Shown: piece after piece, positions 1 through 50,632 of the stretch
Position numbering within the stretch: the stretch's first letter is position 1
Layout: each line of letters opens with the position of its first letter
IMG/VR virus record: IMGVR_UViG_3300010885_028183
Location: 1 to 50,632 of that record
Source: a virus
Strand: one strand, 5' to 3'
DNA: 50,632 bases
Translations under genes and position numbers: made by a program
The notes under the pieces: model-generated
Told to the model about the DNA's origin: nothing
What the model saw: only the letters and a program-made list of their open reading frames with translations
The model's database searches: none

Positions 1-79
1 ACTTCCCCCTTCAAATTATCAGTAATAATAATTATCAGATTGCAATTGTAAGTGGACAGCTTTAGCTTTTTACTCTTCT

Positions 80-256
80 TCATATTGCTTTTAATGTTTG
101 AAGGTCTGGTCTATCATCATCCACTCTTCTCCCCATCTGCTTAGCGTTTATTCTAGCACTATTTTCTCTCCTGTATTTCTTACAAAGAGATTCCAATATA
201 TTAATCTTTTCTGTAGTGGGAAGTTCTGACAATAAAATTTCAATTTTTTCTTTCAT
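80..256 (-). CDS. Small protein of unknown function (58 aa)
   Basis: Complete frame with ATG at 256-254 and TGA at 82-80. The product begins MKEKIEILLS and is highly charged and probably helical, with a basic middle (KKYRREN, MGRRVDDD). I see no signal peptide, membrane segment or metal motif, and I do not recognise the family. It is the last gene readable on this strand before the window edge, downstream of the exonuclease gene and hairpin 310-329. Its ATG overlaps the stop of an 11-codon mini-frame (ATGA overlap), which suggests coupled translation. It could be a small DNA- or RNA-binding protein, but this is a guess from charge. The first 79 bases of the window hold no gene that I can support. 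Confidence 0.55.
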   Translation of the reverse strand: MKEKIEILLSELPTTEKINILESLCKKYRRENSARINAKQMGRRVDDDRPDLQTLKAI

Positions 257-288
257 ATATTTAACTTATATTTGTTTCGGTTTTTCAT
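253..288 (-). CDS. Possible 11-aa leader peptide
   Basis: A mini-frame MKNRNKYKLNI runs from an ATG at 288-286 to a TGA at 255-253 that overlaps the ATG of the next gene as ATGA. A similar mini-frame starting ATGAAAAAA lies at 2319-2348, just before the spanin gene and just after a hairpin with the same loop. The repeated arrangement hairpin, ATGAAAAA, gene is why it is listed. It may equally be chance in an AT-rich gap. Confidence 0.22.
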   Translation of the reverse strand: MKNRNKYKLNI

Positions 289-309
289 AGGATGGAATAA
301 TAAATTGCG

Positions 310-329
310 AGACCCGTTTCTACGGGTCT
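310..329. terminator. Hairpin terminator, loop TTTCTA
   Basis: A perfect 7-bp stem AGACCCG / CGGGTCT (310-316 with 323-329) encloses a 6-base loop. It directly follows the stop codon of the exonuclease gene on the minus strand. The T-rich tail (TTTATAATTT) is on the plus-strand side, so it looks more like a plus-strand or two-way terminator. The same loop and neighbouring bases recur in the hairpin at 2360-2379. Confidence 0.6.
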
Positions 330-336
330 TTATAAT

Positions 337-1083
337 TTACTTATCCGTCTTAGTATGCATCTTGTAACAAGTATTGCACTTATACTGAATCTTCTTAACC
401 CCAGTTGCACTTGTTCTTCTTTTAGATATCATTAGTTCATCGCTACCACATTCCGGACAACTTCCCCTATCAGCACCAAAGGTAACACCATAATGTGTCT
501 TAGCCTCTATATGATTTGACAATTCTTTAAACACTTTTTCAAGAACAATCACATCCATCTTGCAGTACTTTACCATTTTTGACATCGACACTTTACACTT
601 ATTGAGCATGATATCCTTCCACATACCATAGTCTGTCTTCATCTTCTGCCCTACCCCAAGAAACTTTGCAATATAATCCAACTTATTGCTATTGAATTTG
701 AATTTCGATCTGCTTATTTTTAATGTATCGATGGTGACATATTTTGGGAACATTGGTATCCGATGATATAAGCATCGTGTCCTTATCCAAGATAAGTCAA
801 AACGGTCTCCGTTGTGACCAATCAGCTCGTCACAGGAGTTTGCGACCTTTACAAACCTCTCTAATAGCTTCTTATCGCACTGCTTGGAATCCCAAGTAAG
901 ATACTTAACTTCCTTATCATCTTCCCACTTGTAACATATACAAATGATAGCTCTCTCTTTAATGATTGAATCAGGGCTAATATTCAACTTGAATCCTGAT
1001 TGCCAGAACAAGCCAATATTTGCAGATACCTCAATGTCAAAAAATAAACGCTTTCTGTTTGTTCTGACCTGTTTTAAACTCAT
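337..1083 (-). CDS. DnaQ-like 3'-5' exonuclease with C-terminal zinc ribbon
   Basis: A 248-aa RNase H-fold exonuclease. The three exonuclease motifs are visible: FFDIEV with D16 and E18 (Exo I), GHNGDRFDLSW with N91 and D96 (Exo II), and YCKMD with Y173 and D177 (Exo III). This resembles the proofreading domain of family B polymerases, but no polymerase domain follows. A C-terminal zinc ribbon is formed by CPEC (209, 212) and CNTC (236, 239), probably for nucleic-acid binding. The likely role is DNA processing, recombination or turnover of host DNA in the cytoplasm. Its ATG overlaps the endolysin stop by 4 bases, so it is the last gene of the lysis operon, an odd place for a DNA enzyme. A nuclease acting on RNA cannot be excluded. 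Confidence 0.85.
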   Translation of the reverse strand: MSLKQVRTNRKRLFFDIEVSANIGLFWQSGFKLNISPDSIIKERAIICICYKWEDDKEVKYLTWDSKQCDKKLLERFVKVANSCDELIGHNGDRFDLSWIRTRCLYHRIPMFPKYVTIDTLKISRSKFKFNSNKLDYIAKFLGVGQKMKTDYGMWKDIMLNKCKVSMSKMVKYCKMDVIVLEKVFKELSNHIEAKTHYGVTFGADRGSCPECGSDELMISKRRTSATGVKKIQYKCNTCYKMHTKTDK

Positions 1084-1517
1084 ATGGTAAAGTATAGATT
1101 TGCTTCATCTTTCCTTCTGTTTACTAATCCCTGAACTTGTTTTCCTCCGGCAGTAGTGTACTTTGTTTCAAACCATTCACGAATAGTAGCATCGGATGAT
1201 TTTTGGTTTATCAAATTAAACAGAGTTGTTGAGCCTCCTGTATTCCAAGTGTATGATACTAATGCATCAAATTGATTTTGCGTAAGGGGAACTAGTACCT
1301 TCTTGTTAACTATAGCTTCAAATTTAGGAAGCAAATTAGCAAGCAATTCCTCTGCCCTTTGTTTAGTAATCTTATCCCCTGCCTTTACTTTTTTACCATC
1401 TTCATAAAAGGTATTTCCAAACCCGATTGTATCGTGTCCTGCACTGCATTTGTAGCTATCTAATTTACAACCTTCCCATTTTTTAATTAACTCGATTCCT
1501 TTTTTACCTATTTTCAT
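1080..1517 (-). CDS. Endolysin, T4-type lysozyme (GH24 muramidase)
   Basis: This cytoplasmic muramidase cleaves the MurNAc-GlcNAc bond of peptidoglycan once a holin opens the membrane. Starting at the internal ATG at 1517-1515 gives 145 aa. The catalytic triad pattern fits E15, C24 and T30: KKWEGCKLDSYKC followed by AGHDTIGFG. In T4 lysozyme the residues are E11, D20 and T26; the version with Cys in the second place is common in phage endolysins. The downstream half has the usual TQNQFDALVSYTWNTG and a C-terminal NRRKDE. There is no signal peptide, so release needs a holin. The longer frame from 1553 adds 12 charged residues and overlaps the neighbour more, so I prefer the shorter start. Confidence 0.93.
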   Translation of the reverse strand: MKIGKKGIELIKKWEGCKLDSYKCSAGHDTIGFGNTFYEDGKKVKAGDKITKQRAEELLANLLPKFEAIVNKKVLVPLTQNQFDALVSYTWNTGGSTTLFNLINQKSSDATIREWFETKYTTAGGKQVQGLVNRRKDEANLYFTI

Positions 1518-1827
1518 TTTCGTTGTTTTGTCCTGCCCCTTTCTGACTTCCAAAATAATAACTAAAAATCATAAGTGTCAAGGTTTTTATTAAATCAAAT
1601 AATTGTTCATTTTGATTGTCAGATAATAATGGCATTCCAAACGCTATTACTTTATCTACCACAAATACCCCCACTAATGCAGCAAATACTAATAGAATAA
1701 ATCTAACTAGTAAGTCTTTAGTGTGGTTAGCAAATAACTTGTTGACGTAATAAACACTAGATGCAATGAAGCACATGCCCATTACTACACCAGTTATTGT
1801 GACCCATAAATGTTGAGTATTAAACAT
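1504..1827 (-). CDS. Membrane protein of the lysis cassette, possible holin
   Basis: A 107-aa protein with three hydrophobic segments at about 8-28, 42-64 and 82-94, and a hydrophilic Asn/Glu-rich tail (QNNENENR). The ending FSYYFGSQKGAGQ is like several Bacteroidetes phage proteins annotated as holins or left unnamed. It overlaps the endolysin start by 14 bases and the spanin stop by 1 base, so the three are translationally coupled. A holin or antiholin role is inferred from size, topology and position. The two small membrane proteins upstream are competing holin candidates. Confidence 0.6.
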   Translation of the reverse strand: MFNTQHLWVTITGVVMGMCFIASSVYYVNKLFANHTKDLLVRFILLVFAALVGVFVVDKVIAFGMPLLSDNQNEQLFDLIKTLTLMIFSYYFGSQKGAGQNNENENR

Positions 1828-2312
1828 TATTTTTTAATATATGCGTATAATAATAAACAAACTATTACCAACCAAAGAATACCCATGTAAAATAAGCTAC
1901 GAGTATACTTCTTATTGTAGTCATCTGACTTTGCTGCCATCTGCTTAAGTTCGTATTCTTTTGCTGTTAGATCTGCTTTATCCAGTACTCTTACGGTATC
2001 ATGTATGGAGGGAAGATGTCTCACTACTTCCCTATATTTAATCAATAGCTTTTTGTATGTCTTTATTATTGTATCCTTAGATACTAATGTATCTGTTAAG
2101 TAGCATGTATCTATACGATTAAGAGAATCTATCTTAATCATAAAATCTTTATATTGAGAGGAGTCTGAAGTTATCTTAGTAACTACACATGGATACCATT
2201 CAGAAGTCTTCTTACTTACAACCTCTGGATGTTTAATTTGTAGCTTATTTAATTGCTTTTCGGGGGAACAAGACAAAAAAATAATTGAAAAAATAATTGG
2301 AAGATACTTCAT
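1827..2312 (-). CDS. Putative unimolecular spanin (u-spanin)
   Basis: A 161-aa protein with a lipoprotein signal at the N-terminus (MKYLPIIFSIIFLSC, acylated Cys about 15) and one C-terminal membrane helix at about 139-159 (FYMGILWLVIVCLLLYAYIKK is the region). Between them is a hydrophilic, largely helical stretch of about 120 residues. This double-anchored layout is that of T1-type u-spanins, which join outer and inner membranes in one chain and fuse them in the last step of lysis of Gram-negative hosts. It lies between holin-like genes and the endolysin. The lipobox (FLSC) is loose, as is usual in Bacteroidetes. No separate Rz/Rz1 pair is visible, which supports the call. Confidence 0.65.
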   Translation of the reverse strand: MKYLPIIFSIIFLSCSPEKQLNKLQIKHPEVVSKKTSEWYPCVVTKITSDSSQYKDFMIKIDSLNRIDTCYLTDTLVSKDTIIKTYKKLLIKYREVVRHLPSIHDTVRVLDKADLTAKEYELKQMAAKSDDYNKKYTRSLFYMGILWLVIVCLLLYAYIKK

Positions 2313-2359
2313 AAATATTTACATTTGCGAAGTAGATAGTTTTTTCATATTAAACATCG

Positions 2360-2379
2360 GAGTCCGTTTCTACGGACTC
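2360..2379. terminator. Hairpin terminator with T-run, loop TTTCTA
   Basis: A 7-bp perfect stem GAGTCCG / CGGACTC (2360-2366 with 2373-2379) is followed on the plus strand by TTCTTTTTTTT, a textbook intrinsic terminator for plus-strand RNA. On the minus strand it lies directly after the stop of the 2395-2622 gene with A-run before and only weak U-run after. The loop is identical to that at 310-329. Confidence 0.7.
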
Positions 2380-2394
2380 TTCTTTTTTTTGGGA

Positions 2395-2622
2395 TTATTT
2401 TCCCTCTGGCTTAAGGAATTTATCATCTGAATTTGTAAGCAAATTCTTCATGATATATCCTAATGCTGTTGTCAAGGCTGTTGTCGCAATAGTTTTCGTA
2501 TCAAAAACTAAATTACCCATTTGTACAGACGTATATACTATTGATATAACAGATGTAAAAACTGATAATAACAAACCCTTAATAAAATCCTTTGTGTCTA
2601 AACTTAAAAATCCTGATTTCAT
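2395..2622 (-). CDS. Small membrane protein, holin-like
   Basis: With start at 2622 the product is 75 aa, beginning MKSGFLSLDTKDFIKGLLLS. A hydrophobic segment runs at about residues 12-33 and a weaker second at about 43-58, ending with NLLTNSDDKFLKPEGK. Similar short proteins with FLTLxxxDFxKGL and a TALGYxxKN ending are common in Bacteroidetes phage lysis regions. The start was chosen because the ATG lies one base after the upstream stop (TAA T ATG), whereas the ATG at 2646 would overlap it by 23 bases. A holin or antiholin role is inferred from size and place. Confidence 0.6.
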   Translation of the reverse strand: MKSGFLSLDTKDFIKGLLLSVFTSVISIVYTSVQMGNLVFDTKTIATTALTTALGYIMKNLLTNSDDKFLKPEGK

Positions 2623-2623
2623 A

Positions 2624-2797
2624 TTACTTGCGTTTTGATTTCCCACTTGCTTTAAGCATCACATATAATCCTGAGCAAATACCCACGATTGATGCAATGA
2701 ATGTTAAAATTGGCTGTATGGCTGACAATGATAATATCGCACAAAAAGCACTTAACATTGATAAATAAACATTTCCTGTTTCTGTTGGAGTATTCAT
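2624..2797 (-). CDS. Small two-helix membrane protein, holin-like
   Basis: From the ATG at 2797 the product is 57 aa: a short polar start (MNTPTETGNVYLS), two hydrophobic stretches separated by a proline turn (SAIQP), and a basic tail KASGKSKRK. Positive tail charge and two helices fit class II holins. The start is preceded by a run of A, the usual leader pattern here; a longer frame opens at 2842 but adds 15 charged residues. It is the first gene of the lysis cluster. I cannot tell which of the three small membrane proteins is the true holin. Confidence 0.55.
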   Translation of the reverse strand: MNTPTETGNVYLSMLSAFCAILSLSAIQPILTFIASIVGICSGLYVMLKASGKSKRK

Positions 2798-2877
2798 TTT
2801 TTTTATCTCATTTTTACTTTTAAATAATAATAACATACGCAATTTAATATTTTTATTTTAAATCAATTAAAGTTTTT

Positions 2878-4482
2878 TTATGGTTTAATATAAAAAGAAG
2901 TTACTGCCCAAGACCCCGATATAGCAACCAAAGTAATACTAGCCAAAGGAGGAAGAAGACAAACTCCTCCTCCTGCTGGATAATTAGGGTTAATTATATA
3001 ATCGCTTAAAGTTGCTATTTCCATTGTAGTAGTGTCTGCCCCTGTGCCTGAAGATATATTCACAAATGTAATAGATTCCCCATTATGAGCTTTAGAATCG
3101 GGTAAAAAAGCACGACTTATATTATGAAGTGGATATATTCCATATGTTTTTGGATAGAAATCTGCTATAAAGCTATTTGGACTACCGTTTTCATCAACTG
3201 GTTGTGCTATAGGAGTTACTAATCTCCATTTTCCCCCAACTGAGACAAATTCATATATTGTTTGTGGAGGTATTGTGCCTACAGTATCATAATAGAACCC
3301 ACCAGCAAATTGCTTACTTGGTTTATTTAAGCCTATTCTTATTGGATTAAAATATTGGTCATTTATTATAGTTATTCTTTGACCATCATTTATTGGTATT
3401 GTATCTTCATCAGGGTAACTAAGATAATATGCAGGGGGGAAGTCAATAGTTCCTATAGGGCGAGCAACGTAATCTTTCCAAGTAAATCCTAAAAATTGAT
3501 ATATGGCATTACAACTATTTAAAGGGTAGTGTTCAGATGGATAATCGTAATATAGATTAGGGACTAAGTTATACCTTGTTTCTCTTTGTTTTGAAGCTGT
3601 AGCATGCCAAGTCCCATTTACGCTAACAAACTCATATGTCAGACCATAAGGTATACAAGTAACTGGCTCATTAGTTCCCTCTAAAACAGGAACATAACCA
3701 GATTGCAATATGTAAGCAGGATGCTGATAAGCCGTATCCCTATTTACAATAGTTATCCGTTGACCATCGTAGGGAGTTGGGTTTTCAAACTCTAAGAAAC
3801 CATAATCTGCTGGGTTTCCGGTATCACTTCCTTGTTCAATTAAAGAATATGAATTTCCCTTTACTTGGGAAGTCCCTGTTGTTGTTGTTAAATTTACAAT
3901 ATAGGTTAAAGCCCTATTTTGATTACCTTCTAAAGCTATTGTACCACTTGTTGCTGGCATAATAAGATTTGGGGCATATGTAGCAGAAGGATTTGTAATT
4001 ATACTTACTGCATAAGGATTGTGAATTGGTGTTCTAAAATGAAACCCATATACATTAAGTGAATCATTAACATCTATTACACTTTGTAATCCTTGACTAA
4101 ATCCTCCTCCCTCTGCATTAATAGTCACATCTCCTGTTCCTCCAATAGGAGATATTGTAATATTTGTACCTGCTGTAATTTTAGACACTCCACCACTTCC
4201 TGCAGTAAATTCTACCCAAGTATTTGCACAATTACTATCTTTTAAAATATATAATTTTTGTAGCGATTGAACATAAGCAGCCATACCATATTTTCTTCTT
4301 AGGCAAGTAATAGCATTCCTCTGGGTAGTATCCCTAACCACTACATAACCTCCTTTACCCATTGAATCTATATGAGTAGGGTAATTAGCTACACCTAATG
4401 TAGATACATATCCAACTACTGTTACTTGAGCTAGGGAAGATGTGGCTATTAAAATAAATAATGCTAATAATATTCGTTTCAT
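2878..4482 (-). CDS. Tail-fibre-like protein with Sec signal peptide (534 aa)
   Basis: The N-terminus MKRILLALFILIATSSLAQ is a clear Sec signal peptide with cleavage expected after LAQ. After it come phage-fibre-like features: a Gly/Ser linker followed by ITAGTNITISPIGGTG and DVTINAEGGG (about 120-140), then repeated beta-rich modules around NGQRITIVN / YEFVSVNGTWH / YEFVSVGGKWR (about 235, 280, 370, 415) and a matching ESITFVN near 470 with SGSW at the end. These look like three copies of one beta-domain, each with a GQRITI-type strand and an Arg/Lys-Trp ending. It belongs to a run of three genes with signal peptides. It may be a receptor-binding or surface-displayed protein; whether it is in the virion is open. 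Confidence 0.65.
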   Translation of the reverse strand: MKRILLALFILIATSSLAQVTVVGYVSTLGVANYPTHIDSMGKGGYVVVRDTTQRNAITCLRRKYGMAAYVQSLQKLYILKDSNCANTWVEFTAGSGGVSKITAGTNITISPIGGTGDVTINAEGGGFSQGLQSVIDVNDSLNVYGFHFRTPIHNPYAVSIITNPSATYAPNLIMPATSGTIALEGNQNRALTYIVNLTTTTGTSQVKGNSYSLIEQGSDTGNPADYGFLEFENPTPYDGQRITIVNRDTAYQHPAYILQSGYVPVLEGTNEPVTCIPYGLTYEFVSVNGTWHATASKQRETRYNLVPNLYYDYPSEHYPLNSCNAIYQFLGFTWKDYVARPIGTIDFPPAYYLSYPDEDTIPINDGQRITIINDQYFNPIRIGLNKPSKQFAGGFYYDTVGTIPPQTIYEFVSVGGKWRLVTPIAQPVDENGSPNSFIADFYPKTYGIYPLHNISRAFLPDSKAHNGESITFVNISSGTGADTTTMEIATLSDYIINPNYPAGGGVCLLPPLASITLVAISGSWAVTSFYIKP

Positions 4483-4486
4483 ATTT

Positions 4487-5395
4487 TTAATTTACACTTG
4501 TGAATTGTGCTGTTACGTTATTAAATTCGTTTTGAGATGTATAAACATAATAATTTAAAGGATATCCTTGAGCATTCGTAAAACTCATTATTTTTCTATC
4601 AAAAGTCCTTATACTTTCTATACCTCCTATATAAATTGTTGTCAATGTATCAAAGCTAGCTGGGTAGGCATAGAATATATGTTTATTAGTGCCTGATACT
4701 ACTACACTAAAATCATATTTATCTTTAGAAGTTGCAAATTCTTGTCCTCCTCCTAAAGATGCAATCAAATCCGAATTATTAGCAGAAGCGTTGCTAGTAT
4801 ATCCCCAATATCTTTTTGACAAGGGGGAAAATGTGATATAAGAACTATATACAGAGCCAGCTACGATTCTTCCGGTACAATCTATAACCCCTAAATTATT
4901 TGCTATACATGCTCCCGTATCATAAGATTTTTTAACTCTATAAGACAAGCTAGATGTTAAAGATGATACTATATCTGTATTACTTGCTAATGCAACTGCT
5001 CCTTTGTAGTAAATTGTTCCATTTGGAGGAGGCTTTAAAGCTCCACCATTATTTTGAGTAAAAGTACTAGAGAATGTTATAGTTCCTAAATTAGTACCTA
5101 TTTCATATGTTCCCGATGATGGGGAAGAACTAATAGTTGCAGTAGGAGGCACATATGTAGGAGGTACAGCCTTCTGAGTTATTACTTGGAAAGCAGCATC
5201 CAATCCTAATCCTGCTACCGGAATAGTATCTCCATTAACCCAATACCCCAATCTATTGCTAGTTGTGGCATTCATTATTATATTATTTTGGAAAGTAGAA
5301 GTTCCTCCAGATCCACTTATCTTAATCAAATACTTATTCTGAGCCTGTGAAAGCAAAGAGACAAATAAAAGTAATAATAAAAATATTTTTTTCAT
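4487..5395 (-). CDS. Secreted-type protein near fibre genes (302 aa)
   Basis: It starts MKKIFLLLLLFVSLLSQAQ, a strong Sec signal peptide. The mature part begins NKYLIKISGSGG, contains a Pro/Thr/Ser stretch (VPPTATISSSPSSGTYEIG, about 80-100) that reads like the edge of an Ig-like domain, and ends in beta-rich sequence with YWGYTSN (about 195) and YYVYTSQNEFN (near the C-terminus). It lies 4 bases after the 534-aa gene in operon direction terms and shares the unusual exported N-terminus with both long neighbours. I recognise the general type from Bacteroidetes phages but not a defined family. A tail-tip, fibre or secreted accessory protein are all possible. Confidence 0.55.
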   Translation of the reverse strand: MKKIFLLLLLFVSLLSQAQNKYLIKISGSGGTSTFQNNIIMNATTSNRLGYWVNGDTIPVAGLGLDAAFQVITQKAVPPTYVPPTATISSSPSSGTYEIGTNLGTITFSSTFTQNNGGALKPPPNGTIYYKGAVALASNTDIVSSLTSSLSYRVKKSYDTGACIANNLGVIDCTGRIVAGSVYSSYITFSPLSKRYWGYTSNASANNSDLIASLGGGQEFATSKDKYDFSVVVSGTNKHIFYAYPASFDTLTTIYIGGIESIRTFDRKIMSFTNAQGYPLNYYVYTSQNEFNNVTAQFTSVN

Positions 5396-5398
5396 GTC

Positions 5399-5575
5399 TT
5401 ATGAATTATAATTTAAGTATTGTAAATTTTCGGTAGGAATATCGCAGTCAACCACTTCAAAAACTTCAGGATGTTCTACTATTGTAGGATGCTCCTCTAG
5501 TGGCTTATCCCAACCTTCAGTAATTACTACTGTATATGTTGTTCCTGCTATATTTTTCTGTCTAATGTGTTTCAT
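5399..5575 (-). CDS. Small protein between fibre genes (58 aa)
   Basis: A complete frame from ATG 5575-5573 to TAA 5401-5399. The product begins MKHIRQKNIAGTTYTVVITE, is acidic, and repeats EHP twice (EEHPTIVEHPEVFEVVD). It fits exactly between its two neighbours with 3- and 6-base gaps, so it is probably real. It has no signal peptide, unlike the proteins on either side. A small chaperone or cap for the fibre proteins would fit its place, but nothing in the sequence shows it. Confidence 0.5.
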   Translation of the reverse strand: MKHIRQKNIAGTTYTVVITEGWDKPLEEHPTIVEHPEVFEVVDCDIPTENLQYLNYNS

Positions 5576-5581
5576 AAATTA

Positions 5582-8071
5582 TTATTGTGCGAAATATTGA
5601 ATGGTTACATATGCAGCAGCAGCTGAACTACTTGCCCTTGAAATTACAATTTCGTAGCCATTATTAGCAGCATTTGCTCTTATCCAACAAGTTCCAACAG
5701 GAGTAGTTATAACAGATAGTGATGTTGCGGAAGTTGCAAATGTACCTGAACCAACTGCTATTACAGCTGAAGCTCCAGTAAATCCAGTTGGTAATTCAGG
5801 GATTGGACAATCGGAAGGTAATGTACATGAAGCAGCGGTTACCGTTGTTCCTGATACTGAATAAGAGAAGTTCATTCTTAATGTAACTAATTTACCTATC
5901 TGCGACCAATGATAAGTATTATTAGCAGTCCCTGATGGAGCAACTCCAGCTGTCCATGTTATTGTACCTGTGTAAGCCTTAAAAGCTGAATCTCTAAACG
6001 TTTGTGTTGCCTGACTTGCTGCTGCATTTGTATTATTAGCATTCATAGTATAAGCAGCTGCAAACTTTCTTGAATAAGGTGTTAGCATAGTTGCAGTATC
6101 TGAAATGTTTACTTTTAAATTAATTCTATTTGACAGGGAAGCAGTATCTACTTTTCTTAAATATGGAGTAAGCATTGAAGAAGTATCAGAAATATTTACT
6201 TTCAAATTTATTCTTGAAGACAAAGAAGCCGTATCTACTTTTCTTAAATATGGAGTAAGCATTGATGAAGTATCCGAAATATTTACTTTCAAATTTATTC
6301 TTGAAGAAAGGGAAGCCGTATCTATTTTTCTTAAATACGGAGTAAGCATTGTAGCTGTATCCCCTGCACCAATTTTACCATTAAATGTATTCCAATTTGC
6401 TGAAGATAAAGCACCTCTATTTGTAGCAGATGCAGTAGGTAAATTAAATGTATGAGTAGCAGTTGTAGATGAAATATTGAAATCGCTTCCACTTGTGCCT
6501 GTAGCAAAATTTTGTATTTGTGCAGTAAGCCCATTTAAGGCTGTAAGTCCTGTTGTAAATGTTGTTAAAACTTCACATAAATTACTATTTTCAGTATGTA
6601 ATGTAATCGTTCTACCACCTGTTATTATATAAATACGAATTGCTAATCTATCTGTAATAAGTAATGTTGTAGATGGTACTGATATGCTTGTAAAATATTG
6701 GTCAACTGTTGTTCCATTTGTAATACCTTCAGGATTTGCTGAACCACTTGCAATAAGAGTGAATACATTTGTAGCACTTACTTTATAAATCTCACCATAA
6801 AATTGTGAACTTCCTCCAGATGCACTTGATTGGAAATAAAACTCTAAATTCCAATTACCACCGGGTATATTTAATTGACTAGGATCATTAGCATCAGTAA
6901 TAAATGATGCTATGTAACCATCGCCTGCTCCATTTGTTCTTGTAAAATTCGTACCTGCACCAAGTATTGGTGTTTTACTCATTTGGTAATATGTATCTCC
7001 CCCAAATGTACCTTGAGACACACTACCATTAAGATAATAATTAACTGATGCTCCACCACCTGTTGAATTAGGGAAGTTAGCCAATGTACCGTCACCTCTT
7101 ACATATTGAGATACTGTACCTGCTCCACTTACTGCTATTGTTCCATTGTTTGTTAAAGGAGAATTAGCTACGCTAAAAGCAGATGGCATGGATACTCCTA
7201 CACTTTTTAATTTAGAATAAGGAGATAGCATTGATGCTGTATCTGATATATTAAGTTTTAGATTAATTCTATTTGATAGGGAAGATGTATCAACTTTTCT
7301 TAGATATGGAGTTAACATCGAACTTGTATCAGAAATATTAACTTTTAAATTAATTCTATTTGAAAGCGAAGATGTGTCAACTTTTCTTAAATAAGGAGTC
7401 AACATTAAAGAAGTATCAGAAATATTAACTTTTAAATTAATTCTATTTGAAAGCGAAGATGTGTCAACTTTTCTTAAATATGGAGATAACATTGCAGTAG
7501 TATCAGTCTTTCTTAAATACTTAGAAAGCATTGCAGATGTATCTACAAGTCTTAAATATTTTAAACTTAATGTAGCACTATCTACTATTATTGTTCCTGT
7601 TGTGGTAATTGTTCCCCCTGATAAGCCATATCCTGTAGCAACTGAAGTAACCCCACTACCCCCACCTCCACCACTTCCCCCACCACCTGTATATAAAAAT
7701 GTATCAGCAGTATTATCAGGTCTTACTAATCTATATGATGAATCGCTTAATTGATATGTTATAGTATACCCATTACCAACTCCTCCTCCTCCACCACTAC
7801 CTATATTAATCCATTTAGTAGCTGTAGAATTTCTAATATATACAGTATCTCCTACTCTTATTGTATTACCGGCATAATATTTTATAAACGGGGAACGGTT
7901 TGCAGAAGCTGTATCAGGGAATGAAGGAAGTATCAACGCACTATCAGCCTTAAATCCTCCTTTGGAGTTGACTAGCGTTACTGCCGATCCCATATTCTGA
8001 GTTATTGTAAATTGGGAAAACGCAAAATTATAAAATAATGCGAAGACAAATAATAAAAGTATTCTTTTCAT
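5582..8071 (-). CDS. Long fibre protein with Sec signal peptide and 29-aa repeats (829 aa)
   Basis: The start MKRILLLFVFALFYNFAFSQ is a Sec signal peptide. The mature protein has Gly-rich hinges (about 95 and 130), then two blocks of a 29-residue repeat of the form SDT..MLTPYLRKVDTSSLS.RINLKVN, at about 175-290 and 570-670, split by a globular stretch of about 280 residues. The C-terminal domain (about 690-829) is beta-rich with TGTITWTAGVAP, YHWSQIGKLVTLRMNFSYS and a final YVTIQYFAQ, typical of fibre knobs. VTSVATGYGLSGGTITTTGTI motifs occur as in many tail fibres. It is probably the main receptor-binding fibre. The signal peptide is unexpected for a cytoplasmically assembled virion part. 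Confidence 0.7.
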   Translation of the reverse strand: MKRILLLFVFALFYNFAFSQFTITQNMGSAVTLVNSKGGFKADSALILPSFPDTASANRSPFIKYYAGNTIRVGDTVYIRNSTATKWINIGSGGGGGVGNGYTITYQLSDSSYRLVRPDNTADTFLYTGGGGSGGGGGSGVTSVATGYGLSGGTITTTGTIIVDSATLSLKYLRLVDTSAMLSKYLRKTDTTAMLSPYLRKVDTSSLSNRINLKVNISDTSLMLTPYLRKVDTSSLSNRINLKVNISDTSSMLTPYLRKVDTSSLSNRINLKLNISDTASMLSPYSKLKSVGVSMPSAFSVANSPLTNNGTIAVSGAGTVSQYVRGDGTLANFPNSTGGGASVNYYLNGSVSQGTFGGDTYYQMSKTPILGAGTNFTRTNGAGDGYIASFITDANDPSQLNIPGGNWNLEFYFQSSASGGSSQFYGEIYKVSATNVFTLIASGSANPEGITNGTTVDQYFTSISVPSTTLLITDRLAIRIYIITGGRTITLHTENSNLCEVLTTFTTGLTALNGLTAQIQNFATGTSGSDFNISSTTATHTFNLPTASATNRGALSSANWNTFNGKIGAGDTATMLTPYLRKIDTASLSSRINLKVNISDTSSMLTPYLRKVDTASLSSRINLKVNISDTSSMLTPYLRKVDTASLSNRINLKVNISDTATMLTPYSRKFAAAYTMNANNTNAAASQATQTFRDSAFKAYTGTITWTAGVAPSGTANNTYHWSQIGKLVTLRMNFSYSVSGTTVTAASCTLPSDCPIPELPTGFTGASAVIAVGSGTFATSATSLSVITTPVGTCWIRANAANNGYEIVISRASSSAAAAYVTIQYFAQ
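6066..6365 (-). repeat. 87-bp tandem repeats, distal block of the fibre gene
   Basis: About three tandem copies of an 87-bp unit encoding the 29-aa repeat; for example TCTACT at 6147 recurs at 6234, exactly 87 bases on. Copies differ by a few bases only, so the block is prone to expansion or loss by recombination. Confidence 0.8.
7205..7560 (-). repeat. 87-bp tandem repeats, proximal block of the fibre gene
   Basis: A second block of the same 29-aa/87-bp repeat (about three full copies) preceded by shorter half-repeats of the form VDTSAML(S)KYLRK. It is separated from the distal block by about 840 bases of non-repeat coding sequence, which suggests an internal duplication or recombination between fibres. 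Confidence 0.75.
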
Positions 8072-8075
8072 ATAA

Positions 8076-8603
8076 TTAAATAGTTGGATACAGTTGGAAT
8101 AATTCCCCAGTTGAAGCTGGAGGATAACAGAAAAATGCTCCTGTACTTTTTGTCCAAGTAAAGTAAGAACCGCCTGTATCTATTGTTGATTGAGTAATTC
8201 CACCTCTTGCAAATATCATATTAAATCCTATAAAGGATGATACTATCTTAGTTGAACTTCCATTAGGGATGTATGACGTTCCATCTACTACAAATTCTAT
8301 TGGGTTAGGAGCTCCCATTATAGGAACTATAGCTCCTCCGGTAGTACCTGATATTGCATATTGTGCTTCTAATCCATAAGCACCACAAAGGAATGTTAAG
8401 TAATTAGCTACTCCTCTTAATGTATCGTCAGAAGGATTACCTTCATATTGCCAATTTAATGCATCAGTAACTAATGCTATTGTTTGTGGGGAAGTCACAG
8501 ATAATCTTTCTCCGAACAAGTTCCCTTCAGATATATCTATAGCAGAAATAGGGACACTCATCCTCCCTATTCTTATAACTTCCAATATTGATAATTGAGC
8601 CAT
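8076..8603 (-). CDS. Conserved phage structural protein of unknown function (175 aa)
   Basis: A 175-aa protein starting MAQLSILEVIRIGRMSVP, rich in Gly, Ser, Thr and Ile, ending STGELFQLYPTI. Predicted mostly beta. It sits 2 bases from the next gene upstream and 5 from the long fibre gene, so it belongs to the fibre operon. No signal peptide, in contrast to the next three long genes. A baseplate, fibre-adaptor or tail-needle part is likely from position only. Confidence 0.6.
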   Translation of the reverse strand: MAQLSILEVIRIGRMSVPISAIDISEGNLFGERLSVTSPQTIALVTDALNWQYEGNPSDDTLRGVANYLTFLCGAYGLEAQYAISGTTGGAIVPIMGAPNPIEFVVDGTSYIPNGSSTKIVSSFIGFNMIFARGGITQSTIDTGGSYFTWTKSTGAFFCYPPASTGELFQLYPTI

Positions 8604-8605
8604 AT

Positions 8606-9124
8606 TTAAAAATAATTAGCTTGATTTTGTGCCATAAAAGTTGCTCTTGATAAACAAGCCTGAGATGCAGCTATATCGTTACCGATTTCTACTGCAGTTA
8701 TAGCACCTGTTACATTTGCCCAAAAAATTCCTACATTACCCCAATAATTCGTATCCTGTATTATATTATAAGTTGTCGATTGTAATTGTATGAGATAATA
8801 TAGGAATTGTTTGTTAAAGAGACTAAAACAATAATTTTGATTTAACGTAGCAACAACACCTCCAGAGATATTCACCCAATCTACTCTTACATTTACAGCT
8901 AAATCCTGAGTAAGTAAATCTACAGATAAAGGATTGGTAGCTAAAACCCATGTAATATAAGTAGTTGAAGTCCCTGTGGGAACTACAGGATTACCTTGGG
9001 AATCTGTTACATATATCCTTCTTCCAGTTATAGAAGGATCAGAACCTGTACTAGTATCAGTAAATATCACCAAAGATGGATTCAATGGTGTTTGAGCTAC
9101 TGAAAAATTGGGGGATAAACTCAT
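8606..9124 (-). CDS. Conserved phage structural protein, Ig-like start (172 aa)
   Basis: The N-terminal half (SLSPNFSVAQTPLNPSLVIF, then TDTSTGSDPSITGRRIYV and TYITW) has the look of a PKD/Ig-like beta domain, where a substance is 'displayed' by DTSTG and a following arginine strand. The C-terminal half is more helical (FLYYLIQLQSTTYN, IAASQACLSRATF). It is the first gene after the promoter at 9148-9176, which puts it at the head of the fibre transcript. Likely a small tail or fibre-attachment protein; I cannot name it. Confidence 0.6.
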   Translation of the reverse strand: MSLSPNFSVAQTPLNPSLVIFTDTSTGSDPSITGRRIYVTDSQGNPVVPTGTSTTYITWVLATNPLSVDLLTQDLAVNVRVDWVNISGGVVATLNQNYCFSLFNKQFLYYLIQLQSTTYNIIQDTNYWGNVGIFWANVTGAITAVEIGNDIAASQACLSRATFMAQNQANYF

Positions 9125-9147
9125 TTTTTTTAAAAATTTATTCTTTA

Positions 9148-9176
9148 CAAATATATCATTTATTGCTTAATACAAA
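9148..9176 (-). promoter_or_regulatory. Promoter of the fibre operon, Bacteroidetes type
   Basis: On the minus strand TTTG (9176-9173) is followed after 17 bases by TATATTTG (9155-9148), a full match to the TAnnTTTG -7 box. The gene at 9124 starts 23 bases downstream of the box. An identical arrangement with the same 17-base gap lies before the portal gene (39448-39476). Confidence 0.65.
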
Positions 9177-9182
9177 ATTATT

Positions 9183-12100
9183 TTATTTCTTTCTTTTCTT
9201 GCCAGCCTTACCCTGTTTCCTTTGTTTAGTGAGTTCTTTTTTATCTTCTCCTATTATCCCTGTTTCTCTAAGGATTTGAGGCTTAAATCTACGCCCAATA
9301 TCTTCCCCTAATTTAGCTTGATAATAAGGCTCTTTAAATGCTAGAGCCACATTAACCCCCGTCTCAAGTACTGGAACTTGCTCTATAGTAGCTCCTATAG
9401 ATCCCATCGCTGCCACAGTTAAAGCCTCTACATCATTAGCATCTTTATTTTTTGTATAGTTATCATATATATGCCTTGTTGTAGCTGCAACTTGAATGAC
9501 TTCTAAGGGAAGTGCGTGCTGTACAGGTTTTGGTGTCATAACTCCATTTATTTCCATTTCATCTGAAGCCAATTCCCCTTCAAGTCTCTTCTTATTAGGA
9601 TTGTATTTACTATATAGTCCTCCAAAATAAGAAGCCCCAAACCAACCTATAAGCCATAAAGCTGTACCTAAACTTCCTTGCTTTAATTGTCTCATTACTT
9701 TGTCTGCTTGCTCATTAGAAAGATTTTCTATTCCTTTTCTATAAGCATTCGTAACTTCAACCCCTCCCTTTATTAATCCTATAGGGGAATAAGAGAAAAC
9801 CCTTCTAACTATATTTGTTGGCACTGTACTAACAGGGATCATAATATCAACTAAAAGTTTACCAGTAGCACCTGCATTCCCACTTCTTTCTAGTTGATTT
9901 TTCTTTTGAGCAAACCATCTAGAGAAAGAATTTTGTTCTTGGAATATCTCATAGTTAGCTCTCTTATAAGCTGCATTTTCTAATGATTGAATTACTAAAT
10001 CATCATTTATATCTAACCCATTTTTTTCAGCCCAAGTCAACCCATTCAAGAATGATGACTCAAATGCAGCTCTCTTTAATGGATCTTTTATTATCTGATG
10101 CAAATCTGTAGGAAGATATAAAAAAGGGATATGCTCATACTCTCCAGCCCCCATTCTTTTATTAAGTTTAGATTCTCCCGTACTCAATATAGACCATGAA
10201 TTTTGAGCAAACTTTTTAGGATCAAAGAATTCTTTATAGAATTTAGCTTCTGCTTTTGCATTACTAAATCCTTCTATTGGAGCTTTTTCTGAAACACCCC
10301 TAAATACATGAGCCCACATTTGACCTATTGCTTGTTCGGGAAGTCTTTTACCAGCTCCACCTACAACAGCAGCTGATGCAAGCTTTCCAAGAACTTTATA
10401 TCCAGAAAGTACAGATAATCTTACTGCTCTACCAGCCCACATTAATCCCTTTTGATACATATTCTTTTGAGATTCAAGAGCCTTTCTTTTTTCAACCTTC
10501 ATCTTAAATTCAGCATTTGCAACTTTTTGGTTTGCTCTTACCCATTCTGTATTTTTCCTAAATACTAATGGTTCTCTTTTTGGAGGAAGTATTTTTTCTG
10601 GTTCTGCTAATTTCTTTTCTATTCTTCCTGCTTTTTTTTCAAGAAGAGATGTTTCTTTTTCTCTTTCAAAGTCTCTATAATTACCTATTATGTCTTTTAT
10701 ATCATCCTTAGAAAGCTGGGGAACATCTCCCTTAATTTGATCATGAATTTTATTAACTATAGCATCCAATGTAACCATTCCTTGCTTAATATAATTAACA
10801 GCCAACTTCCCTATAACTTCCATTGTTTCTTTAGGTATAGGTATACCAGCATTTAAATTATTAAGATCTTTTTTAAATGCTATTTTTAGTTTAGCTAATA
10901 GATCTTTTTCTTCATTTAATAATACTTCTTTAGCAGGATTCTTTAATTTGTTAGCCCTTTTCATCATGGCTTCAAAACTTTCCTTTGCCATTTTGCTCCT
11001 AAGAGCTTTTTCTATTTTATTTCTTTCATTTATAGCTTCATCTCTTTCTGAAATTATCTTTTCTATTTTAGCTTGAACTTCTTCAGGAATAGTTCCTCCG
11101 TAAGCATCTTTAATTACTGCTTTCTCTCTTGATACATTGAACGATTCGTCTACCTTTAATTGTCTAACACGACCTACATCTGACCACGCTGTACCGGATA
11201 GCATATTAGCTTCTGTAGCTGCATCCATAGCATCAGATATTTGTTGTAGTTTACCGCTTAACACAGCCTTATCTTCAATATTTTCTGTATCAGCTATTTG
11301 TCTTCTGACATCTGTCTCTGCTGCCTTTAATTGAGTCATGTGATAAAGCATTGCTTTAGACTCATCAGGGCTCATTCCTATTTTTCCTTTACCATATAGT
11401 ACTTTAAGGATAACATCATCTGTATCTATTTCCCCTTCATCTACTAATCTCTTTCCTTCATTTAATGCTTCTACATCTGTTCCTATCTTGGGAAGTGTTA
11501 CATCTGGAAGATTAAGACCTATTCTTGTTTGTCTTGATGCAGCATTCTTTATACTTGCAGTTTTACCTTCTGGTTGTGGAGTTGGTTCTGCTTTAGCTGT
11601 GGGAACTTCTGGCTTAACTTCCCCTTCCATCAATGAATCAATCTTCTTAGCATCCAATCCTAATTTATCAGATACTGATTCTATACCTGCTCTAATGTCT
11701 TCTTCTGATACACCTTCTTTTCTTTGGTTATCTATGTATTCTTTTATTTGAGATTCTTGATCTTTTCCTTTTGAAAACTGGGGAAGTCCTGCCTCAACCT
11801 GAGCTTTCATTTCAGGAGTTATGTCTATTGAGTTTTGTTGCTCTCCATTTATTTCTGTTGTACTAGGGACTTGTTTAAATAAGGATTTAGCCACTTCACC
11901 TACAATACCTATTTTACCTTCTTTTGGAGAACCATAAAATCCTATCATCCCTGTACCGCCTATAGTCAATTGCTCCCCTTTCAAATTCCCTTGCACAACA
12001 TTACCACCTTGCCATTCTTTCCCTTCTTCATTTTTTATTTTTTCAGCAATATCTTTCCCAACCAAATCAGCAACTCTATTTAGAGTTATTTTACTCATGT

Positions 12101-15100
12101 TTTCTCTCTGACCTATAACTTCATTTGATTTCTTTGGAATTATCGTATAAGTAGCATCTTCATTTTTTTGCCACCCTATTTCATCTACACTTTTACTTAA
12201 ATTATATCTTTCATTTTGTTGTTCTCCTGTAGTCCAAGTAATCTTATCAGCTCCTTCTTTTACTGCTTCTTTAAGAGCTACTTTCCATGCTAATTTAGCC
12301 CAATTAGCTGTTTCAGTTACAAAGGGAGCTTCTGGAATTTTTTTGTCAAGCGTTGCTTTTGCTTGTTCTAATTCTTTTAATTCAGTAACCTCCGGTTTTG
12401 TTAATATTTCTTCATATGGAACAGCCATTTCATCTTCGGCTATTTTACCTTCTTTTTTCATCTTACCAATACCTTGCAATATTTTTTTCTGCAATTCTTG
12501 ATATCTATTAGCATTAAACTCTTTCTTAAACCCTTCCTTCTTACCTGTTTGACCCCAATCAGATTGAAACTCTTCTATGTGTAATACTTTATTGCCTTCT
12601 GCATCTACTCTTGTATTCATTCTTATGTGAGCCAATATGTTTGGCTCATCGTAATGGGAAGACGAAAATTCTTTTGCCTTTCCACGAATATCTACTTTAT
12701 AAAATGTGGAAGAAGCTATTTCTTTAGGAAGTTTCTTCTTTGCTTCTAGCATTTTACTAAATATTCTCCCAAATTCAATTTTCTCTGCTTCTGTTGGAGT
12801 ACCTAGACCTATTTTTTTCGAGAAATCTTCTTTCTCATCATATAATTTATTATATTCATTAATTGCCTTAATTTCACCATCTGTGAATTTAGATGTGGTT
12901 CGTAAATTTGGTAAAGTAATTAATACTTCTTTGTAGTTAGACTTTTCTCCGGGAAGTTCAAGTGATATTGGGGCTCTTCCCTTTACCATTTTATGTTCAG
13001 GTAATACAACTTCACTTATTTCTATTCTATTTTCCTTCATCCAGTTTTGGACTTCAGATTTTTTCAATTGTTGTGTTGGGGGAAGTGATTCAAGCCATCC
13101 TAGAACACCAGTAAATTTAGCTTCGTCACCTTTTCCCACAACATCCTTCCATTTATTAGCACTTAAGTTACCTGCTTTAGTTTCTAATAATCTTTTTTCT
13201 ATTGGGGAATAGAATCCATTCACTATTTTTAAATCTTCTGGATGCTTTACAAATGTAGTAGGCTTACCATCTAATGTACCTTCTATCTTTTCTTCTTTTT
13301 GAAATTGTATTGGCTTACCACCTTTACCAATTATAGGATTACCATTTTTGTCTTTAACAGTAAATCTTGGGTCATTTTTAGATGTAGTTTCTACATTTTT
13401 ACCATAAACTAATCCTCCTATTTGAATAATTTCTTCAGCTTTAACGATTGGAGTACCTGTAGCTCTATCATAAAAATGAGAAAACCTAAATGGATTCATC
13501 CCTATTTGCACCCATTCTGGGCTATCTTTAATTTCTTCAACCATTTTCATGGCTGATTTACCTTTAGCTTCACCTGTATCTCCTTCTATTGGTATCCATT
13601 CTCCCATCATTCTTGCTATAGTCGCTTTGCCCATTCTACCACCAGAAGAAAGTTCTTTATGCCTTGCTATATCAAGAGCAACAGATGGGTCTGTAATAAA
13701 TTCTACATTTCTAAGTTTAGCTACATTATTATATGATAAAGGAGACCCAGTTCTGCCTTGCTCATGTACAGTTATAGCCCATATATTTTTATTTATATAA
13801 GAAGGTATATCTAATCTAACTCCAACCTTTTTACCTTCTGGGAAATCAAGATTTACTTTACCTTCAGATTTAGTACCCACTGCAATTTTAATATCATCTT
13901 CTTTTGCAGGTTCAATAAAATTAGTTACTACTCTTGTTGGGCTATTTTTATCTACTATCGCAGTATATTCATCTGAATCTATTTTGCCTTGATATAAATC
14001 TTCAGCAGCATTTTTTACATTTTCATTTCTTTCAGTTATAGCTCTATCCCCTCTACCTATTCTTGACTCTTCCCATTCTATTTTTCCTTCTTTTGAAAAT
14101 TGAGGTTTATTAGCTTCTTGTAATTTTGTGGGAACTTCTGATATTTTAGTTGTATGAAACTTAGAAACATCAGCAAATTTTGGTGGTAATATTATTGCTT
14201 TTTGTTCTGCAAATTGGAAGTCATCATAAACAGTATCAAGCAGCATATCCGCTTCATTCACCATTTCTTTATTACCTGTTTTTTCTCCTTCTTTCTTTAA
14301 TGCAGATGCAGTTTTTATTGTTTGAAGTACAACATCATTAACTCCGGAATAATTTACGAAAGAATTTTGTCCTCTTGTTTCTGAAGATAATGCCCATTGT
14401 GCAAGTGGGGAAAACATTTTACTGTGTTCTATCCATGCATTTTCTTCCCCATCTTTACCGAACTGATATCCTTCAACAGAATGTCCATAATAATCATGTA
14501 CAGCTCTGAATTTATCATTTGCAGTAACACCATCTTTATCTGCTGTTTTACTTCCTAATTCTGTATGATCTGCTCCTCCTTTATATACCCATAGATGATT
14601 GAAGTTGTGTACATCATCAAGCATTTCAAAATTATTCTTGTAGTTCCCTTCACCCTTTTCATGGAATGTAACTTTAACAGGTAATGCATCATACTGAAGC
14701 TCAGTTTCTTTTATTAATTGATCATAAGACTTATGTACTAAGTCTTTATAATCTTTAATATCATACTGCTTAAATATTTCAGGATGTTGACCTTTGTATT
14801 CAGAATATATTCTTCTTTCTACATTAGTTTCTTTGTATGTTGGGGAATTAACGTCTTGCAACTTAGGATACACCTTTGCAAGTTCAGTCTGTAATACAGG
14901 ATCAGATGGTTTGTATTTATGAGGAGTTACTTCTGGTAACCCTACAGACTTGTTATAACTGTTTGCTGCTTTTAAGGAAGCATTAGTTTCCGGATTCTTT
15001 ATTTTTTCTTTGGCTGCATTCCTTGAAGCATTCTGCTCGGATTCTGATCTTTCTCTGCTTCCGATAGCATCTGTTCCGTTATATTGAACTTTTTCTGAAT

Positions 15101-18100
15101 TGATTTTAACTTCTCCAGTTGTTCTTTTTGTTTCGGGCTGTACTGTTTCATATTGCGAAGATATGGGTTTTTGTTTAAGTTCTTCTTCTTCTCTTGAAAA
15201 TTGGGGAAGTCTTTCTGCTGTTTTTTCTGCAGTAGGTACTACTTCTCCTTTTGGATACATAGATCCAGCAACCATTAAAGAAGCTTTTTTTGTATAAGGC
15301 TTACCACTTTGAGCTATTATTTCCTCTGGCAAAAACAATTTATCTATTTGATATCCGCCATCTAATATAAAAGGATCTTTACCATGAAATTTAGCATTAA
15401 ATTGAGGATGCACAATACCTTTATCTTGTATTGACATATAATCAACTTTGCTATCAGAAGTAAATCCTCCAGTTACAAATCCCCATTCTCCTTTATTCAT
15501 GAATACATCAACTATACCTTTTTCCCCTATTTCATAAAATAATTTCTCTTGATTTAAATCAAACCTATCTAATAATTGTTTAGATATAAACTTATTGGGA
15601 GCAACAGAAATATATCCGGGCTCTCCTTCTGTTGCTTTTCTAGTTGACTTTTTTGTAACACCAGCAAGCATATTGCTAACTAAAGAATTTCTAGCTACAA
15701 AATTACCTCCTACGTTATTAAGCAAATCAGAAGTCATTTCTCTCATTACTTGTTCATTAGAAAAATCAGCACGACCATATTTTGAAAGGAATTCATTATA
15801 TTTTTTCTCTCCAAAAGCATCCTTAATAGCAACAATATCTTTACCAAAAAATTCAGATTTAAACTCAGAAGATTTCAATACAGACTTAGGAAGTAATTTC
15901 AAAGCATCTAATACATACTCAAGAGAATAAGCATTCCCTTTCATACTTTCAGGACTTTGGGAAGTCGTAAGTATTAATCCTTCCCCATTATTATCAGGGA
16001 ATATTTTATTTATTACTCCTTGAATTTGCTTTGGCTTTGACAAATCAGAAGAAGAAAAGCCAATCTCCCCTTCTACGTTTGCTTTTATTGCTGAATAATT
16101 CAACCCTCCATACATAAATATTTCTTCTCCAGACAATAACTTCAACTTGCCTACTTTAGTAGGATCTGAATTTATAGCGATAGCTCTATTACCAAAAGGA
16201 TCTAACACCTCTTTCAAGCTTTTAACAGGAAGTTTATTTAATTCTGTTTCTTTAAATTCTTCTCTGGAAAATTGTAATGGATTCTTGTCCATTACTTTAG
16301 CATTGCTTATTTTAGATTCATCTATTTTCCCTGCAGCAGCTATATCACCTACATCACCTTTATTTTCAATTGGTTGAAATTTTTGATCTGGCTTTATTTT
16401 AGATAAAAGTTCTTCTCCTTTTATCTCTTCCCCTTTTTTAAACTTCTCAGATATATTTTTAGCAAGATTGACAAGCTCATCAGCATTTTTAATATCTATT
16501 GTCTCAAATGATTTAATATCAAACCCTAATTTATTAAGGGAATCGATGACAAACTTTTTAACTGCCTCGTAATTACTTGGATTAATTACAATACTACCAT
16601 CTGCAACATTAGCTATAAAGTCTGTAATAGCTTCTTTTTTCTGTGTAGTCTCACCGGTATAACGTCTTTTATTTGATTCAACAAATCTTTTACCTTCACT
16701 AAATGAATTCAATTGGTCGTAAATAGTATCTACAACTTCAGGTCTGTTATCAGCTATGTAATCAAGCACAGGGTGAAATCCTTCATGAAGCATTGTTTCT
16801 GTGGTTGCTTTTTCCATATTCAAATGGATAGTCCCTTTAGAATCTAAATAGAATCCTTTAGTTGTAGAGTCTTGTTTTGTTCCCCCTGCCTCTATTACAG
16901 CCTTTTCGTAAGTCTCAGGCGATTCATGTACACTAACCTCTAAAACTTTCCCTGTAGTCTTCCCTACTAATGTAGAAATAGATTTAACTACATTTTTAAC
17001 ATCATTTATTACTTTGGTTTTTACTTTATTTAATCCTTTAGTACTAATAGTATCTACATTTTCAGCAGTATACGTCTTAGCAGGCACTGCTTCTTTTTGC
17101 TCTGGAGTTATACCTAAATGAGTTAATAATCCTTCTCCTACTTTTTGTACTTTAGTTTTTGGTTTGGGAACTTCTACTACAGGAGTAACAACTCCTTCTG
17201 GCTGATTCGTTTTATCAAATTCTGTTTGAGCCTGTTGCTTTACAACTTCCCCTACATCTGTAAAGTTATCCCCTACTTGCTGCTTCCATTCCCCTTCCTT
17301 AAATATCATTTTACGGGGAAGACCTCCTTCAACCTGAGCAGGCAATTCTATTGTATCACCTTCCTTTACTTCTACAGGCTTTATTTCTGTAGTCTCTACT
17401 TTAGCTTCTCCTATACTTTTTATTTTTTCTATAAGAGCATTGTATCCATCTATTGTTTGTTTTGTTTCAGCTTCAGGCAATCCTTCTGTAGAAGCTTTAT
17501 ATTCATCTCTTAATTTTTCATAATAAGCAACAGGATCTTTTTGTATTTGCTCTAAATCAACCTGAGCCTTTGCTCCTTTATCTCCACCTAATTTTATTTC
17601 TTCATTAAGATTATCTATAGTTGCTTTTAATTCTGGAACATCTTCTAATTTTCCTATTTTAACTTCTCCTTTTCTTTGATCAACTAATTCCTGTGCTTGT
17701 TGCTCAAGCAATGTTTTCCTTTCATCTGCATATTTCTTAGCTTCCCCTTTATAAAGAGAAGACAATGCTTCATCATCTTTTACATCCTCAGACTTAGCCT
17801 TAGCAGCTATTTCTTTTAATCTATTGTAAGCATAATCTACTTGTTGAGCATGTGTTAGTCTTGCATTTGTTTTTGGATTAACATCGGGAATTGATTGCAC
17901 TACATGAGACATAGTATCTACTACTTCTAATCTAGCTTTTGCATCTTGTTCAGTTATATTACCCTTAGCTAATTCTTGTTGTATAGTAGCTCTATACTCA
18001 TCAGGCTTAAGACCAGAAGAATAAAGATTCTCTTTAAATAAGCTACTATGACCTTTATATTTGATAGCCTCCATTATTCCCAATGGCAATGTCATTGATA

Positions 18101-20396
18101 ATGGAGTTTGGACTAGTGTGCTTTTAATGGCTTGAACTCCTTCTGCTAGATACTCCCCCTCTTTACCTTCTTTACCCAATACAGCATTAACTATAGCTTT
18201 TGAGGCATCCGCTATACTCATAGCTCCTGTAATATGTCCAGTCTCTTCTGCTGTTCTTAAAATACCACCTACGACTTTTTTTACTTTACTTTCTAATAAA
18301 TTTCTATTTATATTTTTTATATCTATTCCAGCTAAAGAAGTTGCCAATTCTTTTTCTGCAGCTTCTTGTACAGCACTTTTGCCAAACAATTTATCTTTAG
18401 GCAATACTTTAAATGCAAGAGCATCAATATATCCTTTTGTAACAGCAAATAAAGCTTTTGAAGCTTCGCTAGCATCTTTTCCCAACACCCTATCAGCATC
18501 TTGATAATTATTCTCATATCCGCTTATCACCATGTAAGAAGTCATTGCTGCATCTTCTCCTGCAGCCCCTTCTGCTAACATCCCTAATCCTTTTCCTGCA
18601 GCAGAAATCCCCCTAAGTCCACCTATAAATCCTGCAAATCCACCAATTCCCTCAGCCAATGCATTACTTACACTAGCTAAATTATAATTATACTTACCTG
18701 CTTTTTTATTTTGTATTTGCCTTAAGTAAGTAGGGCTATTTGGGTTTGTATCTAGAACAGTAGGAGCTTCTTCTATACTTTGAGATGGATTGAATCCAAA
18801 TATTTTATTACCGGATTCAGAAATTCCCTTATTTACATAAGTTAATCTTTCAGGATCAACCCCTAAAGCACTTCCAACTATCCTGTTAGCTCCTGACACT
18901 ATCCCTGCCCCAACATTATAAACTCCTTTCGCTAAACTACCAACAACACTTGAGTTAGCAGGAATATCTCCATACTCTAATCCTGACAAATCTGATTTAG
19001 GTATATCGTATTTAGTAGACAAATAGTCTACCATGTCTTTATCTATATTCCCAATACCATATCTAACTAATCCTCTTAATTTAGGATCATCAGATGCTAA
19101 TTGAGCAACCATTAAACCTATTTGATCTTTTTTATATTCTGGGAACTTGCTGATTAATGCTTTTTCTGAATCATTAATATCTGCCATTCTCTTATAATAA
19201 GAATCATCCTTAGGCATATTACTATATTCATTATCCAATCTTTCTCTTTCTACATCAATCCCAGCATAACCATTTTGTAATTTTTGCTCATCAGTTAGTG
19301 GTATATTCAATCTCTCATACATATCCTGCTCCTCTAAACTTGGATCTCCAGAGAACTTTCTTTTTATCTTACCTTTCTCTTCCAAGCTAGCTTCAGGATA
19401 CATAGTTGCTGTATAAACTGAAGCAACTTTATCAGCTGCAGCTTTAAGATTATTCCTATATTCAGTTAATCTATTTATTTTATCGTAATTGCTTTCGATT
19501 TCTTTAGATGAAGTCTGTGGCAATGGCTTCCCATCAATAGTCAAAGGTCTTTGTACTCCCATCCCTATATCTCCTTTCTTATACTCTTCCCTTTGATTTG
19601 CAAGAGTCATGTTCTGAGTCCTTACATCTTTTATTTGATTTTCTACATCTTTAATTCTATTGCTAAAATAATCTGTAGCATTATATGCATTATTGTCAAA
19701 ATATTTATTAAGGGAATTGATGTCAGAAGGCATTGTTTGCAAGCTCTTCCCTCCACCATTATTTATAATATCTTGCTTTGCAAAATCTAAATAATCTATT
19801 TTTGGTTTTGCGGAAGGGGCTTGTGCTGCTGCCTTTAATGCATTTGCTTTTTTAATTCTTTGGTTTTCTTGATCACCACTTATTATTTTCTTAGATGCTA
19901 TTTCAGCAGACTTTATAGTTGCTTCTTTTTGAAATCTTTGTTGTCCGGTTAACATATCACCACCGGGCTTATTCATTATAATCTTTTCTGTTAAAGCTGG
20001 AAATTGTTCTCCAATAGATTTAGCTGTAGGTATTGTAGACTTTGATCCGCCATCCTGTAAGCCTTTTGAAGTATTCTGTAAAGGATTTTTTTTTTCAATG
20101 GGAATAAGTGCCCCTTCGTGCACTCCTCTATCAATAACATCTTGGGTATACTTTGATGCTAAAAGATCTTTAGTAGAAACTATTTGATTATCAGAAGTTT
20201 TATACTCTTGATCAGGATACTTAGTATCTCCAATTAAAGTTAATGCTTTATCCTTTACCCCTCTATCAATAATATCTTGAGTATACTTAGAAGATATCAA
20301 TTGCGATTGAGTAACTATTTGACCACTTTTAGTTTTATAAATTGGCTCATTAGTTTGCTGAATATTATCTCCTTGTTGAATTTCTTCGTTTGTCAT
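9183..20396 (-). CDS. Giant polyvalent protein, probable ejected virion protein (3737 aa)
   Basis: One uninterrupted frame of 3737 codons. Visible parts: a tandem duplication at 19-56 and about 66-101 (SKYTQDIIDRGV / SKYTQDVIDRGV); hydrophobic Gly-rich helices near 500 and 590-640; a zinc metallopeptidase motif HEGFH (H1204, E1205, H1208) with E1255 as likely third ligand; a domain with RAVHDYYGH (H1967) and ETRGQNS (near 2004); a domain ending WVQIGMNPFRFSHFYD (near 2295); a domain with HIEEFQSDWGQ (near 2604) and WTTGEQQNERYNLSK (near 2719); and a C-terminal 850 residues with coiled-coil and a membrane-like LWLIGWFGASYFGG. The motifs P-x-F-S-K/R at 1373, 1731, 2098 and 2872 separate the domains. 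These match the large polyvalent proteins of phages and conjugative elements. Its position after a gp14-like and a 470-aa gene matches T7 gp16, so I infer it is ejected into the host. Functions of most domains are unknown. Confidence 0.85.
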   Translation of the reverse strand: MTNEEIQQGDNIQQTNEPIYKTKSGQIVTQSQLISSKYTQDIIDRGVKDKALTLIGDTKYPDQEYKTSDNQIVSTKDLLASKYTQDVIDRGVHEGALIPIEKKNPLQNTSKGLQDGGSKSTIPTAKSIGEQFPALTEKIIMNKPGGDMLTGQQRFQKEATIKSAEIASKKIISGDQENQRIKKANALKAAAQAPSAKPKIDYLDFAKQDIINNGGGKSLQTMPSDINSLNKYFDNNAYNATDYFSNRIKDVENQIKDVRTQNMTLANQREEYKKGDIGMGVQRPLTIDGKPLPQTSSKEIESNYDKINRLTEYRNNLKAAADKVASVYTATMYPEASLEEKGKIKRKFSGDPSLEEQDMYERLNIPLTDEQKLQNGYAGIDVERERLDNEYSNMPKDDSYYKRMADINDSEKALISKFPEYKKDQIGLMVAQLASDDPKLRGLVRYGIGNIDKDMVDYLSTKYDIPKSDLSGLEYGDIPANSSVVGSLAKGVYNVGAGIVSGANRIVGSALGVDPERLTYVNKGISESGNKIFGFNPSQSIEEAPTVLDTNPNSPTYLRQIQNKKAGKYNYNLASVSNALAEGIGGFAGFIGGLRGISAAGKGLGMLAEGAAGEDAAMTSYMVISGYENNYQDADRVLGKDASEASKALFAVTKGYIDALAFKVLPKDKLFGKSAVQEAAEKELATSLAGIDIKNINRNLLESKVKKVVGGILRTAEETGHITGAMSIADASKAIVNAVLGKEGKEGEYLAEGVQAIKSTLVQTPLSMTLPLGIMEAIKYKGHSSLFKENLYSSGLKPDEYRATIQQELAKGNITEQDAKARLEVVDTMSHVVQSIPDVNPKTNARLTHAQQVDYAYNRLKEIAAKAKSEDVKDDEALSSLYKGEAKKYADERKTLLEQQAQELVDQRKGEVKIGKLEDVPELKATIDNLNEEIKLGGDKGAKAQVDLEQIQKDPVAYYEKLRDEYKASTEGLPEAETKQTIDGYNALIEKIKSIGEAKVETTEIKPVEVKEGDTIELPAQVEGGLPRKMIFKEGEWKQQVGDNFTDVGEVVKQQAQTEFDKTNQPEGVVTPVVEVPKPKTKVQKVGEGLLTHLGITPEQKEAVPAKTYTAENVDTISTKGLNKVKTKVINDVKNVVKSISTLVGKTTGKVLEVSVHESPETYEKAVIEAGGTKQDSTTKGFYLDSKGTIHLNMEKATTETMLHEGFHPVLDYIADNRPEVVDTIYDQLNSFSEGKRFVESNKRRYTGETTQKKEAITDFIANVADGSIVINPSNYEAVKKFVIDSLNKLGFDIKSFETIDIKNADELVNLAKNISEKFKKGEEIKGEELLSKIKPDQKFQPIENKGDVGDIAAAGKIDESKISNAKVMDKNPLQFSREEFKETELNKLPVKSLKEVLDPFGNRAIAINSDPTKVGKLKLLSGEEIFMYGGLNYSAIKANVEGEIGFSSSDLSKPKQIQGVINKIFPDNNGEGLILTTSQSPESMKGNAYSLEYVLDALKLLPKSVLKSSEFKSEFFGKDIVAIKDAFGEKKYNEFLSKYGRADFSNEQVMREMTSDLLNNVGGNFVARNSLVSNMLAGVTKKSTRKATEGEPGYISVAPNKFISKQLLDRFDLNQEKLFYEIGEKGIVDVFMNKGEWGFVTGGFTSDSKVDYMSIQDKGIVHPQFNAKFHGKDPFILDGGYQIDKLFLPEEIIAQSGKPYTKKASLMVAGSMYPKGEVVPTAEKTAERLPQFSREEEELKQKPISSQYETVQPETKRTTGEVKINSEKVQYNGTDAIGSRERSESEQNASRNAAKEKIKNPETNASLKAANSYNKSVGLPEVTPHKYKPSDPVLQTELAKVYPKLQDVNSPTYKETNVERRIYSEYKGQHPEIFKQYDIKDYKDLVHKSYDQLIKETELQYDALPVKVTFHEKGEGNYKNNFEMLDDVHNFNHLWVYKGGADHTELGSKTADKDGVTANDKFRAVHDYYGHSVEGYQFGKDGEENAWIEHSKMFSPLAQWALSSETRGQNSFVNYSGVNDVVLQTIKTASALKKEGEKTGNKEMVNEADMLLDTVYDDFQFAEQKAIILPPKFADVSKFHTTKISEVPTKLQEANKPQFSKEGKIEWEESRIGRGDRAITERNENVKNAAEDLYQGKIDSDEYTAIVDKNSPTRVVTNFIEPAKEDDIKIAVGTKSEGKVNLDFPEGKKVGVRLDIPSYINKNIWAITVHEQGRTGSPLSYNNVAKLRNVEFITDPSVALDIARHKELSSGGRMGKATIARMMGEWIPIEGDTGEAKGKSAMKMVEEIKDSPEWVQIGMNPFRFSHFYDRATGTPIVKAEEIIQIGGLVYGKNVETTSKNDPRFTVKDKNGNPIIGKGGKPIQFQKEEKIEGTLDGKPTTFVKHPEDLKIVNGFYSPIEKRLLETKAGNLSANKWKDVVGKGDEAKFTGVLGWLESLPPTQQLKKSEVQNWMKENRIEISEVVLPEHKMVKGRAPISLELPGEKSNYKEVLITLPNLRTTSKFTDGEIKAINEYNKLYDEKEDFSKKIGLGTPTEAEKIEFGRIFSKMLEAKKKLPKEIASSTFYKVDIRGKAKEFSSSHYDEPNILAHIRMNTRVDAEGNKVLHIEEFQSDWGQTGKKEGFKKEFNANRYQELQKKILQGIGKMKKEGKIAEDEMAVPYEEILTKPEVTELKELEQAKATLDKKIPEAPFVTETANWAKLAWKVALKEAVKEGADKITWTTGEQQNERYNLSKSVDEIGWQKNEDATYTIIPKKSNEVIGQRENMSKITLNRVADLVGKDIAEKIKNEEGKEWQGGNVVQGNLKGEQLTIGGTGMIGFYGSPKEGKIGIVGEVAKSLFKQVPSTTEINGEQQNSIDITPEMKAQVEAGLPQFSKGKDQESQIKEYIDNQRKEGVSEEDIRAGIESVSDKLGLDAKKIDSLMEGEVKPEVPTAKAEPTPQPEGKTASIKNAASRQTRIGLNLPDVTLPKIGTDVEALNEGKRLVDEGEIDTDDVILKVLYGKGKIGMSPDESKAMLYHMTQLKAAETDVRRQIADTENIEDKAVLSGKLQQISDAMDAATEANMLSGTAWSDVGRVRQLKVDESFNVSREKAVIKDAYGGTIPEEVQAKIEKIISERDEAINERNKIEKALRSKMAKESFEAMMKRANKLKNPAKEVLLNEEKDLLAKLKIAFKKDLNNLNAGIPIPKETMEVIGKLAVNYIKQGMVTLDAIVNKIHDQIKGDVPQLSKDDIKDIIGNYRDFEREKETSLLEKKAGRIEKKLAEPEKILPPKREPLVFRKNTEWVRANQKVANAEFKMKVEKRKALESQKNMYQKGLMWAGRAVRLSVLSGYKVLGKLASAAVVGGAGKRLPEQAIGQMWAHVFRGVSEKAPIEGFSNAKAEAKFYKEFFDPKKFAQNSWSILSTGESKLNKRMGAGEYEHIPFLYLPTDLHQIIKDPLKRAAFESSFLNGLTWAEKNGLDINDDLVIQSLENAAYKRANYEIFQEQNSFSRWFAQKKNQLERSGNAGATGKLLVDIMIPVSTVPTNIVRRVFSYSPIGLIKGGVEVTNAYRKGIENLSNEQADKVMRQLKQGSLGTALWLIGWFGASYFGGLYSKYNPNKKRLEGELASDEMEINGVMTPKPVQHALPLEVIQVAATTRHIYDNYTKNKDANDVEALTVAAMGSIGATIEQVPVLETGVNVALAFKEPYYQAKLGEDIGRRFKPQILRETGIIGEDKKELTKQRKQGKAGKKRKK

Positions 20397-20411
20397 ATAT
20401 TATTAACTTTA

Positions 20412-21824
20412 TTAATCGGTCATGTAGTTATTTAATTCTGGGACTGAAACTTGTTTTGGTTGTTTGCCTTGTTGTTTACTTCCCTCTGATGTATATGTAG
20501 TTTTCGTTTCTTGTGCATCTTCATCTGCAATATCACGTGCCCTTAAATTCCCTGACGTTGTTTCACCTAATGATTTCCCTATTATATCTCTAAATTGAGG
20601 CATTGGTATTGGCTTACTAAATTTCGTTTGTTCAAGTTTATAACTAGCTCCACTTTCTGTTGGGATAAAGCCACCTTTTTCACCTTTTTGAAAGTAAGTA
20701 GGTATAACATATTTTCCATCATCAGTGAAAAGCATACCATAAGGTATTTTTTCTGATGTAAGTCCGGGATCTATAGTAAATGTCTTTATTAAGTCAGGTG
20801 TCATTTGCACTAGCTTACCTCCATATGTTTTACCTGATATAGTAAGACCAACAAATGGTTTGTTATTTACGGTTAATGGTTCTGAAGTTTGACCAAGAGC
20901 TTTAATATATTCATCAATCGCACCTTTTCCACCACCTGTTCTAGATAGTCCAGATTTGTATTTAGCTAAAGCATATGGATCTGTTGGCTTATCATAGCTA
21001 ACAACATCTTTTCTTTTTCTAGCTTCTAGTATTGCTGCTGCTGATGCTGCTTGGGATGCAGTAAATTCTTCTGGCTTTTCGCTATAATCAACTCCATAAA
21101 CTTCTTTATATACGCGAATTGCATCCGCAAGGAATACTGGATTCCTAGTTTGTTTTGTAAATTGCTTATTTGCAGACTTATCATTAATTACTAATGATGC
21201 AGCAGTATCTCCAAATCTTTTTTCTTCTGCAGTAGTAAATTCTTTTGGAATAAAATATTTTCCTGTGCTAGCATCAAATCTTTTCTTCTCTACTCTTTCT
21301 TGAGGCTTTGCACTTCCAAATATTGAATTGTTCCATTTTGTTTCATCTAATTCGGGAATAAATGGGGAAAGGTCTCCCTGTTTCCAATCATTATGACCTG
21401 CATCATATATAGATAAATCCTTTTGACTAAGCTTAGTAATATCACCATACTTTTCATCTGGCTCTATTTTACCTTGTTGAACCATTCCTCCTATTTCTAA
21501 TTGCTCTTTAGCTATTTGTTTTGATCTTTCTATATTATATAGCATTTCTTTATACTTCCCAAAATCTATATTTCCTGCCTTTGCGTTATTGTACCAATTA
21601 ACCATATCGGGAAGAATTCCCTTAGTATTATCTTGAGGATACTGCAAATCTTGAGGTCTAACCCCTGCAGGATTTAATCCTTTATATAAATCATCGGCAC
21701 TTTTAGCAACTGCTTTCTTAGCAGCATCTTTAGAGGCAATGTCTTTTAATACAACATTAGTAAAAGGAGTTGTATCGATATCTGCTCCTCTTGCATATAA
21801 TCCTGAAGGTATCCTAATTGGCAT
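20412..21824 (-). CDS. Putative internal virion/ejection protein (470 aa)
   Basis: A hydrophilic 470-aa protein without signal peptide or membrane helix. It is Lys/Asp/Gln-rich and largely helical in the N-terminal third (KEMLYNIERSKQIAKEQLEI), with a more beta-like region at about 300-400 (LTISGKTYGGKLVQMTPDLI). The C-terminus is polar (SKQQGKQPKQVSVPELNNYM). It lies 15 bases upstream of the giant gene and downstream of the Ala-rich 201-aa gene. That is the place of T7 gp15, an ejected virion protein, but I see no direct sequence likeness. A cargo protein as in crAss-like phages is the alternative and amounts to the same role. Confidence 0.5.
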   Translation of the reverse strand: MPIRIPSGLYARGADIDTTPFTNVVLKDIASKDAAKKAVAKSADDLYKGLNPAGVRPQDLQYPQDNTKGILPDMVNWYNNAKAGNIDFGKYKEMLYNIERSKQIAKEQLEIGGMVQQGKIEPDEKYGDITKLSQKDLSIYDAGHNDWKQGDLSPFIPELDETKWNNSIFGSAKPQERVEKKRFDASTGKYFIPKEFTTAEEKRFGDTAASLVINDKSANKQFTKQTRNPVFLADAIRVYKEVYGVDYSEKPEEFTASQAASAAAILEARKRKDVVSYDKPTDPYALAKYKSGLSRTGGGKGAIDEYIKALGQTSEPLTVNNKPFVGLTISGKTYGGKLVQMTPDLIKTFTIDPGLTSEKIPYGMLFTDDGKYVIPTYFQKGEKGGFIPTESGASYKLEQTKFSKPIPMPQFRDIIGKSLGETTSGNLRARDIADEDAQETKTTYTSEGSKQQGKQPKQVSVPELNNYMTD

Positions 21825-21878
21825 TTTTATTTATATTAATTTAATTAATTAAATTCTAGTATATCCTTATTCGGCAAC

Positions 21879-22484
21879 TTATTCTTTTTTATCTTTTTTA
21901 TCTTTTTCATCACCTATACCAGTACCAGAATATTGTTTATAAGCTAAAGATGCTGCATCTCCTAATGAGTCAAACATAGATTGAGTATATTGCCTTTGTG
22001 TAGCTGCCCTTGCTGCTGCTTTTTGAGCTTTTAAGTTGAATATATTTCCAAACAATCTTTGCTCTTCTCTAGCCTTTGCACCTGCTGCCTGACCAAGTAT
22101 TCCTAAGTTGGATCTTTGTGCAGCTTCTGCTCCAGCTGCTGCTCTTTGAGATGCTACATTGCTAGCTTGTGTTATAGAGGGGATTCCTGCTAAAGCACTT
22201 CTTCTATTTTGCAATGCATTTATTCCTGCAGCTTGACTTCCCAATACATTTCTCATTTGTGCATTATATTCAGCACTTTGATAAGCATTAGGAGAGTATT
22301 GATTATACGCTTTGTTATAATAATCTAATATAGATGAACTTACTTTATCTGTTTTAGCAAAATTCTCTAAATCTCTTTCTGCTTTATTTCTTTTACCGGC
22401 TGCTACTAAAGAACTTATTCCAGATGTAGCTGCTCCTAATGCGGCTGGGATAAATGGTGCTAATGCGGCTGCGGATATTGGCAT
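21879..22484 (-). CDS. Putative ejection protein, T7 gp14-like (201 aa)
   Basis: A 201-aa Ala/Gln/Arg-rich helical protein. It begins with a hydrophobic Ala/Pro segment (MPISAAALAPFIPAALGAAT), followed by a long amphipathic region rich in AQxxxNLGILGQAAGAKA and a charged end DEKDKKDKKE. Size, a single N-terminal hydrophobic stretch, Ala/Gln content and place between the tail protein and the large ejection proteins match T7 gp14, which is inserted into the host outer membrane during ejection. The match is by type and order, not by alignment. Confidence 0.55.
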   Translation of the reverse strand: MPISAAALAPFIPAALGAATSGISSLVAAGKRNKAERDLENFAKTDKVSSSILDYYNKAYNQYSPNAYQSAEYNAQMRNVLGSQAAGINALQNRRSALAGIPSITQASNVASQRAAAGAEAAQRSNLGILGQAAGAKAREEQRLFGNIFNLKAQKAAARAATQRQYTQSMFDSLGDAASLAYKQYSGTGIGDEKDKKDKKE

Positions 22485-22490
22485 AACTTA

Positions 22491-22928
22491 TTAATTTTGT
22501 AGTGTTACTATTTTTGTTTCTTGATCTATGTCTATTACTTTCATTCCTTGTTTTTCTAGATGGGAAATCGCCCTTGTGTTATTCTCATAAAGCATAGCCC
22601 TAAAGTTTAATCCAAGAACTTTTTTAACTGCGACAAACCATCCTACAAGGATATCTTTTTTTCTAAACTTCATAGATATTCCAAAGCTATATAAGTATCC
22701 ATCAAATGTAACGAAATAACCAATAGGTTGTTTCTGATATACTACTTTATAATAACTAAGTTTTAATTGTTGAGAAGCATCATCTATTAAGTCCAATGTA
22801 CTTAATACTGCTTGTGGGAAGTTCATCTTCCCAATGTGATACTTATCAAAAAGCTCTTCATCTTTCTCGTAAGATATAGCGACTAGTTTTGGTAATTCAG
22901 ATTTAGATATTTTCTTAATTGTTATCAT
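22491..22928 (-). CDS. GNAT-fold protein of the ejection module (145 aa)
   Basis: A 145-aa protein with an acetyltransferase-like layout: an early KISKSELPKLVAISYEKDEE helix, a central QKQPIGYFVTFDGYLYSFG pair of strands, and a C-terminal LYENNTRAISHLEKQGMKVI, which is the usual last helix-strand of GNAT proteins (N..A...LEK.G). A clear acetyl-CoA loop (Q/RxxGxG/A) is not obvious, so activity is doubtful. It overlaps the 1365-aa gene by 4 bases (ATGA). The same position in T7-like phages holds gp13 (138 aa), which I infer to be the counterpart; a virion-assembly role is more likely than catalysis. Confidence 0.55.
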   Translation of the reverse strand: MITIKKISKSELPKLVAISYEKDEELFDKYHIGKMNFPQAVLSTLDLIDDASQQLKLSYYKVVYQKQPIGYFVTFDGYLYSFGISMKFRKKDILVGWFVAVKKVLGLNFRAMLYENNTRAISHLEKQGMKVIDIDQETKIVTLQN

Positions 22929-25900
22929 CTGTTGTTCAGTGGTGAATTTATATACTTCAAAGATAATAAATTTAATGATACCAAAGAAGTAGGATCTTTT
23001 GCTCTAAATTTCATAGTTATAACTTTTCCCTTCATTGTATCGCCTTCTATTAATCCCCCTATTGAATTCTGGTCTTTTAATATGGTAGCCTCAAAACTTC
23101 CCTCTAGTTCAGCAAAGTCAGAGTCTACTAAATTAGACTGCATTTTAGTTGTACCGTAGCTATTTAAATCTGTAATTATTTCGGGAACATCCCAAACCTG
23201 AGATGCGACTTCCCCTACAGCTAAGAATGTCTTTTTATCTAAAGGAGCTTCATTAAATACAAATGTTATAGAACTATCATATTGTGCACCATAGAAATTA
23301 TTATATACGGATGAATCATGAGTATACAACTGCCCGTCTTTAAACGATATAAATAAGACACCCAAATTAGCCATCATTTCTGGATGATAAGATAAGAATG
23401 TATCAAATGAATTCTCATTTTCCCCATATAACAATGTGTACGCAGGTTGAGGATTTGTTCCAGCAACAGCTTCTAATGCCATAATATAATTACCCAATAT
23501 CTGATCAAAGCATCCATATATCTTATAGTTTCCTGATCTAGCAGAGACTTGTTTCCAAGCCCATGAATCGATACTTCTGTCTATAGAAATAAACTTGACA
23601 CCGTCTTGGCTTACTCTGCAAATAACACCCTTTATATTGCTTGTGAAGTAATCTGCAAAGTTGTAAGATGCTAAAGATTCTGAATTATCACCAATTCCCA
23701 CATCACCAATATAATATTGTATAGGGTTTAATAATCTATCTGTTACTACTAAGCTTTCTTTATTTTGTTCTTTAAGTATTTGATTATAAAGGGGAACTTG
23801 ACCCACCTTTAATTTCTGGAATACCCTTACAAATCTATCCCTCACCTTAAATCTCATGATGTCCCCATAAGAATAATCATACTCGTCAAAGTTATTAGGA
23901 TAAAATCTATTTGTGCCATTTATATTTGTATTAGGTTGATATGCTTCACTAAACCTAACTAATGTTGAATAATATGCTTTCCTAGCATTTATATCGATAA
24001 TATTAGATCTTCCATCTATACTATTTGATGCACTTATATAATTATCTACAAAGTTCCTGTCCAATGCAGGGAAAATGCCAACAGATCTTCCCGATAAATT
24101 AGTAAAGGCATAGCTCCTAAACCTGAAATAAACATCCCCTTGATAAAAATTAAATTCAGCAGGAGCATTTGTTTCTAAATTTTGGCTAGCAACCATACCA
24201 ATATGATACCTACTACTAAGCCCCGGATTCCCTACAGGATATTGCTGTCCAAATTCATAATAAACTTCATTTATTCCATTGGGCTGTGGTTGAGATGGTC
24301 TAAGCAATTGTATTACATATGCATCAGATCCAACCAACCCAGAAATTCCTGTAAATGGAGTTGATTTCTTTATTTTTATATAAGTACCTACTGGGCTAAT
24401 CCCTGCCGGATCTACGACCTGTCCTTCTATTGCAGTATTGTAAGTTTCATTGTAAATTGTATTTGTTGATATTTTTTTTATTAATCTTAACCTATCCCCA
24501 TCTTGAAATGTATAACTTAATACTGCAGTAACAGTGGGGCTAGACTTTTGATATTCAACTAAATTAGTAATATTGAAATAATAAAAATCAGTGTCCTCTT
24601 TTTGACCTATAGTTTCCCAAAATAAAAATTGAGTTGATTCTTTAGTTAAATAAAAACCATAGCTATATGCCCAAGTTGGAGGTTGATGAAAAACCTTTGT
24701 ATTTATATATGGCAACAATACAGAAGTATGACCTGCATTTTCTGCATAAGCAGGGAACTTAATTCCCCCATTATACAAAATTCCATTTGTTTTACCTTTA
24801 TTATCAAAGTAAGCTATACCTATTTTTCTACTTGTTGAAAATAGAAATGTTGGGGTAGAATTATAATCCTGAGTAAAGGAAGGTGCAGTTATATCAATAC
24901 TATCAAACTTATAAGTCAGATAACAATAAATTATCAAATAATTATCCTGATAAGCTATATAGTCTAAATTTACACCAACTGAAGATAACGCACTTAAATA
25001 AAGTTTGTAAGCTATAGTTGCTCCAGAATCTCCAGCAATTGTAGTATATGTTGCTATTAATATTTTAGTCGTAATAGCAGTTTTGCTATGTATGTAAACA
25101 TTTATAACAGTTCCGGTCACAGGTGTTCCAGTAAATTGAATACCAAAAGAAGTATACTCGTCATATATACTATAAACCCTAGCTGACAAGTTCCCAGAAG
25201 GTATACTTGCGGATTCTCTTGTAAGTATAGTATTAACTACATCTGGCAGCAAGTCTCTATCATATCCTTCAGTAATTCCCCCATACATAAGAACATTACC
25301 GTTAGGCATTTCTTGTGCATTTGCATATGTGGGAACATAATCGAAAAGCTGTATGCTTTCATTTATATCTATAACAGGGTAAGTAGAATCATTATAAAAA
25401 GAATAAGAAAATTGAATATTATTAAAATCTCCTGCACCTGCAGGATAAGTTATAGTTAAACCATTTCTAATGGCTAGAGGATTACCGGATTCCATTGAAT
25501 ATCCAGCAAGTAATGAAAAGAATATAACACTATCCCCATCTTTACCAACAACAGCACCTATTCTAGCACTAGCATCAAGTTGAGTCACTAAATTATCAGT
25601 CAAAGTCCCCATAGTGTCTCCTACTACTGTAGTATATGATGCTACTGTATACGAAATATTTGGAGGATCAACATCCCTTACTACTCTAATTATTACAGTT
25701 ATTCCGGGAATTACATACCCATTGAAAGGCATAAGACAAAATGGTGTAAAAAAAGGAGCTGGATATGTTAATGTAAAGCTCCCTCTTAATAGATTAGATG
25801 CACTTTTATCTATTGTGTCTACTAATGCAAAATCAGACCAATCATTAGTTTTGTTCACATAAGACATTAATAGTTCTACTTTTTTAACATCTTTATCACC

Positions 25901-27022
25901 TGAATTAAGCGTGAGATCTATTTGATTATTGTTTGTATTTATATTAGTATAAGCTGTATCAAGTATGTTTTTAGGTGTCGGCACTATACTTATTGGACTG
26001 CAAGTGCTTTTTTCATTTGCATCATAAACATATCTAGTCTTAAATCTAAATAATTTATTTGTTAAGTTATTAGTATTTCTACTTGTGTTATTGCTATATA
26101 TAGCTGTAGGGGGAAATAGTGGTGGTCTTTTTGCCACATCGATGATATCTCTTGTAACGGGAACATATTCCCTTGCTTTAAATCTTGCTATATCCATGAA
26201 TGTAGGTCTTCCCAAGCTGTCTAAGAAGAAAAGCAAATCTCCCTCACCCATTTCAGCACTCCTATTGTATACATTTATTGATGTTATTTTATTATACCTT
26301 TGAAATCCAAGTATATCAATATTTCCACTATCTACTAAATTTGTAAATATCGGGGAAATCGTTCTAGTCGCATTATCATACTCTAACACTAAATGATAAT
26401 CCATAGAGTTCCATATGAAATATATAACAGTATCAGTAACTTGATTTGCATAAGCTCCTATACAAAAATTAAAACCATAAGAAGGCTTTGCAATTGTTGT
26501 GTTATAATATATATAAGTATTACTTCCTCCCCCCGTAGTTAAAAAACTAAATTTAAATTGAGATAACGTAGGGTTAACAACTACAGATGAAATTGCAGAT
26601 AATCCCGGAGCTGCTATTGTATTCATTGATAATACTAATCCATTAGTGATACTTTGAAGAGTGTCATTATAACTAGTAGTATAAGTAGCCACCAATGTAA
26701 CTACGTTTCCCGGAACTGTTTTTAAATAAACATTGATAACAAATCCATTCGGCATGGCATAATCAGAAGCAAAGCTAATAGTTTGATTTACTTGAAAACC
26801 TACAGTAGTAGAAGATGCTGTTATGTTTATTAAAGACGAATATTGAGGATAAGTATAGTTGACCAACTGATTCCCTACTATATTAGTAATAGCCTTATCG
26901 TTAGATCCTTCTATAGCATCTTTTGTTATATTTAGCCCATCTATGTATGCATTTCTAGGTATATTATATAATGCATCATCTAAATTTAATCCACCACTGA
27001 AGTCTGATTTTATTTCTATCAT
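22925..27022 (-). CDS. Large tail protein, tail tube/hub ('muzzle'-type) (1365 aa)
   Basis: A 1365-aa beta-rich protein starting MIEIKSDFSGGLNLDDALYN, a start (FSGGLNxDxA...) typical of tail tubular protein B and crAss-like stabilisation or muzzle proteins. Several repeated beta modules of the form INVYIHSKTAIT.KILIATYTT and INVYLKTVPGN.VTLVATYTT occur near 80, 460 and 650, pointing to inserted copies of one domain. The middle contains SFGIQFTGTP and YSYGDIMRFKVRDRF. No signal peptide. It follows the 257-aa adaptor and precedes the ejection genes, the order of T7 gp11-gp12-gp13. It probably forms the tail nozzle and contacts the fibres. Confidence 0.7.
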   Translation of the reverse strand: MIEIKSDFSGGLNLDDALYNIPRNAYIDGLNITKDAIEGSNDKAITNIVGNQLVNYTYPQYSSLINITASSTTVGFQVNQTISFASDYAMPNGFVINVYLKTVPGNVVTLVATYTTSYNDTLQSITNGLVLSMNTIAAPGLSAISSVVVNPTLSQFKFSFLTTGGGSNTYIYYNTTIAKPSYGFNFCIGAYANQVTDTVIYFIWNSMDYHLVLEYDNATRTISPIFTNLVDSGNIDILGFQRYNKITSINVYNRSAEMGEGDLLFFLDSLGRPTFMDIARFKAREYVPVTRDIIDVAKRPPLFPPTAIYSNNTSRNTNNLTNKLFRFKTRYVYDANEKSTCSPISIVPTPKNILDTAYTNINTNNNQIDLTLNSGDKDVKKVELLMSYVNKTNDWSDFALVDTIDKSASNLLRGSFTLTYPAPFFTPFCLMPFNGYVIPGITVIIRVVRDVDPPNISYTVASYTTVVGDTMGTLTDNLVTQLDASARIGAVVGKDGDSVIFFSLLAGYSMESGNPLAIRNGLTITYPAGAGDFNNIQFSYSFYNDSTYPVIDINESIQLFDYVPTYANAQEMPNGNVLMYGGITEGYDRDLLPDVVNTILTRESASIPSGNLSARVYSIYDEYTSFGIQFTGTPVTGTVINVYIHSKTAITTKILIATYTTIAGDSGATIAYKLYLSALSSVGVNLDYIAYQDNYLIIYCYLTYKFDSIDITAPSFTQDYNSTPTFLFSTSRKIGIAYFDNKGKTNGILYNGGIKFPAYAENAGHTSVLLPYINTKVFHQPPTWAYSYGFYLTKESTQFLFWETIGQKEDTDFYYFNITNLVEYQKSSPTVTAVLSYTFQDGDRLRLIKKISTNTIYNETYNTAIEGQVVDPAGISPVGTYIKIKKSTPFTGISGLVGSDAYVIQLLRPSQPQPNGINEVYYEFGQQYPVGNPGLSSRYHIGMVASQNLETNAPAEFNFYQGDVYFRFRSYAFTNLSGRSVGIFPALDRNFVDNYISASNSIDGRSNIIDINARKAYYSTLVRFSEAYQPNTNINGTNRFYPNNFDEYDYSYGDIMRFKVRDRFVRVFQKLKVGQVPLYNQILKEQNKESLVVTDRLLNPIQYYIGDVGIGDNSESLASYNFADYFTSNIKGVICRVSQDGVKFISIDRSIDSWAWKQVSARSGNYKIYGCFDQILGNYIMALEAVAGTNPQPAYTLLYGENENSFDTFLSYHPEMMANLGVLFISFKDGQLYTHDSSVYNNFYGAQYDSSITFVFNEAPLDKKTFLAVGEVASQVWDVPEIITDLNSYGTTKMQSNLVDSDFAELEGSFEATILKDQNSIGGLIEGDTMKGKVITMKFRAKDPTSLVSLNLLSLKYINSPLNNR

Positions 27023-27049
27023 TTTATAAATTGAGCTATATTAATTATA

Positions 27050-27823
27050 TTAAGCCTTGACAGTTAACCTCTGAGACTGCATATTAAGTTCATAAGCTTC
27101 AGTTGCTCTGAATGGCTTATATCTTGCTATTGCTAGTCTTCTTTCATTATAGTATTCGTGTCTACGGTCTCTCTTATCCCCAAGGTTACCCTTTCTTGTT
27201 GATGGCATACTCTTTATGTCTTTCCAAGCTAAATAGGCTATAATCGCTTCTTTGAAATGGATGGGAACATAATAGTCTTGTCCATCAGCAGCTGGGGCTG
27301 ACAAATACTCTAATATTATATATTCGTAACCATAAGATTCATTTAATAATATAATCCCTGCATGAGCATCTATCTTAAAGCTTCCTACAAATGGAGCTCC
27401 ACTAGGTACACCATATAAAGCACCAAATGTGCTTCCATTCCAAAAGTTATAAAATATTCCATTAGATGGTGCTGCCCAATCAAATAAACTGCTATCTTGA
27501 GTTTTTTGTAGTCTTTCGGGAAGTAGATCTGCGTAAGTAGTCAATTTATTATTGTAAACCAATGGTATGACTTCCCCTTTAGAGTTAAGTACTCCTACTT
27601 TAGAATAATTTAAGTAATCTTGGGGAAGAGTTACTGTAAGGTTTGCATTAACTGGTAACTTAGCTGATTTTATTCTATAAAAAAAATCTAATCCTAGCTC
27701 ATCCATAGCACGAAAAGCTAACTGAGTTAGCTTAAATTGTCTGTGAACACTTTGCTCACTTTCATCCATATAGGCAGTTACACAATCATTAATATTGACA
27801 AACTGTAGATGTGGGTTACCCAT
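27050..27823 (-). CDS. Tail adaptor / head-to-tail ring protein (257 aa)
   Basis: A 257-aa protein with the features of podovirus adaptors (T7 gp11-like, crAss-like ring): helical start with FKLTQLAFRAMDELGLDFFY, a beta section PVNANLTVTLPQDYLNYSKVGVLN, and a C-terminal helix HFKEAIIAYLAWKDIKSMP. The 'Y.KVGV+N..GEVIPL' pattern is frequent in Bacteroidetes podophages. It lies between the GroES gene and the 1365-aa tail protein. It probably joins the portal ring to the tail. Confidence 0.65.
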   Translation of the reverse strand: MGNPHLQFVNINDCVTAYMDESEQSVHRQFKLTQLAFRAMDELGLDFFYRIKSAKLPVNANLTVTLPQDYLNYSKVGVLNSKGEVIPLVYNNKLTTYADLLPERLQKTQDSSLFDWAAPSNGIFYNFWNGSTFGALYGVPSGAPFVGSFKIDAHAGIILLNESYGYEYIILEYLSAPAADGQDYYVPIHFKEAIIAYLAWKDIKSMPSTRKGNLGDKRDRRHEYYNERRLAIARYKPFRATEAYELNMQSQRLTVKA

Positions 27824-27836
27824 TTATTATTTTTTT

Positions 27837-28103
27837 TTACATTGTTGCTAATATCTCTACATCTTCCATGATGTAATAAAGCTGACCATCTTCTTCTACG
27901 GGAATTCCCCAATTCTTTATTCTAAAGCCTATATCTCCGGGCTTCAGTGTCATTGGTTTGTTTGGCGTTCCACTTCCCACAGCCACAACTTCAACTTTAC
28001 ATCCATCTTTTCTTAAGCTCTCAGGTACTATTATACCACCTGAAGACATCTCGTCTTCTTTAAAGGCTTTAACTAGGATTTTGTTTTTAATCGGTTTTAT
28101 CAT
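27837..28103 (-). CDS. groES-like: GroES-like co-chaperonin (88 aa)
   Basis: An 88-aa Cpn10 protein: KPIKNKILVKAFKEDEMSSG is the first strand and mobile loop, GGIIVPES the loop end that binds GroEL, VEVVAVGSG the central strand, LKPGDIGF the roof region, and YYIMEDVEILATM the final strand. It is slightly shorter than bacterial GroES (about 97 aa). T4 gp31 shows that phages use such proteins with host GroEL to fold capsid protein. No GroEL is present, so it must use the host one. It lies inside the neck-gene cluster, so it is made late with the virion parts, which agrees with a capsid- or tail-folding role. Confidence 0.88.
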   Translation of the reverse strand: MIKPIKNKILVKAFKEDEMSSGGIIVPESLRKDGCKVEVVAVGSGTPNKPMTLKPGDIGFRIKNWGIPVEEDGQLYYIMEDVEILATM

Positions 28104-28108
28104 AAATT

Positions 28109-28729
28109 TTAGTTTGACACTCCATCATTTGTTTGATCTTGTGGTTGTTTTCTTTCTATCATTAGTGCTTGAATAACATACGCTGTTATTGTTGGGATAT
28201 AGTCTGCAGGTACATTTAAAGTACTAGTCAAACTAGAATCCCCTCCACTTATTAAAGTAGCTGTTGCTGTATATTGGCTAAGTGTTAATGTGCTTAATAT
28301 ATAGGCAGTACTTCCCTCGGTGTAATATAATAATTTATTTGGAATAGTCTTCATTGTAGAGGCATATCCTTTTTGATTTATACTTAAGGGAATACAATCT
28401 AAACTTATTTGACCGTCTCCATTCTTTAATCTCAAATTAGAAACTCCTTCATTTTGACCTACTCCCATTGGGACTTCGGGAAGTGTTAACCTCCATAAAA
28501 AATTCTCATCTTTTGAAATTGTCAATCCTTTAAATGTGGTATGGAAACTATTGTTAACATACCCAACACCATCTAATTGTATAGCCTCTTTATAGTTCTG
28601 TTTTACTGCTAATCCAATTCCCTGATTTATATATTGATTAACTAAATTAGGAGTTATAGAAGCATCATCTGATGGCTGACCACCGTAAACCTCTCTAAGT
28701 ATTTGCTCTATAAGTTGCTGTCTTGTCAT
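28109..28729 (-). CDS. Head-tail connector / ring protein (206 aa)
   Basis: A 206-aa protein with a helical start (TRQQLIEQILREVYGGQPSD, NLVNQYINQGIGLAVKQNY) and a beta-rich second half with FLWRLTLPEVPMGVGQNEGV and TLNVPADYIPTITAYVIQAL. This pattern of N-terminal helices plus LPxVPxGVG strand is seen in Bacteroidetes podophage connector proteins. It lies among the neck genes, 5 bases upstream of GroES. Likely one ring of the neck. Confidence 0.6.
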   Translation of the reverse strand: MTRQQLIEQILREVYGGQPSDDASITPNLVNQYINQGIGLAVKQNYKEAIQLDGVGYVNNSFHTTFKGLTISKDENFLWRLTLPEVPMGVGQNEGVSNLRLKNGDGQISLDCIPLSINQKGYASTMKTIPNKLLYYTEGSTAYILSTLTLSQYTATATLISGGDSSLTSTLNVPADYIPTITAYVIQALMIERKQPQDQTNDGVSN

Positions 28730-28738
28730 TTTATTTTT

Positions 28739-28861
28739 TTATTTACCTTGACCTCTATATTTAGATACAAGCTTATCCTTTGGACTTCTAGACTTCTTAG
28801 CCTTTCCGCTTTTTCTTTTACCAAAACTTAATTTAGTACTGTTACCTAATACTTTTGCCAT
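28739..28861 (-). CDS. Small basic phage protein (40 aa)
   Basis: ATG at 28861-28859, TAA at 28741-28739. The product MAKVLGNSTKLSFGKRKSGK followed by AKKSRSPKDK and ending KYRGQGK is strongly basic. Small proteins with SFGKRKxGKAKKS and a YRGQG end recur in Bacteroidetes phage neck regions, so I believe it is real. Likely nucleic-acid or capsid-interior binding, by charge only. Confidence 0.65.
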   Translation of the reverse strand: MAKVLGNSTKLSFGKRKSGKAKKSRSPKDKLVSKYRGQGK

Positions 28862-28865
28862 AACT

Positions 28866-30782
28866 TTATATGCTTGACAATTTCCACATTATCCAAACAT
28901 TAGTTGATACATATTGGAATACATATATTTTATTAGATGCAGTTCCAGCACTAAATACGTTAGTATTTGTATTACTACCAGCAGAAAATATATAATTTGA
29001 TGCACCACTAGCTACTTTTAAATCAAGAGTAGGATCTACATTGGATATATAATAAATATCACCAACTGTTGGGCTAAGAGGTAGTTTTACATAAGTACCA
29101 GTGTCTTTTGATACATTAGTAAATGTTTTTGTTATAGGATTTGCGTTTGTTGAATTTGTTCCCGTAACAGATAAAAGTTCGAAACTAAATGAAGAGCCGC
29201 TACCAACCAATGCTAATGTTCCACTTGCATCGGGAAGTTCATATGTCCTATTCCCTGTTAAATTAATATGCGATATTCTAGCATTATTAGTTCCATCAGA
29301 TAATACTAATTGGCTATTAGCACTTGCAGCTGCATATGATCCAAGCAAACTTACATTGCTATATGCATTATTTAAACCTGCATGATCTCCAAGTGCATTT
29401 ACATCAACCCCTGAATTGCTTTGTGCTGCATATCCACCTAATGCATTTACATTATCCCCTGAATTTAGATATGCTGCATAATTAATAAAAGCATTTACAG
29501 CATTACCTGTATTTTGGTTTGCTGCATTTTCACCTAATGCATTTACAGCACTACCTGAATTTTGTCTTGCTGCTTGATTACCCAAGCCATTTACACCAGT
29601 TCCTGAATTTAGATATGCAGCAGTATTACCTAATGCATTTACGTTAGTCCCAGTGTTAGCTTGTGCAGCCGATGTACCAAATCCATTAATTTCTGTTCCA
29701 CCTATTGTACCACTTCCTGCACTTGTCCCTTGAAAATTCCTTCCGTTAGTTAAATTCTTATTTGTACCAGCTGTTGTTACTTGCAATGTATTGTTCGTAT
29801 CTACATAAGTTTTTACAGCTTGTTGAGAAGGGTACAAAGTGTTACTTGTTCCCAAAGCTCCACTAGTAGACTTATTAAGAACATTCTCAGGAGTAAATCC
29901 TAATCCTACGTTTAATATATTCCAATTAGCAGCAGTTTGTCCGGGAGTATCTATTAGAGCTCTAAAACTAACACCAGTAACTACAGCAGTAGTTCCCATG
30001 TATCCATTAGCACTACAATACCATAAATCTCCTTTCTTAATAGCTCCAGCAGTTCCACTTCCTCCTGTTGTTGGAAATGCTCCCGGAGATGTAACTCCCG
30101 GAGTATAATTTCCCCTATCATTCAATAAACCTACAACCAATGAATCTGTATATGTTTTTGTAGCTTTGACAGAAGGATACTTTACATCACTTGATCCATC
30201 AGTAGCAACATCTAAAGACTTATTAGCTACATTTTCAGCTGTATATCCTATAGATACTATAGGGGAAGCAGGTGTTGAGCTATCTACAGTTATACCTGTA
30301 CCTGCAACTATAGAAGTAACAGTTCCAGAACCTCCTTGATTTTGATTAGCAAGTGCAGATAAGTATGATTCAGTTTGAGAAGCAAAGTATCTTGTATTTT
30401 TAAATTGCAAATAAGAATTTATTCCAGTAGTTGCATCTACATTTGTCCAAATTGAAACTCCACTTGCAGGGAAAGAATATGTTACTCCTGCAGGAATTAA
30501 AGGGTTTGTGTTTATTGCTAAAATAGTAGCTTGTACTTGGGAAGTAATACCAAGATTAGCAGCTGCTAGCAATGTTGCCATACTTTCTGAAACATAAAAT
30601 GTTTGCAATTCTAAAGGATTGCTTGCATTTGGATAACAAAGTATAGCGGATTGAACTTCTGGTATATTAGATCCAGAAAATTCTCTCATAGCTATATCAC
30701 TAGTCAGGAAAGATAGAGAGATAGGGGTCTTTTGTGGATTTCCGTCTATCTGATAAACTGTAGCTTGTATTTGATTTGCCAT
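28866..30782 (-). CDS. Fibre/adhesin protein with YadA-like repeats (638 aa)
   Basis: Domains in order: an N-domain of about 80 residues (MANQIQATVY...YPNASNPLELQTFYVSES) that resembles the whole 83-aa protein at 43068; a linker and fibre motifs (VTSIVAGTGITVDSSTPASP, then two copies of a YPSVKATKTYTDS / YPSQQAVKTYVDT module near 205 and 320); about seven 16-17-residue repeats of the form GxxVNALGxxAAxxNSG at 365-475, like the beta-roll of YadA heads; and a C-terminal part with NRTYELPDASGTLALVG. It lies between two neck genes, so it could be a head or neck fibre rather than a tail fibre. No signal peptide. Confidence 0.65.
   Translation of the reverse strand: MANQIQATVYQIDGNPQKTPISLSFLTSDIAMREFSGSNIPEVQSAILCYPNASNPLELQTFYVSESMATLLAAANLGITSQVQATILAINTNPLIPAGVTYSFPASGVSIWTNVDATTGINSYLQFKNTRYFASQTESYLSALANQNQGGSGTVTSIVAGTGITVDSSTPASPIVSIGYTAENVANKSLDVATDGSSDVKYPSVKATKTYTDSLVVGLLNDRGNYTPGVTSPGAFPTTGGSGTAGAIKKGDLWYCSANGYMGTTAVVTGVSFRALIDTPGQTAANWNILNVGLGFTPENVLNKSTSGALGTSNTLYPSQQAVKTYVDTNNTLQVTTAGTNKNLTNGRNFQGTSAGSGTIGGTEINGFGTSAAQANTGTNVNALGNTAAYLNSGTGVNGLGNQAARQNSGSAVNALGENAANQNTGNAVNAFINYAAYLNSGDNVNALGGYAAQSNSGVDVNALGDHAGLNNAYSNVSLLGSYAAASANSQLVLSDGTNNARISHINLTGNRTYELPDASGTLALVGSGSSFSFELLSVTGTNSTNANPITKTFTNVSKDTGTYVKLPLSPTVGDIYYISNVDPTLDLKVASGASNYIFSAGSNTNTNVFSAGTASNKIYVFQYVSTNVWIMWKLSSI
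29370..29690 (-). repeat. Coding repeats, VNALG/AA/NSG units
   Basis: About seven imperfect copies of a 48- to 51-base coding repeat (GCATTTAC and GAATT/GTATT signatures on the plus strand) encoding the YadA-like 16-17-residue unit. It is not a CRISPR array: units are coding, contiguous and lack spacers. Confidence 0.7.
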
Positions 30783-30813
30783 TTTAAAATATTTATTTTT
30801 ATTTGTTTTTTAT

Positions 30814-31707
30814 TTATTGCCCCTCTCTTTTTATTTGTTCTGCAAATTGAGATATAGCTTGTGATTGTAAATTTACACCAATTATTGATAATGCACGCTG
30901 AATTATGTCAAAAATTGTTGCAATATCCCAAATAGGGTCTGTTGAAACAATTGGACTACTAAAAGTAGCACCAGTTCCCCCTACACCTGCGAAGGTCATA
31001 GTTGGTGTAGTATTATTATATCCAGTACCATTATTAGTCATTACTATTGCAGTAACAACACCACCTGATATAGTAACTGTACCTGTAGCTTGTATGCCTC
31101 CACTTGGAGGAGCTGAGAAAGTAACAGTAGCAGAAGAATATCCACTTCCCCCAGTAATAACATTAGCTCCTTGTATTCCTGTTGTATAAACAGGTCTACT
31201 ATTGCTATCTTTTTTATAAGCCCAACTCATGTCTGTAGGATTCTTAACATAACTTACAATAGCAGTTCCCAAAGTAATAGGATAAAATCTAAATCCAGTA
31301 GGCTCTAATAAATAAATAGGATTAGATCCTACGGGGTCTATAGCACTGTTATAATAAGAATATAAACTATCCTGTTGTACAAACCTTACTCTTTCAAATG
31401 CTGTAGTCATAATAGCATCTGTTTGTAAATAATTAGATGGGTAAGGGGAAAACCCCGTAACATCAATAGTATTAGTCACCTTTACTATTATTGGTGATAA
31501 CCTTTGTCTGATTACGGAGTTTTGCCCAAATTCCACTCTAGCGACTGGTCTCCCGGGTGTATATGATTGAAAACTTCCAAGTAAATATGAAACATAAGAC
31601 TTTTGTGCTTGATTGATTACAGTATTAAATTGGGAAGGAGTAACATACCCCTGCTGATTTTTATTTGTAATATACTGCACTAATGTATAAACGTCATTTA
31701 TGTTCAT
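30814..31707 (-). CDS. Head-tail connector protein with inserted beta domain (297 aa)
   Basis: The outer parts belong to a connector/ring protein: an N-terminal helix (MNINDVYTLVQYITNKNQQG, FNTVINQAQKSYVSYLLGSF), a strand region, KNPTDMSWAYKKDSNSRPVY, and a C-terminal helix DIATIFDIIQRALSIIGVNL. Between about 187 and 265 lies an extra Gly/Thr-rich beta section with GGSGYSSATVTFSAPPSGG and VVTAIVMTNNGTGY, two strands-turns of the GSGY type seen in fibre and surface proteins. The rest reads through if this block is removed, so it looks like a domain insertion. It ends QFAEQIKREGQ. It probably sits at the portal-tail junction with the insert exposed. Confidence 0.6.
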   Translation of the reverse strand: MNINDVYTLVQYITNKNQQGYVTPSQFNTVINQAQKSYVSYLLGSFQSYTPGRPVARVEFGQNSVIRQRLSPIIVKVTNTIDVTGFSPYPSNYLQTDAIMTTAFERVRFVQQDSLYSYYNSAIDPVGSNPIYLLEPTGFRFYPITLGTAIVSYVKNPTDMSWAYKKDSNSRPVYTTGIQGANVITGGSGYSSATVTFSAPPSGGIQATGTVTISGGVVTAIVMTNNGTGYNNTTPTMTFAGVGGTGATFSSPIVSTDPIWDIATIFDIIQRALSIIGVNLQSQAISQFAEQIKREGQ

Positions 31708-31716
31708 CTTTATTTG

Positions 31717-32616
31717 TTATTTTATTTTACTATTTAATTGTTCTAAAAACATCATGCCTTCATCGCTATTAGTCATTGCTAATTCTACTAGATACTTATG
31801 CATCTCATTTCTTCTAGATGCAGGAACTTTTGCAATAAAACCTCCAGCTGACCATGAAACATTTCCGTTTTGTCCACCTATGTCAATCTTAGATTCGATT
31901 ATCGCTTTCTTAACTAAGAACGCAACCTCTACTTCTTTAGATTCTAAATTCTCTTGGAATTTCTTAGGGTCTCTCTTTGCAAATAGCATTAATTCCCTTT
32001 TTATTCCATCATCAGACTTAGGCTGACCTAATTCATCAAAGAACACTATTCCAAAGAAGCTAGCTAACTTACGAGCCTTAATCATTGGCATTTCTCTCGC
32101 AGCTATAGCCATATCAATTTCAAGCAATTCTTTCTTAAGAGCTTCAGCCTGTTGTTTAGCAGGATTGTACTCAAAGAATTCAAACTTACTGCCTGTTCTT
32201 CTATTTGGATTATCTATCAAATGTCGGCAATTTTTTATAAATTCCAACATTCTTTCATCCCATTTTGGAACTCTTAATATTCCAGATTCAAATTGCAAAG
32301 AACGTCTATTATTTCTTACGAAATCTTTATCTTTTAATTGTTCAATTAATTCTGTTGACCAAATGCTAGATGTTCCCGATAATAACCAAATCCTTTCTCT
32401 ATTCTTAGTTTTAGGATTTAAGATATCATCATCAATCCCATCTATATAAAGTCTTCCCTTTCTTTTCGTGTCTACCAACTTATAGATAATATATTCATCT
32501 TGAAGCTGAGTAGATCCTTGTATAGCGATATTAGCTATCTCTTGAGCTACATCGTTTTGTTCTAATGGATCTTGATATGTATCCATAGAAACTTGAACGT
32601 CTTTTAACTTTGCCAT
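31717..32616 (-). CDS. Conserved structural-region protein (299 aa)
   Basis: A 299-aa soluble protein, rich in Lys/Glu, largely helical, with ERIWLLSGTSSIWS (near 78), FEFFEYNPAKQQAEALKKEL (near 155) and NVSWSAGGFIAKVPASRR (near 250). No motif for a known enzyme. It lies between the capsid protein and the connector, so a virion or assembly role (completion protein, minor capsid) is inferred. I know similar unnamed proteins in this place in Bacteroidetes phages but no function. Confidence 0.55.
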   Translation of the reverse strand: MAKLKDVQVSMDTYQDPLEQNDVAQEIANIAIQGSTQLQDEYIIYKLVDTKRKGRLYIDGIDDDILNPKTKNRERIWLLSGTSSIWSTELIEQLKDKDFVRNNRRSLQFESGILRVPKWDERMLEFIKNCRHLIDNPNRRTGSKFEFFEYNPAKQQAEALKKELLEIDMAIAAREMPMIKARKLASFFGIVFFDELGQPKSDDGIKRELMLFAKRDPKKFQENLESKEVEVAFLVKKAIIESKIDIGGQNGNVSWSAGGFIAKVPASRRNEMHKYLVELAMTNSDEGMMFLEQLNSKIK

Positions 32617-32642
32617 TTTTTTAAGTTTTTATTTTATTTTAC

Positions 32643-32656
32643 TGGAAATATTTCCA
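32643..32656. promoter_or_regulatory. 14-bp perfect palindrome after the capsid gene
   Basis: TGGAAATATTTCCA is a perfect palindrome in the 114-base gap between the capsid gene and the next gene. It could be an operator or the base of a small stem; it is not followed by a T-run on either strand. Confidence 0.35.
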
Positions 32657-32685
32657 AACTCCATCTCGGAGCTTTTTTTAAAATA

Positions 32686-32707
32686 GGGGAAGAACTAAGT
32701 CTTCCCC
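32686..32707 (-). terminator. Terminator after the major capsid gene
   Basis: An 8-bp perfect stem GGGGAAGA / TCTTCCCC (32686-32693 with 32700-32707) with a 6-base loop lies 24 bases after the capsid stop on the minus strand and is followed in that direction by TATTTTAAAAAAA. It probably ends or attenuates the capsid message, allowing capsid protein to be made in excess over the neck genes. Confidence 0.65.
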
Positions 32708-32730
32708 CATAAATTTGAATAATCAACAGA

Positions 32731-34176
32731 TTATGCAGATTGTACTTGAATGAACTGATTAGCAGCAGCAACTCTTAAGCCTCTATATGCAATCATTTCA
32801 ACGTGATCACGCATAGTTCCGTCAGTAGGGTTCATTGAACCACCACCCCATTGCCATACTCTGATTCCGTTACCAATAGTTCCGCCTTTAACTGGAGCTT
32901 GGTACATAACTTGGATGTTTTTGTATTCTTTAGTAGAATCTTTTGCATCACGAGTTGAACCTTGAGGGCAGATGATACCGTAGTTACGGAATGCATCAGT
33001 AGTTGGTGTTAAACCAGTTGTAACCTCAGTGTTAAATTGAGAGTACTTCTTAACTCCGAATCTGTAACCATCGATCATGATGCTTTGTACACCGTAATTG
33101 ATATTAGCTTCTTCAGACTTTTCGTTTGAACCCCATACCCATGCTCCTGCTGGGAACTCTTTGAATATACCATCAGAGAAATTCTGACGTTGGTAGATGT
33201 CTTGTAACCAAAGATTATCTTTAGCACAACCATTAACATCCATGATACGAGTGATTTCATGCAATTTTGCAATATCCAAAGTACCCGGAGTGTAACTTAC
33301 AGTTTCTCCATCAGCTTGAATCTTAGGAATAAATCCTTGAGTACCTTTAGATCCACTTATAGAAGTGTTATCTTGAAGATCTCCACGCATTAATTTAGAC
33401 TCGATGTTATTTAAGTAACGAGTGTTAGCTTTCTTAAGACCTTTTAAAGTAAAGAAGCTAGTACCAGCCTGTCCGCCACCGGCAGCTTCAGTACCAGATA
33501 CACCTGAACTATAGAAAACTTCAGCCATTTCAGCAAGATCTGTAGCAGACCAAGACTCTCTCATTTCTGTAATTTGGTTTATATACTTCTTATCCAAATG
33601 GATTAAAGGCTCGATAGAGCTAGAAGCTTCTCCAACGTCTGTGTTACCACCAAAGATTAGAACCTCACCAGCAAGCAATGTTGAAGCTTGACCAGCAGAA
33701 ACTAATTTTTGAGCTGTTTGCTTTGGCAAAATAGTAGCAGTATCATTAGTAAGAGTTGTTGTAGTTACTGCAGAAATGTAACCTTCTACGTTTGTAGAAG
33801 CGATACGAACTGTTTCACCTACACGAAGTGGACTTTGATTTGTTGATCCATTCTGTGCGAAAATATCAGCAGCAGCAATTTGAACAGTGATAGATTGTCC
33901 GGGTGTAGATATACCAGTTACTGCAGTTTTATTGCTAACAGCTATCATTAATTTACCTCTGTTCTCGAACCAGAAAAATTCTCTGTTGTTTACTTCTTCC
34001 ATGCCGCCATAAGTAGCTAACCACATGAAGAATTCTTCACTACCGTATTTTTCAACGTATTTGTTATAATATTGAGGAGTTAATAACTGAAGATCAGATA
34101 TTAAGGCTCTTGTTACTCCACCTGCTACGCTAATCGCACCCGGTTTGAGTATGTTTGATGTAGGAATCCCTGCCAT
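32731..34176 (-). CDS. Major capsid protein (481 aa)
   Basis: A 481-aa protein in the position and with the make-up of a HK97-fold capsid protein of the crAss-like kind. Landmarks: ISDLQLLTPQYYNKYVEKYG near the N-terminus, NREFFWFENRGKL (about 62), LKGLKKANTRYLNNIESKLM (about 240), WVWGSNEKSEE (about 350), and the end DHVEMIAYRGLRVAAANQFI. No N-terminal scaffold (delta) domain is present; a separate scaffold gene lies just upstream. The gene ends at a strong hairpin, as expected for the most expressed virion gene. Its fold may depend on the GroES gene downstream. Confidence 0.8.
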   Translation of the reverse strand: MAGIPTSNILKPGAISVAGGVTRALISDLQLLTPQYYNKYVEKYGSEEFFMWLATYGGMEEVNNREFFWFENRGKLMIAVSNKTAVTGISTPGQSITVQIAAADIFAQNGSTNQSPLRVGETVRIASTNVEGYISAVTTTTLTNDTATILPKQTAQKLVSAGQASTLLAGEVLIFGGNTDVGEASSSIEPLIHLDKKYINQITEMRESWSATDLAEMAEVFYSSGVSGTEAAGGGQAGTSFFTLKGLKKANTRYLNNIESKLMRGDLQDNTSISGSKGTQGFIPKIQADGETVSYTPGTLDIAKLHEITRIMDVNGCAKDNLWLQDIYQRQNFSDGIFKEFPAGAWVWGSNEKSEEANINYGVQSIMIDGYRFGVKKYSQFNTEVTTGLTPTTDAFRNYGIICPQGSTRDAKDSTKEYKNIQVMYQAPVKGGTIGNGIRVWQWGGGSMNPTDGTMRDHVEMIAYRGLRVAAANQFIQVQSA

Positions 34177-34208
34177 TGTTTAAAATTTAATTTGTTTACG
34201 ATATTTGT

Positions 34209-35366
34209 TTATTGTCCAAAGAAAAATTCAGCCATTCCGTTTTTACTATTATCCTTTGGCTCAAAAGTTCCCTTTGATTGACCACCTACTTTTATATTGC
34301 TTGTAGACTTGCGATATTCTGCTAGTCTCTTAGTAACACCTTCATTAACTAACTTTTGCATTATTTTTTCTTCACTATATAACAAAGATAAATCTTTAGT
34401 CATTTTTGAAGTATTTAATGTTCCGTCTTCATTTACCCATCTTTCGGCAAAGATTACGTTTGCATTAAAATCATTTTCTGCAAATGTTTTTAATTGATTA
34501 GCTACAAAGCTTTTTTCTTCTTGAGAGGGAAGATATGCCGACTTCAAAGAGACATCTTCGTCTTTATAGTCAACAGTAAATCCATCAAAAGAATTAACAG
34601 ATGATTCAACCGATTTCAAGTAACTATCAACATACTTTTTGGTAGACTCCAATTCCTCTGGTGTCAATTGTTTAGCTTGTTGAGCATCTTGAGATATTTC
34701 AGGTAATTTTAATTCTGATTTTAATTTTTCAAGTTGAGGCTTAGAAGTCTTAGCTTCTATCAACAACTCCATTTTTACATCCTTTACCTTCTCTTCCCAA
34801 TCTTTATGCTTTTGCTCAAATTCTTCATCAGTCTCATCGTATGATTGCTCTGGCTCTTTAGGGATAGAGAATTGTTTTTTAAATTTATAATTAATTTCAT
34901 CTTCACTAAGGTCTGAATATTTAGACTGCATACTTAGCTTTACTATTTGTTCAGCAGTCTTATCATCAACATCTGAAGATAATAATTTATTAAGCTTAGT
35001 TTGCTTCTCAAGATAAGAATAAACATCATCATGTTTTCCCTCTGACAAAGCCTTATGAATCTTTTCACTAACTTCATTCTCATACTTTGTAGAAGTCTTT
35101 TCTGTTCTTAATTTTTCTATTTCAGATTTTGCAACATCCCAATCATCAAATCCTAATGTTCTTTTTAAGTATTCATTAGCATCTACGATTTCTTCATCTG
35201 ATGATTCATCTGATTCATTATTTACAACAGTTTCTTCTGCTGTTGTTTGCGGTGTTTCATCTTCTGCATTTACGGGAAGTTCTGCCCAACTTTCATCAGC
35301 GAAAGGGTTGGCTACACTAGCTTGTGTAGTTTCAACTGCATCTTGATTTTCTAATTGCTCACTCAT
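34209..35366 (-). CDS. Scaffolding protein (385 aa)
   Basis: A strongly acidic, Lys/Glu-rich, coiled-coil protein, with a disordered N-terminus (SEQLENQDAVETTQASV, NNESDESSDEEI) and several long charged helices such as WDVAKSEIEKLRTEKTS and DWEEKVKDVKMELLIEAK. Composition and the place directly before the capsid gene are those of phage scaffold proteins, which guide procapsid assembly and then leave. No protease gene is recognisable beside it, so it probably exits intact, as in T7 and P22. Confidence 0.7.
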   Translation of the reverse strand: MSEQLENQDAVETTQASVANPFADESWAELPVNAEDETPQTTAEETVVNNESDESSDEEIVDANEYLKRTLGFDDWDVAKSEIEKLRTEKTSTKYENEVSEKIHKALSEGKHDDVYSYLEKQTKLNKLLSSDVDDKTAEQIVKLSMQSKYSDLSEDEINYKFKKQFSIPKEPEQSYDETDEEFEQKHKDWEEKVKDVKMELLIEAKTSKPQLEKLKSELKLPEISQDAQQAKQLTPEELESTKKYVDSYLKSVESSVNSFDGFTVDYKDEDVSLKSAYLPSQEEKSFVANQLKTFAENDFNANVIFAERWVNEDGTLNTSKMTKDLSLLYSEEKIMQKLVNEGVTKRLAEYRKSTSNIKVGGQSKGTFEPKDNSKNGMAEFFFGQ

Positions 35367-35375
35367 AATTTTATT

Positions 35376-35798
35376 TTATTTTAAAGTTAAACGATACGTT
35401 GTCTTAGCTCCTAATCCACTTAATGCCTGAGCTATATTCTCGATATCACAGTATTCTTTTTCCTCAGCCCATTCTTCTAATTTCTTAGCAAACTCCATTA
35501 TATCTTTAGCTAACTTCATTGCACATCCTTGCGTATATGAAGGAACTTCTTCTGACTTAAATCCAGAGATTCTTTTACCTTCCATATATCCCATTATCTT
35601 TTCAGGGATGTCATCTTTAAACTCTATCAACTCGGTATAAAGCTTACCCAATGCATCGTGTTCCCATCCGTCAGTAGTATCCTGATGAAATACATGAGCT
35701 GCTTGATGAAAATAAAATAATTTATTTCTAATTTCTGCAGGGGTCATTGTAGACTTTTCCATTTCTTTTTCTTTGCTTAATTTCAATAAAGTTGCCAT
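35376..35798 (-). CDS. Dps/ferritin-like small phage protein (140 aa)
   Basis: A four-helix type protein: EIRNKLFYFHQAAHVFHQDT, then HDALGKLYTELIEFKDDIPEKI and AMKLAKDIMEFAKKLEEWAE. Spacing of F..HQAAH..H.....EH.AL...Y..L is that of a ferritin/Dps-like family (DUF5856-like) often met in phage head regions. Metal-binding residues could be H31, H35, H38, E46 and H47; whether it stores iron or simply binds DNA is unknown. The true start may be at residue 13 or 18 because the first 17 residues (ATLLKLSKEKEMEKS) are poorly like the family. Confidence 0.55.
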   Translation of the reverse strand: MATLLKLSKEKEMEKSTMTPAEIRNKLFYFHQAAHVFHQDTTDGWEHDALGKLYTELIEFKDDIPEKIMGYMEGKRISGFKSEEVPSYTQGCAMKLAKDIMEFAKKLEEWAEEKEYCDIENIAQALSGLGAKTTYRLTLK

Positions 35799-35802
35799 GT
35801 CA

Positions 35803-36171
35803 TTATCCTATTTTAGTTAACATTACTAATACTTTTGTAGCAAGACAACCTGTCCCACCAATCTTAAGATATCTACCTACAACAGGGAATCTAATAATAC
35901 CACTTCCACTAGCTAAGCTTTTAACAAGTGCATTTGTACTACTAGACAAATCTACACCATAAACATCAAGGTAATTATTAGCTAAAGTAGCATTACCATC
36001 TGTAGTTCCTTGAACTGCACCGCTATCAATGGTTGTCTTAAATGAAGCAGTTGCTCCAGAAAGTGTTACAAATTGAACTATGCAATAATCATAATTACTA
36101 AGTTCAACTACTGCTGTACCTGTTCCTCCAGATACGAAATTTGCTGATACGTCTAAGTACTGTGCTATCAT
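35803..36171 (-). CDS. Possible capsid decoration protein (122 aa)
   Basis: A 122-aa beta-rich protein with few charges: NFVSGGTGTAVVELSNYDYC, FVTLSGATASFKTTIDSG and IRFPVVGRYLKIGGTGC. It resembles a single jelly-roll or Ig-like domain. It lies in the head-gene operon between small conserved genes and the Dps-like gene, upstream of scaffold and capsid. A decoration or head-fibre part is a reasonable guess, not shown by a motif. Confidence 0.5.
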   Translation of the reverse strand: MIAQYLDVSANFVSGGTGTAVVELSNYDYCIVQFVTLSGATASFKTTIDSGAVQGTTDGNATLANNYLDVYGVDLSSSTNALVKSLASGSGIIRFPVVGRYLKIGGTGCLATKVLVMLTKIG

Positions 36172-36172
36172 T

Positions 36173-36322
36173 TTATTTCTTTTTTATTTTTAATTTAATT
36201 TTTTTCTCTTGCTTCAACATTTCTTTAGTTGGGTTTTTACCAGAACCTATATTAGCTCTGATATTATCCCAAAGACCTCTCTTAGAATAAGATCCGTCTT
36301 CTCTTTTAATCATTTCTTTCAT
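36173..36322 (-). CDS. Small basic phage protein, GLWDNIRAN type (49 aa)
   Basis: Frame from ATG 36322-36320 (overlapping the upstream stop as ATGA) to TAA 36175-36173. The product contains SKRGLWDNIRANIGSGKNPT followed by KEMLKQEKKI and a Lys tail. This GLWDNIRAxxGSGKxPTxEM pattern is common among short proteins in head regions of Bacteroidetes phages. Very basic; perhaps binds DNA or the procapsid interior. Confidence 0.65.
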   Translation of the reverse strand: MKEMIKREDGSYSKRGLWDNIRANIGSGKNPTKEMLKQEKKIKLKIKKK

Positions 36323-36474
36323 TTCTTGTTCTTTTTTACTTTTAATTTTACTTTTTTGGGAAGTTTCATCCCTTTAGATTCTTTATTCCATTCCTCTACA
36401 TTTACTCCTTGAGATTCAAGTTCTTTTTTATGAACATTAAAATACTTTTCTTGAGCTAAGCTTTTGTATGGCAT
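36319..36474 (-). CDS. Small conserved phage protein (51 aa)
   Basis: Frame from ATG 36474-36472 to TGA 36321-36319, product MPYKSLAQEKYFNVHKKELE then SQGVNVEEWNKES and a Lys-rich end. The beginning (MPxKSxAQxxYF) and the middle (GVNVxEW) are shared with short proteins of other phages next to portal or terminase genes. It is tightly packed between the neighbours with a 4-base overlap on one side and a 1-base gap on the other. Confidence 0.65.
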   Translation of the reverse strand: MPYKSLAQEKYFNVHKKELESQGVNVEEWNKESKGMKLPKKVKLKVKKNKK

Positions 36475-36475
36475 T

Positions 36476-36976
36476 TTATTGTTTTTTTATTTTTAATTTT
36501 ACTAAAGATTCTTTTGTAGGGGGAACTGGAGCACCTATTTTAGGATTTTTTATATAACCTTGTTCTTCATTACCACCCCAATATCCTCCAACTCCCGGTT
36601 CTGCTACTTTAGAATAATACATACTTTCATTACTAAAACTTTCATGATTTGGTTTTTTACCATAATCATTCCAATGAAATTGTTTATCTACAGGATCTAT
36701 ACCTCCTGATGCTTTATTTTTAAATGCAGCCCTAAAATCATAATCATATCCATATCCTTTTTCTTTATAATGATCATAATCTTCTTTTCCTATCTTCCCT
36801 TCTTTATGATTTTTATCTAACCATAATTGAAACTTTTTTTCGTCTTCTGGAGATAATTTAGTTTCGAATTTTTTAGCATCAACATTTTTAAATGATTCAT
36901 TATTAGCAGGAAGACTTTCTTGTTTGTCTTTTTCTAATTTTGCATTTAATAATAAATTACTTATTGATGTTGGCAT
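36476..36976 (-). CDS. Conserved phage head-region protein (166 aa)
   Basis: Key features are LSPEDEKKFQLWLDKNHKEG (near 41), GYGYDYDFRAAFKNKASGG (near 73) and FHWNDYGKKPNHESFSNES (near 99), then a Gly-rich VGGYWGGNE. The series FQxW, YDYxxAF, PNHxSFSxES is a recurrent family found near portal and terminase genes in many phages, of unknown function. It ends in a basic KLKIKKQ, as do the two smaller neighbours. No membrane part. Confidence 0.65.
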   Translation of the reverse strand: MPTSISNLLLNAKLEKDKQESLPANNESFKNVDAKKFETKLSPEDEKKFQLWLDKNHKEGKIGKEDYDHYKEKGYGYDYDFRAAFKNKASGGIDPVDKQFHWNDYGKKPNHESFSNESMYYSKVAEPGVGGYWGGNEEQGYIKNPKIGAPVPPTKESLVKLKIKKQ

Positions 36977-36985
36977 TTTATTTTT

Positions 36986-39406
36986 TTATTGTTGCATCAT
37001 TTGTTGTTCTTGTCCGGGAACTTGTTGTTCTTGATCCATCCCTTCCTGTGGCATCTCTTGTCCCTGCTCCATACCTTGTTCTTCAGGAGATCCTTCTTGA
37101 GCAGACTGAGCCATTGATTGAACATTACCCATATTCTCTGCAAACAAAGGTAACGCTACATTTTGCAATATTTCAGTTTCTAAAGACTTTAATTCAGCAG
37201 GTATTTGTAATCCTTTAGCGTAAATAGAAAATATACCATTAAGGATAGTTTCTTTTTGCCTTTCTTTACTAAGCATTGACTCTATTTGTCCTTTGCTTTC
37301 TACTTCTAATTGCATAGTAGCTCTTTTCTCTTGCTCTGCAGCTTGAGATGATTGCATTTGTACTTGAGCATTCATTTGGCTTTGCTGTGCTGCTTGCTCT
37401 TGTTGGGAAGCTATCATTTTCTTTTGTCCTTGTCTAAATAAAGTCTCAGCCAATTTAGCATCTTCTCTTGCAACACGCATCAATTGGAATGGATCTATGT
37501 ACATTATTAATTGAGGATTGCTCCCTATTGCTTGATTCATTAATGCTTCAAACTTTGCTATTTCAATTTCATCGGGAAGTAGTTGTATAGTAGTACTAAA
37601 CATTCTTCCTGCGACATCTTCTTCTTTTAATATTTCACGATACACTTTACTTCCGTAAGTAACGCTGTCTTTTAACAGACAACATACTTTTTTAGCTGTA
37701 TCTGCGATAACCCATTTGTAAGCATCGTACATATATCCTGTAGCATTGTTAGCTGCATCTTGTGCAGTATTTACGTTACTAGATGTTACTCTTGGTTGTA
37801 ATGCCTGTGCTATCAAGTTTGGGTCTTCCCCTAATTCATCTTTTAATACTTGGTAATGGAATTGATACAGGGAAATCAATCCTTGCATTTGTCCTAAAAA
37901 TCCACTATTAGAAAGCTCTTCCATTGGAACAGGAATAGGGTTTCCTTCAGCATCTCTTCCCCTAAAATATAAGTTACCTGTTTGGTCATATATTTTTTGT
38001 ATTTCAGAAGGGGAAGATACTCCACCAGCCAATCCTAAATCTATTTCTTGTAAAGCATCAATATTATATTTTGCTCCAGTAGGTCTCATCTTTGCAACAA
38101 GCTGTTGCATCTTTAACCTTGCTAAAATCATTTGATCTGTCGGCTCTTCTATTTTCTCAGGTATCGCCAAATTACGCATCTCGTAATTCTGATACATAAA
38201 GAAACTATAAGAAAATTCAGCATTACCTATTTCTTTAGGGTCTTGTGGGCGAATCATATTTGTTTTTATGCCCCACTCAAGTAAATAATCTTGATTTTTA
38301 GCATAAACCCCACGATATATATTCCATTTAGTATCTTCTATTACGCTATCACTTTCATCCTTCTTAGTAGGAATTCCCTTCTTTAATAAAGTACTTTTAT
38401 TCTTTTTAGTTGTAACTATAGTATAAGCTTCACTATCTACCGTTTTCAATTCAAACTCAAATACATCTATATTAAATTCATCATAAGGTCTAGCATAAGT
38501 ACTAGTCCATTGATCAATCCAAGATATCTTATCAGCTAATTGAAATTCTTTTGCAGTAGATGCTAAATCATATAATTGTCTTTCTGTTAATTTCCCTCCA
38601 AACTCTTGACCATACTTTCTACGAAGTTCACTTATCTTCATTGCTTTTACTTGACCTCTCCATGTAGTGTCCCTAAAGTCATTATATTCAGAGTATGAGT
38701 AAAATGCATTTTCTGGCTTAACCCAATCAATATGAATAACCCCTTGCTCATCCATCCATGTATATGTTCCCACAAATCCAACCTCTGCACTATCATGTAA
38801 CATCTTTTCTTTCAATACATCAAACCAACCATTTGCTTCTAACGCTTGGTTGCATCCCATTTCATATTTTATCTCTTCGGGAAGTCTTTGAAATTGACTA
38901 ACCCATAAATCTAATTCTTCTTTATCTGCAGGTATTTTGATATCTTCTGGTTTCAATTTAACACCTGAAGCTTGCTCTAGATTTTCAACTAAAGCATTAT
39001 TTTTCATTAAGAATTCTAATTCTTTGTATTGATCATTTTTTTCTTTAACTGATAAAGAATCTGTAGCTTTTACAGAAATCTTTTCACTTTTAGACATCCA
39101 TCTTCCAACTAAGCCTGCAACAATCCTGTTAACGATTCTTATAGATTGCCAATTGATATTAACATAGTTTTGCTTACCATTTAACTCAAGCAAATCCATG
39201 AATTTTTGCATTCTAATTCTTCCGTTAGCAGCATTCCTGTTTTGTCTGTATCTCGCATTCCTATTGAAATAATAGCTTCCTACACCACTATTTACAGTAG
39301 ATGCAATATACTTAGCTAGAGATAGTCCATAAGACTCATCCGACTTTTTAGAAATTCCATCTTGTGTAAGCTGAAACTCTTTTAATATTTCTGATCCGTC
39401 TGACAA
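36986..39406 (-). CDS. Portal protein (806 aa)
   Basis: An 806-aa protein in the portal position after TerL. It has YFNRNARYRQNRNAANGRIR and FMDLLELNGKQNYVNINW (about 47-84) near the N-terminus as in crAss-like portals, SIRIVNRIVAGLVGRWMSKS, MGCNQALEANGWFDVLKEKM (about 182) with VKPENAFYSYSEYNDFRDTT (about 230), and a C-terminal Gln/Met-rich tail (EQAAQQSQMNAQVQMQSSQA and a run ending QQVPGQEQQMMQQ). The long C-terminal part probably forms the barrel or crown. The ring is the entry gate for DNA and binds TerL and the neck proteins. Confidence 0.8.
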   Translation of the reverse strand: MSDGSEILKEFQLTQDGISKKSDESYGLSLAKYIASTVNSGVGSYYFNRNARYRQNRNAANGRIRMQKFMDLLELNGKQNYVNINWQSIRIVNRIVAGLVGRWMSKSEKISVKATDSLSVKEKNDQYKELEFLMKNNALVENLEQASGVKLKPEDIKIPADKEELDLWVSQFQRLPEEIKYEMGCNQALEANGWFDVLKEKMLHDSAEVGFVGTYTWMDEQGVIHIDWVKPENAFYSYSEYNDFRDTTWRGQVKAMKISELRRKYGQEFGGKLTERQLYDLASTAKEFQLADKISWIDQWTSTYARPYDEFNIDVFEFELKTVDSEAYTIVTTKKNKSTLLKKGIPTKKDESDSVIEDTKWNIYRGVYAKNQDYLLEWGIKTNMIRPQDPKEIGNAEFSYSFFMYQNYEMRNLAIPEKIEEPTDQMILARLKMQQLVAKMRPTGAKYNIDALQEIDLGLAGGVSSPSEIQKIYDQTGNLYFRGRDAEGNPIPVPMEELSNSGFLGQMQGLISLYQFHYQVLKDELGEDPNLIAQALQPRVTSSNVNTAQDAANNATGYMYDAYKWVIADTAKKVCCLLKDSVTYGSKVYREILKEEDVAGRMFSTTIQLLPDEIEIAKFEALMNQAIGSNPQLIMYIDPFQLMRVAREDAKLAETLFRQGQKKMIASQQEQAAQQSQMNAQVQMQSSQAAEQEKRATMQLEVESKGQIESMLSKERQKETILNGIFSIYAKGLQIPAELKSLETEILQNVALPLFAENMGNVQSMAQSAQEGSPEEQGMEQGQEMPQEGMDQEQQVPGQEQQMMQQ

Positions 39407-39447
39407 TTAATTATATTTTTCGTTAAAATAAAGCAGAATATAGAAAT

Positions 39448-39476
39448 CAAATATAGCATTAATTTTAAAAAACAAA
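39448..39476 (-). promoter_or_regulatory. Promoter before the portal gene, Bacteroidetes type
   Basis: TTTG (39476-39473) and TATATTTG (39455-39448) on the minus strand, 17 bases apart, 42 bases before the portal ATG. The box sequences and gap are the same as at 9148-9176, so I regard both as genuine late promoters. Confidence 0.65.
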
Positions 39477-39494
39477 TTTTTTTTATATTTTTTT

Positions 39495-41585
39495 TCAATA
39501 CGATACAGATGAATTTGTATTATCATATACCTTTATTAAAGATTCACTCCTTTTTCTTTCGGGGGGAGATACTTCCATTAATACAGATATTAACATTAAA
39601 AATGAAACTATACAGTCATATGCTGTACGATCATACGGATCAAATAATTTAGCAGTTGACAATACTTCCTCAAAATCTATTGAATCACAATGATACTCAA
39701 AATAAGCAATACCATTATCCAATTGCCTTGTTAAACTAAATGGAGTTATTGGTGTACCCTTATGTCTTTCTGCACTATTCCTTTTATTTGGATCTATTAA
39801 CGATAATGGGTATTTTCCTAAATAACCACCCTTTCCCCTTTCCCTAAAATATCCTTCATAATCATCGGCAGTATGCTCATACCAAACTAAATATCCATAA
39901 TACTCAGAAGCTAACATTACCTGTTCATGTAAAATATCTTTAACAGAAGGTCTTCCATATAAATGACCAATAGCCTTCCCTGTATTATTAGGATCATTAA
40001 CATCAAACTTTCTTCCAATCCAAGCAGAAGCTTTAGAGCCATACTTTCTGCCCCCTTGAGAGTTACTATAACTATCTACAGTTATAGCACCATCATGAGT
40101 CCTACTAGGCTTTCTAATCCTCCCATCGGTAATATATTTATTACTTTCTTCATCAGGAGGAAACCAAGTTATTTTCCAATGAAATGATTTTTCATTATCT
40201 GTAACATCTCGCCATCGAACTTTTTGATTCATATCCCTAAAGAAAATAACACTACGTTTATATATCCTATTTTCCTTAAGACTTTCTTCTCTTTGTGTTA
40301 TATTGAAAACATTAAAAACGCATTCTGTATTAGCAGACATGAACATTTCTAATTCATTAAATGAATACTTTCTTATCTCTTCTTCTAATGCAGATCCTTT
40401 TAATTTGCTTCTTCTTTTTTCTAAGTATGCTTTAGCACCTAACTTAAGCTGTCCTGCATATTTCTTTTCGCCATACTTATCTATTAGATACTTTGATTGT
40501 TCTTCTGTGGGAGGATCTATAATTGACTCTCCATACTTACCTATAAACCCAGCTAATCCATCATACGCAGGGCAATAATATCTAACTAATCTATTTGCTG
40601 TAGATTCTTCATCTCCATCTAGTAATTCATCATCTTCATTATCAGACTTAACCCATGTAGCATCATCCCATACTTTTTTAAATTCAGCTCCACCCTTTTT
40701 AGTAAGTTCATTTACTGTTGATGGTAATTCACAGAATCCAACTTTTTCAGCACCTTCTACAAGTGTCTCTAATATAATTGACACGAATTGACTGAAGGGA
40801 ACATCTGCCGGATATTTACCTCCCTCATCCCCAAAGAACCAAGTAAGACGTTCAGAGTCATAAGAGTTTGTTGCAGTTGGCTGATAATCCAATATTGAAT
40901 TAAGCCCTTCTACTTCATCAATTAACTGAGCCTTTTTTGTTTTCTTTGATTTAGCTAATGGAACATTAAATACTAATTCTGTTTTACTATCCTTATCATT
41001 TGCTAATGTAGGTTGAAGGAAGAAGGGAAGATGTCGGAAACCGAATTGCATACGATAGATAAACATCTTACGAGCATCCGAACTTGTTTTAGAAACGTGA
41101 CCACCTCTTGCATTTTTATTAGTAGTAACATGCCCTGTTATATTTGAAGAGGCTTCAGAAGAAGCTCCACTTCTACGAGATTTTCCCCGGATAACACCAA
41201 GACACCAATATACATTATACCAATGCTCTAAATACAAATAATAATTTCTACTTGTTTCCCTATACTCTGGAGACTTTCTATTCTCAAGTGTCCAATACTG
41301 CAAATAATAATAGTTCCTGCCTGTTATATAAGTAGGCACTCCATTATTATAAAACCAAAAACCATTTTTTATTTTATGGAATTCTTTTGAAGCATAATCT
41401 TCTTGATCCTTAGTAAGCTCTATATTTCCATCTGCATCTTTATTTAAAATCTTAAATATAGCAGGCAATGGTTTTTTTCTCCAATATTGCTCCTCTTTAG
41501 GCATTCCCCAATCTTCAATTTCCTCATGCGAGGGAACATCAGGCAATTCAATTGTCGTATTGTATATTATTATTTTTTCTCCCAT
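39495..41585 (-). CDS. terL: Terminase large subunit (696 aa)
   Basis: The packaging motor ATPase and nuclease. The P-loop is KSRRSGASS (K135-S143), the deviant form in which the lysine leads the loop, as in lambda gpA (KSARVGYSK), instead of GKS/T. Walker B is LTWFFGDEGG with D253 and E254. The nuclease domain is the C-terminal third, with TVDSYS (D504) followed by GGRKYGSKASAWIG, and acidic residues further on (for example CDSIDFEEV and DPYDRTAYDC). Length and gene order TerL-portal-capsid agree with crAss-like and related podophages. It overlaps the putative small subunit by one base. Confidence 0.88.
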   Translation of the reverse strand: MGEKIIIYNTTIELPDVPSHEEIEDWGMPKEEQYWRKKPLPAIFKILNKDADGNIELTKDQEDYASKEFHKIKNGFWFYNNGVPTYITGRNYYYLQYWTLENRKSPEYRETSRNYYLYLEHWYNVYWCLGVIRGKSRRSGASSEASSNITGHVTTNKNARGGHVSKTSSDARKMFIYRMQFGFRHLPFFLQPTLANDKDSKTELVFNVPLAKSKKTKKAQLIDEVEGLNSILDYQPTATNSYDSERLTWFFGDEGGKYPADVPFSQFVSIILETLVEGAEKVGFCELPSTVNELTKKGGAEFKKVWDDATWVKSDNEDDELLDGDEESTANRLVRYYCPAYDGLAGFIGKYGESIIDPPTEEQSKYLIDKYGEKKYAGQLKLGAKAYLEKRRSKLKGSALEEEIRKYSFNELEMFMSANTECVFNVFNITQREESLKENRIYKRSVIFFRDMNQKVRWRDVTDNEKSFHWKITWFPPDEESNKYITDGRIRKPSRTHDGAITVDSYSNSQGGRKYGSKASAWIGRKFDVNDPNNTGKAIGHLYGRPSVKDILHEQVMLASEYYGYLVWYEHTADDYEGYFRERGKGGYLGKYPLSLIDPNKRNSAERHKGTPITPFSLTRQLDNGIAYFEYHCDSIDFEEVLSTAKLFDPYDRTAYDCIVSFLMLISVLMEVSPPERKRSESLIKVYDNTNSSVSY

Positions 41586-41908
41586 TATTCAACAACTTTA
41601 TCAAGAAATGACCCTCTCTTTGAAACATCCTTTTTTTCATCACCAGTAATGCCTGCTGATTCGCCTAAAGCTTTTACAGCCGTTGCGATATCTGAAGCAT
41701 CTTGCCAGATTACTTTTAATCTATCGAATGTTTTTGATTGAGCTGCATCTATATCTAAATCTTTTAGATTGATACTGTTCATAAGGTCAGCCATTTCCCA
41801 TGATTTACGATTTAAGGAATAATACAATTTAGCTATTCCATTTTCTTCGTATTTCTTTACAAGTGTTTCAAGTTTTTCTATTTTTCTTGTTAAGTTTTCT
41901 TCAGCCAT
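41585..41908 (-). CDS. Putative terminase small subunit (107 aa)
   Basis: A 107-aa helical protein (LTRKIEKLETLVKKYEENGI, FDRLKVIWQDASDIATAVKA) directly before TerL with a 1-base start/stop overlap. Small terminases are usually 100-180 aa, helical and oligomeric, with an N-terminal DNA-binding part. Here the N-terminus is a coiled coil and no clear HTH is visible, so the call rests on place and size. It ends with a Lys/Asp-rich region. Confidence 0.5.
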   Translation of the reverse strand: MAEENLTRKIEKLETLVKKYEENGIAKLYYSLNRKSWEMADLMNSINLKDLDIDAAQSKTFDRLKVIWQDASDIATAVKALGESAGITGDEKKDVSKRGSFLDKVVE

Positions 41909-41912
41909 ATTT

Positions 41913-42038
41913 TTAGTTTAGATTAAAAAATAAACACTCAAAATCATCCTCTTCCCATTCTATGATAAGGCATTCTAATTTATATTTAAAGACTACATTA
42001 TCAAAAATATCAAACATAGCATATTCATATGTAACCAT
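41913..42038 (-). CDS. Small acidic protein (41 aa)
   Basis: Frame from ATG 42038-42036 to TAA 41915-41913. The product begins MVTYEYAMFDIFDNVVFKYK and ends with acidic/aromatic IIEWEEDDFECLFFNLN. It lies 4 bases before the putative small terminase. Short and unrecognised, so only moderately sure. Confidence 0.4.
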   Translation of the reverse strand: MVTYEYAMFDIFDNVVFKYKLECLIIEWEEDDFECLFFNLN

Positions 42039-42079
42039 TTTTATTAGTTTTAAGCATATGCTAATTTAGTATTTAAAAA

Positions 42080-42238
42080 TTACTTTTTCTTCTTAATAGA
42101 TAATTTCATTTTTTTTGATGGAGGGAAGTCCATTTTTTGAGTCATCATTACTTTTACAGATTCTGGCATTTCTGGTTTTACTTGAGGTACTTTAGATCCT
42201 ACAACAGCAGCTGCCATTACTTTTTTCTTGTCATTCAT
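42080..42238 (-). CDS. Small basic protein (52 aa)
   Basis: Frame from ATG 42238-42236 to TAA 42082-42080. The product starts MNDKKKVMAAAVVGSKVPQV, has a central PEMPESVKVMMTQKMDFPPS and a basic end KKMKLSIKKKK. It lies 5 bases downstream of the 224-aa gene in the same direction. Function unknown. Confidence 0.5.
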   Translation of the reverse strand: MNDKKKVMAAAVVGSKVPQVKPEMPESVKVMMTQKMDFPPSKKMKLSIKKKK

Positions 42239-42243
42239 TTTTA

Positions 42244-42918
42244 TTAATTTATTTTTTTACAATCTTTAGATGTTATTCCTACATGCAATTCCCCATTTTT
42301 AACTTTTTTAGTTAAATCTAAATCAATTGCAATTATTTCTTCCCTTTCATTTAATTCAGTCCCTTCAAAATGCCTAACCCTTATTATAATCTCTTCTACT
42401 CCTTCATCATTATTAAATATCAAAGACATATCAGATGCTTTTAAACAATGACAAACTTTTCCTTTTAATTCACCGCTTGTAATATACAAAACATCTTTTA
42501 ATTTAGTAGGCAAAATACCTTCCATTTCTCCATTATAAGGCTGAAATACTCTTAAAGCTGTAGCAAATCCTTTTAATGGCTTCCATTCTTTTTCTTTAGG
42601 CATCTTCCACAAATAACATTCATCTTCTCTAAAAGAAAAAATCTCAACACCGGATGCTATCTCTTCCCCGTTTAATTGAGAATGATTGATAATTTGATTT
42701 ACTGGATGTATTGCATTATGATGAAATAATATCATTGCACCTGCAGGAACATTAGATCCACTTATTACCTCTCCTAATACCTGACTTGTATGCTTCCTGT
42801 CAAGATTTTCATATTCCCTTTCCAGTCTTATCTTCTTACCATCAGCAAAAGTATGCCAATTTTTACCATCCTTGTCAGCTTTAATTACAATTCTTTTTTC
42901 TACATGCTTTAGTTCCAT
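42244..42918 (-). CDS. Conserved Bacteroidetes phage protein, possible tandem GroES-like barrels (224 aa)
   Basis: Recognisable conserved stretches: VLGEVISGSNVPAGAMILFH then HNAIHPVN (about 48-74), VEIFSFREDECYLWK (about 91-105), ALRVFQPYNGEMEGILP (about 120) and KDVLYITSGELKGKVCHCLK (about 140-160), RHFEGTELNEREEIIAIDLD (about 183). I have seen this family among Bacteroidetes phages without a function. The run GEV-xGS-V-AGxxILF followed by E-x-F-x-R/E-D-xCYLW has the rhythm of a GroES beta-barrel, so it may be a capsid-related chaperone or barrel protein; this is inference. It is transcribed first in the packaging cluster from a promoter at about 42968. Confidence 0.6.
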   Translation of the reverse strand: MELKHVEKRIVIKADKDGKNWHTFADGKKIRLEREYENLDRKHTSQVLGEVISGSNVPAGAMILFHHNAIHPVNQIINHSQLNGEEIASGVEIFSFREDECYLWKMPKEKEWKPLKGFATALRVFQPYNGEMEGILPTKLKDVLYITSGELKGKVCHCLKASDMSLIFNNDEGVEEIIIRVRHFEGTELNEREEIIAIDLDLTKKVKNGELHVGITSKDCKKIN

Positions 42919-42967
42919 AATGATTATATTAAATGATTAAAATTACAAAAAATACATTACTTATTAA

Positions 42968-42975
42968 CAAATATA
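42968..42975 (-). promoter_or_regulatory. -7 box of the 224-aa gene promoter
   Basis: TATATTTG on the minus strand is a full TAnnTTTG box, 50 bases before the ATG at 42918. Seventeen bases further upstream is TTTA (42996-42993), one mismatch from TTTG and with the same gap as the two late promoters. Confidence 0.5.
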
Positions 42976-43067
42976 AATTAGTGATTTTATTTTAAATTAT
43001 ATTTTGTATTTAAAAATACATTATTTTTACGTTGTTAATTTATTTTTAGCTAAAAAAAACAAAAAAA

Positions 43068-43319
43068 ATGGCAAATTTAATTTCTGTAACAGTTTACGGT
43101 TCAAATCAAAATGATTTCAAAGCTGGGGTTGTTATGGCATTCCCTACAAATGGCTTTTATTTACAAACTATACCAAGCACAGTTTATGCTGGTACTGCTT
43201 GTGTAACTGCATTGTATGTATTACCAAATGCACCATCACCAATTCAACAGATCTATTACACATCATCAACATTATCAAGCTTAGTTAGTGCAGCTAATGC
43301 ACCTTTAGTTGCACCTTAG
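43068..43319 (+). CDS. Orphan plus-strand fibre-domain protein (83 aa)
   Basis: One of only two genes on the plus strand. The product is MANLISVTVYGSNQNDFKAG, then FPTNGFYLQTIPS, LYVLPNAPSPIQQIYYTSS and LVSAANAPLVAP. It lines up with the first 80 residues of the 638-aa fibre protein: MANxIxxTVY, F.T, then PNA..P...Q..YY/FY.S......L..AAN. So it seems to be the same domain without the fibre. It is flanked by an AT-rich gap with weak promoter-like boxes (TATATTTTG at 42998) upstream and a strong two-way terminator downstream, so it is an independent unit. No signal peptide or membrane part. A capsid or fibre cap, or a free competitor, are possible. Confidence 0.7.
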   Translation: MANLISVTVYGSNQNDFKAGVVMAFPTNGFYLQTIPSTVYAGTACVTALYVLPNAPSPIQQIYYTSSTLSSLVSAANAPLVAP

Positions 43320-43335
43320 TTTATTGTTTTTTATT

Positions 43336-43365
43336 AAAAAAGCTCTCTCTTTAGAGGGCTTTTTT
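43336..43365. terminator. Two-way terminator
   Basis: A 13-bp stem (AAAAAAGCTCTCT with AGAGGGCTTTTTT, one G-T pair) with loop CTTT lies between the convergent ends of the 83-aa gene (plus) and the 90-aa gene (minus). U-runs form on both strands, so it should stop transcription in both directions. Confidence 0.85.
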
Positions 43366-43369
43366 AATT

Positions 43370-43642
43370 TTACACCTTTCCCTTTGCTAATAATTTTTTT
43401 TCGCCATCCCTTTCAGAATATATTTTATAATACATATCATTCATGTATTTTCTAGATCCAGCTATTTTCTTTAATTCAATAATAGCCTCTTCTTCACTTT
43501 TAGATGTAGTCACAAATGAATAAGAAGCAGTATTATTTGTTAATAATAAGTATTTAGTTTTAGGAAACTTATTATACTTAATTAAATATTCTTCGTAACT
43601 TATATCGTTTAGCATATTTTTTTTATTTTTCTTCGTCAACAA
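43370..43642 (-). CDS. Unknown protein (90 aa)
   Basis: A 90-aa basic protein beginning MLTKKNKKNMLNDISYEEYL, with LLTNNTASYSFVTTSKSEEE and a final EKKLLAKGKV. No signal peptide, HTH or metal motif. It overlaps the 116-aa gene by 20 bases; a start at residue 10 (MLNDIS, about 43615) would give a clean junction and is an alternative. Replication-region accessory protein of unknown role. Confidence 0.5.
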   Translation of the reverse strand: MLTKKNKKNMLNDISYEEYLIKYNKFPKTKYLLLTNNTASYSFVTTSKSEEEAIIELKKIAGSRKYMNDMYYKIYSERDGEKKLLAKGKV

Positions 43643-43973
43643 TAATTATTTCTTCGCCATTAATAAGCCTGTCTATTACTGACTCTACAAAATCTTTCTT
43701 TTGGTTATCTAATAAGATAACTTTATCAGCTATAGCATCTACAGTTAATGAGTTTTCTAACTCTTGATTTAAGACCATTCTGTTTTCTTCAGAAAGCCTG
43801 TCTTTTAAATTAGCTAGAATCCATTCACACTTTTGAATGTATTGATTGAATATCATTTTAACATCCAAACTAGCTTCTGTCTTAACATCTTCAAAATATT
43901 GTTTAGCTATATGAATATGTGTTAATCCTTTAGCTACGCTGTAAGTATTATCTGTAAATCTTTCTTTAGACAT
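43623..43973 (-). CDS. Unknown helical protein (116 aa)
   Basis: A 116-aa helical protein beginning MSKERFTDNTYSVAKGLTHI, with HIHIAKQYFEDVKTEASLDV and an acidic end GEEIIIVDEEK. It lies 12 bases after the primase-helicase stop and is cotranscribed. It could be a small replication accessory protein, but no motif shows this. Confidence 0.5.
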   Translation of the reverse strand: MSKERFTDNTYSVAKGLTHIHIAKQYFEDVKTEASLDVKMIFNQYIQKCEWILANLKDRLSEENRMVLNQELENSLTVDAIADKVILLDNQKKDFVESVIDRLINGEEIIIVDEEK

Positions 43974-43985
43974 AATTGGTTAATA

Positions 43986-45857
43986 TTAAAAATTTATTTG
44001 TGAGTTTTTTACGTTATCGGGAAGTAGTCCCTTAGATTCGCTAAACATTACTTTTTCAGCTCTTACCGGATCGCAATAATAATTATCAAAATCATCACAG
44101 TATCTTTTTGTATTCCAATTCAGCCTCATGTTAAAACTTCCCAATTGACCACCAGTTCTCTTTCTTTTTACTTTTTGTATAAATACTTGAACAGATGTAT
44201 CATTCTTATCTAAGTGATAATTTGGTCTATAGTAAGAAATAATTTGATCTGCCTTATTACCTGTCATAGCTCCACCTGCAATGTCATACATATCAACGAC
44301 TGGCAATGACTTGTCCTGATTGTATTGTGGACTTTTTGGATGCATAATTATGTTGTAAGATACAGCATTTAAGAGTGCAAACCTCTTGACATCCTTAAGC
44401 GTATTGCTAATGTATTGGTCATCTCTTTCGTATGCCTTTTGATTTTTATCAAGCTGATTAAAAGGATCAACCATCACACCATCTACACCTTTTTTCAATA
44501 TCAAATGTCTAAACTTATCATGAATAGATTCAAGGTCATGCTCATGCTCTGGGTAAACATAGAAGAAATGCAAATCTAAAAACAAGCAAGCATTAATATA
44601 CTCATCTTCGGTCATCTGACTTATCCATTTCCCTACATACATCTCAACCAAATCATCATAAAAATCATTTGCAGGATAATTTTCTGGGGAAAATACCGCC
44701 CACTTCCATCCGTCATAAATGCTTTTTGTTAGCATCATTTGCAACCAAAACATTGTCTTTCCTGCATTAGCATATCCGATTATGACATTTATGTCTCCCT
44801 TCTTCCATCTAAAGTAATCATCAAAGCTTCCAAATCTTGATGTTGGGGCAAGTTGTGCACCTCTCCTAAACGAGTTTAACATTTTAGGGAAGACATCATC
44901 AAGATAATAGACTCCATCAACCGGCATTAATTCCGAACTCATTAGAGACGTTTTAACGGCTTCTTTTCCGAAGTGGACTAATACCTCATTTAAATCTTTA
45001 CAAGCCCTTCTACCCCCATTAGAATCGCTTACAGAGGCATCCGTTGGGTAAGATACGATCCTGCACTTCTCAGTTCCTAATCTTCTGACCAATTCTTCCT
45101 TCAAGAAAGATCCTGCCTCATCGCTATCGACTGCGATGATAAATTCATCAAATTCAGAAAGCCAATCAGAGCAGTTGTCAAGGTACTCCATTCGCTGACT
45201 TCCCTTGCTTGCTCCGTTGGGAACTGACAACACAGCCCATCTGCCTAACTCATGCTCCACGACTTCCCCATCCTTGTCAGCAACAGCATCGTAATCGTTT
45301 CCAAACCCAGCCTCGTAAACCGATAGGGCATCTATCTCGCCTTCGGTTATGATTGCACAGTGTCTTCCCTTCAAGGTCTGCATTCCAAAGAAAATAAGTT
45401 CAGCATCCTTCACTAGCCTAAAGTTCTTTTTGTGATCCCTAAACTTCGCATTGATAATCTCTCCATCTCTCAAATACGGGAAGACGATGCAGTTGCTCTT
45501 GGCTTGGGTTTGAGGCATAAACTCCTCCTTCCCATGAATCAAAAATTTATCTAAAGTTTTCTTAGAAATTCCCCTCTTGTCAAAAAAATCTACAATTTTT
45601 TCTGAAAGATCTACATGCTTCAACATCGACTGTTCAGGCTTTTGGAAAACCTTCTTGGAATCCTTTCTGTCAAAATTCTTCACGTTCCCCTTCCAAGAGC
45701 AGTTGTGGCAGTTGTAAACTCCCTCTGTGATGTTCACCGATAAGCATGGATCTTTTTTGTTTCTTCTGCTTTCAGAGCACTGTGGGCATGTGGTCTTCTC
45801 AGTTCCACTTCTTCTTCGTAGCCTTATCCCTAAAGCCGATAGTTTTTCGTAATACAT
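43986..45857 (-). CDS. Primase-helicase, T7 gp4 / Twinkle type (623 aa)
   Basis: Primes the lagging strand and unwinds DNA at the fork. The N-terminal zinc ribbon is CPQC (24, 27) and CHNC (50, 53). The TOPRIM domain has TEGEIDALS (E172, E174, D176) and IAVDSDEAG (D244, D246). The helicase is RecA/DnaB-like with P-loop GYANAGKT (361-368), a Walker B region MVDPFNQLD and an IIMHPKSP motif with a conserved His. Order and length are like T7 gp4 (566 aa). Some DNA is needed from elsewhere: no replicative polymerase is visible in the window. It is preceded by the initiator gene with 17 bases between. Confidence 0.9.
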   Translation of the reverse strand: MYYEKLSALGIRLRRRSGTEKTTCPQCSESRRNKKDPCLSVNITEGVYNCHNCSWKGNVKNFDRKDSKKVFQKPEQSMLKHVDLSEKIVDFFDKRGISKKTLDKFLIHGKEEFMPQTQAKSNCIVFPYLRDGEIINAKFRDHKKNFRLVKDAELIFFGMQTLKGRHCAIITEGEIDALSVYEAGFGNDYDAVADKDGEVVEHELGRWAVLSVPNGASKGSQRMEYLDNCSDWLSEFDEFIIAVDSDEAGSFLKEELVRRLGTEKCRIVSYPTDASVSDSNGGRRACKDLNEVLVHFGKEAVKTSLMSSELMPVDGVYYLDDVFPKMLNSFRRGAQLAPTSRFGSFDDYFRWKKGDINVIIGYANAGKTMFWLQMMLTKSIYDGWKWAVFSPENYPANDFYDDLVEMYVGKWISQMTEDEYINACLFLDLHFFYVYPEHEHDLESIHDKFRHLILKKGVDGVMVDPFNQLDKNQKAYERDDQYISNTLKDVKRFALLNAVSYNIIMHPKSPQYNQDKSLPVVDMYDIAGGAMTGNKADQIISYYRPNYHLDKNDTSVQVFIQKVKRKRTGGQLGSFNMRLNWNTKRYCDDFDNYYCDPVRAEKVMFSESKGLLPDNVKNSQINF

Positions 45858-45874
45858 ATTTTGGTTTTTTGTGA

Positions 45875-46729
45875 TTAGTAAATTAGCCCCTTAACGATCT
45901 GACTAGGGTTTGTCATGTTTGCGTTGATCAAAGATAATTGGCTTTCTCCTAACTTCTGGGAAGTGCCATCAGAAAAATAAACTTCAGTTTTGTCATCAGA
46001 AAATTTTATTCCGGTAATCTTTTCAAATTGTCCGCCCTTGATCAAATTTGATTTTTTGAAATCTTGAAGATTGATCCAGTTTGAAAAATGTTTGTATGCC
46101 TCGTTTTCATTTTCGTATTTTTTGACATCCTTGTTTTCGGATTTAAAACAATCCCAAAGATTCTGAACATCGCCATCTTTTAAAATTATGCCTTTTGTTA
46201 TATTCAATTTTGTTTTAATTGAATTTTCTATTTCATTTGGCAAATTTTCAATTTTTCCTAAAAATACTTCTTTACCTTCTTTACCTTCTTTACCTTCTTT
46301 AGTTGTGTGCATTCGTTGTGCATTCGTTGTGCGTTCGTTGTGCATTGGTTGTGCATTGGTTGTGCGTTGGTTGTGCATTGGTTGTGCACTCTTCTCATTT
46401 TTGCTTTGATAACTATCATATTTACAGATAGTTACAAGGGAATATTGGTTGTGCGATTCTACCTTAATTTGCCCTAATTCCTCAAATTTCTTCAATGCTC
46501 TATATATTACATATTTATCTATACTGAGTTCCTCTTCAGCCTTTAATCTACCAAAAATAAACTGCCCTCTTTTGACCTCAATTGTAGCAGTTCCCTTCCC
46601 TGTATTAATAGGAATAAAGTTCTTTTTAAAGTTAGCTTTAAGCAGCATCCATATCCATATTTTCAAATGATTTGGGTTAGAAAAGCAGTAACTGTTTAAG
46701 ATATCTCTATCTATTTTTATAAATGCCAT
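45875..46729 (-). CDS. Replication initiator, winged-helix, with embedded iterons (284 aa)
   Basis: A phage initiator of the O/DnaD-like sort: FIKIDRDILNSYCFSNPNHL at the start, a winged-helix region around RLKAEEELSIDKYVIYRALK and FEELGQIKVESHNQYSLVTI (about 68-110), then a low-complexity linker made of near-repeats of NAQPMHNxRTT and a run of EGK units (about 115-155), and a C-terminal helical part with NLWDCFKSENKDVKKYENEN and HFSNWINLQDF. This matches the layout of lambda O, where the linker region is the origin. The gene precedes the primase-helicase, to which it may load the helicase. The linker DNA is a tight 11-bp repeat array. Confidence 0.7.
   Translation of the reverse strand: MAFIKIDRDILNSYCFSNPNHLKIWIWMLLKANFKKNFIPINTGKGTATIEVKRGQFIFGRLKAEEELSIDKYVIYRALKKFEELGQIKVESHNQYSLVTICKYDSYQSKNEKSAQPMHNQRTTNAQPMHNERTTNAQRMHTTKEGKEGKEGKEVFLGKIENLPNEIENSIKTKLNITKGIILKDGDVQNLWDCFKSENKDVKKYENENEAYKHFSNWINLQDFKKSNLIKGGQFEKITGIKFSDDKTEVYFSDGTSQKLGESQLSLINANMTNPSQIVKGLIY
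46267..46302. repeat. Four 9-bp repeats CTTCTTTAC beside the iterons
   Basis: Copies at 46267, 46276, 46285 and 46294 (last base G) encode the EGK run of the initiator. They touch the 11-bp array, forming a repeat-dense pyrimidine-rich block like an origin's unwinding region. Confidence 0.7.
46304..46391. repeat. 11-bp iteron array inside the initiator gene, candidate origin
   Basis: Seven head-to-tail copies of GTTGTGCATTS (with CGT and CAC variants) at 46315-46391, each exactly 11 bases, plus a degenerate copy at 46304-46314. A further copy GTTGTGCGATTC lies at 46449. The period equals about one DNA turn. Three copies make a 33-bp, 11-residue coding unit with pattern CAT-CGT-CAT. In lambda, the origin iterons lie in the O gene in the same way, so I propose this as the replication origin. 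Confidence 0.65.
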
Positions 46730-46759
46730 AAAGTGAATTATTGTTTTTTATTTCTGATT

Positions 46760-47062
46760 TTAATTTTTTCCAGATAGTCCAAATTCGTTTATTCTTTCGT
46801 ATAAATCATCTAAAATGCCCATACTAGAAGTACACATATATTGAGTATAGTGCTTTGATTTCCCCGTCAATTTAGACAAATAAGGGATGTTTTTTCTTTC
46901 AATTACTAAGCTTGAATGCTCTTTCTCAATTTCAGATAATCTAGCTTGGAATTTGTAAAATGTAGCATCCCAATCTATAAGCACATTAGCCATACTTGTT
47001 AAGTTTTGATTAGAGTGCTTGAGGATGTAAAGGCACTTAGCCCAGTCGTTTTTTGGTTTCAT
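46760..47062 (-). CDS. Unknown protein, possibly winged-helix (100 aa)
   Basis: From the ATG at 47062 the product is 100 aa, MKPKNDWAKCLYILKHSNQN onward, with KFQARLSEIEKEHSSLVIER and YLSKLTGKSKHYTQYMCTSS. The last part looks like the recognition half of a small winged-helix domain in Bacteroidetes phage proteins. The start follows an A/C-rich leader and leaves a 22-base gap to the previous gene; a longer frame opens at 47095. A DNA-binding regulator next to the initiator would fit but is uncertain. Confidence 0.5.
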   Translation of the reverse strand: MKPKNDWAKCLYILKHSNQNLTSMANVLIDWDATFYKFQARLSEIEKEHSSLVIERKNIPYLSKLTGKSKHYTQYMCTSSMGILDDLYERINEFGLSGKN

Positions 47063-47084
47063 ATTTGTGGTTTTAGTTTTAGTA

Positions 47085-47363
47085 TTAAAAATCATCCTGA
47101 CACCAGATAGGTGTCTGTTCTCCTACATATCCTCCCCTCATATTATATTCAAAATGCTCTATGGCATCTTCTTCAGTCATTTCATCTTCATTAATTAGCT
47201 TTTTAATGATTGCATCTACTGAATAAATTAACCTAATTACACCATCCCAAGAGTAGTCATATCCTAATACACAATCATCATACCCATCAGCTTTTAATAT
47301 CTCTACATTAGGGTCAAGACTTCCCCAATATTCTACAATGTCATCTAGTTTATTTCTTTCCAT
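47085..47363 (-). CDS. Conserved phage protein, DDxVLGY / RGxYVGExTPIW type (92 aa)
   Basis: From the ATG at 47363 it begins MERNKLDDIVEYWGSLDPNV; conserved points are GYDDCVLGYDYSWDGVIRLI, IYSVDAIIKKLINED and HFEYNMRGGYVGEQTPIWCQ. I recognise this family from many phages (D-x-A/C-V-L-G-x-E..., then E-F-N-x-x-G-x-Y-V-G-E-x-T-P), without known function. A longer frame opens at 47387. It overlaps the 74-aa gene slightly. Probably early. Confidence 0.6.
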   Translation of the reverse strand: MERNKLDDIVEYWGSLDPNVEILKADGYDDCVLGYDYSWDGVIRLIYSVDAIIKKLINEDEMTEEDAIEHFEYNMRGGYVGEQTPIWCQDDF

Positions 47364-47574
47364 TTTTCTTATTTTTAGTTTGATCAATAATTACTTCCTT
47401 GGGAACAAAATCTTTAGACAGTAAAGTCTTTCTAATACCGAAACGGATTCCCCGTTCCGATTCTACGATCAGACAATTGTCATGGTCTGCAATTGACTTT
47501 ACTTTTTCTCCTTGCAAGGCATATACCTTTCTACTAGTAGCTCCAATTGCATTTTCCATTAAATAAAACTCCAT
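47350..47574 (-). CDS. Unknown small protein (74 aa)
   Basis: A basic 74-aa protein, MEFYLMENAIGATSRKVYAL then ADHDNCLIVESERGIRFGIR and a Lys-rich end. The middle is beta-like, similar to small SH3- or Tudor-like barrels, but no family is recognised. The start follows the previous stop by 3 bases. A start at residue 6 is an alternative. Confidence 0.5.
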   Translation of the reverse strand: MEFYLMENAIGATSRKVYALQGEKVKSIADHDNCLIVESERGIRFGIRKTLLSKDFVPKEVIIDQTKNKKNGKK

Positions 47575-47577
47575 AAA

Positions 47578-47664
47578 TTATAATTGCGTTTCTGTAATAC
47601 TACTATCGCATTCTGCCATTTCAGAAGGGTCTTCAATTCCTTCGTCTGGATGCCATTTGTTCAT
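47578..47664 (-). CDS. Possible 28-aa acidic peptide
   Basis: Frame MNKWHPDEGIEDPSEMAECD onward, ATG 47664-47662, TAA 47580-47578, fitted exactly between two genes with gaps of 7 and 3 bases. Acidic, no other feature. Listed because it fills the gap in operon fashion. Confidence 0.35.
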   Translation of the reverse strand: MNKWHPDEGIEDPSEMAECDSSITETQL

Positions 47665-47671
47665 TTTTATT

Positions 47672-47896
47672 TTATTTTATACATTTTAATTTCTTGAATT
47701 CACGATAAATAGCCTCAGCCATAAAACCATCAGATACATTTCCCCTTAAATAGTTATTAACGGTTGTACCACTTATCTTTAAGGCTGTTGCTACCTGCCA
47801 GCAAAGACTAGTCTCTTGCCCTTCTTGCAAAACTACGGTAGATAATTTCTTCTTGATGTCTTCTTTTTCTTTTTTAAACATTTCGTAACTTGTCAT
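47672..47896 (-). CDS. HTH regulator, Cro-like (74 aa)
   Basis: A small DNA-binding protein with a helix-turn-helix at about 33-52: SLCWQVATALKISGTTVNNY, where SGTTVNNYL is the recognition helix. The rest is helical and charged. It is divergent from NinG across 104 bases that hold promoters for both, so it is probably an autoregulator of this switch. Similar proteins with ETS..W.VA..L..SxxTV.NYLRG are frequent in Bacteroidetes phages. No repressor dimerisation domain is present, which does not suggest lysogeny. Confidence 0.6.
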   Translation of the reverse strand: MTSYEMFKKEKEDIKKKLSTVVLQEGQETSLCWQVATALKISGTTVNNYLRGNVSDGFMAEAIYREFKKLKCIK

Positions 47897-47912
47897 CTTA
47901 TATATTTTTTAG

Positions 47913-47944
47913 CAAAGTAATATTTAATTTTATTAACTTCCAAA
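47913..47944 (-). promoter_or_regulatory. Promoter of the HTH gene
   Basis: On the minus strand TTTG (47944-47941), 20 bases, then TTACTTTG (47920-47913), one mismatch from TAnnTTTG. The gene starts 17 bases further on. Spacing is near the usual for Bacteroidetes promoters. Confidence 0.5.
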
Positions 47945-47974
47945 TATATTTTAAATTATTTTGTAAAAATTATT

Positions 47975-47982
47975 TATCTTTG
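47975..47982 (+). promoter_or_regulatory. -7 box of the NinG gene
   Basis: TATCTTTG, a full TAnnTTTG match, 18 bases before the NinG ATG, followed by a long A-run. No good TTTG is found 17-20 bases upstream, so the promoter may need an activator. Confidence 0.5.
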
Positions 47983-48000
47983 TAAAAAAAAAACATACAA

Positions 48001-48579
48001 ATGAGTATCATACCTAGAAGTAAATTTGGAGATTGCGTAGAGTGCGGAGAAAAAAATACAAACTGCGTTAAAGTTGGGAAATCGTTGTACTGCCTAGATT
48101 GTCGTAATAATGCTAAACGTAAGCAGCAAATAGAAAGAGCTGATTTAAAAAGTAAAATAAAAGGATTGATTTGTGATGATGGTGTTGCAGAAAGACAATC
48201 GTTAATTCACGATTTAGATTTTACATTTTCCCGTTACATAAGAATAAGAGAGTCTAATAGTAAAGGAATTGGAGAGTGTTATACCTGTGGTAAGAAAGAA
48301 CAATGGAAATATCTACAGTGTGGTCATTATATAAAGAGATCAGAAACATTACTTAGATGGGATTCTAGAAATGCAAGATCACAATGTATAAACTGCAATT
48401 GCAATCTTCATGGCAATATGGATGAGTATACTAAGATATTGGAAATTGAACAACCCGGAATAACCGCACAGTTAAAAGAAGAAAGTAGAGAGGTTTATAA
48501 ATATAGCAGGGAAGAACTAAAACAGCTTCTAATAGATTATAGAGCTAAACTTAAAATGGTAGAATCGAAACTTGATTAG
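48001..48579 (+). CDS. ninG: NinG/Rap-like recombination protein (192 aa)
   Basis: A NinG/Rap family protein, a Holliday-junction-acting nuclease/recombination factor in lambda. Visible: an N-terminal zinc ribbon (C12, C15, C31, C34) and, in the core, CYTC (93, 96), LQCGHYIKR (C107, H109), LRWDSRNARSQCINCN (C129, C132) and LHGN (H137). This C-H-C pattern and the RWDxRNxRxQCxxCN sequence are highly specific to NinG. It has an added N-terminal zinc ribbon of about 35 residues. It is one of two plus-strand genes and faces the HTH regulator. The role is presumably recombination or DNA repair during replication. Confidence 0.88.
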   Translation: MSIIPRSKFGDCVECGEKNTNCVKVGKSLYCLDCRNNAKRKQQIERADLKSKIKGLICDDGVAERQSLIHDLDFTFSRYIRIRESNSKGIGECYTCGKKEQWKYLQCGHYIKRSETLLRWDSRNARSQCINCNCNLHGNMDEYTKILEIEQPGITAQLKEESREVYKYSREELKQLLIDYRAKLKMVESKLD

Positions 48580-48590
48580 GATTTGTTTTG

Positions 48591-48671
48591 TCATTTTTTA
48601 TATTTCCCAAATAAACGACCAATTATATACCAAAGCATAATGCCTAAGTATATGAATACTTTTGCCAACAT
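48591..48671 (-). CDS. Tiny membrane peptide (26 aa)
   Basis: Frame MLAKVFIYLGIMLWYIIGRL then FGKYKK, ATG 48671-48669, TGA 48593-48591. It is one hydrophobic helix with a basic end, a membrane-peptide layout. It starts 1 base after the stop of the gene before it, so it is probably coupled to it. Too short for standard gene finders. Confidence 0.45.
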   Translation of the reverse strand: MLAKVFIYLGIMLWYIIGRLFGKYKK

Positions 48672-48672
48672 A

Positions 48673-48984
48673 TTAACTATTTGCTATTAATTTTGTTTGT
48701 TCAAGGAGCTCCTCCATTGAAAAGTCTGTTTCATTACAATCCTTTATTAACTCGATTAACTCAGTTAGATCCTCTGGTGTAAATACAAATCTAGAGGCTA
48801 AGAAATACTCATAAGGCAATTCATTGTCTGTTAACTCTATCTCAGCTAAATGGAATGCTAATTGTTTTTGGGGAAGAACCATCGTAGTATAAATTACATG
48901 ATAGACCTCTGCCTTAACTAACCATTTCCCACTTGGTATTTCCTTTGGTTTTCCAGAATCATCAATGCAAATAGCTCTTATCAT
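48673..48984 (-). CDS. Conserved small phage protein, CIDDSGKPKEIP type (103 aa)
   Basis: It starts MIRAICIDDSGKPKEIPSGK WLVKA, followed by VYHVIYTT and PYEYFLASRFVFTPEDLTEL. The series CID.S.KP.EIP...W and PYEYF.ASRF is a family I know from Bacteroidetes phage early regions; function unknown. It overlaps the 62-aa gene by 4 bases. Acidic C-terminus. Confidence 0.6.
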   Translation of the reverse strand: MIRAICIDDSGKPKEIPSGKWLVKAEVYHVIYTTMVLPQKQLAFHLAEIELTDNELPYEYFLASRFVFTPEDLTELIELIKDCNETDFSMEELLEQTKLIANS

Positions 48985-49169
48985 TTAATTGACTTTATAA
49001 ATTCATCACCCTTAGATATCAACTCTATTAGAGTATTAATGTTTTTAGACTTAATCACTCCCTTGACTTCCCTATTGTTCCAATATTCATTATATTTATC
49101 TCTAGGGATTGCATTCCATAACCCAGTAAAGTGGTTGTAGTGCAAAGTGAAATCATACAATTTTTCCAT
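48981..49169 (-). CDS. Small conserved early protein (62 aa)
   Basis: A 62-aa protein MEKLYDFTLHYNHFTGLWNA then IPRDKYNEYWN and a Lys-rich helix. HYN.FTG.WNAIPR.KY.EYWN is similar to many short Bacteroidetes phage and prophage proteins. It is the first gene after the repeat cluster 49210-49370, with a full -7 box (49188-49195) just upstream. Confidence 0.55.
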   Translation of the reverse strand: MEKLYDFTLHYNHFTGLWNAIPRDKYNEYWNNREVKGVIKSKNINTLIELISKGDEFIKSIK

Positions 49170-49187
49170 AATTCATGTTTTATATTT

Positions 49188-49195
49188 CAAAAATA
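49188..49195 (-). promoter_or_regulatory. -7 box before the 62-aa gene
   Basis: TATTTTTG on the minus strand matches TAnnTTTG, 18 bases before the ATG at 49169. The place where the -33 box should be falls at the edge of the first palindromic repeat (from 49210), so the repeats could be operators. Confidence 0.45.
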
Positions 49196-49209
49196 AGCTT
49201 TCATTCGTT

Positions 49210-49370
49210 AAAGTGTTGTATAATGCACACATTACGTTGCAATTTGTGTATTATATACAACATTATATCGGTTTTTATCCGATAATGCATGAATTTTGCT
49301 ACATTATCCATGCATAAAGTGTCATATACTGCACATCGCAAAGTGCAACTTGTGTTATATAAGATACTTT
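49210..49370. repeat. Cluster of palindromes and direct repeats, possible origin or operator
   Basis: Two imperfect direct copies of about 55 bases (49210-49266 and 49316-49370), each starting AAAGTGT and holding CACA, a GTTGCAA/GTGCAA core, then TTGTGT and TATATA, so each is itself roughly palindromic. The first has arms TGTTGTATAATGCACACA (49214-49231) and TGTGTATTATATACAACA (49245-49262). Between the copies are two more inverted repeats: TATCGG/CCGATA (49266-49284) and ATGCATG/CATGCAT (49285-49315). The whole gap is filled by structure. Confidence 0.75.
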
Positions 49371-49375
49371 TTTTG

Positions 49376-49446
49376 TTACAGTACTAGGATTCGAACCTAG
49401 AATGACAAAATCAAAATTTGTAGTGTTACCGTTACACTATACTGTA
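49376..49446 (-). tRNA. tRNA-Gln (anticodon UUG)
   Basis: A full cloverleaf is read on the minus strand: acceptor TACAGTA/TACTGTA (7 bp), D-stem GTGT/ACAC with loop AACGGTA, anticodon stem ACAAA/TTTGT with loop TTTTGAT (anticodon TTG), variable CATT, T-stem CTAGG/CCTAG with loop TTCGAAT. No CCA is encoded. It reads CAA, and CAG by wobble. Its 5' end overlaps the last 10 bases of the 69-aa gene. Confidence 0.93.
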
Positions 49447-49646
49447 TTATCAATTATCCTATCTAATGATATATTTTTACAAAACCTAATTTCTTTATTG
49501 CTAAGAGTCCAGATCTTCCCATCATTCATAGCACAGGTAAATAATAAATTATGTTCCTGACTATAATCAATAACTAAAAAAGCATACCCCTCCATTTTAT
49601 CGGACATTCTGTATATTGGAATCATAGGGTTTAACTGGAGTATCAT
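49437..49646 (-). CDS. Conserved small phage protein, LNPxIPxY / DYSQEHNLL type (69 aa)
   Basis: It starts MILQLNPMIPIYRMSDKMEG, with FLVIDYSQEHNLLFTCAMND and IWTLSNKEIRFCKNISLDRI. This family (NPPIPV..., GYA...IDYS.EH.L.W..., IW..N..VR...N...GR) is very widespread in phages and prophages, with no known role. Its stop lies within the tRNA-Gln gene. Probably early. Confidence 0.7.
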   Translation of the reverse strand: MILQLNPMIPIYRMSDKMEGYAFLVIDYSQEHNLLFTCAMNDGKIWTLSNKEIRFCKNISLDRIIDNTV

Positions 49647-49654
49647 TTCTTTAA

Positions 49655-49729
49655 TTTTAATTGTTCTCTATAAAATGACAGCAAATTCTTTTTACTGCCA
49701 ATTTATAGTTTTTTTAATTGTTCTCTATA
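49655..49729. repeat. 18-bp exact direct repeat
   Basis: TTTTAATTGTTCTCTATA occurs at 49655-49672 (upstream of the 69-aa gene) and 49712-49729 (within the 3' end of the 75-aa gene, encoding the YREQLK region). The copies are 57 bases apart. It is probably a local duplication. Confidence 0.75.
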
Positions 49730-49930
49730 CCATTTCATTCCTTGAATAACACCAAAATCAAAATCAGTTCTAATAGTTCCAAGTTCTTCATCTGCAAACT
49801 TCTCTATTTCTTCATCTGATATTTCTTGGGAAGATTTCATTTCTTTGGCTTTACTTAATATGCTATGCCATGTAAGTTTATCTTTTGGGACTTCCCATAA
49901 TTCATTAAATAACCATTCTATTGATGTCAT
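49703..49930 (-). CDS. Small conserved early protein (75 aa)
   Basis: A 75-aa helical protein: MTSIEWLFNELWEVPKDKLT, an acidic middle ISDEEIEKFADEE and DFDFGVIQGMKWYREQLKKL. The G-x-x-x-G-x-KWYREQL ending is typical of short proteins found throughout Bacteroidetes phages. Function unknown; the first gene downstream of the repeats at 49951-50045. Confidence 0.6.
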   Translation of the reverse strand: MTSIEWLFNELWEVPKDKLTWHSILSKAKEMKSSQEISDEEIEKFADEELGTIRTDFDFGVIQGMKWYREQLKKL

Positions 49931-49950
49931 AAGTTTAAATTTATTTGATT

Positions 49951-50045
49951 ATTAGTACTATTAGTACAATTATAATGTGATTTTGTAGATTATTTTCCAC
50001 TAAAACAGCTTTTTTGTAGACCATTTCCTACTATAATGTGATTTT
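49951..50045. repeat. Short direct repeats in the 263-base gap
   Basis: TATAATGTGATTTT occurs twice exactly (49971-49984 and 50032-50045) and TTTTGTAGA twice (49981-49989 and 50012-50020), each followed by a related ATTTyC.ACTA. ATTAGTAC is doubled at 49951 and 49960. The set looks like protein-binding sites upstream of the 75-aa gene. Confidence 0.65.
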
Positions 50046-50087
50046 TTGCACAAAGCACTTATTTTAAGCACCTTTCGCATAAAATTA

Positions 50088-50192
50088 ATCCGGGGAGAGA
50101 TTTTACTCTCGTACCCATAACGAGGGTGTTTTATGCCCTTGTTCATTTGGGATGTTAGTAATGGATGCTAAGCATCTCCACATCAACCGGAT
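50088..50192 (-). ncRNA. Candidate multi-stem structured RNA
   Basis: Starting right after the stop of the zinc-finger gene, an outer stem ATCCGG/CCGGAT (50088-50093 with 50187-50192) closes four more helices: GAGAG/CTCTC (50095-50110), an 8-bp AACGAGGG/CCCTTGTT (50119-50143, one G-T), GATGT/ACATC (50151-50184) and GATGC/GCATC (50164-50176). On the minus strand the first of these lies where a tRNA T-arm would be, but there is no TTCRA loop, so it is not a standard tRNA. It may be a degenerate tRNA or a new phage RNA. Confidence 0.4.
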
Positions 50193-50193
50193 A

Positions 50194-50439
50194 TTATATC
50201 TTCCCTTCACGCATTAATTTCCACATATCTGCTTTATTCAATTCTTTATTAACGGGAAGTTCTGTCACATTTCTTTGAATATTTGTGACTTTTTGTACAG
50301 TTTTCTGTACATTAAACTTGACATTTTCCCTACCAAAATAAACCCTACACTTCCCAGAACAAAACCTTTTACTTCTATAAGAAGCAATCATTTCATTTTG
50401 GCAATATTCACAAACACTATTTTTATCTAATTTACTCAT
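50194..50439 (-). CDS. Zinc-finger protein, CxxC...FCSxxCR type (81 aa)
   Basis: An 81-aa protein with C10-x2-C13, then FCSGKCRVYFGR (C27 and C31), a four-Cys knuckle, followed by a basic linker and KADMWKLMREGK. Small proteins with CxYC....KRxFCSxxCRVxxxR are common in Bacteroidetes phages and elements and probably bind nucleic acid. It is preceded by five 10-bp repeats and a G-poor tract, and followed by the structured element. An early transcription or translation regulator is possible. Confidence 0.6.
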   Translation of the reverse strand: MSKLDKNSVCEYCQNEMIASYRSKRFCSGKCRVYFGRENVKFNVQKTVQKVTNIQRNVTELPVNKELNKADMWKLMREGKI

Positions 50440-50440
50440 T

Positions 50441-50490
50441 GTTACGCATTGTTACGGAATGTTACGCAATGTTACGAATTGTTACGCAAT
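50441..50490. repeat. Five 10-bp tandem repeats GTTACGnAWT
   Basis: Copies are exactly in 10-base register at 50441, 50451, 50461, 50471 and 50481 (GTTACGCATT, GTTACGGAAT, GTTACGCAAT, GTTACGAATT, GTTACGCAAT). The array abuts the ATG of the zinc-finger gene, so it lies in its leader. It may be an operator, an RNA-protein binding array, or iterons. Confidence 0.85.
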
Positions 50491-50508
50491 GCTCCAAATT
50501 TATTTTAG

Positions 50509-50610
50509 TCTTCCCATACCACCTACCCCATATACACCCCTTAATACAATTACCCTACCTTACCTCACCACTTCCCCACTACCTTAACCTATACCTACCC
50601 ACTAACCATA
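50509..50610. other. 102-base tract with no G on the plus strand
   Basis: From 50509 to 50610 the plus strand contains no G, with many runs of C (CCCC four times) and A/T between. The complementary strand is thus G-rich and C-free, with GGGG runs. It has stops in all frames and codes for nothing I can support. It sits between the 10-bp repeats and the window end. This composition is unlike anything else in the window. Confidence 0.85.
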
Positions 50611-50632
50611 GGCACAATGTATCTAAGGGCAT

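Follow-up and report, generated by a model that had tools for sequence, protein, structure and literature searches.

Three-gene block with predicted export signals

The window, a viral DNA of 50,632 nucleotides (IMG/VR record IMGVR_UViG_3300010885_028183), was analysed over its whole length. Three adjacent genes on its minus strand encode proteins of 534, 302 and 829 aa, each starting with a predicted Sec signal:

2878..4482, minus strand, 534-aa fibre-block protein, predicted exported (ORF list and signal rule)
4429..4482, minus strand, predicted signal peptide of the 534-aa protein, cut between MKRILLALFILIATSSLA and Q (own consensus rule)
4487..5395, minus strand, 302-aa fibre-block protein, predicted exported; gene position matched by the 326-aa gene of the relative G001
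5342..5395, minus strand, predicted signal peptide of the 302-aa protein, cut between MKKIFLLLLLFVSLLSQA and Q (own consensus rule)
5582..8071, minus strand, 829-aa fibre gene, comprising signal, N-terminal domain, two 29-aa repeat arrays, a middle 'knob' and a C-terminal domain
8015..8071, minus strand, predicted signal peptide of the 829-aa protein, cut between MKRILLLFVFALFYNFAFS and Q (own consensus rule); +1 Q also in homologues

Sec signals were called with our own script, which applies a consensus rule. By this rule, type I (signal peptidase I) Sec signals were found on exactly these three genes among the window ORFs, with a positively charged start, a hydrophobic core and an AxA-like cut site present in all three, and the probability that three signal genes among 44 would be adjacent by chance was 0.003. 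The +1 residue was glutamine in 3/3 block proteins, in agreement with the Bacteroidetes "Q-rule"; PMC5837995 gives +1 Q for about 71% of Bacteroidetes signal peptidase I substrates. A sequence-only reading of this DNA had reported the three ORFs with their N-termini and had proposed Sec signals on neighbouring genes, and both observations were confirmed. Downstream start codons were rejected, as the next in-frame ATG lies at codon 41 (534 aa), 41 (302 aa) and 27 (829 aa), and the hydrophobic start of the 829-aa protein is kept in its homologues. A lipobox with +1 cysteine was absent from the three block proteins (within the window only the protein at 1827-2312 has one), and a Pfam scan to E 0.1 revealed no type IX C-terminal sorting domain, Por_Secre_tail or other. 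The remaining Pfam matches were sub-threshold and were treated as chance.

Residues ~42-97 of the 534-aa protein weakly matched phrog_23630 (6.4e-5) and phrog_24134 (0.006), one of these families being named virion structural protein. Sequence searches of IMG/VR found no relatives of either the 534-aa or the 302-aa protein; in GenBank phages the former gave a single doubtful 28-residue match and the latter none, and the first 105 mature residues of the 534-aa protein alone gave weak, short matches to assorted phages. Since these two proteins are without sequence relatives in the collections searched, the role assigned to them rests on their position, gene order and signals. Mean AlphaFold pLDDT was 40 for the 829-aa protein (25-row alignment) and 33 for the 534-aa protein, values too low for a fold to be assigned; PDB sequence searches returned zero matches, and a promoter scan was not above chance.

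Repeats and shared module of the 829-aa protein

Among the three, only the 829-aa protein has a modular body and repeats in common with other phage fibres:

7216..7506, minus strand, 29-aa repeat array 1 (87-bp unit, 3.3 copies)
6374..7210, minus strand, shared fibre module ('knob'), residues ~288-566, found in other phages with and without a signal
6066..6351, minus strand, 29-aa repeat array 2 (87-bp unit, 3.3 copies)

The 29-aa repeats that had been pointed out before are thus real, forming two arrays of an 87-bp unit. The 'knob' proposed for the same protein stands as a shared module in the middle of the chain, while the C-terminus (~717-829) is a separate domain, which recurs in locus L080. 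The knob is common to ~80 IMG/VR loci, mostly signal-less; a minority (L001-L004, L041, L056 and L080) carry a signal, with +1 Q every time. Only one match to the knob was found in bacterial genomes, on a 3.2-kb contig of a Chitinophaga metagenome-assembled genome (MAG) where the start of the ORF is cut off, so that capture of host surface proteins by the phage gained no support.

Genomic neighbourhood and related genomes

The block closes the structural module on its 3' side and is immediately followed by the lysis genes:

8606..9124, minus strand, 172-aa protein without signal, upstream neighbour; order kept in G001 (166 aa, 33% identity)
8076..8603, minus strand, 175-aa protein without signal, upstream neighbour; order kept in G001 (288 aa)
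1080..2842, minus strand, lysis region directly downstream of the block, with small membrane proteins, a spanin-like lipoprotein and an endolysin (putative holin and spanin roles)
1827-2312, minus strand, spanin-like lipoprotein with a C-terminal hydrophobic helix and a lipoprotein-type signal by the consensus rule
1080-1553, minus strand, lysozyme-type endolysin of the lysis region

The terminase (best match 28.8% over 98% of length) and portal (25% over 73%) have distant relatives in Cellulophaga phages of the families Pachyviridae and Pervagoviridae and in the Flavobacterium elemo phages, and because the relationship is distant no family assignment is claimed. The most complete close relative, G001, has a terminase 80% identical to that of the window. 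In it, two signal-less relatives of the 172- and 175-aa proteins are followed by genes of 1772, 326 and 536 aa, all with hydrophobic starts, of which two are clear Q-rule signals and the third is poor. The fibres of the window and G001 are mostly not alignable and the gene order is the same, indicating that the architecture of the block is kept while its sequences turn over.

Comparable blocks in cultured Cellulophaga phages

Equivalent signal-bearing blocks were identified in Cellulophaga phages of three named families (Pachyviridae, Assiduviridae and Duneviridae) and in phi38:2; besides phi18:3, phi10:1 and phi19:1, discussed below, they occur in phi13:2, phi19:3, phi46:3, Nekkels, Ingeline and phi38:2. 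Like the window, the Pachyviridae phi18:3, phi19:3, phi13:2 and phi46:3 carry 3-5 fibre-type genes side by side, with Sec signals that nearly always follow the Q-rule, and their terminase and portal genes are distantly related to those of the window. They differ in that their fibre sequences are not detectably homologous to those of the window and that the endolysin and terminase genes are found downstream of their block, whereas the window block follows a giant structural gene. Adjacent signal-bearing fibre and lyase genes are also found in the Assiduviridae phi10:1, phi19:1 and Nekkels and in the Duneviridae phage Ingeline, which belong to other phage families and share signal and N-terminal cassettes with Pachyviridae; a tape-measure (long-tail) gene is present in phi19:1 and Nekkels. 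Signal peptides on the lyase proteins of Ingeline and Nekkels are on record (Bartlau et al., PMC8776804).

Evidence for the presence of such proteins in virions was taken from MS/MS notes in the GenBank annotation, of which we take Holmfeldt et al. 2013 to be the source. For phi18:3, phi10:1 and phi19:1, these notes identify 11 signal-bearing fibre-block proteins as virion structural components. Three are encoded by adjacent Q-rule genes, all with experimental annotation (phi18:3 gp085-087), and eight more by phi10:1 gp091-094 and phi19:1 gp101-104; among the latter, gp104 has K instead of Q at +1, and gp101 appeared lipoprotein-like by our rule, a cut between NA and Q being likelier. In phi10:1 gp095 the signal is present and the MS/MS note absent. 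In the stretches read of phi18:3 and phi10:1, ORFs outside the fibre block with signal or lipoprotein starts are annotated as hypothetical only, which makes general periplasmic contamination a poor fit. The MS/MS annotation thus covers 11/12 fibre-block signal genes of the three phages versus 0/7 other signal ORFs of phi18:3 and phi10:1 (Fisher ~2e-4, by hand arithmetic).

Fibres without signals occur in phi38:1, the elemo phages, phi4:1, phi14:2 and phi12:1, and the first four cases indicate that tailed phages infecting these hosts can do without export. The body of phi18:3 gp087 (residues 42-329) is ~30% identical to phi14:2 g085 and phi4:1 gp050, which have no signal, yet are virion proteins by MS/MS; at the N-terminus, such signal-less relatives are polar. 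Residues 1-63 of gp087, comprising the signal and the mature start, are 58-89% identical in phages with different bodies, so signal and N-terminus form a swappable cassette. In phi46:3, a single signal precedes two unrelated mature starts. Cysteine content did not differ usefully between signal-bearing (4.3 per 1000) and signal-less isolate fibres (4.0 per 1000).

Conservation around the cut site

In the more distant pairs of the L080 family the signal is 39-48% identical and the 50 residues that follow it are 84-88% identical, the change falling at the cut site; in one closer pair the values are 81% and 92%. Such a drop is expected of a signal that is removed, and not of a docking surface or anchor in the virion. 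Within the gp086 cassette, pairwise comparison of the signal codons revealed 54 synonymous and 0 nonsynonymous differences, indicating selection on the protein sequence of the signal.

O-glycosylation motif

O-glycosylation in Bacteroidota targets the motif D-S/T-A/L/V/I/M/T in non-cytoplasmic proteins (PMC12871550). Window-type signal-bearing fibres contained 75 motifs versus 23.6 expected (3-fold), with the count in the 829-aa protein inflated by its repeats, and 32 copies of the reversed motif; the motif exceeded expectation in 10/10 of these proteins. Signal-less relatives with the knob had 103 versus 208 expected, i.e. half, and the cytoplasmic virion proteins of the window 31 versus 25. 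Exported proteins of a Chitinophaga MAG were enriched 1.5-1.7-fold and its other proteins 1.0-fold. O-glycosylation as a general reason for export was rejected because the signal-bearing fibres of Cellulophaga phages are depleted of the motif (23 seen versus 48 expected). For the window-type group it is kept as a lead.

Discussion

Classical tail fibres (T4, T7 and lambda) resemble the proteins of the window in having repeats and modular bodies and in being encoded last in the tail module; they are made and attached in the cytoplasm without an export signal. The conflict between export signal and fibre that was noticed in the sequence-only reading is real and recurrent. Observed directly were the signals, their Q-rule cut sites, their clustering where the structural module ends beside lysis genes, the recurrence of the arrangement in related phages and the MS/MS annotation of comparable blocks. 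That reading had left three options, namely export for action on the cell surface, fibre assembly after export, or another role of the hydrophobic start in the virion; the second is favoured by the 11 MS/MS-annotated proteins, and the first as a sole role and the third fit less well.

If the proteins served solely as exported effectors, in receptor masking, superinfection exclusion, polysaccharide degradation or as decoys, their presence in virions would be due to carry-over or sticking. The signals are real under this explanation too, the cassette moves among podovirus-like, siphovirus-like and Duneviridae genomes regardless of tail type, some members are annotated as pectate lyases, and host-surface roles have been proposed for Q-rule proteins of Porphyromonas gingivalis phages (PMC10367356). 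The latter, of the Nixviridae, are like the window in carrying Q-rule signals on phage genes, and are proposed to modify the host surface (PMC10367356). We nevertheless consider effectors alone unlikely, because MS/MS lists the fibre-block signal genes almost completely and none of the other signal ORFs, and because the gp087 body is a virion protein also where it has no signal; moreover, the 829-aa protein combines fibre-like repeats with a module common to signal-less phage proteins.

The hydrophobic start could instead be retained as a virion anchor or trimer seed on fibres assembled in the cytoplasm as usual, given that presence in virions alone does not demand export. This appears very unlikely: the +1 residue is nearly always Q behind AxA-like cut sites, conservation falls sharply upstream of the cut, with much greater divergence in the start than in the residues next to it, where a docking interface would show the reverse, the phi46:3 start precedes two unrelated mature ends, and signal-less relatives begin with polar residues. 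A dual fate, in which some of the protein escapes export and is incorporated into virions in the cytoplasm and the exported remainder acts at the envelope, is as compatible with both the signals and the MS/MS annotations as assembly after export; it is an improbable explanation all the same, as a second start codon is not evident nearby and the signals are far from marginal.

Export followed by assembly is therefore the best supported reading, more likely than a role purely in exclusion or as decoys. On balance, we favour the view that the products of the three genes are virion proteins of receptor-binding or fibre type, exported by Sec, cut, and joined to tails around lysis. Judging from sequence and annotation, Bacteroidota phages with such blocks probably export a part of their fibres from the cytoplasm first and mount them on the particle afterwards.

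We infer the following course from export to attachment. The fibres would be made with a Sec signal that is cleavable and suited to the Bacteroidota host, and exported to the periplasm, where signal peptidase I would cut them before the glutamine, probably leaving a pyroglutamate cap. There they would fold and wait, a periplasmic stop being the simplest reading since neither a type IX tail nor a lipobox was found. Once the holin opens the inner membrane, the fibres could join the tails while the outer membrane is still closed around both, or immediately upon release. Fibres and spikes of T4 and P22 attach to finished particles in vitro. Late attachment would be costly, as fibres released at lysis would be diluted. 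More tentatively, these phages may be built in two compartments, head and tail arising in the cytoplasm and Sec-exported, pyroglutamate-capped fibres, in some hosts O-glycosylated in the periplasm, meeting them when lysis begins.

No account of exported virion fibres was found in the literature searched, with subscription papers mostly outside the search. Bacteroidetes Q-rule substrates of signal peptidase I share with the window a tripartite signal and +1 glutamine; the accessible parts of PMC5837995 and PMC10653852 describe them for host proteins, with no mention there of virion fibres. Phage target proteins of diversity-generating retroelements are stated to lack signal peptides (PMC6199706).

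Host range is set by tail fibres, and their assembly is generally placed entirely in the cytoplasm. Phages with such genes are already available in culture for Cellulophaga, together with virion proteomics. If the proposed route is true, the order of assembly and the role of lysis timing would differ from the textbook picture, the chemistry of the fibres would differ as well (pyroglutamate, disulfides and possibly host glycans), and laboratory work on fibres produced in the cytoplasm of a foreign cell would in many cases deal with an incorrect product.

Additional genes and open frames in the window

Several further features were recorded outside and across the fibre block:

9183-20396 (-), single 3737-aa gene, about one fifth of the window
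27837-28103 (-), GroES-like co-chaperonin (Cpn10 match, E 3.6e-15)
6105-6455 (+) and 7461-7754 (+), open reading frames on the strand opposite the 829-aa gene, across its repeat arrays

The Pfam search of the 3737-aa product gave no match, and its positional counterpart in the related phage G001 is a 1766-aa gene, with similarity confined to a short region. The co-chaperonin is phage-encoded and lies within the structural module; GroES genes are also present in the relatives phi18:3 and phi38:1. The two antisense frames are unlikely to be genes and are regarded as mechanical by-products of the 87-bp repeats.

Evidence for exchange of signal peptides and gene sets

Comparison of Cellulophaga phage loci highlighted the following:

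phi46:3 (L094), 6514-8748 and 8753-9691, two adjacent genes with the same signal peptide
L096, 19215-19607; L087, 23526-23918; L093, 29175-29567, small lipoprotein (MKxLxxILxILTLxSCGKHETQYEELN)

Since the neighbouring phi46:3 products carry one and the same signal peptide followed by unrelated mature N-termini, their sequences provide evidence that the signal may be swapped by itself, without the mature part. The lipoprotein is common to phages of two families otherwise sharing little. The Cellulophaga phage loci L087, L093, L094, L096 and L100-L103 carry a group of structural and lyase genes with signal peptides; in these phages the group is exchanged between Pachyviridae and Assiduviridae, and partly with Duneviridae too.
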